Assembly: GCA_913062525.1 (NCBI GenBank)
Contig: CAJXWA010000008.1
Coordinates: 1-46,485 of the forward strand
DNA length: 46,485 nucleotides
Direction: 5' to 3'
Source: an uncultured Alphaproteobacteria bacterium
GTDB taxonomy: Bacteria > Pseudomonadota > Alphaproteobacteria > Sneathiellales > Sneathiellaceae
Shown in pieces: positions 1 through 46,485 of this stretch. Made by a program: the position numbers and the translations under genes. A model generated the notes under the pieces. The model ran no database searches. It saw only the letters and a list, made by a program, of their open reading frames with translations, and was not told where the DNA came from. Each line of letters begins with the position of its first letter. Within the stretch, counting starts at the first letter, position 1.

Positions 1-1717
1 ATTTTGTTTGCCCTTTTTTGAGCACACCGACTTTTCCTATGATCGATTTTCTATTTTCTAGGACAAGCCGGACAGTAGTGGCCGATGCATTTGCCTGACC
101 AATATTAGCGACCTTTATCTTCCAGCTCCCCTTCCCATCATGGGATGCAGATTTGACCACCAGATCAGGCAACACAAGTCTTGCTACCTTTGCAGTGGTT
201 GCACGGGTTACAGCTTTTTTTGATGTGGGCGTCGCTGTCCGTGAAGTTTTTGGTATTGCCGCTGAGGGAGTGCCACTTTTAGACGTAACCGACGAGCCGT
301 AGGTGTTCCTTTTTCCCTTCGGAGAAGCAGCGGTATTTGATTGTACACTGGCGAACTCCATCGTGCATCCAATATTCAGAGGCGAAAATGCCATTGCGGG
401 CTGAATTGGCGCCATTTCAGAATTGTACAATATTAATTTGCCAAAAATTGTTTTTGACGTTGGGCCAGTCGCGGTGTTGGACGCATAGGTAGCACTTTCA
501 GATCCTTGCGATGACCAGTCCAAATCAACAGCATGGATAACCGGCCAGTTGCCGTTAGCCCCTATATTGAGCTCTTGAGCGCCAGAATATTTATTCTGCC
601 CATCAATTTTTACCTGTAATGATGCATTTCCGGAGAAAGGGCTACCATTTGTCGAAACAACGCCATAAACGATGGCCTTAGTTGGGCAATAACGCTTGTC
701 GGGCATCACAACATAGTTTTCCAATTTTACGTAATCAACCTTGATGGAAGGTGGGTTTTCAACTTTAAATTTGGTCGGAGCAGGCCGTGCGCAATTCAAT
801 TCGTAATTCCAAGGTGCGGAACTAAATTCATGGCTGTCACCGACAATTTTTACCCATCCACTGACGGGCCCGTCAGCGTTATAGGGCGCACCATATTCAT
901 GAGAGAACGCGCCAGTACCAAGTGCGTTGGCGGTTGCCGCATACGTGTTGCTTTTGACACCATTGTCATCTTCGTAATGGAATTCAATTTCCATGCCCGG
1001 CTCAGACGCCTTGAAAGTGCCATTCAAAGTCATTCTGCAATAACCGTTGGGAAGCGATACCTCCTGCATGGAAAGCCATGAACCCAGCACAACAGGTTCC
1101 GCAGGAGCAAGGTCCGGCGCAGCATTGACCTGTGGTCCTGCCGATTTTCCGCAGGTAACATTGATTTTCGCTAGTTCATTCCAGCTTTCCGGCGGATAAT
1201 CAGCCTGGGTCAGCCCATTCCCGTAAATCGAATAATGGCTATGCATATCAAAACCGATTTGAATGACCCTGTTTATATTGAAAATTGCCGAATTTTTTAC
1301 ACCCGATTGCCTCAATTGTTCCGCCATGTCGTTACATCTATTTTTGGCATAAGTGGTAAATGTAAGACCTGGAAGGCTAAGAGGGACCGTCAGATTCACC
1401 GAAGCAATGTTTTGCAGCCAAGTATATTGTTTCGAAACTTCAGATTCCGGGTGATCCACCCAAAGGCTCTCTTCCGTTCGCATGGACAAAGAAACTTTCC
1501 AATTTTTTATCCTGCTGGATTCATCGGGAAAATGTACCAGGGTATCTACATTGAGTGTTCCAAATCCAATTACCTCATATTCGCTGCCATTGCTCTTAAT
1601 GACGCTGGAATTTGGATGAATAGTCGTAACATGTGTGTGGTGGGCCTGTACCGACTGCGAAGACAATAACACGATACTCAGCAGGCAAGCTGCGCTTGTG
1701 ATAATGTTGGTATTCAT
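1..1717 (-). CDS. Secreted protein with C-terminal CARDB-like domain (partial, runs off left edge)
   Basis: Reading from the ATG at 1717, the frame stays open for 572 codons to the left edge, so the stop codon lies outside the window. The start has a good ribosome site (AAGGAG, 5 nt before ATG). The first 25 residues are a classic signal peptide: short polar start, hydrophobic run ACLLSIVLLSS, and a VQA cleavage site. The body is beta-rich with scattered cysteines. It then passes through a low-complexity Ser/Thr/Lys/Ala linker (about residues 470-510) into a segment starting LPDLVV. That segment resembles the CARDB adhesion-type beta-sandwich found in bacterial cell-surface proteins. I infer an exported, possibly surface-associated protein and do not recognise a precise family for the N-terminal 450 residues. 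Confidence 0.75.
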   Translation of the reverse strand, partial: MNTNIITSAACLLSIVLLSSQSVQAHHTHVTTIHPNSSVIKSNGSEYEVIGFGTLNVDTLVHFPDESSRIKNWKVSLSMRTEESLWVDHPESEVSKQYTWLQNIASVNLTVPLSLPGLTFTTYAKNRCNDMAEQLRQSGVKNSAIFNINRVIQIGFDMHSHYSIYGNGLTQADYPPESWNELAKINVTCGKSAGPQVNAAPDLAPAEPVVLGSWLSMQEVSLPNGYCRMTLNGTFKASEPGMEIEFHYEDDNGVKSNTYAATANALGTGAFSHEYGAPYNADGPVSGWVKIVGDSHEFSSAPWNYELNCARPAPTKFKVENPPSIKVDYVKLENYVVMPDKRYCPTKAIVYGVVSTNGSPFSGNASLQVKIDGQNKYSGAQELNIGANGNWPVIHAVDLDWSSQGSESATYASNTATGPTSKTIFGKLILYNSEMAPIQPAMAFSPLNIGCTMEFASVQSNTAASPKGKRNTYGSSVTSKSGTPSAAIPKTSRTATPTSKKAVTRATTAKVARLVLPDLVVKSASHDGKGSWKIKVANIGQANASATTVRLVLENRKSIIGKVGVLKKGQTK

Positions 1718-2016
1718 GTCGATCTCCTTGTTTTGCTATCCATCGAAATTGATGTTTCAATAGATGTAAGTCGGGCGAACAGGGATATGAGTTCAAAAAA
1801 CTCCGTGCAGCACAAAATTCAAGAACTTGATGTGACTGTTACGCGGCGATAAATCTGAAGGGTTCAGGTAATACTCTTATTATTAGAGTGATAGAATATA
1901 CTTGTTTCGAACACATCATCAATGTCTAAATGGAAACAGAATTGTTAGGCGAAAGTGGCCTGAGCCAGAGATGAAGATTTGTTAGGTGACCGTGTGATCC
2001 CACTTGGTGAGTTCCG
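1718..2016. other. Intergenic region without a gene
   Basis: About 300 bases between the secreted protein and the SnoaL gene, both on the minus strand. I see no reading frame with coding character. It should hold the promoter of the secreted protein gene. A small inverted repeat (ACTCT, 7-nt spacer, AGAGT) lies at 1870-1886; it could be an operator, but nothing else supports that. Confidence 0.5.
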
Positions 2017-2382
2017 TCATTTCATCTCGGCCAAGAGCCCAAAAAATCCGATTACCTTGACAATCTTTCCAGCATCATTGACTTCGGTTACGTCGAAACC
2101 TGACATCACTAAGGCCCCATTCAAATGGACAGTCCAGTGATAACGACAGTGATTATTCTGTTTATCAACGTCGCTCGCTCGTGAGTAGACGGCACCGGGT
2201 ATCTTCTTCTTTACGGCATAAACCATATCAATAAAGGCGTCTCGTCCCATGATATTATGATTGGGATCAACAAAGTGAACATTGTGTTCTAGTGCGGCCT
2301 CTGTAAGCGTCCGGACTTCGCTTTCTTCAGGAGTATTCCAAGTCTCTAGCATTTTATTTAGGTTCTCAAGATACGGTTCCAT
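2017..2382 (-). CDS. SnoaL-like / NTF2-fold protein
   Basis: 121 residues, the normal size of a single SnoaL-like cone-shaped NTF2 domain. The pattern fits that fold: an N-terminal helix, the HNVHFVDPNHNIMGRDAF segment, and strands SRASDVDKQNNHCRYHWTVHLNG and GFDVTEVNDAGKIVKVIGFFG. The family includes polyketide cyclases, ketosteroid-isomerase-like enzymes and many small-molecule binding proteins, so no reaction can be assigned. It lies 74 bp downstream of a second, double-domain SnoaL gene and a Crp-type regulator on the same strand, probably one transcription unit. Confidence 0.8.
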   Translation of the reverse strand: MEPYLENLNKMLETWNTPEESEVRTLTEAALEHNVHFVDPNHNIMGRDAFIDMVYAVKKKIPGAVYSRASDVDKQNNHCRYHWTVHLNGALVMSGFDVTEVNDAGKIVKVIGFFGLLAEMK

Positions 2383-2456
2383 AATTACCTCAGGCTTTAT
2401 TTGTATGTAGGTGGTTGATAGAAACTGCCATCCCGTCGTGGGCCGTTTAAGCCCTC

Positions 2457-3215
2457 TCAGAATTTTCCGTTATCGTTTTTCCACTCGCTTCGAGGGGCAA
2501 TCTTTTCGGTTGTGTCCCAATGCTCAACCACTTTCCCATTTTCAATTCGAAAGAGATCGTAGAATGCAGAATGCACTCCGCTTGCGTAACCCTCACACAC
2601 GCTCAGGACAAAGTTCCCTTCGGCTAGGACACGATGGACATGGCGATAGTCTATACGCCTGCAGGTCCCCTCTTTGCCGTCTAGGTAAGATTGCAGCTCT
2701 GCCACGTCATCCGTCAATTTTGGATTGTGCTCACTATAAATTTCCACGTCAATGAATTGTGTTAGTTGATGGAGTTGCTTGTCAATCATCACACTCTCAA
2801 TGAAAGAACGTACCAAAGATCGATTATTTTCAGTGGACTCAAGGTCAACAGCCTCGGTTGGACCATCGGTCATACTGTGGGCTGATGAGTTGGGTCCCAG
2901 TCTTTCTTGAATATTATCCCAATGCTCCACCGCCTGACCGTCTTCAAACCTGAAAACCTCAAAACCGATTTTCCGGCTCGCAAAGTCATATTCAGTATGC
3001 CCAAACACGAATTCAGCATCCTCGAAGGCGCGAACAATATTCACGCGAGGCATGGTCTTGGAGAGGCGTTTAAAAAGTGACGCCAAGCCTTCACTACCTT
3101 CTTGAGTTTGTGGATTGTGTTGGATGTAGCGGGCCTCATTAACTACAGCGATCGGTCCGGGCTCGCCCGTCTCAATACTTTTCAATAATGCCCTAATTTG
3201 GTCTTTCTTGGTCAT
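2457..3215 (-). CDS. Tandem SnoaL-like protein with two NTF2-fold domains
   Basis: From the ATG at 3215 the protein has 252 residues; this start has AAGGA 8 nt upstream. A TTG 9 codons earlier keeps the frame open but lacks a clear ribosome site. The protein is two SnoaL-like domains in a row. Each carries a (Q/E)HNP motif (IQHNPQ, SEHNPK) after its first helices and a VEHWD motif near its end (AVEHWDNIQ, VVEHWDTTE). The second domain ends close to the C-terminus. This internal duplication suggests a pseudo-dimer of an enzyme class that normally dimerises. Substrate unknown; the neighbouring catabolic operon makes a role in handling a cyclic ketone or lactone plausible, but this is inference. 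Confidence 0.8.
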   Translation of the reverse strand: MTKKDQIRALLKSIETGEPGPIAVVNEARYIQHNPQTQEGSEGLASLFKRLSKTMPRVNIVRAFEDAEFVFGHTEYDFASRKIGFEVFRFEDGQAVEHWDNIQERLGPNSSAHSMTDGPTEAVDLESTENNRSLVRSFIESVMIDKQLHQLTQFIDVEIYSEHNPKLTDDVAELQSYLDGKEGTCRRIDYRHVHRVLAEGNFVLSVCEGYASGVHSAFYDLFRIENGKVVEHWDTTEKIAPRSEWKNDNGKF

Positions 3216-3249
3216 CTGTTTGATCCTTGCATCCGGGTCCAACGAAAAG

Positions 3250-3798
3250 CTAATTACGCCGCCTCTTTGCTATTTCCCTATATAAAGCTTCTGGGCTTAC
3301 CCCTATTTGGTCTGCAATGCCCTTCCACGCCCCTTTTGGTGGGAGTTCAGTACCGTTCCATACGAGCCAACCATCCAGCCGCTCAGACACTGTTTTACGG
3401 GACAAAATTTCTACTTGACTACGGGCTGTCTGAACTTCTCTTGCTAGGCGTGCAGCCCAAGAGTTGAATAAGTTTTTGTCTTGCTGAAGAAGCGTTAGAA
3501 AAATGCTCTTTGGAAGCTGAAAAACCCTTGATGGGAATTTGGCCACAGCGTCACAATGATAGAACTCTGAATATATGGATGCCTCCGCTAGTACGGACTG
3601 GCTAACAGCGCGCTGCAGAACGATCGATGTACCATCTCGTTGGTAGCGAACCAGCTCTATCATTCCGTCAAGGACAATATGGATTGCGTCTACGCTATCA
3701 CCTTCGTGAAACAGGTAGCTTCCCTGATCAATCAATTGGCGCTTGCCAGATTTGGCGACAAGTTGTTCCACAAAATTTTCATTCATGATTTCTATCAT
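3250..3798 (-). CDS. Crp/Fnr-family transcriptional regulator
   Basis: 182 residues. The N-terminal part is a cyclic-nucleotide-binding beta-barrel (SYLFHEGDSVDAIHIVLDGMIELVRY..GTSIVLQ, about residues 27-70), followed by a long dimerisation helix (about 100-130). A compact helix-turn-helix lies near the end (WKGIADQIGVSPEALYREIAKRR). It is shorter than E. coli Crp and lacks the beta-wing and the FGE-type cAMP contact motif, so its effector is unknown. Another ATG lies four codons in. It is the promoter-proximal gene of the unit with the two SnoaL genes and diverges from the Spy-like gene, with 61 bp between the two starts, so it may control both. Confidence 0.85.
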   Translation of the reverse strand: MIEIMNENFVEQLVAKSGKRQLIDQGSYLFHEGDSVDAIHIVLDGMIELVRYQRDGTSIVLQRAVSQSVLAEASIYSEFYHCDAVAKFPSRVFQLPKSIFLTLLQQDKNLFNSWAARLAREVQTARSQVEILSRKTVSERLDGWLVWNGTELPPKGAWKGIADQIGVSPEALYREIAKRRRN

Positions 3799-3859
3799 GT
3801 CACTTTATGAAGACTGGTGGCAAGTTGTAAAGAGTAGCCCCATATTGATAGGAACCGGA

Positions 3860-4450
3860 ATGAAATTTGTTGTCTGCATGTTGTCGATTTTGTTGCTCGC
3901 GGTCACTGCCCAAGCAAGCCAGACCAAACACGATCAAACCTCGAAATACTCTGGGCAGGAAAAACGTAGCATCAAAAGCCTCTCCCCGGATGATATTTCA
4001 GAATTGAGGAAAGGCGGCGGGTGGGGATTGGCAAAAGCTGCTGAACTTAATGGAATGCCCGGTCCCGTCCATTTGCTGGAACTGAGAGCAAAAATCAACC
4101 TTACCGAGGATCAGGTTTTGGCAATTGAGAAGATCTACAAAACAATGAAATTAAAGGCAATTAAACAGGGAAAGCGACTTATTGCACTTGAACAGGAGCT
4201 TGAGCTCCTTTTTCGGAGCGGATCAGTTAAGCCAGAAGTGCTCCGATCCTTGTTGAGCAAAATTTCTAAAACAAGGATGGAGCTTCGGTTTACCCACTTA
4301 GCCGCCCATCTTAAATCGCCTGAGATCTTGTCGAAAGAGCAGATTACAACTTACAACGAAATACGAGGCTATTCCAATCCAGACCCATGCCGCACTATTC
4401 CAGAAGGCCATGACAAAGCAATGTGGCTTAAACACAATGGCTGTAACTGA
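3860..4450 (+). CDS. Spy/CpxP-like periplasmic protein
   Basis: Start chosen at the ATG at 3860, with AGGA 7 nt upstream; it gives a signal peptide MKFVVCMLSILLLAVTAQAS cleaved after AQA. The mature protein is helical and has two LTxxQ-type motifs (LTEDQVLAIEKIY and LSKEQITTYNEI), the hallmark of the Spy/CpxP/CnrR fold used for periplasmic chaperoning and envelope or metal stress sensing. In between is a charged amphipathic helix (LKAIKQGKRLIALEQELELLF). It has about 196 residues, typical for the family. It diverges from the Crp-type regulator, which is the obvious candidate to control it. A role in envelope stress is inferred from the family only. Confidence 0.7.
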   Translation: MKFVVCMLSILLLAVTAQASQTKHDQTSKYSGQEKRSIKSLSPDDISELRKGGGWGLAKAAELNGMPGPVHLLELRAKINLTEDQVLAIEKIYKTMKLKAIKQGKRLIALEQELELLFRSGSVKPEVLRSLLSKISKTRMELRFTHLAAHLKSPEILSKEQITTYNEIRGYSNPDPCRTIPEGHDKAMWLKHNGCN

Positions 4451-4485
4451 TCCCAATTTGAGGCTTTTAAACCCAAATCAGGATC
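4449..4485. terminator. Imperfect hairpin between convergent genes
   Basis: A long imperfect inverted repeat (GATCCCAATTTGAGG ... CCCAAATCAGGATC) sits between the convergent Spy-like and enoyl-CoA hydratase genes. Twelve-base arms pair with two mismatches. No run of T follows on either strand, so a standard intrinsic terminator is not proven. Confidence 0.4.
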
Positions 4486-4511
4486 TGTTAAATTGTCCCA
4501 GCGCCCGCCTT

Positions 4512-5315
4512 CTATTTTCCAACGTAGACGGGTTTTCTTTTTTCCATGAACGCGCGTGGGCCTTCTCTTGCATCTTGCGTTTTGAAAACGGGGTTTGAAA
4601 ACTGAATTTCCATACGTAGCGCTTCTTTTTCTTCGACGCCAACGCATGCCCGGGCTGATGCACGAATAGCCTTCACAGCGATGGGGCCATTGGCCGCGAT
4701 TTTTTCCGCAATCTCCATCGCTTTTTGCAAGACCTGATCCGCAGGGACAACGTGGTTCAAGAACCCAAGGCCCAGCGCCTCTTCAGATTTGATGAGGTCT
4801 CCAGTGAGCAGTAGTTCCATAGCCTTTGCATAGGGTATCTGATTGGGGAGCCTTACAGTGGATCCGCCGCCGGGAAATATTGCCCATTTCACTTCCTGAA
4901 CACCAAACTTTAAATCTGGCCCCGCCACGCGAATATCCGTGCCTTGAAGAATTTCCAGTCCGCCCGCTATGGCATGCCCTTGTACTGCAGCAATAACAGG
5001 CTTTTCAGTATCAAAATCCCGAAGGAGGGATTTAAACACTAGGCTTCGATCGTCGAAAACCTTCTGGTCCCACTCATCCTTTGGCTCTTTTGCTCCCGAA
5101 ATTATTGGGATCAATGTTCCAAGATCAGCCCCAGCGCAAAAAGTTGTCCCCGTCCCGGTTAGAACAATAACCCGCACATCATCATCATCGCGCGCATCTA
5201 CAAACGCGGCAGCAAGGCGCACCACCATTTCAGGATTAAGCGCATTACGCGCCTCTGGCCGATTAAGCGTCACCAATGCAATATGATTTTTGACTTCATA
5301 GTTTAAAATAGCCAT
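4512..5315 (-). CDS. Enoyl-CoA hydratase/isomerase (crotonase) family protein
   Basis: 267 residues, full crotonase length. The oxyanion-hole segments are visible: CAGADL (60-65) and AGGLE (117-121). Both acid residues used by classical hydratases appear to be present, Glu121 in AGGLE and Glu141 in VQEVKWAIFPGGG. The C-terminal REGPRAFMEKRKP is typical of the family. It adds water to, or isomerises, an enoyl-CoA in beta-oxidation-like pathways in the cytoplasm. It is the last gene of the monooxygenase operon, 12 bp after the thiolase-like gene, with a purine-rich GAGAGAGA ribosome site. The exact acyl chain cannot be read from sequence. Confidence 0.9.
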   Translation of the reverse strand: MAILNYEVKNHIALVTLNRPEARNALNPEMVVRLAAAFVDARDDDDVRVIVLTGTGTTFCAGADLGTLIPIISGAKEPKDEWDQKVFDDRSLVFKSLLRDFDTEKPVIAAVQGHAIAGGLEILQGTDIRVAGPDLKFGVQEVKWAIFPGGGSTVRLPNQIPYAKAMELLLTGDLIKSEEALGLGFLNHVVPADQVLQKAMEIAEKIAANGPIAVKAIRASARACVGVEEKEALRMEIQFSNPVFKTQDAREGPRAFMEKRKPVYVGK

Positions 5316-5327
5316 TTGATCTCTCTC

Positions 5328-6860
5328 TCAATCCGGAATGAACCGGTTTATAGTTTCATCTTTTGTGACATATCCTGCGGCACCAATATAGTCTTCGGTC
5401 ATCATCTTATTGGCCAAATTCAAATCGGCCGGTGTGTTTGCTATAAACCGCGGAGCCATTGGATCGCTGCCATCCCCAAGCCGCCCAATGACAATACCAA
5501 GATTTGGGACCCCATCTCGCCCAGATGCCACCGTATAGGTTTCTATTATGGCGGGACCCTCCGGATCTTCAGTAAATTCAGGTGCTTGCAAGGCATCTAT
5601 GATTTCTTGGTCTACTGCTGGGTTCGTTCTGACCCAAGGTACGTCATCCGTCGCTTGCGCTGGGGCATCTGTTGAGTATATGCCCATTGAATGTTCACTT
5701 AAATATCCACCATTAGCGGTTACAAGCCCATACTCGCCCCGCTCTGATCTGAGTTTTTGAGCCATTTCAACAATGGCATTCATCACGTAGCTTCCTGCAC
5801 CTCCAAAATAAGGGAGCCCGCCAGTAACTGTCAGATCTCGATCATCTTCACGAGAAATTCCAAGCTCATCTCGAGCTATTTCCACGGCGACAGGGAAACA
5901 GGAGTAGATATCTATATGCTTCATGTCGTCCACGGATTTTCCAGCCATGGAAAATGCTCTCTGTCCTACGCGCTCAATCGCCGGAGACGAATGATAGTTT
6001 ACCCGCTCATGAACGTACCATTTTTCGTTTGCATCTGCGCACCCATGCAGGAAAACCCAGTTCTCTTCTGGAACACTCATTTCCCTTGCAGCCCCGACTG
6101 AGGTTAGGAGGAGAGCGGCCGACTGATTAACTTGATTCATTGCATTCATGTATTTTGTGTACGGCCAGCCGACTAAACGGTTTTTGTCGCTTACGTGAGC
6201 AATCTCCTCCGGGCTTCGTTTAATGGGAAACCATGCGAAGTCATTTTCAGAAGCCACTTCACTAAACCGCGAAAACAACGTGCCAATTTCTAATTGATGT
6301 TCATCAATCGAATTCCCGTAGTTGGCCCGCAGCGCGTTTTCAAACAAGGGATACACATTACGTGCGGGCCATATGCCGTGTGCTTTTTCATGTTCTGTCG
6401 CCATGGGGATATCATCGACGATCTGGTTTGCTTTTGCTGGGGCAGGCTCATTCCAGTCTGGCTTTACCCCAGATTTAAGTAACCGTCGTCCTGTATCCAT
6501 CGCTTCTGCGCCTGCGAATAGAGCAAATTTGATCTTCCCATTGGCAATTTCCTCAGAATATTTATTCATTAGAAACTGAGGCATATTACCGCCGATCGGT
6601 GTCTCATAAAGGAAGGCCTTTTCAACACCTAACCGCTGCTCCAAGCTATGGGCTGGATTTTTGGTGAAAGGGATAAGGCTTTTAACAACGGCAATGACAT
6701 CCAGATTTTCCAGCGCACTATTGCTAATTCCAGCGTCTAGCGTAGCCGCATGAACCGCTTGCTCCATTAGATCGAGGGGCGACGCTGCACGTTTTAAATC
6801 AACCCCGCGCTCAGTTGCCTGCCCAACACCAATCAAGACCGGCATTCTATTATGTACCAT
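5328..6860 (-). CDS. Thiolase-like protein (TLP1/SCP-x-like), atypical active site
   Basis: Start set at the ATG at 6860 (GGAGGGAG 6 nt upstream), which overlaps the synthetase stop by 11 bp; 510 residues. The N-terminal 380 residues follow a thiolase fold (PVLIGVGQATER, ALFAGAEAMDTGRR). The last ~110 residues form an extra domain like that of mycobacterial thiolase-like protein 1 (SGRDGVPNLGIVIGRLGDG). Catalytic thiolase residues are missing by my alignment. The nucleophilic Cys region reads IGGNMPQF, the GHP histidine motif reads YFGGAGSY, and the NEAF region reads YSCFP. It may catalyse a different C-C or CoA chemistry, or only bind acyl-CoA. Confidence 0.8.
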   Translation of the reverse strand: MVHNRMPVLIGVGQATERGVDLKRAASPLDLMEQAVHAATLDAGISNSALENLDVIAVVKSLIPFTKNPAHSLEQRLGVEKAFLYETPIGGNMPQFLMNKYSEEIANGKIKFALFAGAEAMDTGRRLLKSGVKPDWNEPAPAKANQIVDDIPMATEHEKAHGIWPARNVYPLFENALRANYGNSIDEHQLEIGTLFSRFSEVASENDFAWFPIKRSPEEIAHVSDKNRLVGWPYTKYMNAMNQVNQSAALLLTSVGAAREMSVPEENWVFLHGCADANEKWYVHERVNYHSSPAIERVGQRAFSMAGKSVDDMKHIDIYSCFPVAVEIARDELGISREDDRDLTVTGGLPYFGGAGSYVMNAIVEMAQKLRSERGEYGLVTANGGYLSEHSMGIYSTDAPAQATDDVPWVRTNPAVDQEIIDALQAPEFTEDPEGPAIIETYTVASGRDGVPNLGIVIGRLGDGSDPMAPRFIANTPADLNLANKMMTEDYIGAAGYVTKDETINRFIPD

Positions 6861-8511
6861 AACCAACTCCCTCCACTGTTTGCTCGGCAATTGACTTAGC
6901 CCACCTGTAGTCTGCTTTCCCGTTTTGGCCTCGTTTCACCTCCTCAACAAAAACAAAGGCTTTGGGCAATTTGTACCGCGCAATATATTTACTTGCACAA
7001 GATTTCAGTTCATCTGACAGATCTGTATTTCCATGAGTTAACTGAACAACAGCAACAACTTCATTTCCAAAGCGCTCACTTGGACGAGAGCTTACAATCA
7101 CATCGACAACATCATCATGGTGTTTGAGGGCTTGCTCAACTTCCTCTGCATAGATTTTCTCTCCGCCAGAATTAATGGTCACTGAATCCCGGCCTAAAAA
7201 TTCTATATTCCCATCAGTATCAATTTGCACACGGTCTCCCGGTATTGAATACCGTTCACCGTCAATCACGGGGAATGTTTCTTGGGATTTTGGGGGGTCG
7301 TTAAGGTACCCAAGGGGAATGCGACCCTTTACGGCAAACCAGCCATTATCTTTGTCCTCTGGCTTTGCTAGGGCCGTTTTGTCAGCATTTAACGCCACGC
7401 CCCCACCAGAGAGTGTAAATTTCGCATCTGTTTCTTTATCAGAGCCTTTAGAAAAATTATGCCCCCGTGGCCCCGTCTCGGTTGAGCCAAATGCATCAAT
7501 AATCGTTACCTTCGGGTATTTAGCGAGAATTTTGTCTTTCACGGGCTTGGAGAATACTGCGCCGCTACTGACTATAAGTCTTAACGACGAAAGATCATAT
7601 TCATGGGCATACATCTCCTTCATGATCGGTAAGGCGAATGCGTCACCCACTACAGCCAAAGTCCTTACCTGCTCTCTCTCAGCTACGCGTAACAACTCCG
7701 CAGCATCCAAGTGTTCGACATTGTCCTGTATCACCACGGTATTTCCGTTATGCCACGCCACGAAGGAGACTAACTGTCCCGTACCATGCATGTAAGGTGG
7801 TGCCGATAATGCAGAGGATCCGCGAGATTGCATGACTTGGTTGAGGATTAAATCCATGTCCAAAATCGGGACATCGTTTTTATCTTTCATTCCCAACATA
7901 GAGACCAAAAAATCACCTTGCCGCCAAAGAACACCCTTTGGCATTCCCGTCGTACCGCCGGTGTAGATCATATATAGATCATCCGGTGATAGGGTTACGT
8001 TTGGTTTGGATGCAGATGCACTTGCAAGTGCACTTTCATATTCTATTGCGCCTGAGAGTAACGGGGCGTTCGAGCCATCCTCAACTTGAATAAGCACACT
8101 AAGGTTATTTAGTTGGTTCGAAATTGCCGCAACTTTATCGGCAAAACATCCGTGGTAAATGATGACCTTTACATCAGCATCTTTCATGACATGAAGGAGT
8201 TCTTCCTCCACATACCGGTAATTGATATTTACAGGAACAGATCGAGATTTAAGGGTTCCCATCAAGCATTCCGGATATTCGTTCCCGTTATACATATACA
8301 GGGCCACGTGATCCTGCCCGGATTCCCAATTTTCGAGTTCAGACCGTTCTCTGTGAAGCGTTACGCCATGGGACAACAGAAAATTAGCAAGACGCCGTGA
8401 ACGCTCGTTCAATTCAGCATATGAAAAACGTCGATCTCTGAACACGAGTGCTTCTCGGTCTGGAATGGCGGCAGCGATAGCTTCATTTAACTCAGCTATA
8501 TTGATACTCAT
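6850..8511 (-). CDS. AMP-forming acyl-CoA synthetase
   Basis: 553 residues of the ANL superfamily. Visible motifs are the phosphate loop YTGGTTGMPKG, the adenine motif FGSTETG, the hinge region GRDSVTINSGGEKIYAEEVE, and the C-terminal catalytic lysine in NGKADYRWA. It activates a carboxylic acid with ATP and CoA to the acyl-CoA. Its ATG overlaps the stop of the monooxygenase gene (ATGA), and its own stop overlaps the thiolase-like start, so translation is coupled on both sides. The natural substrate is probably the acid released after Baeyer-Villiger oxidation and hydrolysis, which is inference from gene order. Confidence 0.92.
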   Translation of the reverse strand: MSINIAELNEAIAAAIPDREALVFRDRRFSYAELNERSRRLANFLLSHGVTLHRERSELENWESGQDHVALYMYNGNEYPECLMGTLKSRSVPVNINYRYVEEELLHVMKDADVKVIIYHGCFADKVAAISNQLNNLSVLIQVEDGSNAPLLSGAIEYESALASASASKPNVTLSPDDLYMIYTGGTTGMPKGVLWRQGDFLVSMLGMKDKNDVPILDMDLILNQVMQSRGSSALSAPPYMHGTGQLVSFVAWHNGNTVVIQDNVEHLDAAELLRVAEREQVRTLAVVGDAFALPIMKEMYAHEYDLSSLRLIVSSGAVFSKPVKDKILAKYPKVTIIDAFGSTETGPRGHNFSKGSDKETDAKFTLSGGGVALNADKTALAKPEDKDNGWFAVKGRIPLGYLNDPPKSQETFPVIDGERYSIPGDRVQIDTDGNIEFLGRDSVTINSGGEKIYAEEVEQALKHHDDVVDVIVSSRPSERFGNEVVAVVQLTHGNTDLSDELKSCASKYIARYKLPKAFVFVEEVKRGQNGKADYRWAKSIAEQTVEGVGYGT

Positions 8512-10442
8512 GATTTTAGTACCTTTGTCCCAGCCAGCTTGTAGTTATCCAGATCAACACTTGAAGTCATGGTCCAGTAATCCACCAATCGCCAGGGTGA
8601 GTTTGAAACGACGCGTCCTTTGCTGTTGCGGTACCAGTTGGAGACACCGGGATGTGTCCAAATCATACTGTTATGTTCAGCGTCAACTTTCTCATTGTAT
8701 GCGTCATGAATATCGGCGCGGACTTCCAATTCATCATACCCCGCCTCAACCATCCTCATTATGCATTTAGTGATGTATCGAGATTGACATTCAATATGGA
8801 AGATCAGACTTCCGCCGTGTCCAAGGTTAGTGTTAGGGCCATAGAACATGAAGAAGTTTGGAAAATCTGGTGCCGTCATTCCCATGAAGGCGCGCGGATC
8901 TTCTCCCCATTTTTTATGAATATTGACACCATTACGGCCAGATACTTGCACCGATCCCAGCAAATTTCCGGCATCAAACCCAGTGGCATAGATGATAACG
9001 TCTGCTTCGTGAAAATCTCCGTTGCTATCCATCACCCCATCGGCATTGATTTCATCTACCGCAGCAGTGGCAAGATCCACATTTGGGCGCTTCAACATGT
9101 CACACCATTTGTTGTCAATGAGCATGCGTTTTGCAAACGGTGGGTAATCTGGAATGACCTTTTTCATTAGATCTTCATCCCCATCTAACGCGTCAGTTAA
9201 ATTCCGAATATAGGTTCGCCGATGATGCGCGTTTTCAGCGTTTAGAGACTGACCTTTATCAGGCCAGTTCTCATCATAATGCAAGGAATCCCAAATACCG
9301 TCCCCGTAACTCCAAAACAGTCGGAAGCGATACCAATTCTTATAAAACGGGATATGTTTTAGCAGCCACATTTTGCCAGGACTAACCGTCTTGTGATAAT
9401 CAGGCAAGATGCGGATCCAGTGAGGTGTTCTTTGAAGAACAGTCAAATTTTTTGCGTCTTTTGCGACTTCAGGGCAAAGCTGCATAGCAGATGCGCCGGT
9501 CCCAATCACAACAACGTTTTTATTCTTGAGATCAACATCGTGCCGCCAGTTGGCTGAGTGAAAATTGGGCCCTTGAAAACTGTCTTTACCTTTAAAATCT
9601 GGTACCACAGGTCGATTAAGCTGTCCAACCGCACTGATAAAGAAACGACTGGTGAGCGTCTCTTTTTGCGCTTCTGCGTTAGTGATTTTCAATTCCCATT
9701 GGCGGGAGTTTTCATCATACGTCGCGTCATCAAGGCTGCAATTGAAACGAATATGCTCCATGATCCCGTATTTTTCGGCAACATTTTTTATGTAAGCAAA
9801 AATCTCGTCTCGTTTAGAATAATAAGACGTCCAGTCTGAATTGGGCTCGAACGAGAAAGAATAGAAATGATTTGGCGTGTCGACACCACAAGCAGGATAC
9901 GTATTTTCATACCATGTCCCGCCCACAGTGCTGTTTTTTTCAAGTATGGTAAAAGGTATCCCTGCTTTTTTAAGATGAACACCGGCACTGATCCCTGAAA
10001 TACCGCTACCCACAATGATCACGTGATTTTCATCCAGATTACTGCTGGTCGGCGATTGGTTCCACTGGATGTGTTTCTCTAAGGAATTTGTAAAGCCCAT
10101 GTCTTCTAAAAACATAGGGACATACTCCACTCCCACGTTATCATTTACATACACGGACAACATTCGCTGAAGTGTTTCAGTATCTGGCATTCCCTTGGCA
10201 ACTGTTTTACCATCTCGCATATCACTAAATAATTGGAATGCCGCTTCTTTAAGGACACGCTGGCGATCAGGAGAAATATTTCTTACACCCTCCAAGCTGG
10301 TGGATGGGAGTTCGTTCCCGGTAATATATGCAGGCTCACCCGTGATCTGAGCCAAAACAATTTGAAGGGTTGGGATGTTGGCATCCTCTAAGGCATCTCT
10401 TAGTTCAGCATCAGATACGCCCGACAATATTTTCTTATTCAT
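8508..10442 (-). CDS. Baeyer-Villiger flavin monooxygenase, 4-hydroxyacetophenone monooxygenase type
   Basis: 644 residues. An N-terminal extension of about 138 residues, characteristic of the 4-hydroxyacetophenone monooxygenase subgroup, precedes the FAD Rossmann motif GSGISG (145-150). The Baeyer-Villiger fingerprint is seen as F289-x-G291-xxx-H295-xxx-W299, though Arg follows the Trp where Pro or Asp is usual. The NADPH Rossmann motif GTGASA is at 314-319. Such enzymes insert oxygen next to a ketone, giving an ester or lactone, using NADPH and O2. The ribosome site is AAGGGA. It follows the nitronate monooxygenase-like gene by 24 bp in the same operon. The ketone substrate (aryl, cyclic or aliphatic) is not determinable here. 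Confidence 0.9.
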   Translation of the reverse strand: MNKKILSGVSDAELRDALEDANIPTLQIVLAQITGEPAYITGNELPSTSLEGVRNISPDRQRVLKEAAFQLFSDMRDGKTVAKGMPDTETLQRMLSVYVNDNVGVEYVPMFLEDMGFTNSLEKHIQWNQSPTSSNLDENHVIIVGSGISGISAGVHLKKAGIPFTILEKNSTVGGTWYENTYPACGVDTPNHFYSFSFEPNSDWTSYYSKRDEIFAYIKNVAEKYGIMEHIRFNCSLDDATYDENSRQWELKITNAEAQKETLTSRFFISAVGQLNRPVVPDFKGKDSFQGPNFHSANWRHDVDLKNKNVVVIGTGASAMQLCPEVAKDAKNLTVLQRTPHWIRILPDYHKTVSPGKMWLLKHIPFYKNWYRFRLFWSYGDGIWDSLHYDENWPDKGQSLNAENAHHRRTYIRNLTDALDGDEDLMKKVIPDYPPFAKRMLIDNKWCDMLKRPNVDLATAAVDEINADGVMDSNGDFHEADVIIYATGFDAGNLLGSVQVSGRNGVNIHKKWGEDPRAFMGMTAPDFPNFFMFYGPNTNLGHGGSLIFHIECQSRYITKCIMRMVEAGYDELEVRADIHDAYNEKVDAEHNSMIWTHPGVSNWYRNSKGRVVSNSPWRLVDYWTMTSSVDLDNYKLAGTKVLKS

Positions 10443-10466
10443 TTTTATGTCCCTTATTAAAGACTA

Positions 10467-11612
10467 TTATTCGTCAGTCATAAATTTATTAAGCACATCT
10501 CTCGCGTTCAGGAAATCTTCCATAAACTCATACACGACGCTTTTTGCCGATTGGTTACTATTCATCATTCCAACGCCTTGTCCAACCCAATAGGTAGACA
10601 ACTCTTGCGCACCCGCATGCCCGCTGTCTGCCAGCTTGTTGATTTTTCTCATGGCACGCTCGGTCAAACCAAATTGATGGGGCATGGGCAGCGGCTTAGG
10701 CGCGTCCTCTTCCTCCCATGCGTCAGTCCAGCTCGACTTTAACTGTCTGGAATATTTTCCAGTTCTAGATTTTGATCGGATTGTATCTCGCGACGTGGCA
10801 ACCAGCAGTTTCTCTTTAATAACCTCAGAGGTCTCAGCCTCTGCTGTTGTCAGCCAGACAGAACCCGTCCAAGCGCCCGCAGCCCCCATAGACATACAGG
10901 CCGCCATTTGCCGTCCTGTTACGATACCACCGGCGGCAAGAACCGGAATGCCATACTCTTTTTCGATTTCCATCACAATTTCGGGCACTAAAACCAGTGT
11001 CGAAATATCACCGCAATGACCGCCGGCTTCACTTCCAGCAGCGACCAGAATATCCACTCCGGCTTTCGCTTGCTTCAAGGCATGCTCTTTAGTCCCAACC
11101 AAGGCTGCAATAGGTATTTGTTCTTCTTTAGCTCGATCTATCATATGTTGTGGTGGTACCCCCAACGCGTTAGCAATCAAGGCGATGGGATGTGCAAAAG
11201 CAACGTCGAGCATATTTTTAGCAGCATCATCCTGCGCATTGTCTCCAAACCGTGTCCGTCCCTGAAATCGCTCATTCGTAAGGTCTGATGCATCAATTTT
11301 ATGATCTTCCAAAATCTGCCTAACAAACGCTGAATGGGTTTCAGGGACCGCGGTGACTTTTTGCCTATCGGCAACGCTTTTCCCTTTCCCTTCAAACTTT
11401 GCAGGTACAATGAGGTCAACGCCGTAAGGGTGTCCGTCAACATGACCGTCAATCCAGCTTAGTTCCTGATCCAGCTGTTCTGGTGACAAGCCAGCGACAC
11501 CAAGCACGCCCATACCACCTGCTTTACTGACTTCCACCACAACATCACGGCAATGAGAAAAAGCAAAGAGTGGAAACTGAATTCCAAGTTTCGCACATAG
11601 GTTTGAATCCAT
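10467..11612 (-). CDS. Nitronate monooxygenase / 2-nitropropane dioxygenase-like FMN protein
   Basis: 381 residues, TIM-barrel flavoenzyme. Recognisable are the N-terminal KLGIQFPLFAFSH, the FMN and active-site segment GSEAGGHCGD with His199 at the usual catalytic position, and the phosphate-binding AAGGI (227-230) followed by GAAGAWTGSVWL. The ribosome site GAAGGAA lies 7 nt before the ATG. It is the first gene of the operon, facing the LysR gene. Members oxidise alkyl nitronates, but many sequences so named act in lipid or CoA pathways as FMN reductases or desaturases. In this operon the latter is as likely as nitronate chemistry. Confidence 0.87.
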   Translation of the reverse strand: MDSNLCAKLGIQFPLFAFSHCRDVVVEVSKAGGMGVLGVAGLSPEQLDQELSWIDGHVDGHPYGVDLIVPAKFEGKGKSVADRQKVTAVPETHSAFVRQILEDHKIDASDLTNERFQGRTRFGDNAQDDAAKNMLDVAFAHPIALIANALGVPPQHMIDRAKEEQIPIAALVGTKEHALKQAKAGVDILVAAGSEAGGHCGDISTLVLVPEIVMEIEKEYGIPVLAAGGIVTGRQMAACMSMGAAGAWTGSVWLTTAEAETSEVIKEKLLVATSRDTIRSKSRTGKYSRQLKSSWTDAWEEEDAPKPLPMPHQFGLTERAMRKINKLADSGHAGAQELSTYWVGQGVGMMNSNQSAKSVVYEFMEDFLNARDVLNKFMTDE

Positions 11613-11652
11613 ATTAGGTTCCTTCTTTTTGTTATGCCCCCATTAGAAAGAA

Positions 11653-11673
11653 AATTTGTCATTCTTACAAATT
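11653..11673. promoter_or_regulatory. Candidate LysR-type operator (perfect inverted repeat)
   Basis: AATTTGT, 7-nt spacer, ACAAATT forms a perfect 7-bp inverted repeat. It includes a T-N11-A core, the usual LysR-type binding pattern. It lies in the 92-bp gap between the operon start (11612) and the divergent regulator (11705), where such a site is expected. Confidence 0.65.
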
Positions 11674-11704
11674 CAATTTATTCTTCTATCCATGAGAAAA
11701 ATGA

Positions 11705-12631
11705 ATGGCAGTGAACATGTCTATTGACCTAAAAAAATTAAAACACATCGTTGAGGTGGATCGCTCCCAAGGGATTACTATGGCGGCCCAGAACTTGCTG
11801 ATCACTCAGTCAGCGCTTACGCGCAGCATTGCAGATGCAGAAACGGAACTTGGCGTTCAACTCTTCCAGCGTCTTCCTCGCGGCGTTCGCGCCACTGATG
11901 CGGGCAGAAAATTCATACAACGGGCGCGGCGCATCCTTGGGGAGATGGATGAACTACTTGAGGAAACGTCAGAATTTAGAGAACTGAAAAGCGGTAACTT
12001 AAAGGTTGGTTTTTCACCGGGCGCTTTTCAAAGTTTCTTTGCATCGTCCCTTGTCAGCTTTGCGGCCGAGTACCCGGGAATTCGAATGGCTTTCTTTAGC
12101 GGTTCCGCTGAAAATCAAACGCCCAAACTACTCAGCGGTGATATTGACGTAATTGTTGGATCACAACGCCAATTGCGTAGATGGCCTGAATTGAACGTGA
12201 ATTTAATCCGGGACCTTTACAGCACAATCATTGTCCGAAAAGAACACCCTGTTTTGCAAATGGAAAGCATCTGCCTAACGGATTTGATCCAATATCCGTG
12301 GATCCAGTCATCCTCAGTCGAGCCTATCGATAGTGACTTACTGAGAATACTCAATAAAGAAAGCGACCGGCTTATTAGACCTCATTATATGTGCGATGAT
12401 TTTGATCTTGTGAAAGATATAGTCAATAACACGAACGCCATTTCACCAGTATTTAGTCCAACGTCAAATTTTGCGCATCTCGAACGAAACTTTGCTCTCC
12501 TTGGAAATATAATTGAACTTCCCACGCACTCCCTAGCAATCGCGACAAACAAATCGCGTCCGCCAAGCTATCCTACGGAGAAATTAATCGATCACATCAA
12601 AGCAGAGTTGGGCACATTGAGACCATCATGA
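11705..12631 (+). CDS. LysR-family transcriptional regulator
   Basis: 308 residues. The N-terminal winged helix-turn-helix is clear (LKKLKHIVEVDRSQGITMAAQNLLITQSALTRSIADAETELGVQLFQR), followed by the linker helix (RRILGEMDELLEETSEF) and a periplasmic-binding-like effector domain. The start at 11705 is used, but the ATG at 11717 (MSIDLKK) fits the family better at the N-terminus; neither has a strong ribosome site. It diverges from the monooxygenase operon and very likely controls it and itself through the palindrome at 11653-11673. The inducer is unknown, probably a pathway intermediate. Confidence 0.92.
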   Translation: MAVNMSIDLKKLKHIVEVDRSQGITMAAQNLLITQSALTRSIADAETELGVQLFQRLPRGVRATDAGRKFIQRARRILGEMDELLEETSEFRELKSGNLKVGFSPGAFQSFFASSLVSFAAEYPGIRMAFFSGSAENQTPKLLSGDIDVIVGSQRQLRRWPELNVNLIRDLYSTIIVRKEHPVLQMESICLTDLIQYPWIQSSSVEPIDSDLLRILNKESDRLIRPHYMCDDFDLVKDIVNNTNAISPVFSPTSNFAHLERNFALLGNIIELPTHSLAIATNKSRPPSYPTEKLIDHIKAELGTLRPS

Positions 12632-12699
12632 TCCTATAGGAGAGAACAGAATTAACGGTCCCAACACGCTCTATTTGCGTAACCATTGCAACATACAAT

Positions 12700-12730
12700 T
12701 TTATGAGCAATCACACTGTTTGCTCATAAA
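12700..12730. terminator. Hairpin between convergent genes
   Basis: TTTATGAGCAA, 9-nt loop, TTGCTCATAAA: perfect 11-bp arms between the convergent LysR and lipoprotein genes. The stem is AT-rich with only a short A/T flank, so a bidirectional terminator is likely but not certain. Confidence 0.55.
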
Positions 12731-12769
12731 AACTCCAAATGAAATCTCTAATTTTTGTATTTTTGAAAT

Positions 12770-13099
12770 TCAGGTATTTTGAAGCGCCGCAGCGTTGACA
12801 ATTACCTTAGCTTTTCCGCATTGATTTAGGCCGGTCACATAGTCACCTGCGTATAAGTTATCGGTAACTTTGATGCCTTTTACGAAGCTTTGATTCCCAG
12901 CATACCTGTCTCTCAGAGACTTCATTTTAAGTTTGTCAGCACCATCACCAGCAAAAAAAGCACAAACTTCACTGTATCCGACATAATAGCCGATATAATA
13001 CGGGTTTGTTGTCTCCTTTGCCGACGGCGTGTAATTCGTATCAGTTGTGGTGCAGGCAGCCAAAACGCCTAGCGCCATAAAGCATATAATATTTTTCAC
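12770..13099 (-). CDS. Small lipoprotein of unknown function
   Basis: 109 residues. The lipoprotein signal is clear: MKNIICFMALGVLAAC with lipobox LAAC, so Cys16 would be lipidated and Ser/Ala/Asp sorting rules apply from +2 (Thr). The mature part has tyrosine-rich NPYYIGYYVGYSEVCAFF and two further cysteines that could pair. I do not recognise the family. It stands alone, convergent with LysR, with its own AT-rich upstream region. Confidence 0.75.
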   Translation of the reverse strand: MKNIICFMALGVLAACTTTDTNYTPSAKETTNPYYIGYYVGYSEVCAFFAGDGADKLKMKSLRDRYAGNQSFVKGIKVTDNLYAGDYVTGLNQCGKAKVIVNAAALQNT

Positions 13100-13412
13100 T
13101 AATTCCCCCCGGAATGAAGTCTCAATCGCTTACTAAAATCTATCGGCCTGCGTCTTACTGCAAGCCTTTACCGCATTATATAAGTGTTCAAATTTAATTT
13201 TATACAAATATAGGTGGCGGTCAATGGCAAGGTTATTTGAGTAACATTTGTCGAACAAACAGTTGAAGAAGGTTGTACATAAAACAATTAGTAAAGTATA
13301 AAAATGTAATGTTAGATCAATTTAAACAGCATTTTTACTTTATTTTTCAGTTACTTGCATTTTTTTCTAAAAAACAGTACTTTCCACTTCTGTTTTCTTT
13401 TGGAGCCAAAAA
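13100..13412. other. AT-rich divergent intergenic region
   Basis: About 313 bases between the lipoprotein (minus) and the STAS-like gene (plus). Strongly AT-rich with long A and T runs, no believable gene. It should hold two divergent promoters; I could not assign -10/-35 boxes with confidence. Confidence 0.5.
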
Positions 13413-13838
13413 ATGGACTGGACTTACCGAATTGATAGAAGCCATAACCTTATAATAACAAAAATGAGCGGCGACATTGATGTACCTGAAACAAGAAAAA
13501 CATATCAGGCAATATCTTCAGATAATGAATTCTCTAAAGATCTAGTTGTTTTTATGGATAATACCGATCTTCGACAAGACACCGTAAATTACGATATTAT
13601 TCACCAAGAAAAAAGCCTCACAATTGATTTCATGGCCCCATTTACAGGCACTAGAATTGCTGTGCTTCATGATAATTACAAAGACTATGGGATTGGGAGA
13701 CAGTGGGAAGCTGCGCTTATAGATTTGAGGGTTGAATTTCGAAACTTTATGGACGAGACCGAAGCCAAAGAATGGCTCGGCATTCCAACGGATTACGTCA
13801 TAACTACTGACCCCAGCAAAATGCCTGTTACTGGTTGA
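13413..13838 (+). CDS. SpoIIAA/STAS-like (SEC14-type) domain protein
   Basis: 141 residues beginning MDWTYRIDRSHNLIITKMSGDID, with a helical YQAISSD segment, a central strand LVVFMDNTDLR, the strand TRIAVLHD, and the closing FRNFMDETEAKEWLGIP. This order (N-terminal hairpin, DxT turn, final Fxx..EAxxWL helix) is typical of the SpoIIAA-like STAS/SEC14 family. The biochemical roles of these small cytoplasmic proteins are mostly unknown. GGAG lies 9 nt before the ATG. No operon partner on this strand. Confidence 0.65.
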   Translation: MDWTYRIDRSHNLIITKMSGDIDVPETRKTYQAISSDNEFSKDLVVFMDNTDLRQDTVNYDIIHQEKSLTIDFMAPFTGTRIAVLHDNYKDYGIGRQWEAALIDLRVEFRNFMDETEAKEWLGIPTDYVITTDPSKMPVTG

Positions 13839-13883
13839 ATGTTCGGGTTGCTATTTTTGCAACAAACTAAAACAGGCAAGTTT

Positions 13884-14462
13884 CTATCGCCCTAAGTTTG
13901 GATATTTGCCTTTAACGTCCCGATAGTAAGACTTGATTGTATCAATATCGCTTTCAAGATTTCCCGTTGGATAAAAAGTTGGCATAAATCCGCCTTCTTT
14001 TTTGCTAAAATCCAAAAAACTAAGGCCTATGGGAACATTTGCACCGACTGCAATATGATAAAATCCGGTTTTCCACACACGAACTTTTGACCTTGTCCCT
14101 TCTGGGGGAATAACAACGATGAGCTGCTCGCTTCGATTAAAGGCGTTCACCGTCGCCTCCACAACGTTATTGGTGTTACGTCTATCAATAGGAATACCGC
14201 CAAGCCACCGCATGAAGGGGCCAAAAGGACCGGCAAACAAGGCATCTTTGCCCATCCAATAAATTTCGAACCGAAGCATACACGCCATCGCCATCAGAAG
14301 CGGAAAATCCCAATTACTGGTGTGCGGCGCGGCGATTAAAACGAATTTTTTCTCTTTGGGAACTTCACCCACAATTTTCCAATTACCAAGGGTAAGCCAA
14401 CTCCATGACAAAAAAAGAAGAATGTGGCGGAACACTGGGGTTTTAAAAACCGTATATTGCAT
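13884..14462 (-). CDS. Lysophospholipid acyltransferase-family protein
   Basis: Start taken at the ATG at 14462; a GTG three codons upstream is also possible. About 192 residues. The acyltransferase motifs are present: H-x4-D as PHTSNWDF, a GGIPIDR block, and PEGTRSKVRVWKTGFYHIA. The HX4D pair forms the charge relay for acyl transfer to a lysophosphatidate-like acceptor at the membrane. It is shorter than PlsC (about 240) and resembles the small group of 1-acylglycerol-3-phosphate acyltransferase-like proteins. The exact acceptor is unknown. Convergent with the STAS-like gene. Confidence 0.85.
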   Translation of the reverse strand: MQYTVFKTPVFRHILLFLSWSWLTLGNWKIVGEVPKEKKFVLIAAPHTSNWDFPLLMAMACMLRFEIYWMGKDALFAGPFGPFMRWLGGIPIDRRNTNNVVEATVNAFNRSEQLIVVIPPEGTRSKVRVWKTGFYHIAVGANVPIGLSFLDFSKKEGGFMPTFYPTGNLESDIDTIKSYYRDVKGKYPNLGR

Positions 14463-14616
14463 GCTGAGCACCGAGTTTTAGGCAAAACCAACGACTACAA
14501 CTAAGTGAGTGCCAGGAAAACCTGTGTTAAGATCAAAGCAAAAATAGATAACTTTGGGATTACAATCAATAGCAACCATTGCCTGCGGCAATAGGACCAA
14601 GAATATGTGAGATTAT

Positions 14617-14859
14617 CTATTGCGAGATCAGGATTAGTTTTTCCTGTCTATCCAGTTTCTTTATAGCCATTTCTCGTTTAGTTGCCTCACTGCGATTTAC
14701 GCAACTCTCTTGATACTTAATTGTAAGCGGCCCCCGCCCCCGTGTATACTTGGCACCAACTCCATTTTCGTGGGCAGCAAAACGCTTTTCCAAATCATTT
14801 GTAATACCAGTGTAAAAACTGCCATCTCCACATTCGAGTATATAGACCGTCCAATTCAT
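14617..14859 (-). CDS. GIY-YIG nuclease-superfamily protein
   Basis: From the ATG at 14859 (AAGG 7 nt upstream), 80 residues, the size of the small YhbQ/UPF0213-type members. Motifs: VYILECGDGSFYTGIT (GIY-YIG equivalents), a conserved Arg and His in LEKRFAAHENG, and a late Glu in RSEATKREMAIKKL. The catalytic residues of a single-metal nuclease seem complete. The cellular role of these stand-alone proteins is not settled. Starts further upstream add only an unstructured leader. Confidence 0.85.
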   Translation of the reverse strand: MNWTVYILECGDGSFYTGITNDLEKRFAAHENGVGAKYTRGRGPLTIKYQESCVNRSEATKREMAIKKLDRQEKLILISQ

Positions 14860-14977
14860 TCCGGAACCTTGATTTTTTTCATCAATAATACAAAGCATGC
14901 TAACTATTTATTTGTCGAACTCATATTATAGGGATAAACTGATAATTGCTGTCCCAAAATAATCAAAGAGTTAGACA

Positions 14978-16093
14978 ATGACCTTTTTAATGAATGATTC
15001 CGATGTTATTGATCGGATATTTAAACACATCGACGAGAATGGCACCGACCGAGGGGAAGGTGTTTGGCTTGAACCTGTAGAAAATTATCAATCTGAAGAG
15101 CGATTTAAAGCAGAAATCCAGCTTTTGAGACGCCTGCCCGTCCCCTATTGCCCATCGGCTGCGCTGCCAGACAAAGGATCCTATGTGGCACGTACAGCCT
15201 CTGGCACACCTATTGTCGCTGTCCGAGGCGATGACGGCATCGTCCGAGCTTTCCGGAACAGCTGTCGGCACCGAGGCATGGCCGTTGCCAAAGACAGTGG
15301 CTGTGCCCGAGCATTCGTCTGCCCCTACCATTCTTGGACATATGGGCTTGATGGGAATTTAAAACACATCCCAGGCGAAGATGGGTTTCCCGGTATAGAT
15401 AAGAATGATCATGGATTGATCCCCGTCACGGCCGAAGAAAAAGGGGGCATCGTCTTCATAACGCAGGATGATCCAATTTCTGAAGGTGCTCTTGAAGCTA
15501 TGCCGGATCTTCTTGCGCCAGAGCAAACTCTTTTTGATGAAGCAAACTTTGTTGACGATGCCAACTGGAAATTAATCGCAGAGACCTCAATGGAGGGATA
15601 CCATATAAAGTCTTTGCATAATAAATCCTTCTTCCCCTATGGCTTGGACAATGTAAACGTTGTCGAGACGTTCGGCCCAAATTCTCGCATCACATTCCCG
15701 TTCAGACGTATCAATAAACTGCGGGATATCCCGCGAGAGGAACGCCGGATTGAAGGAATGGTTACCTATGTTTATCAATTATTTCCAAACGCTCATTTTA
15801 CTGTTCTTTCCAGTCACTCTCTTCTGATCATTTTGGAACCTGTTTCACCGACCCAGACACGGTATGTATTTTATAGAATGCAAAACCTAGATAAAAACGG
15901 AAACCTTATTAGTTTGGATGAAAGCTCAAGAGATGCCAATTTCATTAAGGAAGAAGGCCTAAATGAAGATCGGGAGGCGGCTTGTGCTATTCAAGTTGGG
16001 CTTGAGACCAAAGCCAACAAGCATTTCACTTTTGGTAAATTCGAGAAGGCCATTGTTCACTTCCACGCAGGGCTTCGGAAGTATCTGGGGTAG
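14978..16093 (+). CDS. Rieske non-heme iron oxygenase, alpha subunit
   Basis: 371 residues. The Rieske [2Fe-2S] ligands are C96-x-H98 in NSCRHRG and C115-xx-H118 in CPYHSW. The catalytic mononuclear iron ligands are H209 and H214 in EGYHIKSLH, plus a probable Asp331 in NEDREAACAIQ. This is the alpha subunit of ring-hydroxylating or demethylating oxygenases. No beta subunit, ferredoxin or reductase gene lies nearby, so it must draw electrons from elsewhere in the genome. It is a single gene convergent with the rhodanese fusion; its substrate is unknown, possibly linked to the ketone-degradation operon. Confidence 0.9.
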   Translation: MTFLMNDSDVIDRIFKHIDENGTDRGEGVWLEPVENYQSEERFKAEIQLLRRLPVPYCPSAALPDKGSYVARTASGTPIVAVRGDDGIVRAFRNSCRHRGMAVAKDSGCARAFVCPYHSWTYGLDGNLKHIPGEDGFPGIDKNDHGLIPVTAEEKGGIVFITQDDPISEGALEAMPDLLAPEQTLFDEANFVDDANWKLIAETSMEGYHIKSLHNKSFFPYGLDNVNVVETFGPNSRITFPFRRINKLRDIPREERRIEGMVTYVYQLFPNAHFTVLSSHSLLIILEPVSPTQTRYVFYRMQNLDKNGNLISLDESSRDANFIKEEGLNEDREAACAIQVGLETKANKHFTFGKFEKAIVHFHAGLRKYLG

Positions 16094-16151
16094 AGTTGGA
16101 ACACAGCAGGCAATACTGTGCGCTTGAGTAGATAATTTTAAGAAAAGAAGT

Positions 16152-16200
16152 TTTGTCGCCCTCCACATAATGTAAATCTAATTAAATGGTGGGTGACAAA
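16152..16200. terminator. Hairpin between convergent genes
   Basis: TTTGTCGCCCTCCA pairs with TGGTGGGTGACAAA across a ~21-nt AT-rich loop (one G-U pair, one mismatch). Read on the minus strand it is followed by a pyrimidine-rich tract (ACTTCTTTTCTT), so it may end the rhodanese-fusion transcript. Confidence 0.45.
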
Positions 16201-16215
16201 GCTATCAAATGCAGT

Positions 16216-17556
16216 TTATTCAAATTCCATTGCTTGAAAAATACGGGCTGCGTTTCTGAGTGACAGAAATTCATAGGTATCCAAATGCTCGTATGCGGTT
16301 TGGTCGATCTTGTAGGCGTCATTTAGCCCGCCATCATTATCAATAATGTCTTTAATTTTATCGCGCATAAACACGAGGTAATCTCTCGTGTATTTGGTGA
16401 CTTCCGCCATATTGGTAGGACTACCGTGCCCCGGTATTACGATTTTCGCCCCTAAACCTTCAAAGGCTTCCCACGTTTCAATCCAACCTGCTGTGTCTGT
16501 ATCTTCAAAAACAGGCAGCATCCGTTGATGAAATGCCATATCACCAGAGATCACCAGCTTCTTCTCTGGCATCCAAAGCATAATATCCCCGGGTGAATGC
16601 GCTGGGCCCAAGGTTTGAAGCTCAATACGAGTGGTGCCCAGTTCGATTATTTTTTTCTCTGAAAACGTTTCATCTGGATGCACAAGAATAGTGCCATAAA
16701 ATTTATCTCTAAGTCTTCGTTTGGCACTGGTAACGATGGCATCCCCGCGCTCCTCAATCTCCATAGCAGCATCTTCATGGGCTATCACAGGAACACCGAG
16801 ATCTTGCCAGTAGGATGCGCCCAATGCGGCGTGGCCTTGCCCATTTTCTAAAACCAAATATTTAACCGGCTGATCTGTTACTTTTTTGATCTCATCATGT
16901 AGTGATTTTGCAAGAAGCCAAGACCCGCCACCATTAAAAACTACAACACCATCGCCAGTTACCACAAACGATAGGTTATTATTATGGCCGGAATTTTCAT
17001 AAGTGGAGGGCGCCGTTTGACCGATAGCGGACCAAACACCGTCAGCCACCTTCTCTGGCAGTGCATAAAGGAAACTGTTAAGGGCCAAGTCAGGTTGTTC
17101 TATCGCCAGACCCGCTTTTTTCCAAGCGGGGAAACCGTCCGTGTAGTTTCGAACATTGACATACCCCAGCCGTTTTAAGGTGAGTACAGCAAGAAGGCTG
17201 CGTTGATTGTCATCGTCATAGACAACAATGGGCGCATTTTTATCAGCCACGGCTTCGCCAATACGAAATTCTAACCAACCCCGCGGGATAGACAAAGATC
17301 GCGTCGCCCTAATAATTCCCCCGGATAATTTCACCTCTTCCAACGTCCGAACATCAAGCAATATCGTCGTTGGATTTTTGATCAGTTCAGACTTAAGTTC
17401 GTCGGTCGAAATTCCGGGAGTATGCTTTCGAAGTTCATCCAAGGATTGACCATTGGCCAGAATAGGTTCTTTTTCAGTTTCCACTGCCATCACTGGAGAG
17501 ACAAAAGATAAGCCTAAACCCAAAGTAACTGCCGCTACACCAATTGCCAATTTCAT
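16216..17556 (-). CDS. Exported rhodanese / metallo-beta-lactamase-fold fusion with degenerate sites
   Basis: 446 residues with a signal peptide (about 1-24, ending PVMA). Residues about 45-150 are a rhodanese domain (ILLDVRTLEE, GFPAWKKAGL). Its active loop reads YDDDNQRS (113-120), where active enzymes have Cys after Tyr, so sulfur transfer by the usual route is unlikely. Residues about 165-400 are a metallo-beta-lactamase fold: motif 1 reads ENGQGHAALG instead of HxHxDH, while His320 (GPAHSPGD), Asp339 (SGDMAF) and His377 (PGHGSP) are kept. A partial metal site is therefore likely. Similar SoxH-like proteins occur near sulfur or methanol oxidation genes; none is seen here. Confidence 0.8.
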   Translation of the reverse strand: MKLAIGVAAVTLGLGLSFVSPVMAVETEKEPILANGQSLDELRKHTPGISTDELKSELIKNPTTILLDVRTLEEVKLSGGIIRATRSLSIPRGWLEFRIGEAVADKNAPIVVYDDDNQRSLLAVLTLKRLGYVNVRNYTDGFPAWKKAGLAIEQPDLALNSFLYALPEKVADGVWSAIGQTAPSTYENSGHNNNLSFVVTGDGVVVFNGGGSWLLAKSLHDEIKKVTDQPVKYLVLENGQGHAALGASYWQDLGVPVIAHEDAAMEIEERGDAIVTSAKRRLRDKFYGTILVHPDETFSEKKIIELGTTRIELQTLGPAHSPGDIMLWMPEKKLVISGDMAFHQRMLPVFEDTDTAGWIETWEAFEGLGAKIVIPGHGSPTNMAEVTKYTRDYLVFMRDKIKDIIDNDGGLNDAYKIDQTAYEHLDTYEFLSLRNAARIFQAMEFE

Positions 17557-17628
17557 GATCTATCCCCAAATTCTGCCCCGTTAATCAAGAGCCATTAAGA
17601 TAGAGTGTGTCATGAATTAAAACATATT

Positions 17629-17644
17629 CCAATTCTTGAATTGG
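17629..17644. promoter_or_regulatory. Perfect palindrome upstream of the rhodanese fusion
   Basis: CCAATTCTTGAATTGG, 7-bp arms with a 2-nt centre, 73-88 bp upstream of the rhodanese-fusion start and 49 bp after the sulfotransferase stop. It may be an operator (ArsR-like sites are similarly AT-rich palindromes) or part of a terminator; position fits both. Confidence 0.4.
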
Positions 17645-17692
17645 TTATTTCAATTTTGGTTAAAGTGAAACACTTAGGCCCAGCTGGTCATG

Positions 17693-19612
17693 CTACTGAA
17701 TATCTTTTACATTTTGAAAGGCGGAAATCAAAAGAGAGAGTTCGGATTTATAATTTTTCCAACGGCCCACAAACTCTGGCCTTAAGCCTAGATCACCACT
17801 AGGCGGTGAATTATCCAGATTACAAAACTCAAAAATTTGTCGAACGGTTTCATCCGTATCGGCAATCAACCCCTCATAAGTCACGTTAAGGATATGATTT
17901 TCATACAAGTTTGCCCAATGAACCATGAGACTGCGATAATGAAGCCAGAACTCTCCCACATGCTGCATTCTATAGGAGTATTTATTGCCTTCTTGATAGT
18001 GCTTAAAGAATGTCTCTAGCGCCTGATCCAATGGATTTCGTTCACAGTTAATCACCCGTAATCCCGGCAAGGTTTTAAACATAAGGCCGATAAAGGGGAA
18101 ATTGGCTGGGATTGTATTTACAAAATACCGAGCATCCAAATTCTTTGTCTGTAATCTAGCGAGATAATCTCTACCGAATTTTTCTAGAATTTCTGGCTTA
18201 ATCTCATCAACGCATTCGGGGTATTTTGTGGTAACGCCCTGGGCCTCAGTCAATTGGCCGAACAGTTCTACGAATTCCTTGTCTTCATCCATTGCATGGA
18301 CTAGCGGATTGGTTTTTAAGATTTTTTCGATTTGCGTTTTACCAGAACGAGACATCCCAATGATCATTATTGGAACTGGCGCTGCCTCACGGGCACTCAA
18401 ACGCTGTGCAAAAACAGGCTTATCAAAGGCTTTAGCGCAACGCACCATGTATCGCCGGTGATTTTCCATATCAAACAAATTCGTTTTGCCATAATACAGA
18501 TTTGCTGATGAATATAGGCCAAACGCTGCTGAGTATTCCCCCATATTGTCCATGGCTTTTCCAAGAGCTAACTGGAGTTTTGCCTTATCGTCGTCATTAA
18601 TATTTTCCTGCCCAAGCAATCTTGCCAATTCAGAAAGCGGCTTATCCCCTTTTTGAAAGTGGTGTATTTTCGCACGAGAGCAGTGAATATTTATCAAGTC
18701 AGGTTGAAGAAAAAGCGATCGTTCATATAATTCAAGAGCCCTTACGGGCTGTTCCATACGCCGATATAGATTTCCTAAGTTGCCAAGTGCCTCCGCATTA
18801 TTTGGATCGAGTTCTGTGGCTTTCAATGACATTTCAAGGGCTGTATCCCATTCATCCATATCTCTAAGAACAAGTCCGTAATTATTGTGATAACCCGAAT
18901 TTTCAGGATCCAGCTCGATGGCACGTTTAAAACATTGTACCGCCTGTTCAAAATTGTCACTTTTCCGGTATGCAAGTCCTAAGGCTTCATGCATTTCCGC
19001 ATTTTCGTCATTCAAACTCAGGCCACCCTTGAACAATTTGATGGCTTCACTGTAATGCTCTGACGCGGCGAGCGCAGTTCCAACAAGTCCATAGACCAGC
19101 TCCTGCTGATCCCCAGCTGCGCGAATTGCAACATTAAAACTCTCACGAGCATCCTGCAGATGGCCCAAATTCAATTGACAACGACCAAGATTTACGTGAC
19201 CCATGTATAGTTCAGGAGCTAGTTTTATTGTTTTCCGGTAACAATCGGCCGCACGATTAAAATCAGACATATGCCGGTATACGTTACCCAAATCATTGTG
19301 GTAATCCGCAGTCTCTGGTGCCATATCAATGGCTTTTTGAGCACTAGCAATAGCTTCAATCCTCATATTGAGAGAGGATTGAAGTCTAGACATCTCACTA
19401 TATATTCCCGCAATTTTCGGGTGCTTTTCGCTTAACTTCTGTAAATTTTGAAGTCCTTGTTCTTTTTTCCTGAGGCTAATGCAAATTTTTGCATACAACG
19501 TTATGACTTGAAAAGGAAAGGGTTTTCCGGCCGAAAATATAGACAGACATGCTTTTTCAGCCGTTTCAAATTTACCCGCTGTAAACAGTTCCTGAATTTC
19601 ATTAACGCTCAT
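17693..19612 (-). CDS. TPR-repeat sulfotransferase-domain protein
   Basis: 639 residues. Residues about 1-400 are tetratricopeptide repeats; clear units include YHNDLGNVYRHMSDFNRAADCYRK, MHEALGLAYRKSDNFEQAVQCFKR and NYGLVLRDMDEWDTALEMSLKA. From about 412 there is a sulfotransferase domain. Its phosphate-binding loop is GMSRSGKTQIEKIL (419-432); most relatives have PRSGTT, so Lys replaces the first Thr. A second motif (INCERNPLDQALETFF) matches the 3'-phosphate-binding part. It transfers sulfate from PAPS to an unknown acceptor, perhaps a protein, lipid or polysaccharide. No promoter is evident in the 95 bp after the RTX gene apart from the terminator, so read-through transcription is possible. 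Confidence 0.85.
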   Translation of the reverse strand: MSVNEIQELFTAGKFETAEKACLSIFSAGKPFPFQVITLYAKICISLRKKEQGLQNLQKLSEKHPKIAGIYSEMSRLQSSLNMRIEAIASAQKAIDMAPETADYHNDLGNVYRHMSDFNRAADCYRKTIKLAPELYMGHVNLGRCQLNLGHLQDARESFNVAIRAAGDQQELVYGLVGTALAASEHYSEAIKLFKGGLSLNDENAEMHEALGLAYRKSDNFEQAVQCFKRAIELDPENSGYHNNYGLVLRDMDEWDTALEMSLKATELDPNNAEALGNLGNLYRRMEQPVRALELYERSLFLQPDLINIHCSRAKIHHFQKGDKPLSELARLLGQENINDDDKAKLQLALGKAMDNMGEYSAAFGLYSSANLYYGKTNLFDMENHRRYMVRCAKAFDKPVFAQRLSAREAAPVPIMIIGMSRSGKTQIEKILKTNPLVHAMDEDKEFVELFGQLTEAQGVTTKYPECVDEIKPEILEKFGRDYLARLQTKNLDARYFVNTIPANFPFIGLMFKTLPGLRVINCERNPLDQALETFFKHYQEGNKYSYRMQHVGEFWLHYRSLMVHWANLYENHILNVTYEGLIADTDETVRQIFEFCNLDNSPPSGDLGLRPEFVGRWKNYKSELSLLISAFQNVKDIQ

Positions 19613-19650
19613 GCGATATCACTTTTCAAATTTATCGATTGGGCAATAAA

Positions 19651-19688
19651 AAACCCGCTGCGGATTTTTGTCAATCTACAGCGGGTTT
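19651..19688 (-). terminator. Intrinsic terminator of the first RTX gene
   Basis: AAACCCGCTG ... CAGCGGGTTT with 10-bp arms, followed on the minus strand by TTTATT. It lies 20 bp after the RTX stop codon and has the same arms as the terminator behind the second paralogue. Confidence 0.85.
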
Positions 19689-19707
19689 CTTAATCAACAG
19701 TTAGTTT

Positions 19708-22410
19708 TTAACTGACATCGCCAAATCCAACAACGATACCCATTTCAGCAAGGTCATCAGATGTCATGTTTGTGCTTGCACCAACATTCGCAAGCGCGTC
19801 GCCTGCAACGGTTATAGAGAAATTCTCAATACCTTCGATGGTCAAAACATTGTCTTCAATATTCACTTGGTAAGCCCGCTGATCAGCGTTGTTAATTCCA
19901 AGATTATCAAACAAGGCGTCTAGATCGATTGTGTCACCTTCGCTCAGATGATTGAAATCGCTAATGACGTCGTGACCTTCGCTGCGTGTAATGGTGTTAT
20001 TACCAATCACTATCTCAAAGGAATCATCGCCATCGAATTCTTTATGCAATTGCTTATCCCAATCATCAGCTCCTTCGTAGACGAATGTGTCAGCACCCTC
20101 TCCGCCAACCAAAGTGTCATCACCGAGTTGTCCGATCAGAACGTCATCACCAGCGTCGCCTTTAAGCGTATCTTCGAAGAATTTACCGATGGTATTTCCT
20201 TCACGGTCTACCAAATTAAACTCACCGGCCTGTTCACCCTCACCGGTGTCTGAGTAAGAATATCCAACGACGGTATAATCACCCAGGAAGTCACCAATAA
20301 GTGTGTCATTCCCTTCGCCGCCGCAAAGAACGTCGTTAAAGGCACTTATATCGTTATCTGCATTGCTTTGATTATTCGTGCTTGTGGCGTGGCCATCTAT
20401 TTGAAGAAAATTTTTGCCACTAGAAAATGTAATGAACGCTGAATCCCCAACAAGCAAGTCACCGCCGGCACCGCCGATAAGCGTATCGTTCCAAGCATCA
20501 ACAGTATTGCCAGTGATCGTTCCCGCAAGAGCTTCATTGGTTCCCACATCATAACTGACATCGATATCAAATACGGCATCTACATTTGTGTTGCCTGCGA
20601 AAAGTAGATCACCCACTAAGATGTCAGCGTTATTTTCACCGTCATCCGTTCCATCATCACCGCGCAAGATATCGTTAAATGCGCTGTAAGAATTGTTCTG
20701 GATAGTTCCACCGCTAGCTGTGATGGTATCGCCATCATATACAGTATCGCTGCTAGCGTCATATTGCATATCCACGGTTTGTTCGATATACAAGGCTGTT
20801 TCATTGCCACCTAATGCTAAAACAATGGCATCACCTGCCATGATATCTGATCCGGCTCCACCGTCCATAACATCGTTGTGGAAGTTATATTCATTGTTTT
20901 CAATGGTCCCGCCGTTTGCAACACCGTACATAAAACCCGATGAGCCATACATGGAATCTACATCGCCGTCAGCATAGAATTCAGCTTCAGTTTCTAAATA
21001 AACATTTGAACTACTGTCGTCATTTCCATATCCACCGGAAAAATAGTCTTCCATAAACAGATCACCAGCCATGACATCACCACCAGATCCACCGATGATC
21101 AAATCCCCTTGAGCCGAGAATTTATTTCCAGAATAGTCAGCTGTTTCAGCATCAAGTGAAGCGGTAAATTCTATTGTAGAAGAGACACGGACTTGAGTGT
21201 CACTCAGCTCTTCACCAAACAACAAGCTGCCAACAGCAATATCACCGACCAACAATTGAGTGTTCGTCCCTAGGCTTCCATCAATGATATCTTCATTGGC
21301 AGAGAAAACGTTATCACGGGCATCATACTCTTCCCCAGAAAAGCTGGAAGTCATGCTGATTCCGATACTTCTGCTGCCTTCATAATTTGAATGCGTCATA
21401 AGAATGTCGCCGACGATTACTTCAGAATTTTCCCCGCCAACGATTGAATCGTTGTAAGCCGTTACAACATTGTCAGAACCAGAAGCACCTGGTTGCGTTC
21501 CTGTAATATCAAATTCTGCATCCAATTCGGTATTGCCATAATTTCGACCATTCATACTAGCAAACTGATCACCAACGATGGTTGTGGTTTCAGGCGTTCC
21601 AATAATTTGATCATTAAAAACGGAAACCTCAACATCACTCTTTGCAAATTCAGCTGAAAAGTCCATGTAGGCGCCATCGGTGCCATACATTCCGTCCATA
21701 TATTGATCACCAACAATCGTTTCAACGCCGGGATCGATGGTATTTTCATCTAGTATATCGTTATAAACGCTAAAATTACCTTCGGCAGTTGGATCAATCC
21801 GATTTTCACCATCGCCTGAACGTTCCGGCTGATTGCCATCGCCATCGACAATTTCACCGTCTTCGTAATAGGCAAATCCGTTAGGATTATCTTCTGCAGG
21901 TTGATCACGGAAAGTCTCGCGAAATGCCGCAACTTTAACATCAAACAATTCATTGCAAGGATCGATCGCTATTGATGTTGGTTCGTCTTCGATTGCAACT
22001 TCCAATTCTTCGATGGGATCGTCACTTGTAAATACAAGTTCAGTGCCTTCAAGCAGACCTTCTATTGAAAGACCATCGCCCAAACCTTCATCTGTCGCTG
22101 GATTGAAAGATGCACCGCCGCCAGTTCCGCCGCCAGCGGCTCCGCCCGCAGCAGGTGCCAGATTTCCAAGCTCTGATGCATCTATAGCAGCTTGCAGATC
22201 TTCGAGAGTAATAACAGAACCGTCGGCCATTGTTAGTTGAACCGGGAGCTCACTAGCTGATGCTATTGTATAATTATTTAGGGTGATATCTTCGGAGGAA
22301 CCATCAAACTTGATTATTAAATCGGCACCATCTTGAATGAATTGGGCACCATCTAAAGAACTGATATTCAACTTTACTGCCGCTGAATTTAGCAAATTAA
22401 AATTTGACAT
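19708..22410 (-). CDS. RTX-like type I secreted protein with long-period repeats (paralogue 1)
   Basis: 900 residues, very acidic. Residues 1-85 form a module found also in the next gene (SSLDGAQFIQDGADLIIKF, LPVQLTMADGSVITLEDL), resembling N-terminal prefix domains of large type-I-secreted adhesins. It ends in PAAG (86-89) and a Gly-rich linker. Residues 212-710 carry nine repeats of the type hxAxND-hhxGGxGxDhhhGD, with ND pairs near 217, 266, 320, 373, 435, 512, 579, 641 and 692. A short-period RTX block (EDTLKGDAGDDVLIGQLGDD) follows near 746-774, then a C-terminal secretion region ending VVGFGDVS. Likely secreted through an ABC/TolC type I system and folded by Ca2+. No transporter gene is in view. 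GGAG lies 7 nt before the ATG. Confidence 0.85.
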   Translation of the reverse strand: MSNFNLLNSAAVKLNISSLDGAQFIQDGADLIIKFDGSSEDITLNNYTIASASELPVQLTMADGSVITLEDLQAAIDASELGNLAPAAGGAAGGGTGGGASFNPATDEGLGDGLSIEGLLEGTELVFTSDDPIEELEVAIEDEPTSIAIDPCNELFDVKVAAFRETFRDQPAEDNPNGFAYYEDGEIVDGDGNQPERSGDGENRIDPTAEGNFSVYNDILDENTIDPGVETIVGDQYMDGMYGTDGAYMDFSAEFAKSDVEVSVFNDQIIGTPETTTIVGDQFASMNGRNYGNTELDAEFDITGTQPGASGSDNVVTAYNDSIVGGENSEVIVGDILMTHSNYEGSRSIGISMTSSFSGEEYDARDNVFSANEDIIDGSLGTNTQLLVGDIAVGSLLFGEELSDTQVRVSSTIEFTASLDAETADYSGNKFSAQGDLIIGGSGGDVMAGDLFMEDYFSGGYGNDDSSSNVYLETEAEFYADGDVDSMYGSSGFMYGVANGGTIENNEYNFHNDVMDGGAGSDIMAGDAIVLALGGNETALYIEQTVDMQYDASSDTVYDGDTITASGGTIQNNSYSAFNDILRGDDGTDDGENNADILVGDLLFAGNTNVDAVFDIDVSYDVGTNEALAGTITGNTVDAWNDTLIGGAGGDLLVGDSAFITFSSGKNFLQIDGHATSTNNQSNADNDISAFNDVLCGGEGNDTLIGDFLGDYTVVGYSYSDTGEGEQAGEFNLVDREGNTIGKFFEDTLKGDAGDDVLIGQLGDDTLVGGEGADTFVYEGADDWDKQLHKEFDGDDSFEIVIGNNTITRSEGHDVISDFNHLSEGDTIDLDALFDNLGINNADQRAYQVNIEDNVLTIEGIENFSITVAGDALANVGASTNMTSDDLAEMGIVVGFGDVS

Positions 22411-22440
22411 ATACTATCTCCGAAAATACGAGTGCAAAAC

Positions 22441-22516
22441 GCACTAAATCACTACCTTGGCGATATATATAGCAATAATTAGCCCAAGCCACATCCCCCA
22501 TACCTATGAAGTATAG
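22441..22516 (-). promoter_or_regulatory. Upstream region shared by both RTX genes (copy 1)
   Basis: Two blocks are shared with copy 2: GCACTAAATCACTA at 22441-22454, and CATCCCCCATA-NN-TATG-N-AGTATA at 22492-22516, which contains a CATA-NN-TATG palindromic core. The second block ends 82 bp before the ATG. The region between the blocks differs, so selection on both is likely. It looks like an activator site with the leader of the transcript. Confidence 0.6.
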
Positions 22517-22570
22517 TTTATTTATTTAACAACTTAAAGATGTAATCATAGATGTGTAAAATCCAATAAA

Positions 22571-22607
22571 AAACCCGCTGAGGACCAAATCTGTCCGCAG
22601 CGGGTTT
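22571..22607 (-). terminator. Intrinsic terminator of the second RTX gene
   Basis: AAACCCGCTG-A-GGAC, 7-nt loop, GTCC-G-CAGCGGGTTT: a long, almost perfect stem followed on the minus strand by TTTATT. It lies 30 bp after the stop of paralogue 2. Confidence 0.9.
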
Positions 22608-22637
22608 CAAATCAACCGTACCTGTTGAAGGTTGTAT

Positions 22638-25325
22638 TTAGCTTACATCGCCAAAACCGACAACAATACCCAATTCAGCAAGCTCATCGGATGTCATATT
22701 TGTGCTTGTGCCAACATTTGGAAGCGCGTCACCGGCTATGGTGATAGAGAAATTATCGACGCCTTCAATTGTCAAAACGTTGTCTTCGATATTCACCTGA
22801 TAAGCACGATCATCGGCATTTGCAATACCAAGATTGTCGAACAAGGCATCGAGATCAATCTGATCACCTTCACTTTGATGATTATAATCACTAATGACGT
22901 CGTGACCTTCACTGCGCGTAATAGTGTTATTCTCCACTTCAACGCTGTGGTTATCATCTCCGTCTGCTTCTTCATAAGAAACCGTATCCCAATCGTCGGC
23001 ACCTTCGTAGACGAATGTGTCGGCACCTTCGCCGCCAACCAATGTATCATCACCAAGTTGTCCGATCAGAACGTCATCTCCGGCATCGCCTTGAAGTGTA
23101 TCTTCAAAGAACTTACCGATAGTGTTGCCCTCTTGATCGACAAGATCAAATTCTCCGGCTTCTTCAGAATTTGAATAGTCGCCAACAACCACATACTCAC
23201 CGAGGAAATCACCGATTAGAGTATCATTTCCCTCACCGCCACAAAGAAGATCGTTAAAGGCTGTGATTTCATTGTCTGCATTGCTGCCATTATTCGAGCT
23301 CGTAGCATTGCCGTCAATTTCGAGTGTATTCTCACCACTAGCAAACGTTATGAAGGCTGAATCGCCAACGAGCAAGTCGCCACCAGCGCCGCCAATAAGG
23401 GTGTCATTCCAAGCATCAACAGTATTGCCTGTAATCGTTCCATTTGTGGCTTCGTTTGTTCCCGCGTTGTAACTGACATTAATATCAAAGTCAGCACGGA
23501 CGTTTGCATTACCAACGAAGAGAAGGTCACCTACGAGGAAATCAGCATTATTTTCGCCGTCGTCAGTTCCATCGTCACCGCGTAAAACATCATTAAAGGC
23601 GCTGTAGGAGTTATTCTGGATAGTTCCACCGTTAGCCGTGATTGTGTCGCCATGATATTCAGTGTCGCCGCTGGCATCATATTCCATATCAACGGATTGA
23701 ATAACGGAAATAGGTTTATTGCCACCACCTGTTGCCAAAACAAAGGCATCCCCAGCCATAACATCTGAGCCTGCACCACCGTCCATAACATCATTATGGA
23801 AATTAAATTCGTTGTTTTCGATTGTTCCGCCGTTTACCGCGCCATACATGTAACCCGCTGAGCCATACATGAGATCTACATTGCCATCGGCACCAAATTC
23901 ACCTTCGGTTTCCAGATATACACTGGAACTGTCCTGTCTTTTGCCGCCTGAGGAATTATCTTCCACAAACACATCACCAACCATGACGTCGTCGCCAGAA
24001 CCACCGATAATCAAGTCGCCTTGAGCGGAAAGCACATTTTCAGAATAACTCACTGTTTCTGAATGCAAGGAAGCTGTAAATTCTATTGTTGATATAACAT
24101 TGATGGGAGCATTGCTCTGTTCTTCTCCAAACAACGAGCTACCAACGGCCATATCACCAACCAACAACTGTGTGTTCGTTCCGAGGCTGCCATCAATAAT
24201 GTCTTCGTTGGCTGAGAAAACGTTGCCATTAGCATCATACTCGTCGCCTCTAAAGCTTGAGCTTGTGCTGATCTTGATTGTCCGAGCTCTTCGGCCATCT
24301 GCATGCGTCATTAGAATGTCGCCAACGATAACTTCAGTATTTTCGCCACCAACAATAGAGTCGTTATACACCGTCACGGTATTATCAGAACCAGAAGCGC
24401 CTGGTTGCGTTCCTGTAATGTCAAATTCTGCATCTAGTTGGCTACCGCGTGCACCGCGAGCTTCCATATTTGAGTATTGGTCACCAACAATTGTTTTGGT
24501 TTCAGTTGTTCCGGTAATTTGATCGTTAAAGACAGAAATTTCAACATTGCTGTCAGCAAACTCTCCAGTGAAATCCATATCAGGGGCGCCACGGCCATAC
24601 ATTACGTCGGCATACTGGTCACCTACAATTGTCTCAACGCCTGCTTCAATTGTATTTTCGTCCAATACATCATTGAAAACACTATAACTACCGTCAGCAG
24701 TTGTATCAATTTCATATCTACGGTCACCGGAGCGTTCTGGCTGGTTCCCATCACCATCGACAACGGTACCATTGTCGTAATAAGCAAATCCACTTGGGCT
24801 ATCTGCTTCTGACTGATCGCGGAAAGTTTCGCGGAATGCGGCAACTTTTGCATCAAACAAATCGTTACAAGGGTCAGTCGCAATGGCTGCTGTTTCTTGA
24901 ACACCAACTAGTTCTTCAGTGGTATCTCCTGTGTCCTCGTCTGAAGCGGCAATCTCAGTGCCGTCGAGCAAGGCTTCTGTTGAAAGTCCTTCGACCACTT
25001 CTTCGTCTGCAGCGGCACCAAAACCAGCGCCACCGCCAGTACCGCCGCCAGTCGCACCGCCTGCAGCAGGAGCGACATTTTCAAGGTCTGATGCATCAAT
25101 TGCAGAAAGTAAATCGTCAAGGCTAACAACAGATCCATCTGACAACGTCAATTGAACTGGAAGTTCACTAGTCGTTGCAATTTTAAAATTCGATAGGGTG
25201 ATGTCTTCGGAAGCGTCATCAAACTGGATTATTAAATCAGCGCCTTCTTGGACAAACTTGGCACCATCTAGGGAATCTACACTCAATTTTACTGCGGCTG
25301 AACTCAACAAATCATACTTGGACAT
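22638..25325 (-). CDS. RTX-like type I secreted protein with long-period repeats (paralogue 2)
   Basis: 895 residues from the ATG at 25325 (GAGG 8 nt upstream); an in-frame TTG one codon earlier is less likely. It aligns throughout with paralogue 1: the same 85-residue N-terminal module, PAAG at 86-89 with a Gly-rich linker, the PCNDLFDAKVAAFRETFRDQ segment, the nine ND...GD repeats, the RTX block and the same C-terminus VVGFGDVS. Most differences lie in the spacers between repeats (for example GGKRQDSSSV for GGYGNDDSSSNV) and in the linker (SDEDTGDTTEELVGVQ). Role probably the same: an exported, Ca2+-dependent surface or matrix protein. Same strand as its neighbour, but each gene has its own promoter region and terminator. 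Confidence 0.85.
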   Translation of the reverse strand: MSKYDLLSSAAVKLSVDSLDGAKFVQEGADLIIQFDDASEDITLSNFKIATTSELPVQLTLSDGSVVSLDDLLSAIDASDLENVAPAAGGATGGGTGGGAGFGAAADEEVVEGLSTEALLDGTEIAASDEDTGDTTEELVGVQETAAIATDPCNDLFDAKVAAFRETFRDQSEADSPSGFAYYDNGTVVDGDGNQPERSGDRRYEIDTTADGSYSVFNDVLDENTIEAGVETIVGDQYADVMYGRGAPDMDFTGEFADSNVEISVFNDQITGTTETKTIVGDQYSNMEARGARGSQLDAEFDITGTQPGASGSDNTVTVYNDSIVGGENTEVIVGDILMTHADGRRARTIKISTSSSFRGDEYDANGNVFSANEDIIDGSLGTNTQLLVGDMAVGSSLFGEEQSNAPINVISTIEFTASLHSETVSYSENVLSAQGDLIIGGSGDDVMVGDVFVEDNSSGGKRQDSSSVYLETEGEFGADGNVDLMYGSAGYMYGAVNGGTIENNEFNFHNDVMDGGAGSDVMAGDAFVLATGGGNKPISVIQSVDMEYDASGDTEYHGDTITANGGTIQNNSYSAFNDVLRGDDGTDDGENNADFLVGDLLFVGNANVRADFDINVSYNAGTNEATNGTITGNTVDAWNDTLIGGAGGDLLVGDSAFITFASGENTLEIDGNATSSNNGSNADNEITAFNDLLCGGEGNDTLIGDFLGEYVVVGDYSNSEEAGEFDLVDQEGNTIGKFFEDTLQGDAGDDVLIGQLGDDTLVGGEGADTFVYEGADDWDTVSYEEADGDDNHSVEVENNTITRSEGHDVISDYNHQSEGDQIDLDALFDNLGIANADDRAYQVNIEDNVLTIEGVDNFSITIAGDALPNVGTSTNMTSDELAELGIVVGFGDVS

Positions 25326-25361
25326 CAACTATACCTCAAAAAACTACATACTGTGCTACGT

Positions 25362-25437
25362 GCACTAAATCACTAAAGTTGACGAGATATTTATCGATAA
25401 AGAAAAATCGCTGCATCCCCCATAAGTATGGAGTATA
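25362..25437 (-). promoter_or_regulatory. Upstream region shared by both RTX genes (copy 2)
   Basis: Carries GCACTAAATCACTA at 25362-25375 and CATCCCCCATA-NN-TATG-N-AGTATA at 25414-25437 in the same order and nearly the same spacing as upstream of paralogue 1. The palindromic CATA-NN-TATG core is kept although the two central bases differ (AG here, CC there). Confidence 0.6.
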
Positions 25438-25502
25438 AAAATATTAATAAACTAATAAAAGTAGTATGCCCTTTGCTGCACCCGATCCCTAAGCACAAAA
25501 AT

Positions 25503-25540
25503 ACCCGCCGTAAAAATTTCAATCTGCAGCGGTGTTTTTT
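25503..25540 (-). terminator. Decayed terminator of the RTX remnant
   Basis: ACCCGCCG ... CAGCGGTG with T-rich flanks corresponds to the terminators of the two intact copies (CCCGCTG/CAGCGGG), including an AATCTGCAG segment on the plus strand close to the AATCTACAG of the first one. Arms now mismatch in two places, so it may be weak or dead. Confidence 0.6.
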
Positions 25541-25559
25541 TCGAAAAAATAGTTTTATA

Positions 25560-25667
25560 ACTTACGTCACCAAAACCGATACTGATACCCAGGTCATCGA
25601 GTTCATCTGATGTCATATTTGTACTTACAGCAACATCGGGAAGCGCATCTCCTGCAATTGAAATGGA
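25560..25667 (-). pseudogene. C-terminal remnant of a third RTX paralogue
   Basis: 36 codons on the minus strand translate to a piece starting SISIAGDALPDVAVST and ending ISIGFGDVS. It matches the last 36 residues of both paralogues (SITIAGDALPNVGTST ... IVVGFGDVS). The stop codon present in both intact genes has become TAT, so the frame reads on through the old terminator. Nothing similar is seen upstream of codon 1 and there is no start or ribosome site. It is a deletion remnant of a third unit. Confidence 0.85.
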
Positions 25668-25810
25668 GTGTTATTCTAATAAAATTAGTAAACTGAATAT
25701 TAAATATTAGAAATTTTGCAAGATCTTTCATATGTGGTAATCATTCAAAACGCCGAATAATTATGCCTTATTGTGCGCGTATAAAAGAGAAAAACCGGGA
25801 GATACATCCA

Positions 25811-26905
25811 ATGGCGACAATCAGTACGATCAAAAACTTAACCGGATTAGCCCTTGGATTAATGGTCTTAGTCGCTTGCGATGAAGCCTCAGTAATCCCA
25901 GAGGCACCCGTTCGGGCAATAAAACCTTTCTATGTAGCCGAGCTTGCTGGCGGTACCATTAGAAGCTTTAACGGCACTGTTGCCTCCTCTGGAACATCAA
26001 CACTTAGTTTCTCTGTTGGTGGAACCATCAATTCGATTGACGTCAACGCGGGTGATCAAGTTAAAAGCGGACAAATTTTAGCGACGTTGGATAATGCCCC
26101 TTATCAATTGGACGTAGACGCGGCAAAATCTCAGCAAAATGCGTCAAAAGCTAATTTGGAAACCCAAAAATCAGACCTAAAGCGACAAAAGGATTTATAT
26201 GAACGGGGTTGGGTTGCAAAAGTTGTTTATGACCAAGCGTTACTTTCTTATGAATCCGCAAAAGAAGACTTAAACTATAACCAGTCCAAATTAAGCGGCG
26301 CCAATCGCAATTTGTCTCGGACAGAGTTATCGGCCCCTTATGACGGCGTTATTGCAACGCGAACGGCTGAACCCTTCACTGAGGTCACTGCTGGAAATCC
26401 AATTTTCGAGATTAATGCAAAAGGGGCACTTGAAGTTATCATGTCAGTCCCTGACTCGCTCATCTCAAAAATATCCATTGGGCTTCCCGTTAAGGTAACG
26501 TCAGATCAAGTTGCAAATTGCGGATGCCAAGGGCGCATTACAGAGATTGGCTCTATAGCGAGTGCCGCCAATGCGGTCACGGTCAAAGCCACACTAAACG
26601 CGCCACCAGCAGACCTCCTCCCCGGTGTCAGCACCAGTGTATTTGTTCCAATGGCAATCTCCACTGATACAGACGGATATTTACTGCCATTGAATGCCAT
26701 CGCTGCCTCTGGTGATAGCGGCGAAGGTTATGTGTTTAAATTTGATCAATCCTCAGGAACTGTCTCCAAAGTCTCTATTAAGGGTCGTGCTGGTCGGGAT
26801 AATATGATCCAAATCACAGAGGGAATAGCTGCAGGAGACATTATTGCGGCGGCCGGTGTCAGTTTTCTTCGCGATGGCCAAAAGGTCAAGCTGTTGGGCC
26901 AATAA
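25811..26905 (+). CDS. RND efflux periplasmic adaptor (membrane fusion) lipoprotein
   Basis: Start chosen at 25811 (GGGAGA 8 nt upstream), which places a lipobox LVAC at residues 20-23; Cys23 would anchor it to the inner membrane. The order is that of HlyD/AcrA-type adaptors: lipoyl half-motifs (GGTINSIDVNAGDQVKSGQILATLDN and LSAPYDGVIATRTAEPFTEV), a coiled-coil hairpin between them (about 90-150), a beta-barrel and a membrane-proximal domain. It links the pump to an outer-membrane channel. 30 bp before the pump gene. No TolC-type gene follows, so a channel encoded elsewhere must be used. Confidence 0.92.
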   Translation: MATISTIKNLTGLALGLMVLVACDEASVIPEAPVRAIKPFYVAELAGGTIRSFNGTVASSGTSTLSFSVGGTINSIDVNAGDQVKSGQILATLDNAPYQLDVDAAKSQQNASKANLETQKSDLKRQKDLYERGWVAKVVYDQALLSYESAKEDLNYNQSKLSGANRNLSRTELSAPYDGVIATRTAEPFTEVTAGNPIFEINAKGALEVIMSVPDSLISKISIGLPVKVTSDQVANCGCQGRITEIGSIASAANAVTVKATLNAPPADLLPGVSTSVFVPMAISTDTDGYLLPLNAIAASGDSGEGYVFKFDQSSGTVSKVSIKGRAGRDNMIQITEGIAAGDIIAAAGVSFLRDGQKVKLLGQ

Positions 26906-26935
26906 CCCAACTCAACGACTATTTAGGAGACCATC

Positions 26936-29900
26936 GTGAACATTACAGAACTTGCAATTCAAAACTCTCGCTTGACCGTTATGGGGATTATCCTTGCAAC
27001 AGTCTTGGGTATATCAACTTACCTGTCTTACCCAAGTTCAGAAGACCCAACAATCGTTATTAGGAATGCTGTTGTCTCTGCGAAATATCCCGGTATGTCA
27101 GCAGAACGCGTTGAAAAGCTGCTCACTGAGCCTTTAGAAAATGCCTTACGCAGTATTGCTGAAATTGACGATATCAAATCGACATCACGGACCGGTTCCA
27201 CCAGAATAGATGTCACCATTCATGATTGGGTCGATGACTTAGGCCCCGTTTTTCAAGACATCCGGAACAAAGTCAATGACGCGAGAACAGAACTCCCTGC
27301 GGATACAAAGGCGCCGTCGGTCAATGATGACTATGGCCTTACAGCAATTGCAACGGTAGCCCTATGGTCTGATGGTTTTACTCTGGCAGAGATGAGAGAT
27401 GTTGCCCGCGAGCTACGGAAGAAACTCTATACCCTCAGCGGTGTAAAACGAATTGAACTCTATGGTGTTCAGGAGGAGCGTATCTTTCTTGAAATGGATC
27501 CCGGCAAACTTGCAAATTTGGGTGTGTCCCCTCAAGAGATATTTGCATCCCTAATCCAACAAAACGTCATCAAGCCAAGTGGAACAATAAATGTCGAAGG
27601 AAAGGCGATCGTTCTAGAGCCTACTGGTGACTTCGAAAACTTGGATGATATATCCAACGTTGTATTTTCTATTCCCGGTAATAATCAAGTGGCAAGGCTT
27701 GGAGATATTGTCGACGTTTCCCGTGGATACGCTGATCCGCCGCAATCTCCTGTGTTTTTTAATAACCACGCCGCCATAGTATTGTCGATCTCAACTGTAC
27801 AGGGCACGAACAACGTGGAATTTGGCAAAGACCTTAAATCCATGATCGCCAATATCCAGAACAAACTCCCCATAGGGTTTGTCCTCGACTATGCATCATT
27901 TCAGCCCGATTTAATCGAAACCGCCGTCCAAGGGGCTGTCTCAAACGTCTACCAAACACTGGCAATTGTTCTGCTGGTCGTTATGTTATTTTTAGGCTTG
28001 AGAACCGGTTTGATTGTCGGCTTCTTTGTGCCAATGACCATGTTAACCGGCATTATCATTATGCGCCTTCTTGAGATTGAACTCCAGCGCATGTCAATCG
28101 CCGCAATGATCATTGCCCTTGGATTATTAGTGGACAACGGGATTGTTGTTGCAGAAGACATCCGTGTCCGTTTCGAAAAAGGCGTCTCCAAAGTTACGGC
28201 TGCCAAAGGAGCCGGCAGCGCATTAGCCGTCCCCCTCCTCGTCTCGTCACTCACAACTATATGTGCATTTTTACCCATGCTCATGCTGGAAGGCGGAGCT
28301 GGAGATTATGTGAGATCCCTAAGTCAGGTGGTCGCCATTCTCCTTTTGGTCTCTTGGGCTTTATCTATGACTGTGACCCCTGCTATGAGTGTCTGGTTCA
28401 TGAAAGTCACTCCCAAGCAAAAAAGCGCTGATACTCCCTATAGCGGCTTGATATACCAACTTTATCGGAAGGCCCTCTTTGCTATCTTAAAGGCACGGAC
28501 AATTTTCATTGTAACTTTGGTTGTTCTGCTCCTCGGATCCCTTAAGGTTTTAACATACGTTCAAACAGAGTTTTTCCCATTGGGAGAGCGTGACCAATTC
28601 CTTGTTTATATCGATTTTGAAGCAGGCACGAACGTCCTCGAAGTTCAAACCAAGCTGGCCAAAACAACAAGTTGGCTCGCCAACAAGACTGAAAACCCCG
28701 AGATCGCTAGCCACATTGCCTATGTTGGCAGTGGTGGCCCTCGCTTTTTCCTCTCTTTATCTCCAGTGGAATCTGACCCTCACCGGGCGTTCATTCTGGT
28801 TAATACGGAAAGAGCTGATCAGGTAAACAGCGTCATAGAACGCACCAATGCGTTTTTGCTCAATAACATGCCCGAGGCCCGGGCGGATGCCAAAAAAATG
28901 TGGTTTGGATCCACCGAACCCGGCCAAGTCGAAATAAGAATTATAGGTCCTGACAGCGCTGTTCTTGCCAGTGCATCTGAAACAGTTATAGATGCGTTCC
29001 ACAAAATTGCAGGGACCACAGGCATCAAACAAGATTGGGAAAACAAAGTCCCCAAATTAATGATTGAAATCGATCAAATAAAGGCCCGCCGAGCCGGAGT
29101 CACAACATCTGATATTGCAGATGCCTTAAACGCAACCTTCTCAGGCACATCTTTGAGCGATTACCGTGAGGGCGATAAAACAATACCCATAATCCTACGG
29201 GCCACCGACGACATTAGAACCTCACTTCACGGTTTGCGGCAGGTACAGGTTTTCTCTCCGACTGAAAACAAAGCCCTCCTTTTGGAGCAAGTGGCGACAG
29301 TTAAAGCACGCTGGCAGTTTGGAAAAATAAAGAGGAAGGATCAGCAACGAACTCTCACTGTCGAAGCGCGAAATCAATTCATTTCATCCAAAGACTTGAT
29401 GGATAAAATGACCCCTGCCTTAGAGGCCTTAAATTTACCCGCAGGATATAAATGGGAAGTTGGCGGGGAGGTCGAAGATCAAGCGGAGGCAAATGGCAAA
29501 TTATTTGCCATGCTACCCTTAGCGCTAGCGGCAATCATTATTTTGATTATTGGGCAATTCAACTCGATCCGCCGCGGCGCTATTGTCATCGCAACCATAC
29601 CGTTGATGATGATCGGCGGTGTAATGGGCCTGGTTATCATGGGCGCGCCGTATGGTTTCATGGTGTTGCTAGGCTTTTTCAGTCTTGCCGGTATATTGAT
29701 TAACAATGGTATTGTTCTCATTGACCGGATTGAAACCGAAAGAGCCACGGGTTTAGAGCCCCTCGATGCTATTTGGTCGGCGTGCCATGCACGGCTGCGC
29801 CCCATTATTATGACGATGCTAACAACTGTCCTTGGCCTGATACCGCTCATCCTGTTTGGCGGAGCGTTATTCTATGGAATGGCAAGCGTAATAGCCTTTG

Positions 29901-30016
29901 GCCTTATCATTGCAACTGTCATTACATTGGGATTTGTTCCTGTAATGTATACTTTACTATTTAGGGTTCAGACCGACAAACAAACACTAGAAAAGCAACT
30001 AGAGGCATGGAGTTAA
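26936..30016 (+). CDS. RND-family efflux pump permease
   Basis: 1026 residues, full length, GTG start with AGGAGA 6 nt upstream. Two repeats of six membrane helices each follow large periplasmic loops. The N-terminal helix MNITELAIQNSRLTVMGIILATVLGI is typical. The TM4 motif reads GLLVDNGIVVAEDI, with one Asp kept where AcrB has two adjacent Asp residues. In TM10 ILINNGIVLIDRI carries Asn where AcrB has its relay Lys. This is the pattern of the AcrB-related branch that often sits with lipoprotein adaptors. It exports small molecules by proton exchange; specificity unknown. It forms an operon with the preceding adaptor. Confidence 0.92.
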   Translation: MNITELAIQNSRLTVMGIILATVLGISTYLSYPSSEDPTIVIRNAVVSAKYPGMSAERVEKLLTEPLENALRSIAEIDDIKSTSRTGSTRIDVTIHDWVDDLGPVFQDIRNKVNDARTELPADTKAPSVNDDYGLTAIATVALWSDGFTLAEMRDVARELRKKLYTLSGVKRIELYGVQEERIFLEMDPGKLANLGVSPQEIFASLIQQNVIKPSGTINVEGKAIVLEPTGDFENLDDISNVVFSIPGNNQVARLGDIVDVSRGYADPPQSPVFFNNHAAIVLSISTVQGTNNVEFGKDLKSMIANIQNKLPIGFVLDYASFQPDLIETAVQGAVSNVYQTLAIVLLVVMLFLGLRTGLIVGFFVPMTMLTGIIIMRLLEIELQRMSIAAMIIALGLLVDNGIVVAEDIRVRFEKGVSKVTAAKGAGSALAVPLLVSSLTTICAFLPMLMLEGGAGDYVRSLSQVVAILLLVSWALSMTVTPAMSVWFMKVTPKQKSADTPYSGLIYQLYRKALFAILKARTIFIVTLVVLLLGSLKVLTYVQTEFFPLGERDQFLVYIDFEAGTNVLEVQTKLAKTTSWLANKTENPEIASHIAYVGSGGPRFFLSLSPVESDPHRAFILVNTERADQVNSVIERTNAFLLNNMPEARADAKKMWFGSTEPGQVEIRIIGPDSAVLASASETVIDAFHKIAGTTGIKQDWENKVPKLMIEIDQIKARRAGVTTSDIADALNATFSGTSLSDYREGDKTIPIILRATDDIRTSLHGLRQVQVFSPTENKALLLEQVATVKARWQFGKIKRKDQQRTLTVEARNQFISSKDLMDKMTPALEALNLPAGYKWEVGGEVEDQAEANGKLFAMLPLALAAIIILIIGQFNSIRRGAIVIATIPLMMIGGVMGLVIMGAPYGFMVLLGFFSLAGILINNGIVLIDRIETERATGLEPLDAIWSACHARLRPIIMTMLTTVLGLIPLILFGGALFYGMASVIAFGLIIATVITLGFVPVMYTLLFRVQTDKQTLEKQLEAWS

Positions 30017-30047
30017 GTAAAGAAGCCAGATCTCAGCTCCTTTACTT
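30015..30047 (+). terminator. Hairpin directly after the RND pump gene
   Basis: AAGTAAAGAAGC ... GCTCCTTTACTT, 12-bp arms with one mismatch and a 9-nt loop, starting at the stop codon. No T run follows, so it may be a transcript-end or mRNA-stabilising hairpin and not a pure intrinsic terminator. Confidence 0.5.
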
Positions 30048-30101
30048 CGACAGCAATTAGTCCATATGGGGGTTATTAGATTTTCTTATGGAGAGTGCAG
30101 A

Positions 30102-30428
30102 ATGAATGAAGGGCTATATAAAGCTGAATTTGAAACACCCTTTGGAAAAGGCACAGCTGTTATCTACCTCCATAATGGGTTATTTCGAGGAGGAAACTCA
30201 GCCCTTTTTTATAAGGGGACTTATGAAATAGACGGGAAAACCCTTCATGCTCAAGCCAAAATAAAACGTCATAGTCAGGATCTAAATATAGCATCTGTCT
30301 TTGGCATGGATGATATCACAGTTACCGTAGAAGGTGTCATTGAGGGGGATATCATCAATGTTGACGGTTTATCCGACGACGTTCCTGATATGCAAATGCG
30401 CGGAAAATTCACGCGCCTATGTGACTAA
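30102..30428 (+). CDS. GrlR-like regulatory protein
   Basis: 108 residues from the ATG at 30102 (GGAGAG 6 nt upstream); a longer start exists but lacks a ribosome site. The sequence opens MNEGLYKAEFETPFGKGTAVIYLHNGLFRGGNSALFYKGTYEIDGKTL, the calycin-like beta-barrel pattern of the GrlR family (EFxTPxGxGxG, GGDSA.YY.GTY). GrlR of enteropathogenic E. coli restrains a type III secretion regulator. Related small proteins are common in bacteria without such a system, so only a binding role is inferred. The prophage lies just beyond, on the other strand. Confidence 0.65.
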   Translation: MNEGLYKAEFETPFGKGTAVIYLHNGLFRGGNSALFYKGTYEIDGKTLHAQAKIKRHSQDLNIASVFGMDDITVTVEGVIEGDIINVDGLSDDVPDMQMRGKFTRLCD

Positions 30429-30446
30429 TGACCTCCCCCACAACCG

Positions 30447-30776
30447 TTAATCGCGAATACGGCTGTAATCTTCTCTCAAGTACCCTCGAGTGTCGGAATT
30501 AGGCTGCGAAAAATCAAGTTCTTCGGCATCCTCATCTGACTGATACACAGCTGACATAAAAGCGTTCGTTTCATCATCAGAAAATAATTCAGAATGAAGT
30601 GCAATACCAATCTCACTTTCATCAAGTTCGTCCTCATTATCGTTTGCAATTATACCGACGTCATCAATCATAAGAGCACTGATATTATCGTTAGCTGGTA
30701 AATTAAAAACCAACTCCTCAGCCTCTTGAAACAGCACATCTTGTTCTGATTTTTTGCTTTTAATAATGGTAACCAC
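30447..30776 (-). CDS. Small acidic protein of unknown function
   Basis: The best start is a GTG at 30776, with GGGAG 7 nt upstream, giving 109 residues; a TTG 8 codons earlier keeps the frame but lacks a site. The sequence is strongly acidic (many Asp/Glu) with a basic patch KSKKSEQD near the start. It has no membrane segment and no recognised family. It is transcribed with the lipase and phage genes and could be the last gene of the prophage or a host gene at its edge. Confidence 0.5.
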   Translation of the reverse strand: MVTIIKSKKSEQDVLFQEAEELVFNLPANDNISALMIDDVGIIANDNEDELDESEIGIALHSELFSDDETNAFMSAVYQSDEDAEELDFSQPNSDTRGYLREDYSRIRD

Positions 30777-30812
30777 AGTTATACTCCCTGTTGTAAGCAA
30801 CGATAAATGAAA

Positions 30813-31463
30813 TTACTTAGTACCTGTCTTTTCCTTCACCCCTTGAAGGTAGGACTCCATGGAATGGCCGAAGGATGACAATGGAATTCGCCGCCCCACA
30901 TGCACATAGCGTTCTGTGAATTTTTTCTCGCCCTTCTTTACAACACCGCTATATGGATATTTGGTTAATAAGTCATACCTATTCTCGAACCGAAATATAC
31001 GTGTGGTATTTGCGAGACTGTTTTTAAAAGCAGTGTTCACGACCTTGGGACTTGCGAAACTAACAATACACTCAGCATTGAACATCACTCCCGCAAGAAG
31101 TGCAATTGCGCCTCCCTTGGAATGTCCTGTAAAAGTCACGTTTTTACATCCTTTAATACTTTTACAAACATCGTCTTGAATACGAGAGAACGCCTGATGG
31201 TATCCCCTATGGACCATCCCCATCGTTCCCCATGGAACTAGATCATTATCCAAATTATCGTAAATATTTCTCATGGGGGCATTACCAAAAACGCTGCCGC
31301 GAATGGCAACAACTGCCCTATCGTCTTTTTTACCAATCCAGCAAAATGTCTGGGGGCATCCGATAACATCATATGAAAAACCTAAGCGATTAGCGGCAAT
31401 TTCAGCGCGCCTTTCCGTAAAATATGCGATTTGTGCGCAATTTGCGATTTCCACAAACCTCAT
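30813..31463 (-). CDS. Class 3 lipase-like alpha/beta hydrolase in the phage lysis position
   Basis: 216 residues. The nucleophile elbow is GHSKGGA (Ser115), with the probable triad Asp164 in FENRYDLLTKYP and His200 in SFGHSMESY; an oxyanion-like segment is VVAIRGS. This fits the fungal-type class 3 lipase family. There is no signal peptide. Its ATG overlaps the stop of the small membrane protein upstream (ATGA), so the two are translated together. Two membrane proteins followed by a cytoplasmic hydrolase is the order of phage lysis cassettes. I therefore infer a membrane-lipid hydrolase acting at lysis, like the LysB esterases of mycobacteriophages in logic only. A host-cell lipase gene is the alternative. 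Confidence 0.75.
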   Translation of the reverse strand: MRFVEIANCAQIAYFTERRAEIAANRLGFSYDVIGCPQTFCWIGKKDDRAVVAIRGSVFGNAPMRNIYDNLDNDLVPWGTMGMVHRGYHQAFSRIQDDVCKSIKGCKNVTFTGHSKGGAIALLAGVMFNAECIVSFASPKVVNTAFKNSLANTTRIFRFENRYDLLTKYPYSGVVKKGEKKFTERYVHVGRRIPLSSFGHSMESYLQGVKEKTGTK

Positions 31464-31663
31464 AGATCATCTGCGTTCCTGTTAGCGCCCACGTTTCCAG
31501 CGACAACGTTTAAAAATCGTAGAAGAGTGTCTAGCTTCTGCTGACGGGATCTAGACGGATAGTTTGCAGTAATGACCGTTGCTATCAAAACAACAAACGC
31601 CAGCCCTTCTGTTGCTATGACAGTTATGTTTGATAACTGCGCTATAAATTGCTGAAACGACAC
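31460..31663 (-). CDS. Small single-pass membrane protein (holin-like)
   Basis: 67 residues starting at a GTG with AAGGAG 6 nt upstream; an ATG overlapping this GTG by one base (ATGTG) would give only seven codons. One hydrophobic segment (ITVIATEGLAFVVLIATVITANY) is followed by a basic stretch PSRSRQQK and a polar tail. A single membrane helix with a charged tail is the usual holin or antiholin shape. It sits between an XhlA-like protein and the lipase and overlaps both their reading in the same direction. Confidence 0.65.
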   Translation of the reverse strand: MSFQQFIAQLSNITVIATEGLAFVVLIATVITANYPSRSRQQKLDTLLRFLNVVAGNVGANRNADDL

Positions 31664-31674
31664 ATGGTTCTCCT

Positions 31675-31899
31675 TTAAGTATTAAATGGTTTGAGTGTTT
31701 GCCCAATCCAGGCAGCAAGTGTTGTTAACGCGACAACCAAAGTTCCTGTGATACCAATGACCCGAATGGCGCCCCGTCCCATGCTAACTTGCATGCTCAA
31801 GGATTTTACATCGTCGCGGAGTTCAACAAGGTTCAAATGTAGGTTTTCCAAACGAACCCGCATTGCACTGATTTCATTTTCTAAGTCCCCCAAAAGCAT
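31675..31899 (-). CDS. Coiled-coil/transmembrane protein (XhlA-like, putative holin component)
   Basis: About 74 residues. An amphipathic helix with heptad leucines (LENEISAMRVRLENLHLNLVELRDDVKSLSMQV) comes first, and a C-terminal hydrophobic segment (AIRVIGITGTLVVALTTLAAWIG) follows. This matches the shape of XhlA/BhlA haemolysin-type phage proteins that help holins. AGGAG touches the ATG directly, so the TTG two codons later (5-nt spacing) may be the true start. It lies 21 bp after the fibre gene. Confidence 0.6.
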   Translation of the reverse strand: MLLGDLENEISAMRVRLENLHLNLVELRDDVKSLSMQVSMGRGAIRVIGITGTLVVALTTLAAWIGQTLKPFNT

Positions 31900-31920
31900 C
31901 TCCTGTTCTTGATTATTAAT

Positions 31921-32733
31921 CTAACCAACGGCTTGAATTGAAAACCACGTAGAACTATCACTTTCCGCAGATTGATCTGACCCACTATCCTGGAACGCAG
32001 CCAACTCAAAATAGTCTCCCGCCGTCACATCTAGGGGTGGTGATGTCAGGTTCATTACCAATTTTGATTGCGCATCATGGACGCAATAAGCCCGGCCAAT
32101 ATAAGTCGCTGACCCATTCTTTAAGAACAACACTTCACGACTATCGCTCAAGTCAGAAACCCAACGAACTTGCCCTTTCAGAATGATTTTGGAAACACCA
32201 ATGGGGATCGTGAAACGGCTGGGATTGCTGATATCAAAATAGGTTTCAGTGTCATATTCTGGGACGTCCCAGGTGATGGATGTAGCGATACCATCAGGAA
32301 TGGTGACATTGCTGCTTATATCGGTTAACGCCCCTGAGAATGTTGGAACAAGGCTGGCTGTTGATGTGTCATCAGTGAGGCCCAGAACATTGCTGCCATC
32401 ACAATAAAGCAACCTGTTTTCACCGTTAAGGATCGGGAAACTGTCCCCTGTTCCAGTCGTGATCGTTAGATTTTCGCCGCATAAGTTTTGGACCATAAAG
32501 GGCCGCTTGATTTCCGGCACGGTGGCCGTTACAGCGGAAGGTGCGGCCCCGCTGACCTGATGGAACCAGTTGTTCCGAAAGTCCTCATCCGACACTGAAA
32601 AATCACCCAAACTTGCGTCATAATCCAGCTTGCCTTCACATAACGCGGCTTCAAGTACTGCATCTGCATCATTTGATGTGACATATGCACTGGCCTGACT
32701 TTCCGCTATTTGCGGCAAATTTAACAACACCAC
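31921..32733 (-). CDS. Phage tail fibre/tip protein with C1q-like C-terminal domain
   Basis: 270 residues, GTG start sharing one base with the stop of the tail-tip gene (AAGGAG 8 nt upstream). The first ~60 residues are polar and probably attach to the tail. The centre (MVQNLCGENLTITTGTGDSFPILNG) is beta-rich, like base-plate or fibre modules. The last ~130 residues (TFSGALTDISSNVTIPDGIATSITWDVPEYDTETYF ... DYFELAAFQDSGSD) follow the C1q/TNF jelly-roll pattern, which forms trimers at fibre ends and binds receptors. Host recognition is inferred. Confidence 0.7.
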   Translation of the reverse strand: MVLLNLPQIAESQASAYVTSNDADAVLEAALCEGKLDYDASLGDFSVSDEDFRNNWFHQVSGAAPSAVTATVPEIKRPFMVQNLCGENLTITTGTGDSFPILNGENRLLYCDGSNVLGLTDDTSTASLVPTFSGALTDISSNVTIPDGIATSITWDVPEYDTETYFDISNPSRFTIPIGVSKIILKGQVRWVSDLSDSREVLFLKNGSATYIGRAYCVHDAQSKLVMNLTSPPLDVTAGDYFELAAFQDSGSDQSAESDSSTWFSIQAVG

Positions 32734-35700
32734 TAAACAATCTCCTTTGTTGTGAAGCCTCGACCTATTGCTTCTGACAGTTGGTAAATCGATAAACTCA
32801 AGGAAGGAATTTCAATTTCAGTTAGTTTAAAATCTTCATTAAATTCAATAAGTTCGTAGGTAAAATTTGACATACCGTCGACGTATTTTCTGACGGTTAA
32901 ACCAGCATATTCAAACACTAATTCATAACGTTCAGAACTCTCCGACAGTGGGATTATGCCGGCCAAACTTCCACCGCCAACACGGGTTCGTCTCACCCAA
33001 GAAAGCAGAAGCAAACCAGTTTCTCGTTCCGCTTTTACATGTACTGGCGCATAGGGCATTAAGTCAGTACCAGATAGGCTTTTCCGCTCTGCACTCACCT
33101 CTTCAAGGAGTTGACCCGCGCTAACCGCTTTCCAATAATGGGCGGTATTTAAGAATGATAGAGCGGCAACAGCGCTTGATACGCGATCTTGTTCGAGCAT
33201 GATGACCAAATCACCAACCACATGCCCAGAGCAGGCGCTTTCGGTACCACGGCGGCCGCGCAACAACCCTGACAATTCAGCAAGGCCGTCAGCTCGAATA
33301 TTCAAATTCGAAAATTGAATAATTTCGCTGCCCACAAGAAGAGCGTTTTTCCCGTTTAACATTTCAAGCTGAGAAATGCTTTCTTGCCGCTCTCCCCCTT
33401 GGGCGAAGCGGACTGTTAGGATATTTTCAGCATCCGTTTGCCAAGGGGATGACACATCGGACAATGCATTAGCCGCTACGCCCCACCCGATTGCGTTTGA
33501 GGTATAGGCAACCTGATCATATCGGCTCCCTTCGTTTGATGTGAAAAGCGCAGCACTATTCCAATCATCTCCAAAAGAAGATATGCCGAAGTAATATCGG
33601 CTTAACGCTCCCGCAGTTGCATCTTCATCCCGTAGCAATGGAATATCCAAAATATGGGATTTGCTAAAGGCAGTTGCGGTAATTACATCATCAGAATAGC
33701 CACTACCTTTATCCGCATCCAATGACAGCGAGGACGTCAACATTGACGCACCAACAGTCTCCACATCCAATGAGAAATCTGGCGCAAGGTAGGTTTGATT
33801 AAGGCGTCCCTCGTAGGAGGCTCCCGCACCTGTCAACCTAATGACATCGGCAGGATCCAGCGCGAGGTATTTTGTTGGCATACGCAAGGACTGCACATTG
33901 CGTTCCGCCCATGCGCCGTATAATGCCTGATAACAAACAGTTTTTGCTGACTGCGACGATAGCGCCATTGGCAGTTTAATGTTCACCTCGTTCCGCCCGT
34001 ACATGGTCACGTGCGGAGCGTAGCTTCTTTTGGCCGTTTGAGTGCCAATTTGATATCCCGCCTCATACGCCATGTAGGAAAGCGTAATAACACCCGGAAG
34101 TTCACTTTCCTGAATACGACTTTGGATGGGTTTTTGCATCAAATCCGTCACCGGAATTTCAAGAACTGGTGATTGATCCAGAGGGCAAAACTTCAGGGAA
34201 TACCCGCTTTCAGCCAGATTGAAATTACCAGCGAGAAGCAGCGGATCCAACGCATCCTGTATTGTCATCGACCGATTAATAAGATATCCACCGATATCAC
34301 CGTTCAGTTCGCTGACATCTACATCGGTATTATCAAGTCCTGCAGCGGCGGTGAGAGATAACACCAGCTCTGAAAATGCGACGTTATCTCCAGTATACCG
34401 CCGTAAATATAGTCGCTGAATAGGGGCGTTATTGGGCAAGATGACAATGCTATCTGTTTTTGCATCATACAAGCCCGTTGCAAAATCTCCGATATCGCCA
34501 AACAGCTGCAGATCTACGCGTTCGATTTCCTGCAAATCGTCGCAGGAAATATAAACCAGCCATCTGTCGCTTTCCAAAACAACGAAGCTGTCTCCATCCG
34601 ATGAATTGGCTATTATTTCATAGTTATTCACATCGCCGTCACGATAGGTAGATATATCTCCACTGATCATCGAAAATTTCATCAGGCGATAATTGTTGAG
34701 CAAAACAATTTCTTGAGTTGCACTTAGGTACACCACTGGCTTCGTCACGCAATTTGAAGCCCCGGAATCTGCCGCGACAAGATCTGCGACGGCTATCGTA
34801 TGCACCGTTGAATTGCCATTAAATTGGATCCCTGCTTCCGATGGAGAAGACCACAGGGAAACTTTAATAATTTCAAGATCAGCGAATGGGTTAATCGCAG
34901 CAATTCCCGTCATAATCACCCATGCATTTTCAAACGCGTCACGAACAACACCTGAACACGCGGGGCTATTTGTTCCTGCATAATCGACCATTTCAAGTTG
35001 CTCGTCAAAAACAACGACTTGACCAGACTGCTGCGATCCCGCCACTTGGAATTTGGCGCCCGTTATGGTTTCTGATATATCGACAGAATAGGTTACCGCA
35101 CCTATACCGTCTGGCAGCTCATTTGAAGCCGCGACAGTCATCAGATTTGAATTAAACCGATGGATCTGTCTGCCTGGTAAATTGCCAAATCCGGTTCCAA
35201 CCCAAAAGTCGCCGTTCCGATCCAAGCATAGCCCCACTTGGGCATCTGCAAGCTCGGGAAAATCAACACCGATTTCAGCTTCCTGTATCACAGTTAGAGT
35301 TGATAAATCGATTTTTCGAAACACGTCCCCACCGCCGACAACCTCATAGGAATAAAGAGCGTTTCGAGTCGTATCACGAGCAATCTGGCTTGGAATAAAG
35401 GGATAGCTCCCGCCGCTTAACTTTGGATAGTTTGAGAAGGCCTTTTTGGTAATCAGCACTTCAATATTTGGAACTCGATTACCGTAATTGGCAAGGGGCA
35501 AGGCATCGAACACCAAATAGCTGATCCCCCGGTACGCTGGGACATTACCAACGCCAAGCTCCGCCTCCATAACACTATCTGCGGTTTGGCTCTCATCACC
35601 GTTATAAAATCGGAACCGTATGTCAGCCGCCTTCTTTTCCCCGGCTGATTGAGCATCGTATATCAAAATGCCATCAGCCCAGATTTTTAAAAGCTCGTCA

Positions 35701-36053
35701 ACAACTCCGCTAGAAAATGCAATGGCGAAATTTAAAAAATAACTTTGGGCCGCCTGAACTGCTGTATTAGACGCTCCGCCTTTTCCGCTGATTTGGCTCT
35801 CGCCGTTTTCTTCTTGTAGATCACCGGCCCATATTATATTTCCGCCCAGTTTCATGGTCCCAAATAGAGATGGGATTACCGCTCCGTATGAGGCACCGGA
35901 AAAATTCAGATCACTCAAAGATGTTGAACTGCTGTCCTGATCGGGAAATAGCATTTTCCCCATGGTTGATCCCGCTGTCCAGCCAGCTCCCGCACCGATA
36001 CCAGTATAGGAGCCAACCCCAGCGCCAACGACACTAAATGCCAATGTAGCCAT
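32733..36053 (-). CDS. Large tail-tip (host specificity) protein, GTA gp15-like, with propeller-like insert
   Basis: 1106 residues; the ATG overlaps the peptidase stop by one base and AAGGAG precedes it. Residues about 30-205 match the start of GTA/lambda-J type tip proteins (PSLFGTMKLGGNIIWAGDLQEE, YFLNFAIAFSSGVVDELLKIWADG, NRVPNIEVLI). Residues about 590-760 match the Phage-tail_3 part (NRSMTIQDALDPLL, ESELPGVITLSYM). Residues about 225-560 look like a beta-propeller: repeated GLCLDRNGDFWVGT, VRDAFENAWVIMTG and GLYDAKTDSIVILPN strands. The end (FKLTEIEIPSLSLSIYQLSEAIGRG) is fibronectin-like. It sits at the tail tip; the propeller may bind a surface sugar. The TIM-barrel found in gp15 of Rhodobacter GTA is not evident. 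Confidence 0.8.
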   Translation of the reverse strand: MATLAFSVVGAGVGSYTGIGAGAGWTAGSTMGKMLFPDQDSSSTSLSDLNFSGASYGAVIPSLFGTMKLGGNIIWAGDLQEENGESQISGKGGASNTAVQAAQSYFLNFAIAFSSGVVDELLKIWADGILIYDAQSAGEKKAADIRFRFYNGDESQTADSVMEAELGVGNVPAYRGISYLVFDALPLANYGNRVPNIEVLITKKAFSNYPKLSGGSYPFIPSQIARDTTRNALYSYEVVGGGDVFRKIDLSTLTVIQEAEIGVDFPELADAQVGLCLDRNGDFWVGTGFGNLPGRQIHRFNSNLMTVAASNELPDGIGAVTYSVDISETITGAKFQVAGSQQSGQVVVFDEQLEMVDYAGTNSPACSGVVRDAFENAWVIMTGIAAINPFADLEIIKVSLWSSPSEAGIQFNGNSTVHTIAVADLVAADSGASNCVTKPVVYLSATQEIVLLNNYRLMKFSMISGDISTYRDGDVNNYEIIANSSDGDSFVVLESDRWLVYISCDDLQEIERVDLQLFGDIGDFATGLYDAKTDSIVILPNNAPIQRLYLRRYTGDNVAFSELVLSLTAAAGLDNTDVDVSELNGDIGGYLINRSMTIQDALDPLLLAGNFNLAESGYSLKFCPLDQSPVLEIPVTDLMQKPIQSRIQESELPGVITLSYMAYEAGYQIGTQTAKRSYAPHVTMYGRNEVNIKLPMALSSQSAKTVCYQALYGAWAERNVQSLRMPTKYLALDPADVIRLTGAGASYEGRLNQTYLAPDFSLDVETVGASMLTSSLSLDADKGSGYSDDVITATAFSKSHILDIPLLRDEDATAGALSRYYFGISSFGDDWNSAALFTSNEGSRYDQVAYTSNAIGWGVAANALSDVSSPWQTDAENILTVRFAQGGERQESISQLEMLNGKNALLVGSEIIQFSNLNIRADGLAELSGLLRGRRGTESACSGHVVGDLVIMLEQDRVSSAVAALSFLNTAHYWKAVSAGQLLEEVSAERKSLSGTDLMPYAPVHVKAERETGLLLLSWVRRTRVGGGSLAGIIPLSESSERYELVFEYAGLTVRKYVDGMSNFTYELIEFNEDFKLTEIEIPSLSLSIYQLSEAIGRGFTTKEIV

Positions 36054-36469
36054 CAGGTGATCTCCTTCAATCTATAAATCGCTACGGGTGTGCCGAACGT
36101 CTCCAGCTGTTCTTCCACAACCTTTCGCCGCCTTGCATGGGCGTGAATAACCGTCTTCTGGCCGTTATTTAACGCAAGGAAACCGGTATGGATGGGAAAA
36201 CCGCCGTCTTTAAACAACGCAATATCACCCTGTTGCCAGCTCTCACGGTTTATTGGGTTGAGGGTATTTCCCATAACCGATACCAGTTCGCTTCCATTTT
36301 GGCGTCGCGGGTATCTGCTAACTATTGGGACTTCCAACCCTAAATTTTCGGCAACTTTCAAACAAAGTCCAATACAATCAACACCTTTCTCAAAGCTCCG
36401 CCCCTGATGATGCCACCGCACCCCGATCCAGCGGCGTGCTTCTGCAATCACTTGGTTTGCATCAGGCAT
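36053..36469 (-). CDS. NlpC/P60-type peptidase of the phage tail
   Basis: 138 residues from the ATG at 36469 (GGAGGTG 4-5 nt upstream), overlapping the DUF2163 stop by 8 bp. Papain-like NlpC/P60 pattern: GVDCIGL (Cys32), FPIHTGFLAL (His94) and a further HAHARR. GTA gp14-type proteins of this size sit between DUF2163 and the tip protein in alphaproteobacterial phages and are thought to open the cell wall on entry. The gene order here is identical. Confidence 0.85.
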   Translation of the reverse strand: MPDANQVIAEARRWIGVRWHHQGRSFEKGVDCIGLCLKVAENLGLEVPIVSRYPRRQNGSELVSVMGNTLNPINRESWQQGDIALFKDGGFPIHTGFLALNNGQKTVIHAHARRRKVVEEQLETFGTPVAIYRLKEIT

Positions 36470-37307
36470 TTTGCACCTCCAACAAACCATCAAGGCCCGG
36501 TACATAAGGGAACCCCCGAAAATTCACCTGATTGACATATCGCTCTTTACAAGATGAAAATCGTTTATCACAACCAGGGTATAATGTGATGCTATCCCCC
36601 ACAGAAACCTCATAGGGAGCCGCAATGAAAAGCGTTAGCTGTTTGCCAGAGTTTACCCAGCTTTGAATTTCAAGTTTTTGGCCCGCATTGTCTCCGCTCG
36701 TAAAATGGAGAATGCCACCATCAAGTTCTCCATCATCCGCGGCATAATTTGTCAGTGTCAAATTACTTCTGCTGGATGTATCGGCAATGACATCCATATT
36801 TGCCAAAGCTTCTATATCAAGCATACATCTGGCATCGCCAAGATCGGCCGTGCATTCCGGTGTATAAATCTTCCCTAGATTTCGCTTAAAGGCATTTGAT
36901 AATCCGCGAAGCTCCGCTTGGAATAAGCCATCAGACCAGCTCACCTCACCTATCCACCCTTTTCGAAGCGGAATACTGCCCATTGAGGCATCTTGCCAAT
37001 TCAATAGAAAAAAATGAATTTGGGCGAAGTCGTATATGCCCGCTCGCAAATCATTTTCGGTTAGCCAGTCACTGTTTAAGCATCCAGACAAGTCCATTTC
37101 ATCGGTATCTGTTCCGCTACTTCCTTTAAGTGAACTTCGGTTATACCCGTCACTAGCGCGGTAAAGGTGACCGTTATATGTCAAATCTGCATCATGATCG
37201 GTTAGGAAAACCTCTTCCCCGTCTCGCCGTAGGATATACCAACAAGACGCAAGGCTAGTGACTTCACCCTCCAGATGATTTTGGAGTTCTGGCGTCAGTG
37301 TTTTCAT
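36462..37307 (-). CDS. DUF2163 phage tail hub-like protein (GTA gp13-like)
   Basis: 281 residues from the ATG at 37307 (GGAG 8 nt upstream), overlapping the previous stop as ATGA. Recognised by SLASCWYILRRDGEEVFLTDHDADLTYNGHLY near the start and the closing cysteine cluster YPGCDKRFSSCKERYVNQVNFRGFPYVPG, typical of DUF2163. The clustered cysteines bind an iron-sulfur centre in the Rhodobacter GTA hub. By position it is the hub of the base plate. Confidence 0.9.
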   Translation of the reverse strand: MKTLTPELQNHLEGEVTSLASCWYILRRDGEEVFLTDHDADLTYNGHLYRASDGYNRSSLKGSSGTDTDEMDLSGCLNSDWLTENDLRAGIYDFAQIHFFLLNWQDASMGSIPLRKGWIGEVSWSDGLFQAELRGLSNAFKRNLGKIYTPECTADLGDARCMLDIEALANMDVIADTSSRSNLTLTNYAADDGELDGGILHFTSGDNAGQKLEIQSWVNSGKQLTLFIAAPYEVSVGDSITLYPGCDKRFSSCKERYVNQVNFRGFPYVPGLDGLLEVQNA

Positions 37308-37912
37308 TGCCGGATCTCCACCAATTTGACGCTTTGCCACTGGTGTATATCCGGACCGGGTATGCTGACTTCCATCAGATCACTATCAAACCGGACAGGA
37401 ACATCAAATTCGCAGTTAACGCTAATCACTTTTCCGTCTTCTGGCGCATCTGTAAAAGTGATCAGTCCTGTATTCACATCCACAGACCAATTACCAAACT
37501 GCGCAGCATCATCTAAAAACACTGTCACGGTATTTTCAGATATTTTATGAACTGGGCGTTCGTAACGTAAAGAGATTGCGATCGGATCTTGATATACCTT
37601 TTTGACTTGAAAGACTTTCTCAACTCCGTCAGCGATTGAAATTTCACCATCTTTGATTTTATAGTCTGAGAAATCCTTCAAACGAAAACCATAAGCCCGG
37701 CCGCGCCTCGCATGAAAAAAGGCAAGCAATTCTTCCCATTCACTTCCCCGGCTGGGCGCGATGTCAGCCTGATACTCTCTGCGGGCTGCAGACCAGTTAA
37801 TATTCCGTTGCTCATGCCCCGAATTTAAGGTCTGGACTGTGGTTGAAAATCTGGGCCCACCCATGGCGCCATATGAAATACAGGTTGGAAATCTAATTTC
37901 GTGGAAGCTCAT
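37304..37912 (-). CDS. DUF2460 phage distal tail protein (GTA gp12-like)
   Basis: 202 residues from the ATG at 37912. It opens MSFHEIRFPTCISYGAMGGPRFSTTVQTLNSGHEQRNINW and continues with EWEELLAFFHARRGRAYGFRLKDFSDY, both hallmarks of DUF2460. It forms the distal tail ring in gene-transfer agents. A GTG three codons upstream is possible. It follows the tape measure gene by 5 bp. Confidence 0.9.
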   Translation of the reverse strand: MSFHEIRFPTCISYGAMGGPRFSTTVQTLNSGHEQRNINWSAARREYQADIAPSRGSEWEELLAFFHARRGRAYGFRLKDFSDYKIKDGEISIADGVEKVFQVKKVYQDPIAISLRYERPVHKISENTVTVFLDDAAQFGNWSVDVNTGLITFTDAPEDGKVISVNCEFDVPVRFDSDLMEVSIPGPDIHQWQSVKLVEIRQ

Positions 37913-37917
37913 ATAAA

Positions 37918-38619
37918 TCACCCATTTCGTTTCAATAATCGCTGCGCACTCATCAAGGCTTCACTTTGGATTTGTGATTGTGACCGCCGGAAACCTTCAG
38001 CGTCAGGAGTGTTTATTTGAAAGTTCATATTGATGGTTTGAGATTGAGAAGGGTTTGATCCCACTTTTTGCTGAGCTGGAGTTTCAATATTGACCCGCTC
38101 TCCCCGGGACAAGCGTAGCCCCACGAGGTTCCGGTCCCGTCCAGCCGCACCGCCAACAGTGAATTGTCCGCCGGATGCAAAACCCGGGAACAAATTAGTC
38201 AAAAAACTCCCCGCGCCGCCCGCCATAGACGAGAGAATATCCCCAGTACCCGGAGATTTCTTTCCTGTGAAGTATGAGTTTCCTAATCCAAGCAGGTCAT
38301 CCTCAAGAGATTTCAACACAGTTTTCGCCTGCTCTCCACCAAAGACAAACTGATCAAAGGCAGATCCCAGCACATCACTTAAATTGCTGGCAACGCTATT
38401 CCCAAGTCCTGCAAGTTCCCCAAGTTGAGATTTTGCCCCCTTAAACACACTTGCATATAACCCCCCATCCGATTTAGAGGCTGCGTTGTTTAATTTCAGT
38501 GACCGAAACTCCTTCCGAAGATCTTTGGTTGCGGCGGAAATACGATCAAAATTGTCCATCACTTGATCAAACCCAATTGACTGTATTTCAATACCTAAAA
38601 CACCCAGATCTGTTTCCAT
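37918..38619 (-). CDS. Short tail tape measure protein
   Basis: 233 residues (GAGGG 6 nt before the ATG). A helical N-terminal half (DNFDRISAATKDLRKEFRSLKL) and a Gly/Ser-rich middle lead to FASGGQFTVGGAAGRDRNLVGLRLSRGERVNIETP. That ending is typical of tape-measure/minor tail proteins of lambda-like and GTA-like tails. It is small for a phage tape measure and close in size to that of Rhodobacter GTA (about 220), which predicts a short tail. Confidence 0.8.
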   Translation of the reverse strand: METDLGVLGIEIQSIGFDQVMDNFDRISAATKDLRKEFRSLKLNNAASKSDGGLYASVFKGAKSQLGELAGLGNSVASNLSDVLGSAFDQFVFGGEQAKTVLKSLEDDLLGLGNSYFTGKKSPGTGDILSSMAGGAGSFLTNLFPGFASGGQFTVGGAAGRDRNLVGLRLSRGERVNIETPAQQKVGSNPSQSQTINMNFQINTPDAEGFRRSQSQIQSEALMSAQRLLKRNG

Positions 38620-38633
38620 TGCAAACCCTCACA

Positions 38634-38963
38634 TTAAGATTGATTGTTGTTCCAAAGTACGGACAGCGAGACCAATGCCTGAATTTCCCAAGGCTTAGGA
38701 TCAATCCCGAACAAAGCCGCCACGTCTTGTCGCCAGCCCCCCGAGGTCGGTAGTTTTGCGCCATAACTGGGGAGAAGCGCGACAAACCAATCCCACACAT
38801 GCGTCATGCAAGACGGCAGCGACGTGACGGTCCTATTATTTGGTGATTTTCCCATTGATTTTTCGATTTGACGCAAGGCCTTTGCCTGCGTTATACCGCG
38901 ATCATTCACGTGTTTTTCTAGACGAAACTGATTATCAGCCCAGAACAATAAATGCGCGATCAT
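38634..38963 (-). CDS. Tail assembly chaperone, second frame (T-like)
   Basis: 109 residues starting MIAHLLFWADNQFRLEKHV; the ATG overlaps the stop of the upstream chaperone as ATGA. By position between the first chaperone and the tape measure it is the T-like partner. It has no ribosome site of its own apart from the overlap, and a -1 slippery site lies just before it, so a fused product is likely. The sequence itself (WDWFVALLPSYGAKLPTSGGWRQDVAALFGIDPKPWEIQALVSL) is not one I can place in a named family. Confidence 0.7.
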   Translation of the reverse strand: MIAHLLFWADNQFRLEKHVNDRGITQAKALRQIEKSMGKSPNNRTVTSLPSCMTHVWDWFVALLPSYGAKLPTSGGWRQDVAALFGIDPKPWEIQALVSLSVLWNNNQS

Positions 38964-39355
38964 ATGGGCAAAAAATGGCCTCTATCCTCCACGAACTGTG
39001 TCACTTGCTCGCGGATCCAGATTTGCTCCCGGAAGATTTTTTCTGCATTCGACGGAGTGCATTGTAACGCTTGCCCATGATAGCTGACATTTTCCCAGCT
39101 CAAGGTAGCGGCAACCAAACGCTCCAAGTGTCGGTTTTCCAGCTCTTCAGCTGTCAGGTCGGCTTTAGCATCCGTTATTTGTTGATCAATTTGACGACGA
39201 ACCACTTGTCGGTAAGACGGTGCATCAGTTCCCCTCAACCACAGACTTACGCCTAAGATCTCATGACTTACTGGGTGACGGAGCTCAAGTTTTGCCCCTT
39301 TTTCCGCACAAGTTCCCACATCAAGTTCTGCAATATCAAACATAGCTTGAGACAT
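38960..39355 (-). CDS. Tail assembly chaperone, first frame (G-like)
   Basis: 131 residues, TAAGGAG 5 nt before the ATG. Mostly helical and charged (DQQITDAKADLTAEELENRHLERLVAATLSWENVSYHGQALQ). It lies directly after the tail tube gene, the position of lambda gpG. It would bind the tape measure before the tail assembles. Its last codons contain the slippery run and its stop lies two codons further. Confidence 0.75.
   Translation of the reverse strand: MSQAMFDIAELDVGTCAEKGAKLELRHPVSHEILGVSLWLRGTDAPSYRQVVRRQIDQQITDAKADLTAEELENRHLERLVAATLSWENVSYHGQALQCTPSNAEKIFREQIWIREQVTQFVEDRGHFLPI
38969..38975 (-). other. Predicted -1 ribosomal frameshift site
   Basis: Read on the minus strand, T TTT TTG follows the X XXY YYZ rule in the reading frame of the first chaperone (CAT TTT TTG CCC ATA TGA). 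A -1 slip gives GCC CAT ATG ATC, entering the frame of the second chaperone in phase. Tail phages commonly make a G-GT pair this way. Confidence 0.65.
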
Positions 39356-39364
39356 GCTCGCTCC

Positions 39365-40270
39365 TTAAGTTGCTGTTCTGGTGATTTTGAGATTGGTGCC
39401 CGCGCTTTCGTCGTAAAGGGCGGCAAAAGGTAGATTTATGGTTACAACCTTATCGCCTTTCACAGGCATATCTGCTCCGGTATATAGAATTTTTGGGATT
39501 AAGATTGTGTAACTTCCACCGATACCACTCAAACTAATTTCAAGACTGCTTTCATCAGCATTTATGAATTTTTCAATCAGTGCATTGTTTTCAAAGTAGG
39601 CGACAAGCTCTCCGCTCACCCTTGATCTACCGGGAACAATGGTTTCGGCTTTATCACTGCCTAAAACGAATGTGCTTTCAGCCCCATTTTCAACCTTCAA
39701 ATCAATGCCTGCTACATGGGCGAGAACGGTCCCCCCCTCACTAACAGTTCCCATAAAACTGTCTATTGGAGGCGTATTTGATAATTCCAAAGGGCTGGCA
39801 TCAGATGGCGAGGCAGCTGTATCCATACCTTTTCCAATGACAGAAAAGCGGCCTGCGACAAGGCTTTCTGGCTGAATGGAAAGATTAAGCTCATCGACAA
39901 CACATCCCGTAAATGTTTGAAACTGCGAGATATCATTGAAGCCCCGCTCAAACGTCAGGCTTTTCTGGATTGTCCCTGATTTAAGGACATCGCTATTCCA
40001 ATCTCCATACAGGGCCGCCGCTAAAATATCATCGTGGGATCCAAAACTTAACTCAAAGTCCACATCACCGGTTACCGACTGGAGGCTGTGGATCACATGC
40101 CCCATCTGACGATCATTCCGGATTTCATCACTTTGGATTGTTTTCTTTGACAGTGATATCTCACAGCCCGTATGGCGCAATCGCGACAAGGACGGACTGG
40201 CCGGAGTATCACCAAAAATTTCTTCCACAACATAAGTAAGGCTATGTCTCGATTGGACGGAAAAAGTCAT
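39365..40270 (-). CDS. Major tail tube protein
   Basis: 301 residues, TTAGGAG before the ATG. The N-terminal RLRHTGCEISLSKKTIQSDEIRNDRQMGHVIHSLQSVTGDVDFELSFGSHDDILAAALYGDW is typical of the tail-tube family seen in siphoviruses of proteobacteria. A C-terminal Ig-like half (SFMGTVSEGGTVLAHVAGIDLKVENGAESTFVLGS) follows. It stacks in rings around the tape measure. Confidence 0.85.
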   Translation of the reverse strand: MTFSVQSRHSLTYVVEEIFGDTPASPSLSRLRHTGCEISLSKKTIQSDEIRNDRQMGHVIHSLQSVTGDVDFELSFGSHDDILAAALYGDWNSDVLKSGTIQKSLTFERGFNDISQFQTFTGCVVDELNLSIQPESLVAGRFSVIGKGMDTAASPSDASPLELSNTPPIDSFMGTVSEGGTVLAHVAGIDLKVENGAESTFVLGSDKAETIVPGRSRVSGELVAYFENNALIEKFINADESSLEISLSGIGGSYTILIPKILYTGADMPVKGDKVVTINLPFAALYDESAGTNLKITRTAT

Positions 40271-40279
40271 TTATTTCTC

Positions 40280-40669
40280 CTAAAAATAGCAACGCCAAGA
40301 TATCGTTACTGGAATATTTGTGTGGGTTAAGGTTGTTTTGTTCGGTCCAACTTCCACCTTTTCAAGATGAACTTCGTGCCCATCAAAAACCAAAACCTGC
40401 CCATGCTTAAAATGGGTACAAAGAGCGTCGATTTCGATCATTGCCCCGTGGTCTGTTGTTTCGTGAACAGTTAGTTTTAGAGACCCACGATGCTCTTTTG
40501 GCAAATCCGGTCCCAATAAAACTGTTTTCGATTTCCCAGGTATGAACACTGAAGCAATGTAAGCGTCCTCATGAGCCGGTGTGTGAGGATGATCAAAAAA
40601 GACTGCTCGGTCAGCAGCCACACCTTGAAGATGCGTTTCGAGGGCCGCTTTTGTCTTTAGGTAACTCAT
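40280..40669 (-). CDS. Putative tail terminator protein
   Basis: 129 residues from the ATG at 40669, which overlaps the upstream stop (ATGA). MSYLKTKAALETHLQ followed by a beta-rich part (HTPAHEDAYIASVFIPGKSKTVLL, NIPVTISWRCYF) fits the tail terminator fold. It lies right before the tail tube gene, where terminators are found. Assigned mostly by position. Confidence 0.65.
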   Translation of the reverse strand: MSYLKTKAALETHLQGVAADRAVFFDHPHTPAHEDAYIASVFIPGKSKTVLLGPDLPKEHRGSLKLTVHETTDHGAMIEIDALCTHFKHGQVLVFDGHEVHLEKVEVGPNKTTLTHTNIPVTISWRCYF

Positions 40670-41025
40670 TGATACCATACCTCAAACAAGACACCTGCTC
40701 CGTTGTCGAGAGAAGCCACCTGCTGTAATGTGAAACGGGTACCATCAATTTCCAACAGATCGCCGGGCACTGGTATGCAATCCTCACACTGAAGAAATGA
40801 GACGTTATAGGATTTATCTATAACCGGCCCTGTTTCCAAAAATGATTTCCCCTTGGGAGATTGCATCTTCAATAGGTTCACCGAAAGACGCGTTTCGCTG
40901 ATAACTTCGGGAAGCCCCGGTGTATGGACGGCTACTGATGTTCGGATGATGCTGACGGGGATAACCATATCGCCAGCATTGGCAAAGACATTCCCCACGA
41001 CCCGTTTAATGGTTTCACGCTTCAT
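40666..41025 (-). CDS. Putative head-tail connector/neck protein
   Basis: 119 residues from the ATG at 41025 (AGGA 5 nt upstream), one base after the upstream stop. Beta-rich with DMVIPVSIIRTSVAVHTPGLPEVISETRL and ECEDCIPVPGDLLEIDGTRFTLQQVASLDNGAGVLFEVWYQ-like core. Position between the adaptor and the tail terminator suggests a neck or head-closure protein; I do not recognise a named family. Confidence 0.6.
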   Translation of the reverse strand: MKRETIKRVVGNVFANAGDMVIPVSIIRTSVAVHTPGLPEVISETRLSVNLLKMQSPKGKSFLETGPVIDKSYNVSFLQCEDCIPVPGDLLEIDGTRFTLQQVASLDNGAGVLFEVWYQ

Positions 41026-41026
41026 A

Positions 41027-41500
41027 TTATCCTCGCATGATTTCAGGAGACTGCACACGCGCGCCAATTTGCATCAACAATTTGAAAACAAAGCTCGGCC
41101 TTCGCCCATTGCCAGAATAAACAAGCTCCAATGAGCCGATTTTTTCTTTCATGATCTGCCTGTTATCGAGGGGATTTTGCGGGTTTTCCAAAAGAGATGA
41201 CGCAAGTTCCAGAACGGCTGTTGTAAGGGCATAGGGAAGCCCTGACAGGATCCGACCATCTTTATCTTTCACGCCAGAGCGCGGCCATTTCAAACCTTGG
41301 GCATATGAGAAAGGGAATCCAGAGTAGTCGTAAAAATCCACATAGGCACTTGCCTGTTTAAGTGCATTTTCCCGTTGCCCCGTACTGGCACTTTCCCAAG
41401 AACCAACAGATAAGGCTGTATAATGCGTATCTGCCTCATCTAACGAGATATAACTGAGCGCGCCGACGACACCAGCTCCTGTTTCAACAATTAGGGTCAT
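41027..41500 (-). CDS. Head-tail adaptor (annotated as DnaT-like in relatives)
   Basis: 157 residues. The pattern YISLDEADTHYTALSVGSWESASTGQRENALKQASAYVDFYDYSGFPFSYAQGLKWPRSGV is characteristic of small phage adaptor proteins, some listed as DnaT-like. It is helical after the first strand and lies immediately after the coat gene, the expected place for an adaptor that closes the portal. Confidence 0.75.
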   Translation of the reverse strand: MTLIVETGAGVVGALSYISLDEADTHYTALSVGSWESASTGQRENALKQASAYVDFYDYSGFPFSYAQGLKWPRSGVKDKDGRILSGLPYALTTAVLELASSLLENPQNPLDNRQIMKEKIGSLELVYSGNGRRPSFVFKLLMQIGARVQSPEIMRG

Positions 41501-41566
41501 GATTTGAGTTCCTGCATCAACAGTTGAGGAAAAAGGAGAGGAGATAATTTACTCCTCTCCAAGTCG

Positions 41567-42703
41567 CTAGCCGGCCAAACGAATTGCCAATTCAGGACGC
41601 ACAAGTTTCACACCCCAAAGCAGATCAAATTCCCAAACTACCTGTTTATATTGGCGACTGACTTCCAAACGTAACGACAAACCTGTTTGTGGGTCAGTCA
41701 TGGACATAATTTGGCTACCAAGACCGTCCCCAACTGTACTTTGGACCAACGGTCTATTGGCGAATGCAAAAGCATCGCGGTTAAAAACAAGGTTCACTTC
41801 ATGGCTGCCCACAAACGTTAATTCGTCAGCATCAGCAACATCAGCGACAAGCGCTGGTGAGATGATCATCGTATAGACTCCACCACTTAGATCTGTGGCT
41901 GAATTCACAACATATTGCTGCGCTCCCCCTCCAATAGTGAAGACATCTCCTTCAATAGGGCTCGCTGAAAATCCGTCTGCTTTCAAGGTTTTACCTGATG
42001 ATCCTGAGATATCAACTTGGATACTCCCAGAAGTAGCCGCGCCGGTTTCATGTCTCATGACATGATCATCACTAAACCAATTGATACCGAACTTACGGCC
42101 GATTTCACCTTCGATTTTTACCGAATTGTTGCCGGTTTTATCCACATCAGAAAATGATGCGAGGTCCAACGCATTTGCTTCCGCATCAAAGTTGAGAACG
42201 CCATAGCGGTTCTCTTTTGGTGCCCTTTGTTTAAGCAACATTTTACGAGCTGCAGTGGCATCGGTTGAATCTGTCTCAAACGGCGTTGTGCCTGCTGCGC
42301 CAACGACACCATAAATGCCTTTATATTGATTGTGAATGGTCTCGTTCACTGCATTGGCAAGCGCTCTGATAGCGGAACCCACTTGCATAGGAATGAAGTT
42401 CTCATGAGAGGATATCTCCATCATTTCCTTGTCGGTTAGATGGAAACTGGATTTCTTCCAATTATTAAGCTCGATTTGTATTTTTTCCATTTCAGAAGAC
42501 GAAGATTCTGGAGGAACGCTCCCGGGCGTGACATCAGATGCCACAAGATCCGCTGGTAGTGGCACATCAATAGTGTCGCCTTTTTCCGCTGCTTCTGCAC
42601 TAAAGCTACCATTTACTAATCGAGGCATGATGGCCTGTTCACGTAAAGACATTAGGCCACGCGCAAGGATTTTCGGCATAACTGCCGACACATCGTTCGT
42701 CAT
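41567..42703 (-). CDS. Major capsid protein, P22 coat-like
   Basis: 378 residues, GGAGAAG before the ATG. It opens MTNDVSAVMPKILARGLMSLREQAIMPRLVNGSFSAEAAEKGDTIDVPLP, matching the P22-coat-like group, and contains an inserted domain about 220-290 (GDVFTIGGGAQQYVVN). It ends near the conserved LRLEVSRQYKQVVWEFDLLWGVKLVRPELAIRL. It forms the icosahedral shell together with the scaffold gene just upstream. Confidence 0.85.
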   Translation of the reverse strand: MTNDVSAVMPKILARGLMSLREQAIMPRLVNGSFSAEAAEKGDTIDVPLPADLVASDVTPGSVPPESSSSEMEKIQIELNNWKKSSFHLTDKEMMEISSHENFIPMQVGSAIRALANAVNETIHNQYKGIYGVVGAAGTTPFETDSTDATAARKMLLKQRAPKENRYGVLNFDAEANALDLASFSDVDKTGNNSVKIEGEIGRKFGINWFSDDHVMRHETGAATSGSIQVDISGSSGKTLKADGFSASPIEGDVFTIGGGAQQYVVNSATDLSGGVYTMIISPALVADVADADELTFVGSHEVNLVFNRDAFAFANRPLVQSTVGDGLGSQIMSMTDPQTGLSLRLEVSRQYKQVVWEFDLLWGVKLVRPELAIRLAG

Positions 42704-42765
42704 AGGTTTCTTCTCCGAAGATATTTAGCTGGGAAAGTTTGTAGGTTTGGGCGCCGCCCCTCTGC

Positions 42766-43464
42766 CTACAAAGATACGGTTATTTTACCGGCGGCGATTT
42801 CTTCAATCTTTGAATTGATCGACTTTTGATCTGTAGGATTTAGGTGGCGAGAGTTTCGCCCGCTTTGTACTGGGCTCATGCCGCCGCCAGTTACAGGGTT
42901 CGTATTGAACGCTGCTGAGAACGACGGGTCATCTTTCAGTTTAAGCACAAGATCTTCAACTGAAATAGGAAGCGTATCGCGATCCCCATCCACGATTTCT
43001 TTAGTTTCTTTAACTTGAACTTGACGCACGCCGTCAACGTTTAAAATTTCCAGAAAATTTAAAACATGTGGCTTTAAAAGCGCAATATTTCCTTTGGCTT
43101 TTGCGATGGCTTGGGTCGCTTTTTCTTCCATCATGTAAGTGCCATTTATTATGGATAAGGCTGATACTTCCTGATCTCGTGTTTCAAGTTGGCTGCCTAA
43201 ATCACCAAGTTGTGTATTCAGGCTTTTTAATTTTTGCTCCAACTCATGGGACGTTTCAGCGTGTTCCCGGAAGCCTAGCAACGATTGCTGCAAGGCTCCA
43301 TTTTCTTGCGTCAGTGTTTCAATAATTTTGTCATCCGTATCGGCTGTGAATTTCACTGCCAATTCTTCAATTAAAGAGCATCCTTCTTCAGTTGTCACAT
43401 ATAGGTTTTGAAAATTATCTGGAACATCATTTACGTGTTTTACATGAACGGGAAAATCAAACAT
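42766..43464 (-). CDS. Phage scaffolding protein
   Basis: 232 residues with AAAGGA before the ATG. Long coiled-coil region (LTQENGALQQSLLGFREHAETSHELEQKLKSLNTQLGDLGSQLETRDQEVSAL, about 50-105) followed by a disordered C-terminal third ending in a basic helix (RNSRHLNPTDQKSINSKIEEIAAGKITVSL). Such a shape and the place between portal and coat are those of a scaffold that guides shell assembly. Confidence 0.8.
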   Translation of the reverse strand: MFDFPVHVKHVNDVPDNFQNLYVTTEEGCSLIEELAVKFTADTDDKIIETLTQENGALQQSLLGFREHAETSHELEQKLKSLNTQLGDLGSQLETRDQEVSALSIINGTYMMEEKATQAIAKAKGNIALLKPHVLNFLEILNVDGVRQVQVKETKEIVDGDRDTLPISVEDLVLKLKDDPSFSAAFNTNPVTGGGMSPVQSGRNSRHLNPTDQKSINSKIEEIAAGKITVSL

Positions 43465-43523
43465 ATTAATCCTTTCATAAACAGTCGTTTATTTGAAACA
43501 GCCATTAAAGTGACCTAGCGCTC

Positions 43524-44837
43524 TCAAACCCCTGGAGCATTAAAGGCAAGGCTATCACTTACAATTCCGCGAGATATGACTTCTTTTTGGATATCCTGTT
43601 GGCTAATGACACCTGCTTTCCAAAGGGCGAGCAGGTCATTAATACCAGACGCATCTGTTCCGTTTTCGACATTAGAAAACTGCATCTTTAGAGCCCCGAA
43701 ATGCTCAACACCACTCCACTTTGCAAACAACCGCAGCACTGAATTGAGACTGTCTTCCAATTCAGCTGTCATGGCTGCAATCGGGCTTAACGCATCATTG
43801 GCATCAATGAGCCGACCGGTCGCTGTTTCACTTCCCTGACCTTGTTCAAATTGAAGACCAAACAGGCGGATATTTTTTTCTAAATCAGCAAGCTCTCGTG
43901 CCCCGGCTTCAAGGGCCGCACCAGAACTTTCCACATAATAATATTTTCCATCAGGATCTGAAGTTGTCAGCACTTTATTTGGCCCAACTTCAATAGGACC
44001 GTCAATTTCCGGATCATACCCAGAGGCTGCCAATATAGGAAAGGATGCGACGTTTAACGCATTCCGTTGATCTGACCGAATTTGATAATGCTCCAAGTTC
44101 AAATAAGCGAGGTCCTCCAATGGCGGAACAGCTTCCATATATCCCGTTCGATTGGAATATAGCGTTACCAGTGGGATCTCCCCGAGGCTATTTGCGCCAT
44201 CATCGATGGTCTGCCAATCGCCCTTTTCAGTTTCTTCAAGCAAAAACCAATGATTGGGTTCAAGCACCCTAATACGCTCTCTATTTTCTTCACTAAAGCC
44301 TTGATAATCACGGTTCTTTTCCCGAATTCGAACTTGAGACAATTTCGGAACAGCCGATCCCTCATCCCACTGAACTGCGATGACCTGTTCCGCGGGAATA
44401 TGAACTGCATAGGGACGAATAATGCTCTCGTTTCCCTGTGCCGTTTTATTTTGATCCGGAAAATCCACTAGCACATATGACAGCCCTGAGACGAGAGCAT
44501 CTTCAAACCAGCTTTGCGCGAAGGCATTTAGGCCGCGCCCCATCAGATCAATATTCTTAAAATTATTTTGAATAGATGAAGGTAGATCGGTGCTCGGCAT
44601 TACCGGGTTTGCGAATACTCGTCCTACAATCTTTTGAACAGTCCGTCGATAGTAGTTTCGAAGAACTGCTCGTTTGGCCCGTTCGTTATATACAGCAGGG
44701 TTTTCTGCAGGATGCCGTGGAAGATAAACATTGCCTGCTTTTTTCATTGCAGGTGTGCCCCCCATCAATGCGCGTGGTAGTGCCCATTTAGCAGCCATTT
44801 CATCGTAACTTGTGGAAGTTATTGATGGATCTATCAT
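43524..44837 (-). CDS. DUF4055 phage portal protein
   Basis: 437 residues; its ATG overlaps the terminase stop (ATGA). Recognised by AKRAVLRNYYRRTVQKIVGRVFANPV, SWFEDALVSGLSYVLVDFPD and a helical late part LEAGARELADLEKNIRLFGLQFEQG, typical of DUF4055 portal proteins. It forms the twelve-fold ring through which DNA enters the shell and to which the adaptor binds. Confidence 0.88.
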   Translation of the reverse strand: MIDPSITSTSYDEMAAKWALPRALMGGTPAMKKAGNVYLPRHPAENPAVYNERAKRAVLRNYYRRTVQKIVGRVFANPVMPSTDLPSSIQNNFKNIDLMGRGLNAFAQSWFEDALVSGLSYVLVDFPDQNKTAQGNESIIRPYAVHIPAEQVIAVQWDEGSAVPKLSQVRIREKNRDYQGFSEENRERIRVLEPNHWFLLEETEKGDWQTIDDGANSLGEIPLVTLYSNRTGYMEAVPPLEDLAYLNLEHYQIRSDQRNALNVASFPILAASGYDPEIDGPIEVGPNKVLTTSDPDGKYYYVESSGAALEAGARELADLEKNIRLFGLQFEQGQGSETATGRLIDANDALSPIAAMTAELEDSLNSVLRLFAKWSGVEHFGALKMQFSNVENGTDASGINDLLALWKAGVISQQDIQKEVISRGIVSDSLAFNAPGV

Positions 44838-46186
44838 GAATACATTTCCCGTTGTGATGTTCGTTTTCTGTCCCGAAGAGCGTTAAAGGCGTCAACAACT
44901 GCATCTACTTGATCGTCGTACCGGCCGTTTGGAAAAGCCTGTAATTCGTTTAAAAAGGCGTCATTCCAGTTCCCTTTTATCAAAAACACATTTCCGCTTT
45001 CAACTTGCGATGAAAAAGCTGCGGCTCTCGTAACCTTACTTCCCGTTACAGGCTTGGCGATCACCCGGTATCCACTGAGCAATCGTGTCAATGATTGGGC
45101 TTGCGCCTTCCCTGCCTGACCCGGATCTTGCGGCAGGGCAATCGACACAGAAGTACCATCCAACGCCGCCAACCGGGACATTCTCTCTTCTACTTCCCGT
45201 GGGGATCCTTTAAACCGTTCAACATGTTCAACATAATATCTCCCTGATTTATCGACACTTACCCGGACGCCAACACTAAAATCTCCCGTTGTCTTTTTTT
45301 CATCTAAAGTACCGGTAGCTGCCAAATCCCAGCCGCGAACCGAATTCACTGTTTCTGGTGCAACTCCCACCACAGGAAACCAGCTTGGCTGAAAATACAG
45401 GCCGCCAGCGGGCCGAATGTTCCAGTTTCCGTTTAAAAGTCGTTCCCGTTCTACTTGATCAAGGGCCGCTAAATTGGATTTGTAGCCTTTGTCTTTCAAT
45501 AACAAAATTTTGTTATCATCTATGGATGCGGCAACGAAAGTCAGAGATTTGGGAATTTGATCTGTCTGCAGTTTTGTCAACGCGTCTGATTTACTTTGCC
45601 AATTCAACTCATCTCCATCTCGAAAGAACCACCGCAGCACCCCTGACCGATCACCCTCCGCCAGACCTGTTTTTGGATTGATCCACCAACTAACCAGAGG
45701 CGCAACCCAACTATCTGCATCTGGGTTACATGTAGCCCGTACATATGGAGAAATACCGGATGTGGATCGATTACGACTTAACAGATAAAAGAACTGTTTT
45801 TCCGTAAAATGAGTAAGTTCATCAAAGCCCAAATAGGTAATTTCAGTCCCTTGCCAGTCATATCGGTTCTTTTCATGTTCCATGTAACCAAAGCTGATAG
45901 TTGCGCCAGACGGAAAACGCCACAAAAGATCGGTTTCTTTGGCTTCTCCACCGACTTTTCCGTAAAGTTGCCGTGACGTATCCCAGAGACCACCTTCGTT
46001 CCGTATTTGCTTACTTGTTCTGCGAAAGATGACAGCTCTAAATTTCGGATTATGAATATGTCTAAGTGGTTCCAGTAAAAGCGCATAACTTTTACCGCCC
46101 CCCGCAGCTCCGCCGTAAATAGCAATGTCTGCATTTGAAGCCAGAAAAATTTCCTGGGGTCCACTTTGTGGTTTAAGGGCGACCAT
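44834..46186 (-). CDS. Terminase large subunit
   Basis: 450 residues. ATPase: Walker A GGAAGGGKS (25-33), Walker B ITYLGFDE with D122/E123 (116-123). Nuclease: VRGWDLAAT and late DDQVDAVVDAF supply the acid residues. It packages DNA into shells with the small subunit upstream, overlapping it by 14 bp. The subtype, headful or cos, is not decided from this sequence. Confidence 0.92.
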   Translation of the reverse strand: MVALKPQSGPQEIFLASNADIAIYGGAAGGGKSYALLLEPLRHIHNPKFRAVIFRRTSKQIRNEGGLWDTSRQLYGKVGGEAKETDLLWRFPSGATISFGYMEHEKNRYDWQGTEITYLGFDELTHFTEKQFFYLLSRNRSTSGISPYVRATCNPDADSWVAPLVSWWINPKTGLAEGDRSGVLRWFFRDGDELNWQSKSDALTKLQTDQIPKSLTFVAASIDDNKILLLKDKGYKSNLAALDQVERERLLNGNWNIRPAGGLYFQPSWFPVVGVAPETVNSVRGWDLAATGTLDEKKTTGDFSVGVRVSVDKSGRYYVEHVERFKGSPREVEERMSRLAALDGTSVSIALPQDPGQAGKAQAQSLTRLLSGYRVIAKPVTGSKVTRAAAFSSQVESGNVFLIKGNWNDAFLNELQAFPNGRYDDQVDAVVDAFNALRDRKRTSQREMYS

Positions 46187-46485
46187 TCTCAGGCAAGTAA
46201 ATCTTAGCCCGGAACAATGATTTTTTCGATTTTTCGCCTTTATCGAATTTTGAACTTCCGTAGAAATTGGGTGCGAAATGCTCCATCAACCATTTGCGCG
46301 TATCAATTCGAAGCTTGGAGCGAGCGACATTCTCTCTGCAATCGGTTTTAATATCTTCAAGGTTTTCATTTTTATCAGTATTGTCGGCGATCTGTACGAT
46401 TTCTCCGGCAAACAGGTCTGCTAAAAAATGACGAACTTTTTTTTCGTCTTTCTTTTTGAATGCAACCCCTCTTAGAGCCAGCAAA
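46173..46485 (-). CDS. Terminase small subunit (partial, runs off right edge)
   Basis: The visible C-terminal 103-104 codons continue to the right edge, so the start lies outside the window. The TTG at the edge is not a proven start. The segment RKWLMEHFAPNFYGSSKFDK matches the conserved C-terminal part of Sf6/P22-type small terminases (RWxxExxAPxxYG), which recognise DNA. Followed by the large subunit with a 14-bp overlap. Confidence 0.75.
   Translation of the reverse strand, partial: LLALRGVAFKKKDEKKVRHFLADLFAGEIVQIADNTDKNENLEDIKTDCRENVARSKLRIDTRKWLMEHFAPNFYGSSKFDKGEKSKKSLFRAKIYLPENGRP

What the first reader, a model, noticed from the sequence alone, without database searches (positions are those of the whole stretch)
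38960..39000. In-phase -1 slippery heptamer joining the two tail chaperone frames
T TTT TTG lies in frame two codons before the stop, and a -1 slip enters the second frame exactly, giving a G-GT type fusion. It is the classical arrangement, here in a GTA-like tail, and the second frame depends on an ATGA overlap otherwise.
Basis: partly seen in the sequence, partly recalled or inferred. Interest (0 to 1): 0.62.

Follow-up and report, generated by a model that had tools for sequence, protein, structure and literature searches.

The report
Frameshift joining two tail-assembly chaperone frames
A slippery stretch of sequence at the end of a tail-assembly gene lets some ribosomes slip back one base and make a longer fused protein, as in many tailed phages; here it has been kept for a long time inside a phage-derived gene cluster that Sneathiella bacteria inherit like ordinary genes.

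Summary
On the minus strand, T TTT TTG (38975-38969) lies in phase at the end of a 131-aa tail-assembly-chaperone frame, two codons before TGA. A -1 slip enters the next frame, giving a predicted 240-aa GT beside the 131-aa G. It is the only in-phase X XXY YYZ heptamer in the 22-nt overlap (0.03 expected). Relatives supply the decisive evidence. Seventeen other Sneathiellales genomes carry the pair. Of the 17 unfused copies (window included), 15 keep an in-phase heptamer and the other two keep a shift-prone tetramer at the same Phe codon. At least 8 have no start codon in the second frame for 44 nt or more, so that frame needs frameshifting. No conserved downstream RNA structure was found. This is the classical G/GT frameshift (lambda; annotated in phage Seurat): a new member of a known kind. 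The carrier is more unusual: a single-copy, vertically inherited cluster with GTA-like tail-tip genes but a P22-type head, undescribed in the papers searched. Translation was not measured.

The parts
38960..39355 (-). frame 0: G, 131-aa tail-assembly chaperone
   Evidence: phrog_313 'Tail assembly chaperone' E 2e-12; AlphaFold2 model pLDDT 93 matches many predicted phage tail/tape-measure chaperones; best, weak PDB hit is HK97 tail assembly chaperone 2ob9, E 0.68
38969..38975 (-). slippery heptamer T TTT TTG (U_UUU_UUG), in phase with G
   Evidence: same heptamer in 12 of 17 unfused Sneathiellales copies
38986..38990 (-). SD-like GGAGG, 10 nt upstream of the heptamer (codons GTG GAG GAT, V-E-D): probable upstream stimulator
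   Evidence: meets the SD criterion of PMC4066793; present in 14 of 17 unfused copies at the same spacing; its GAG codon is invariant in 16 of 16 copies with Glu
38960..38981 (-). region open in both 0 and -1 frames; the slip must occur here
   Evidence: -1 frame stop TAG at 38984-38982, 0-frame stop TGA at 38962-38960
38634..38969 (-). T: -1 frame extension (GCC starts by re-reading G38969); GT predicted 240 aa. ATG 38963-38961 is inside GT
   Evidence: translation; T homologs match phrog_4966 and phrog_3817 'tail chaperonin'; purifying selection
39365..40270 (-). major tail tube protein, just upstream of G
   Evidence: PF18906 Phage_tube_2 E 2e-47
37918..38619 (-). short tape-measure protein (233 aa), just downstream of T
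   Evidence: phrog_38390 tape measure E 3e-10; NF058675 RcGTA tape 44 bits, below its cutoff 220
32733..37921 (-). GTA-like tail tip: Dit (TIGR02217), hub (TIGR02218), NlpC peptidase, megatron
   Evidence: TIGR02217 176 bits and TIGR02218 212 bits over cutoff; NF048004 megatron 409 bits, below cutoff 800
40280..46186 (-). tail terminator, neck genes, P22-type coat, scaffold, portal (DUF4055), TerL
   Evidence: PF13554, PF20557, PF11651, phrog_206, PF13264, PF03237/PF17289

Best explanation
This is a programmed -1 ribosomal frameshift that sets the ratio of two tail-assembly chaperones. Most ribosomes finish G (131 aa). A minority pause, helped by pairing of the SD-like GGAGG with 16S rRNA; the tRNAs on TTT (P site) and TTG (A site) slip back one base on T TTT TTG and continue into T, making GT (240 aa). 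By analogy with lambda, G and the G part of GT bind the tape measure and the T part recruits the tail-tube subunit, so a low GT:G ratio directs tube polymerisation. Shown here: anatomy, phase, conservation, synonymous constraint, lack of alternative starts in relatives, family and fold of G. Inferred: actual slippage, its efficiency, the stimulatory role of GGAGG, and the chaperone function.
For: Heptamer in phase, sole candidate in a 22-nt overlap. 15 of 17 unfused Sneathiellales copies keep an in-phase heptamer (T TTT TTG 12, T TTT TTT 2, A AAT TTT 1; some have two) and the other two keep T_TTT or T_TTC. Codon 127 ends in T in 17 of 17 although its residue is N, H or R. Leu129 is TTG in GC-rich species where TTG is mostly 5-19% of Leu codons. 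Of 77 conserved codon columns in G, E123 GAG, N127 AAT and P130 CCC are fully conserved, with F128 TTT next. No T-frame start for at least 44 nt in 8 copies; none at all in 112 codons in G024. T under purifying selection. Distant phage homologs keep an in-phase slip site at the same D-R-x-N-F motif; phage Seurat's G/GT, annotated as ribosomal slippage, uses T TTT TTC at the same N-F-F end.
Against: No expression data. In E. coli, U_UUU_UUG is not among the efficient motifs (efficient ones: H_HHU_UUY; PMC4066793). No conserved downstream structure. The window itself has an ATGA overlap that could give T alone. G011 and G024 lack a canonical heptamer. Species are related, so codon-conservation counts are not independent events.
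Confidence: 0.92

Rival explanations
1. T is a separate gene made by termination-reinitiation at the ATGA overlap; the heptamer is incidental.
For: ATGA in the window and in G018, G008, G010; TTGA in G011. RcGTA-type clusters of genus g244 do use ATGA or GTGA overlaps with no heptamer.
Against: 12 of 17 unfused copies lack a start overlapping the stop and 8 lack one for at least 44 nt, yet T is conserved. No well-spaced SD for the window's ATG (nearest AGAGG about 15 nt, GGAGG 22 nt upstream). Synonymous constraint sits on the slip codons.
Confidence: 0.05
2. Transcriptional slippage on the T run, not ribosomal frameshifting, makes GT.
For: A T6 run; in G023 the run is T10, long enough for polymerase slippage.
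Against: T6 is short for this (own knowledge); relatives use non-homopolymer sites in the right phase (A AAT TTT in G014, A AAT TTC in L043 and L188, G GGA AAC in phage Pm86).
Confidence: 0.03
3. The second frame is a decaying remnant and the overlap has no function.
For: T evolves fast (median pN/pS 0.72); the cluster has been largely deleted in G001.
Against: T is open in all 17 unfused copies and fused in frame in the 18th; several close pairs have pN/pS about 0.31-0.47; the slip site is the most constrained part of G.
Confidence: 0.02

Closest known systems
Escherichia phage Seurat tape-measure chaperones CPT_Seurat13/14 (KM236243)
   Same: G just upstream of the tape measure, ends in N-F-F, in-phase U_UUU_UUC immediately before the stop, -1 T frame without start codon, annotated ribosomal slippage
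   Different: UUC instead of UUG in the A site; G sequences barely alignable (hhalign E 0.007, probability 6%); siphophage genome, not an inherited cluster
Phage lambda G/GT and the conserved tail-gene frameshift (Xu et al. 2004, cited in PMC5009743)
   Same: -1 shift near the end of G gives GT; position between tube and tape-measure genes
   Different: lambda uses G_GGA_AAG (own knowledge); here U_UUU_UUG with an upstream SD-like element; sequence similarity to lambda G not tested
RcGTA-type gene transfer agents, g10/g10.1 (PF11836 plus a small -1-frame ORF, often with an F-P-W motif)
   Same: inherited phage-derived cluster with homologous Dit, hub and megatron; second chaperone in the -1 frame
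   Different: G is not PF11836, which was absent from the five Sneathiella genomes listed; head is P22-type; RcGTA-type clusters use either ATGA/GTGA overlaps or C CCT TTC
E. coli dnaX -1 frameshift
   Same: slippery heptamer with an upstream internal SD as stimulator (Larsen et al. 1994, cited in PMC4066793)
   Different: dnaX uses A_AAA_AAG plus a downstream stem-loop (own knowledge); no conserved stem found here

Membership tests
Programmed -1 frameshift of phage tail-assembly chaperones (G/GT) | Two overlapping frames between tail tube and tape-measure genes | tested here: met
   Phage_tube_2 - G - T - tape measure in the window and in five other Sneathiella genomes
Programmed -1 frameshift of phage tail-assembly chaperones (G/GT) | In-phase X XXY YYZ heptamer in the overlap | tested here: met
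   Present in the window; 15 of 17 unfused Sneathiellales copies including it
Programmed -1 frameshift of phage tail-assembly chaperones (G/GT) | First frame is a tail-assembly chaperone | tested here: met
   phrog_313; fold matches to predicted tail/tape-measure chaperones
Programmed -1 frameshift of phage tail-assembly chaperones (G/GT) | Second frame not independently initiated | tested here: inconclusive
   No start overlapping the stop in 12 of 17 copies, which supports it for the family; the window itself has an ATG there
Programmed -1 frameshift of phage tail-assembly chaperones (G/GT) | Fusion protein made in vivo at a low ratio | not testable with these tools
   needs protein data
Prokaryotic -1 frameshift stimulators | SD-like sequence 6-17 nt before the motif | tested here: met
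   GGAG/GAGG/AGGA in the window; 14 of 17 unfused copies including it (criterion from PMC4066793)
Prokaryotic -1 frameshift stimulators | Conserved downstream RNA structure | tested here: not met
   RNAalifold: 0 pairs; window 60-mer z = 0.01
RcGTA-type gene transfer agent (Rhodogtaviriformidae) | RcGTA-family head genes and g10 chaperone | tested here: not met
   P22-type coat PF11651; no PF11836 match in the five Sneathiella genomes listed
RcGTA-type gene transfer agent (Rhodogtaviriformidae) | RcGTA-family tail-tip genes | tested here: inconclusive
   TIGR02217 and TIGR02218 over cutoff; tape, NlpC and megatron models matched but below cutoff
Gene transfer agent in general | Vertical inheritance of a structural cluster at a fixed host locus | tested here: met
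   TerL vs gyrB trees share 9 of 17 splits (0.17 by shuffling), r 0.89 within the genus; same upstream host genes in G018 and G011, same downstream ones in the window, G018 and G014
Gene transfer agent in general | Particles that package and transfer host DNA | not testable with these tools
   needs particles

The most novel reading that the evidence does not exclude
Sneathiella carries a previously undescribed, independently domesticated gene transfer agent (P22-type head, GTA-like tail tip, 233-aa tape measure). Its tail frameshift is maintained by selection on the host and has changed in place: heptamer exchange, reduction to a tetramer, and in G023 possible reversal, where GT is the frame-0 product and slippage on T10 would yield G.
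Probability: 0.5. Interest if true: 0.65.

Novelty: new member of a known kind. Interest (0 to 1): 0.42.

Why it matters
The frameshift itself is expected in a phage tail cluster. Its conservation in a vertically inherited cluster without a visible integrase is informative: synonymous constraint on the slip codons over a whole genus means the tail is probably still being built to specification, so the cluster is more likely a working gene transfer agent than a wreck. Conserved frameshift sites could serve as a sequence test for functional GTAs. No paper found in the held library reports this frameshift for a GTA.

Tried and rejected
Downstream stem-loop or pseudoknot: single folds show strong stems in some GC-rich relatives, but z-scores are mostly weak, the consensus has no pairs, and the window is at chance. 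PDB sequence search with the G and T profiles: only chance hits. Curated Pfam or NCBIfam families for G and T: none. A search with the mixed -1/+1 alignment had no usable pattern. The GT fusion itself was not folded. An earlier count gave the heptamer as 38971-38977; the correct coordinates are 38969-38975.

Full report
WHAT IS THERE. The feature is on the minus strand. Frame 0 ends GTG GAG GAT AGA GGC CAT TTT TTG CCC ATA TGA. The heptamer T TTT TTG occupies 38975-38969, two codons before TGA at 38962-38960. The -1 frame is closed upstream by TAG at 38984-38982, so the two frames are both open for only 22 nt, and this is the only in-phase X XXY YYZ in that stretch. A slip there gives G residues 1-129 followed by A-H-M-I-A-H-L..., 240 residues in all. 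Chance: 81 in-phase heptamers of this class in 12,509 window codons predict 0.032 in the five usable positions, 0.0012 for TTTTTTG. Given the amino acids H-F-L and local codon use, the window's own heptamer has a probability of about 0.11, so the window alone would not be convincing; relatives are.

WHAT THE GENES ARE. G (131 aa) matches phrog_313 'Tail assembly chaperone', E 2e-12. Its AlphaFold2 model (pLDDT 93) matches predicted phage proteins named tail-assembly or tape-measure chaperone, among them both the short and the long frameshifted products of Caulobacter phage Sansa; the best PDB match is HK97 tail assembly chaperone 2ob9, but weak (E 0.68). G follows the tail tube gene (PF18906) and T precedes a short tape measure. 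T of the window is weakly linked, and T of G024 clearly, to phrog_4966, and the latter also to a 'tail chaperonin' family.

RELATIVES. The host genus is Sneathiella. All 25 held genomes of the order were searched: 18 including the window have one copy of G; among the near-complete genomes 15 of 18. One, G023, has G and T fused in frame. Of the 17 unfused copies (window included), 12 have T TTT TTG, two T TTT TTT, one A AAT TTT; some have two overlapping sites. G011 (T TTT ATT) and G024 (AAT TTC CTG) lack a heptamer but keep T_TTT and T_TTC, the U_UU.[U,C] tetramers described as among the most shift-prone in bacteria (PMC4066793). The residue before the key Phe is N, H or R, but its codon always ends in T. 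Across 77 conserved codon columns of G, the fully conserved ones are E123 GAG (16/16), N127 AAT (11/11) and P130 CCC (11/11), followed (tied with one other column) by F128 TTT (17/18 with G023); the mean over columns is 0.65. TTG is mostly 5-19% of Leu codons in the GC-rich species that keep it. The product of codon-choice probabilities is about 1e-20 if genomes were independent; they are not, so this overstates the evidence.

WHY T NEEDS FRAMESHIFTING. ATG overlaps the stop in the window and in G018, G008 and G010, and TTG in G011. The other 12 unfused copies have no start there; in eight the first ATG, GTG or TTG is at least 44 nt downstream or absent, and G024 has none in 112 codons. T is nevertheless open everywhere and under purifying selection (several close pairs pN/pS 0.31-0.47; median over all pairs 0.72). 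Distant viral homologs, down to about 21% identity, mostly show the same layout at a D-R-x-N-F motif, with T TTT TTG, T TTT TTT, A AAT TTT or A AAT TTC and usually no nearby start. In phage Seurat the record itself notes ribosomal slippage, and its G ends AGT AAT TTT TTC TAA.

STIMULATOR. GGAGG at 38990-38986 ends 10 nt before the heptamer. The criterion used for bacterial -1 sites (GAGG, GGAG, AGGA and similar, 6-17 nt upstream; PMC4066793) is met in 14 of 17 unfused copies, and the Glu codon that forms it is invariably GAG. Its role is inferred. No downstream structure is conserved. U_UUU_UUG is not listed among the efficient motifs in E. coli; lambda needs only about one GT per 30 G (PMC5009743), so a weak site is compatible.

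THE CARRIER. The cluster runs TerS - TerL - portal - scaffold - P22-type coat - neck - terminator - tube - G - T - tape - Dit - hub - NlpC - megatron - orf270, in the same order in five other Sneathiella genomes (TerS by PF20901 in two). Upstream lie a small ORF and a regulator-like ORF (HTH in G018), then cysteine-synthase-like, AlaX-like and rhodanese-like genes in both G018 and G011; downstream, the RND transporter pair is shared by the window, G018 and G014. No integrase was seen among the ORFs examined, which was not an exhaustive search. TerL and gyrB trees share 9 of 17 splits against 0.17 expected. In G001 the cluster has suffered a large deletion from the portal start to orf270. This is the behaviour of a domesticated element. 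It is not RcGTA: the coat and chaperones differ and PF11836 was not found in the five Sneathiella genomes listed, and a published RcGTA survey listed no RcGTA-like cluster in two Sneathiellales genomes (PMC6821227). Whether it makes particles is unknown.

VERDICT. A genuine, conserved -1 G/GT frameshift signal: a new member of a known kind in an unusual, probably GTA-like, carrier.

Noticed in passing
L082, L084, L085, L181-L186, L076, L080 (RcGTA-type clusters); contrast L161-L180, L074: In RcGTA-type clusters the second chaperone is also in the -1 frame. One set has its F-P-W motif upstream of the g10 stop, behind an in-phase C CCT TTC (several with no start codon before it); another genus mostly uses ATGA/GTGA overlaps without a heptamer; L075 has G GGA AAG just before the stop. 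This suggests -1 frameshifting in some RcGTA-type GTAs.
   Followed up: partly
L017 (G023), junction in locus 1501-2229 (+): T run extended to T10 (GAC AAT TTT TTT TTT GAG): G and T are one ORF, and a -1 slip meets TGA at once, which would yield G. Either inverse recoding or a homopolymer sequencing error.
   Followed up: partly
L187, L189, L047, L193-L196: Phage homologs of G whose T lies in the +1 frame at the same Phe codon (AAC TTT CGA, TTT CAA or TTT CGT) with no start at the junction; most resemble the UUU_CGN +1 site described for influenza PA-X (PMC3498833). The direction of frameshifting seems to have switched at one codon.
   Followed up: partly
L199 (G001) about 14837-16904: The cluster is reduced to TerL, 23 residues of portal and part of orf270 by what looks like one internal deletion.
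   Followed up: partly
L069:4879-5394 (-), L062:9713-10267 (+): Small ORF without Pfam match between the regulator-like ORF and TerS in both genomes examined; a candidate regulator of the cluster.
   Followed up: no
window 46173-46485: The contig ends inside the gene upstream of TerL, probably TerS, so the cluster is cut off in the window.
   Followed up: no
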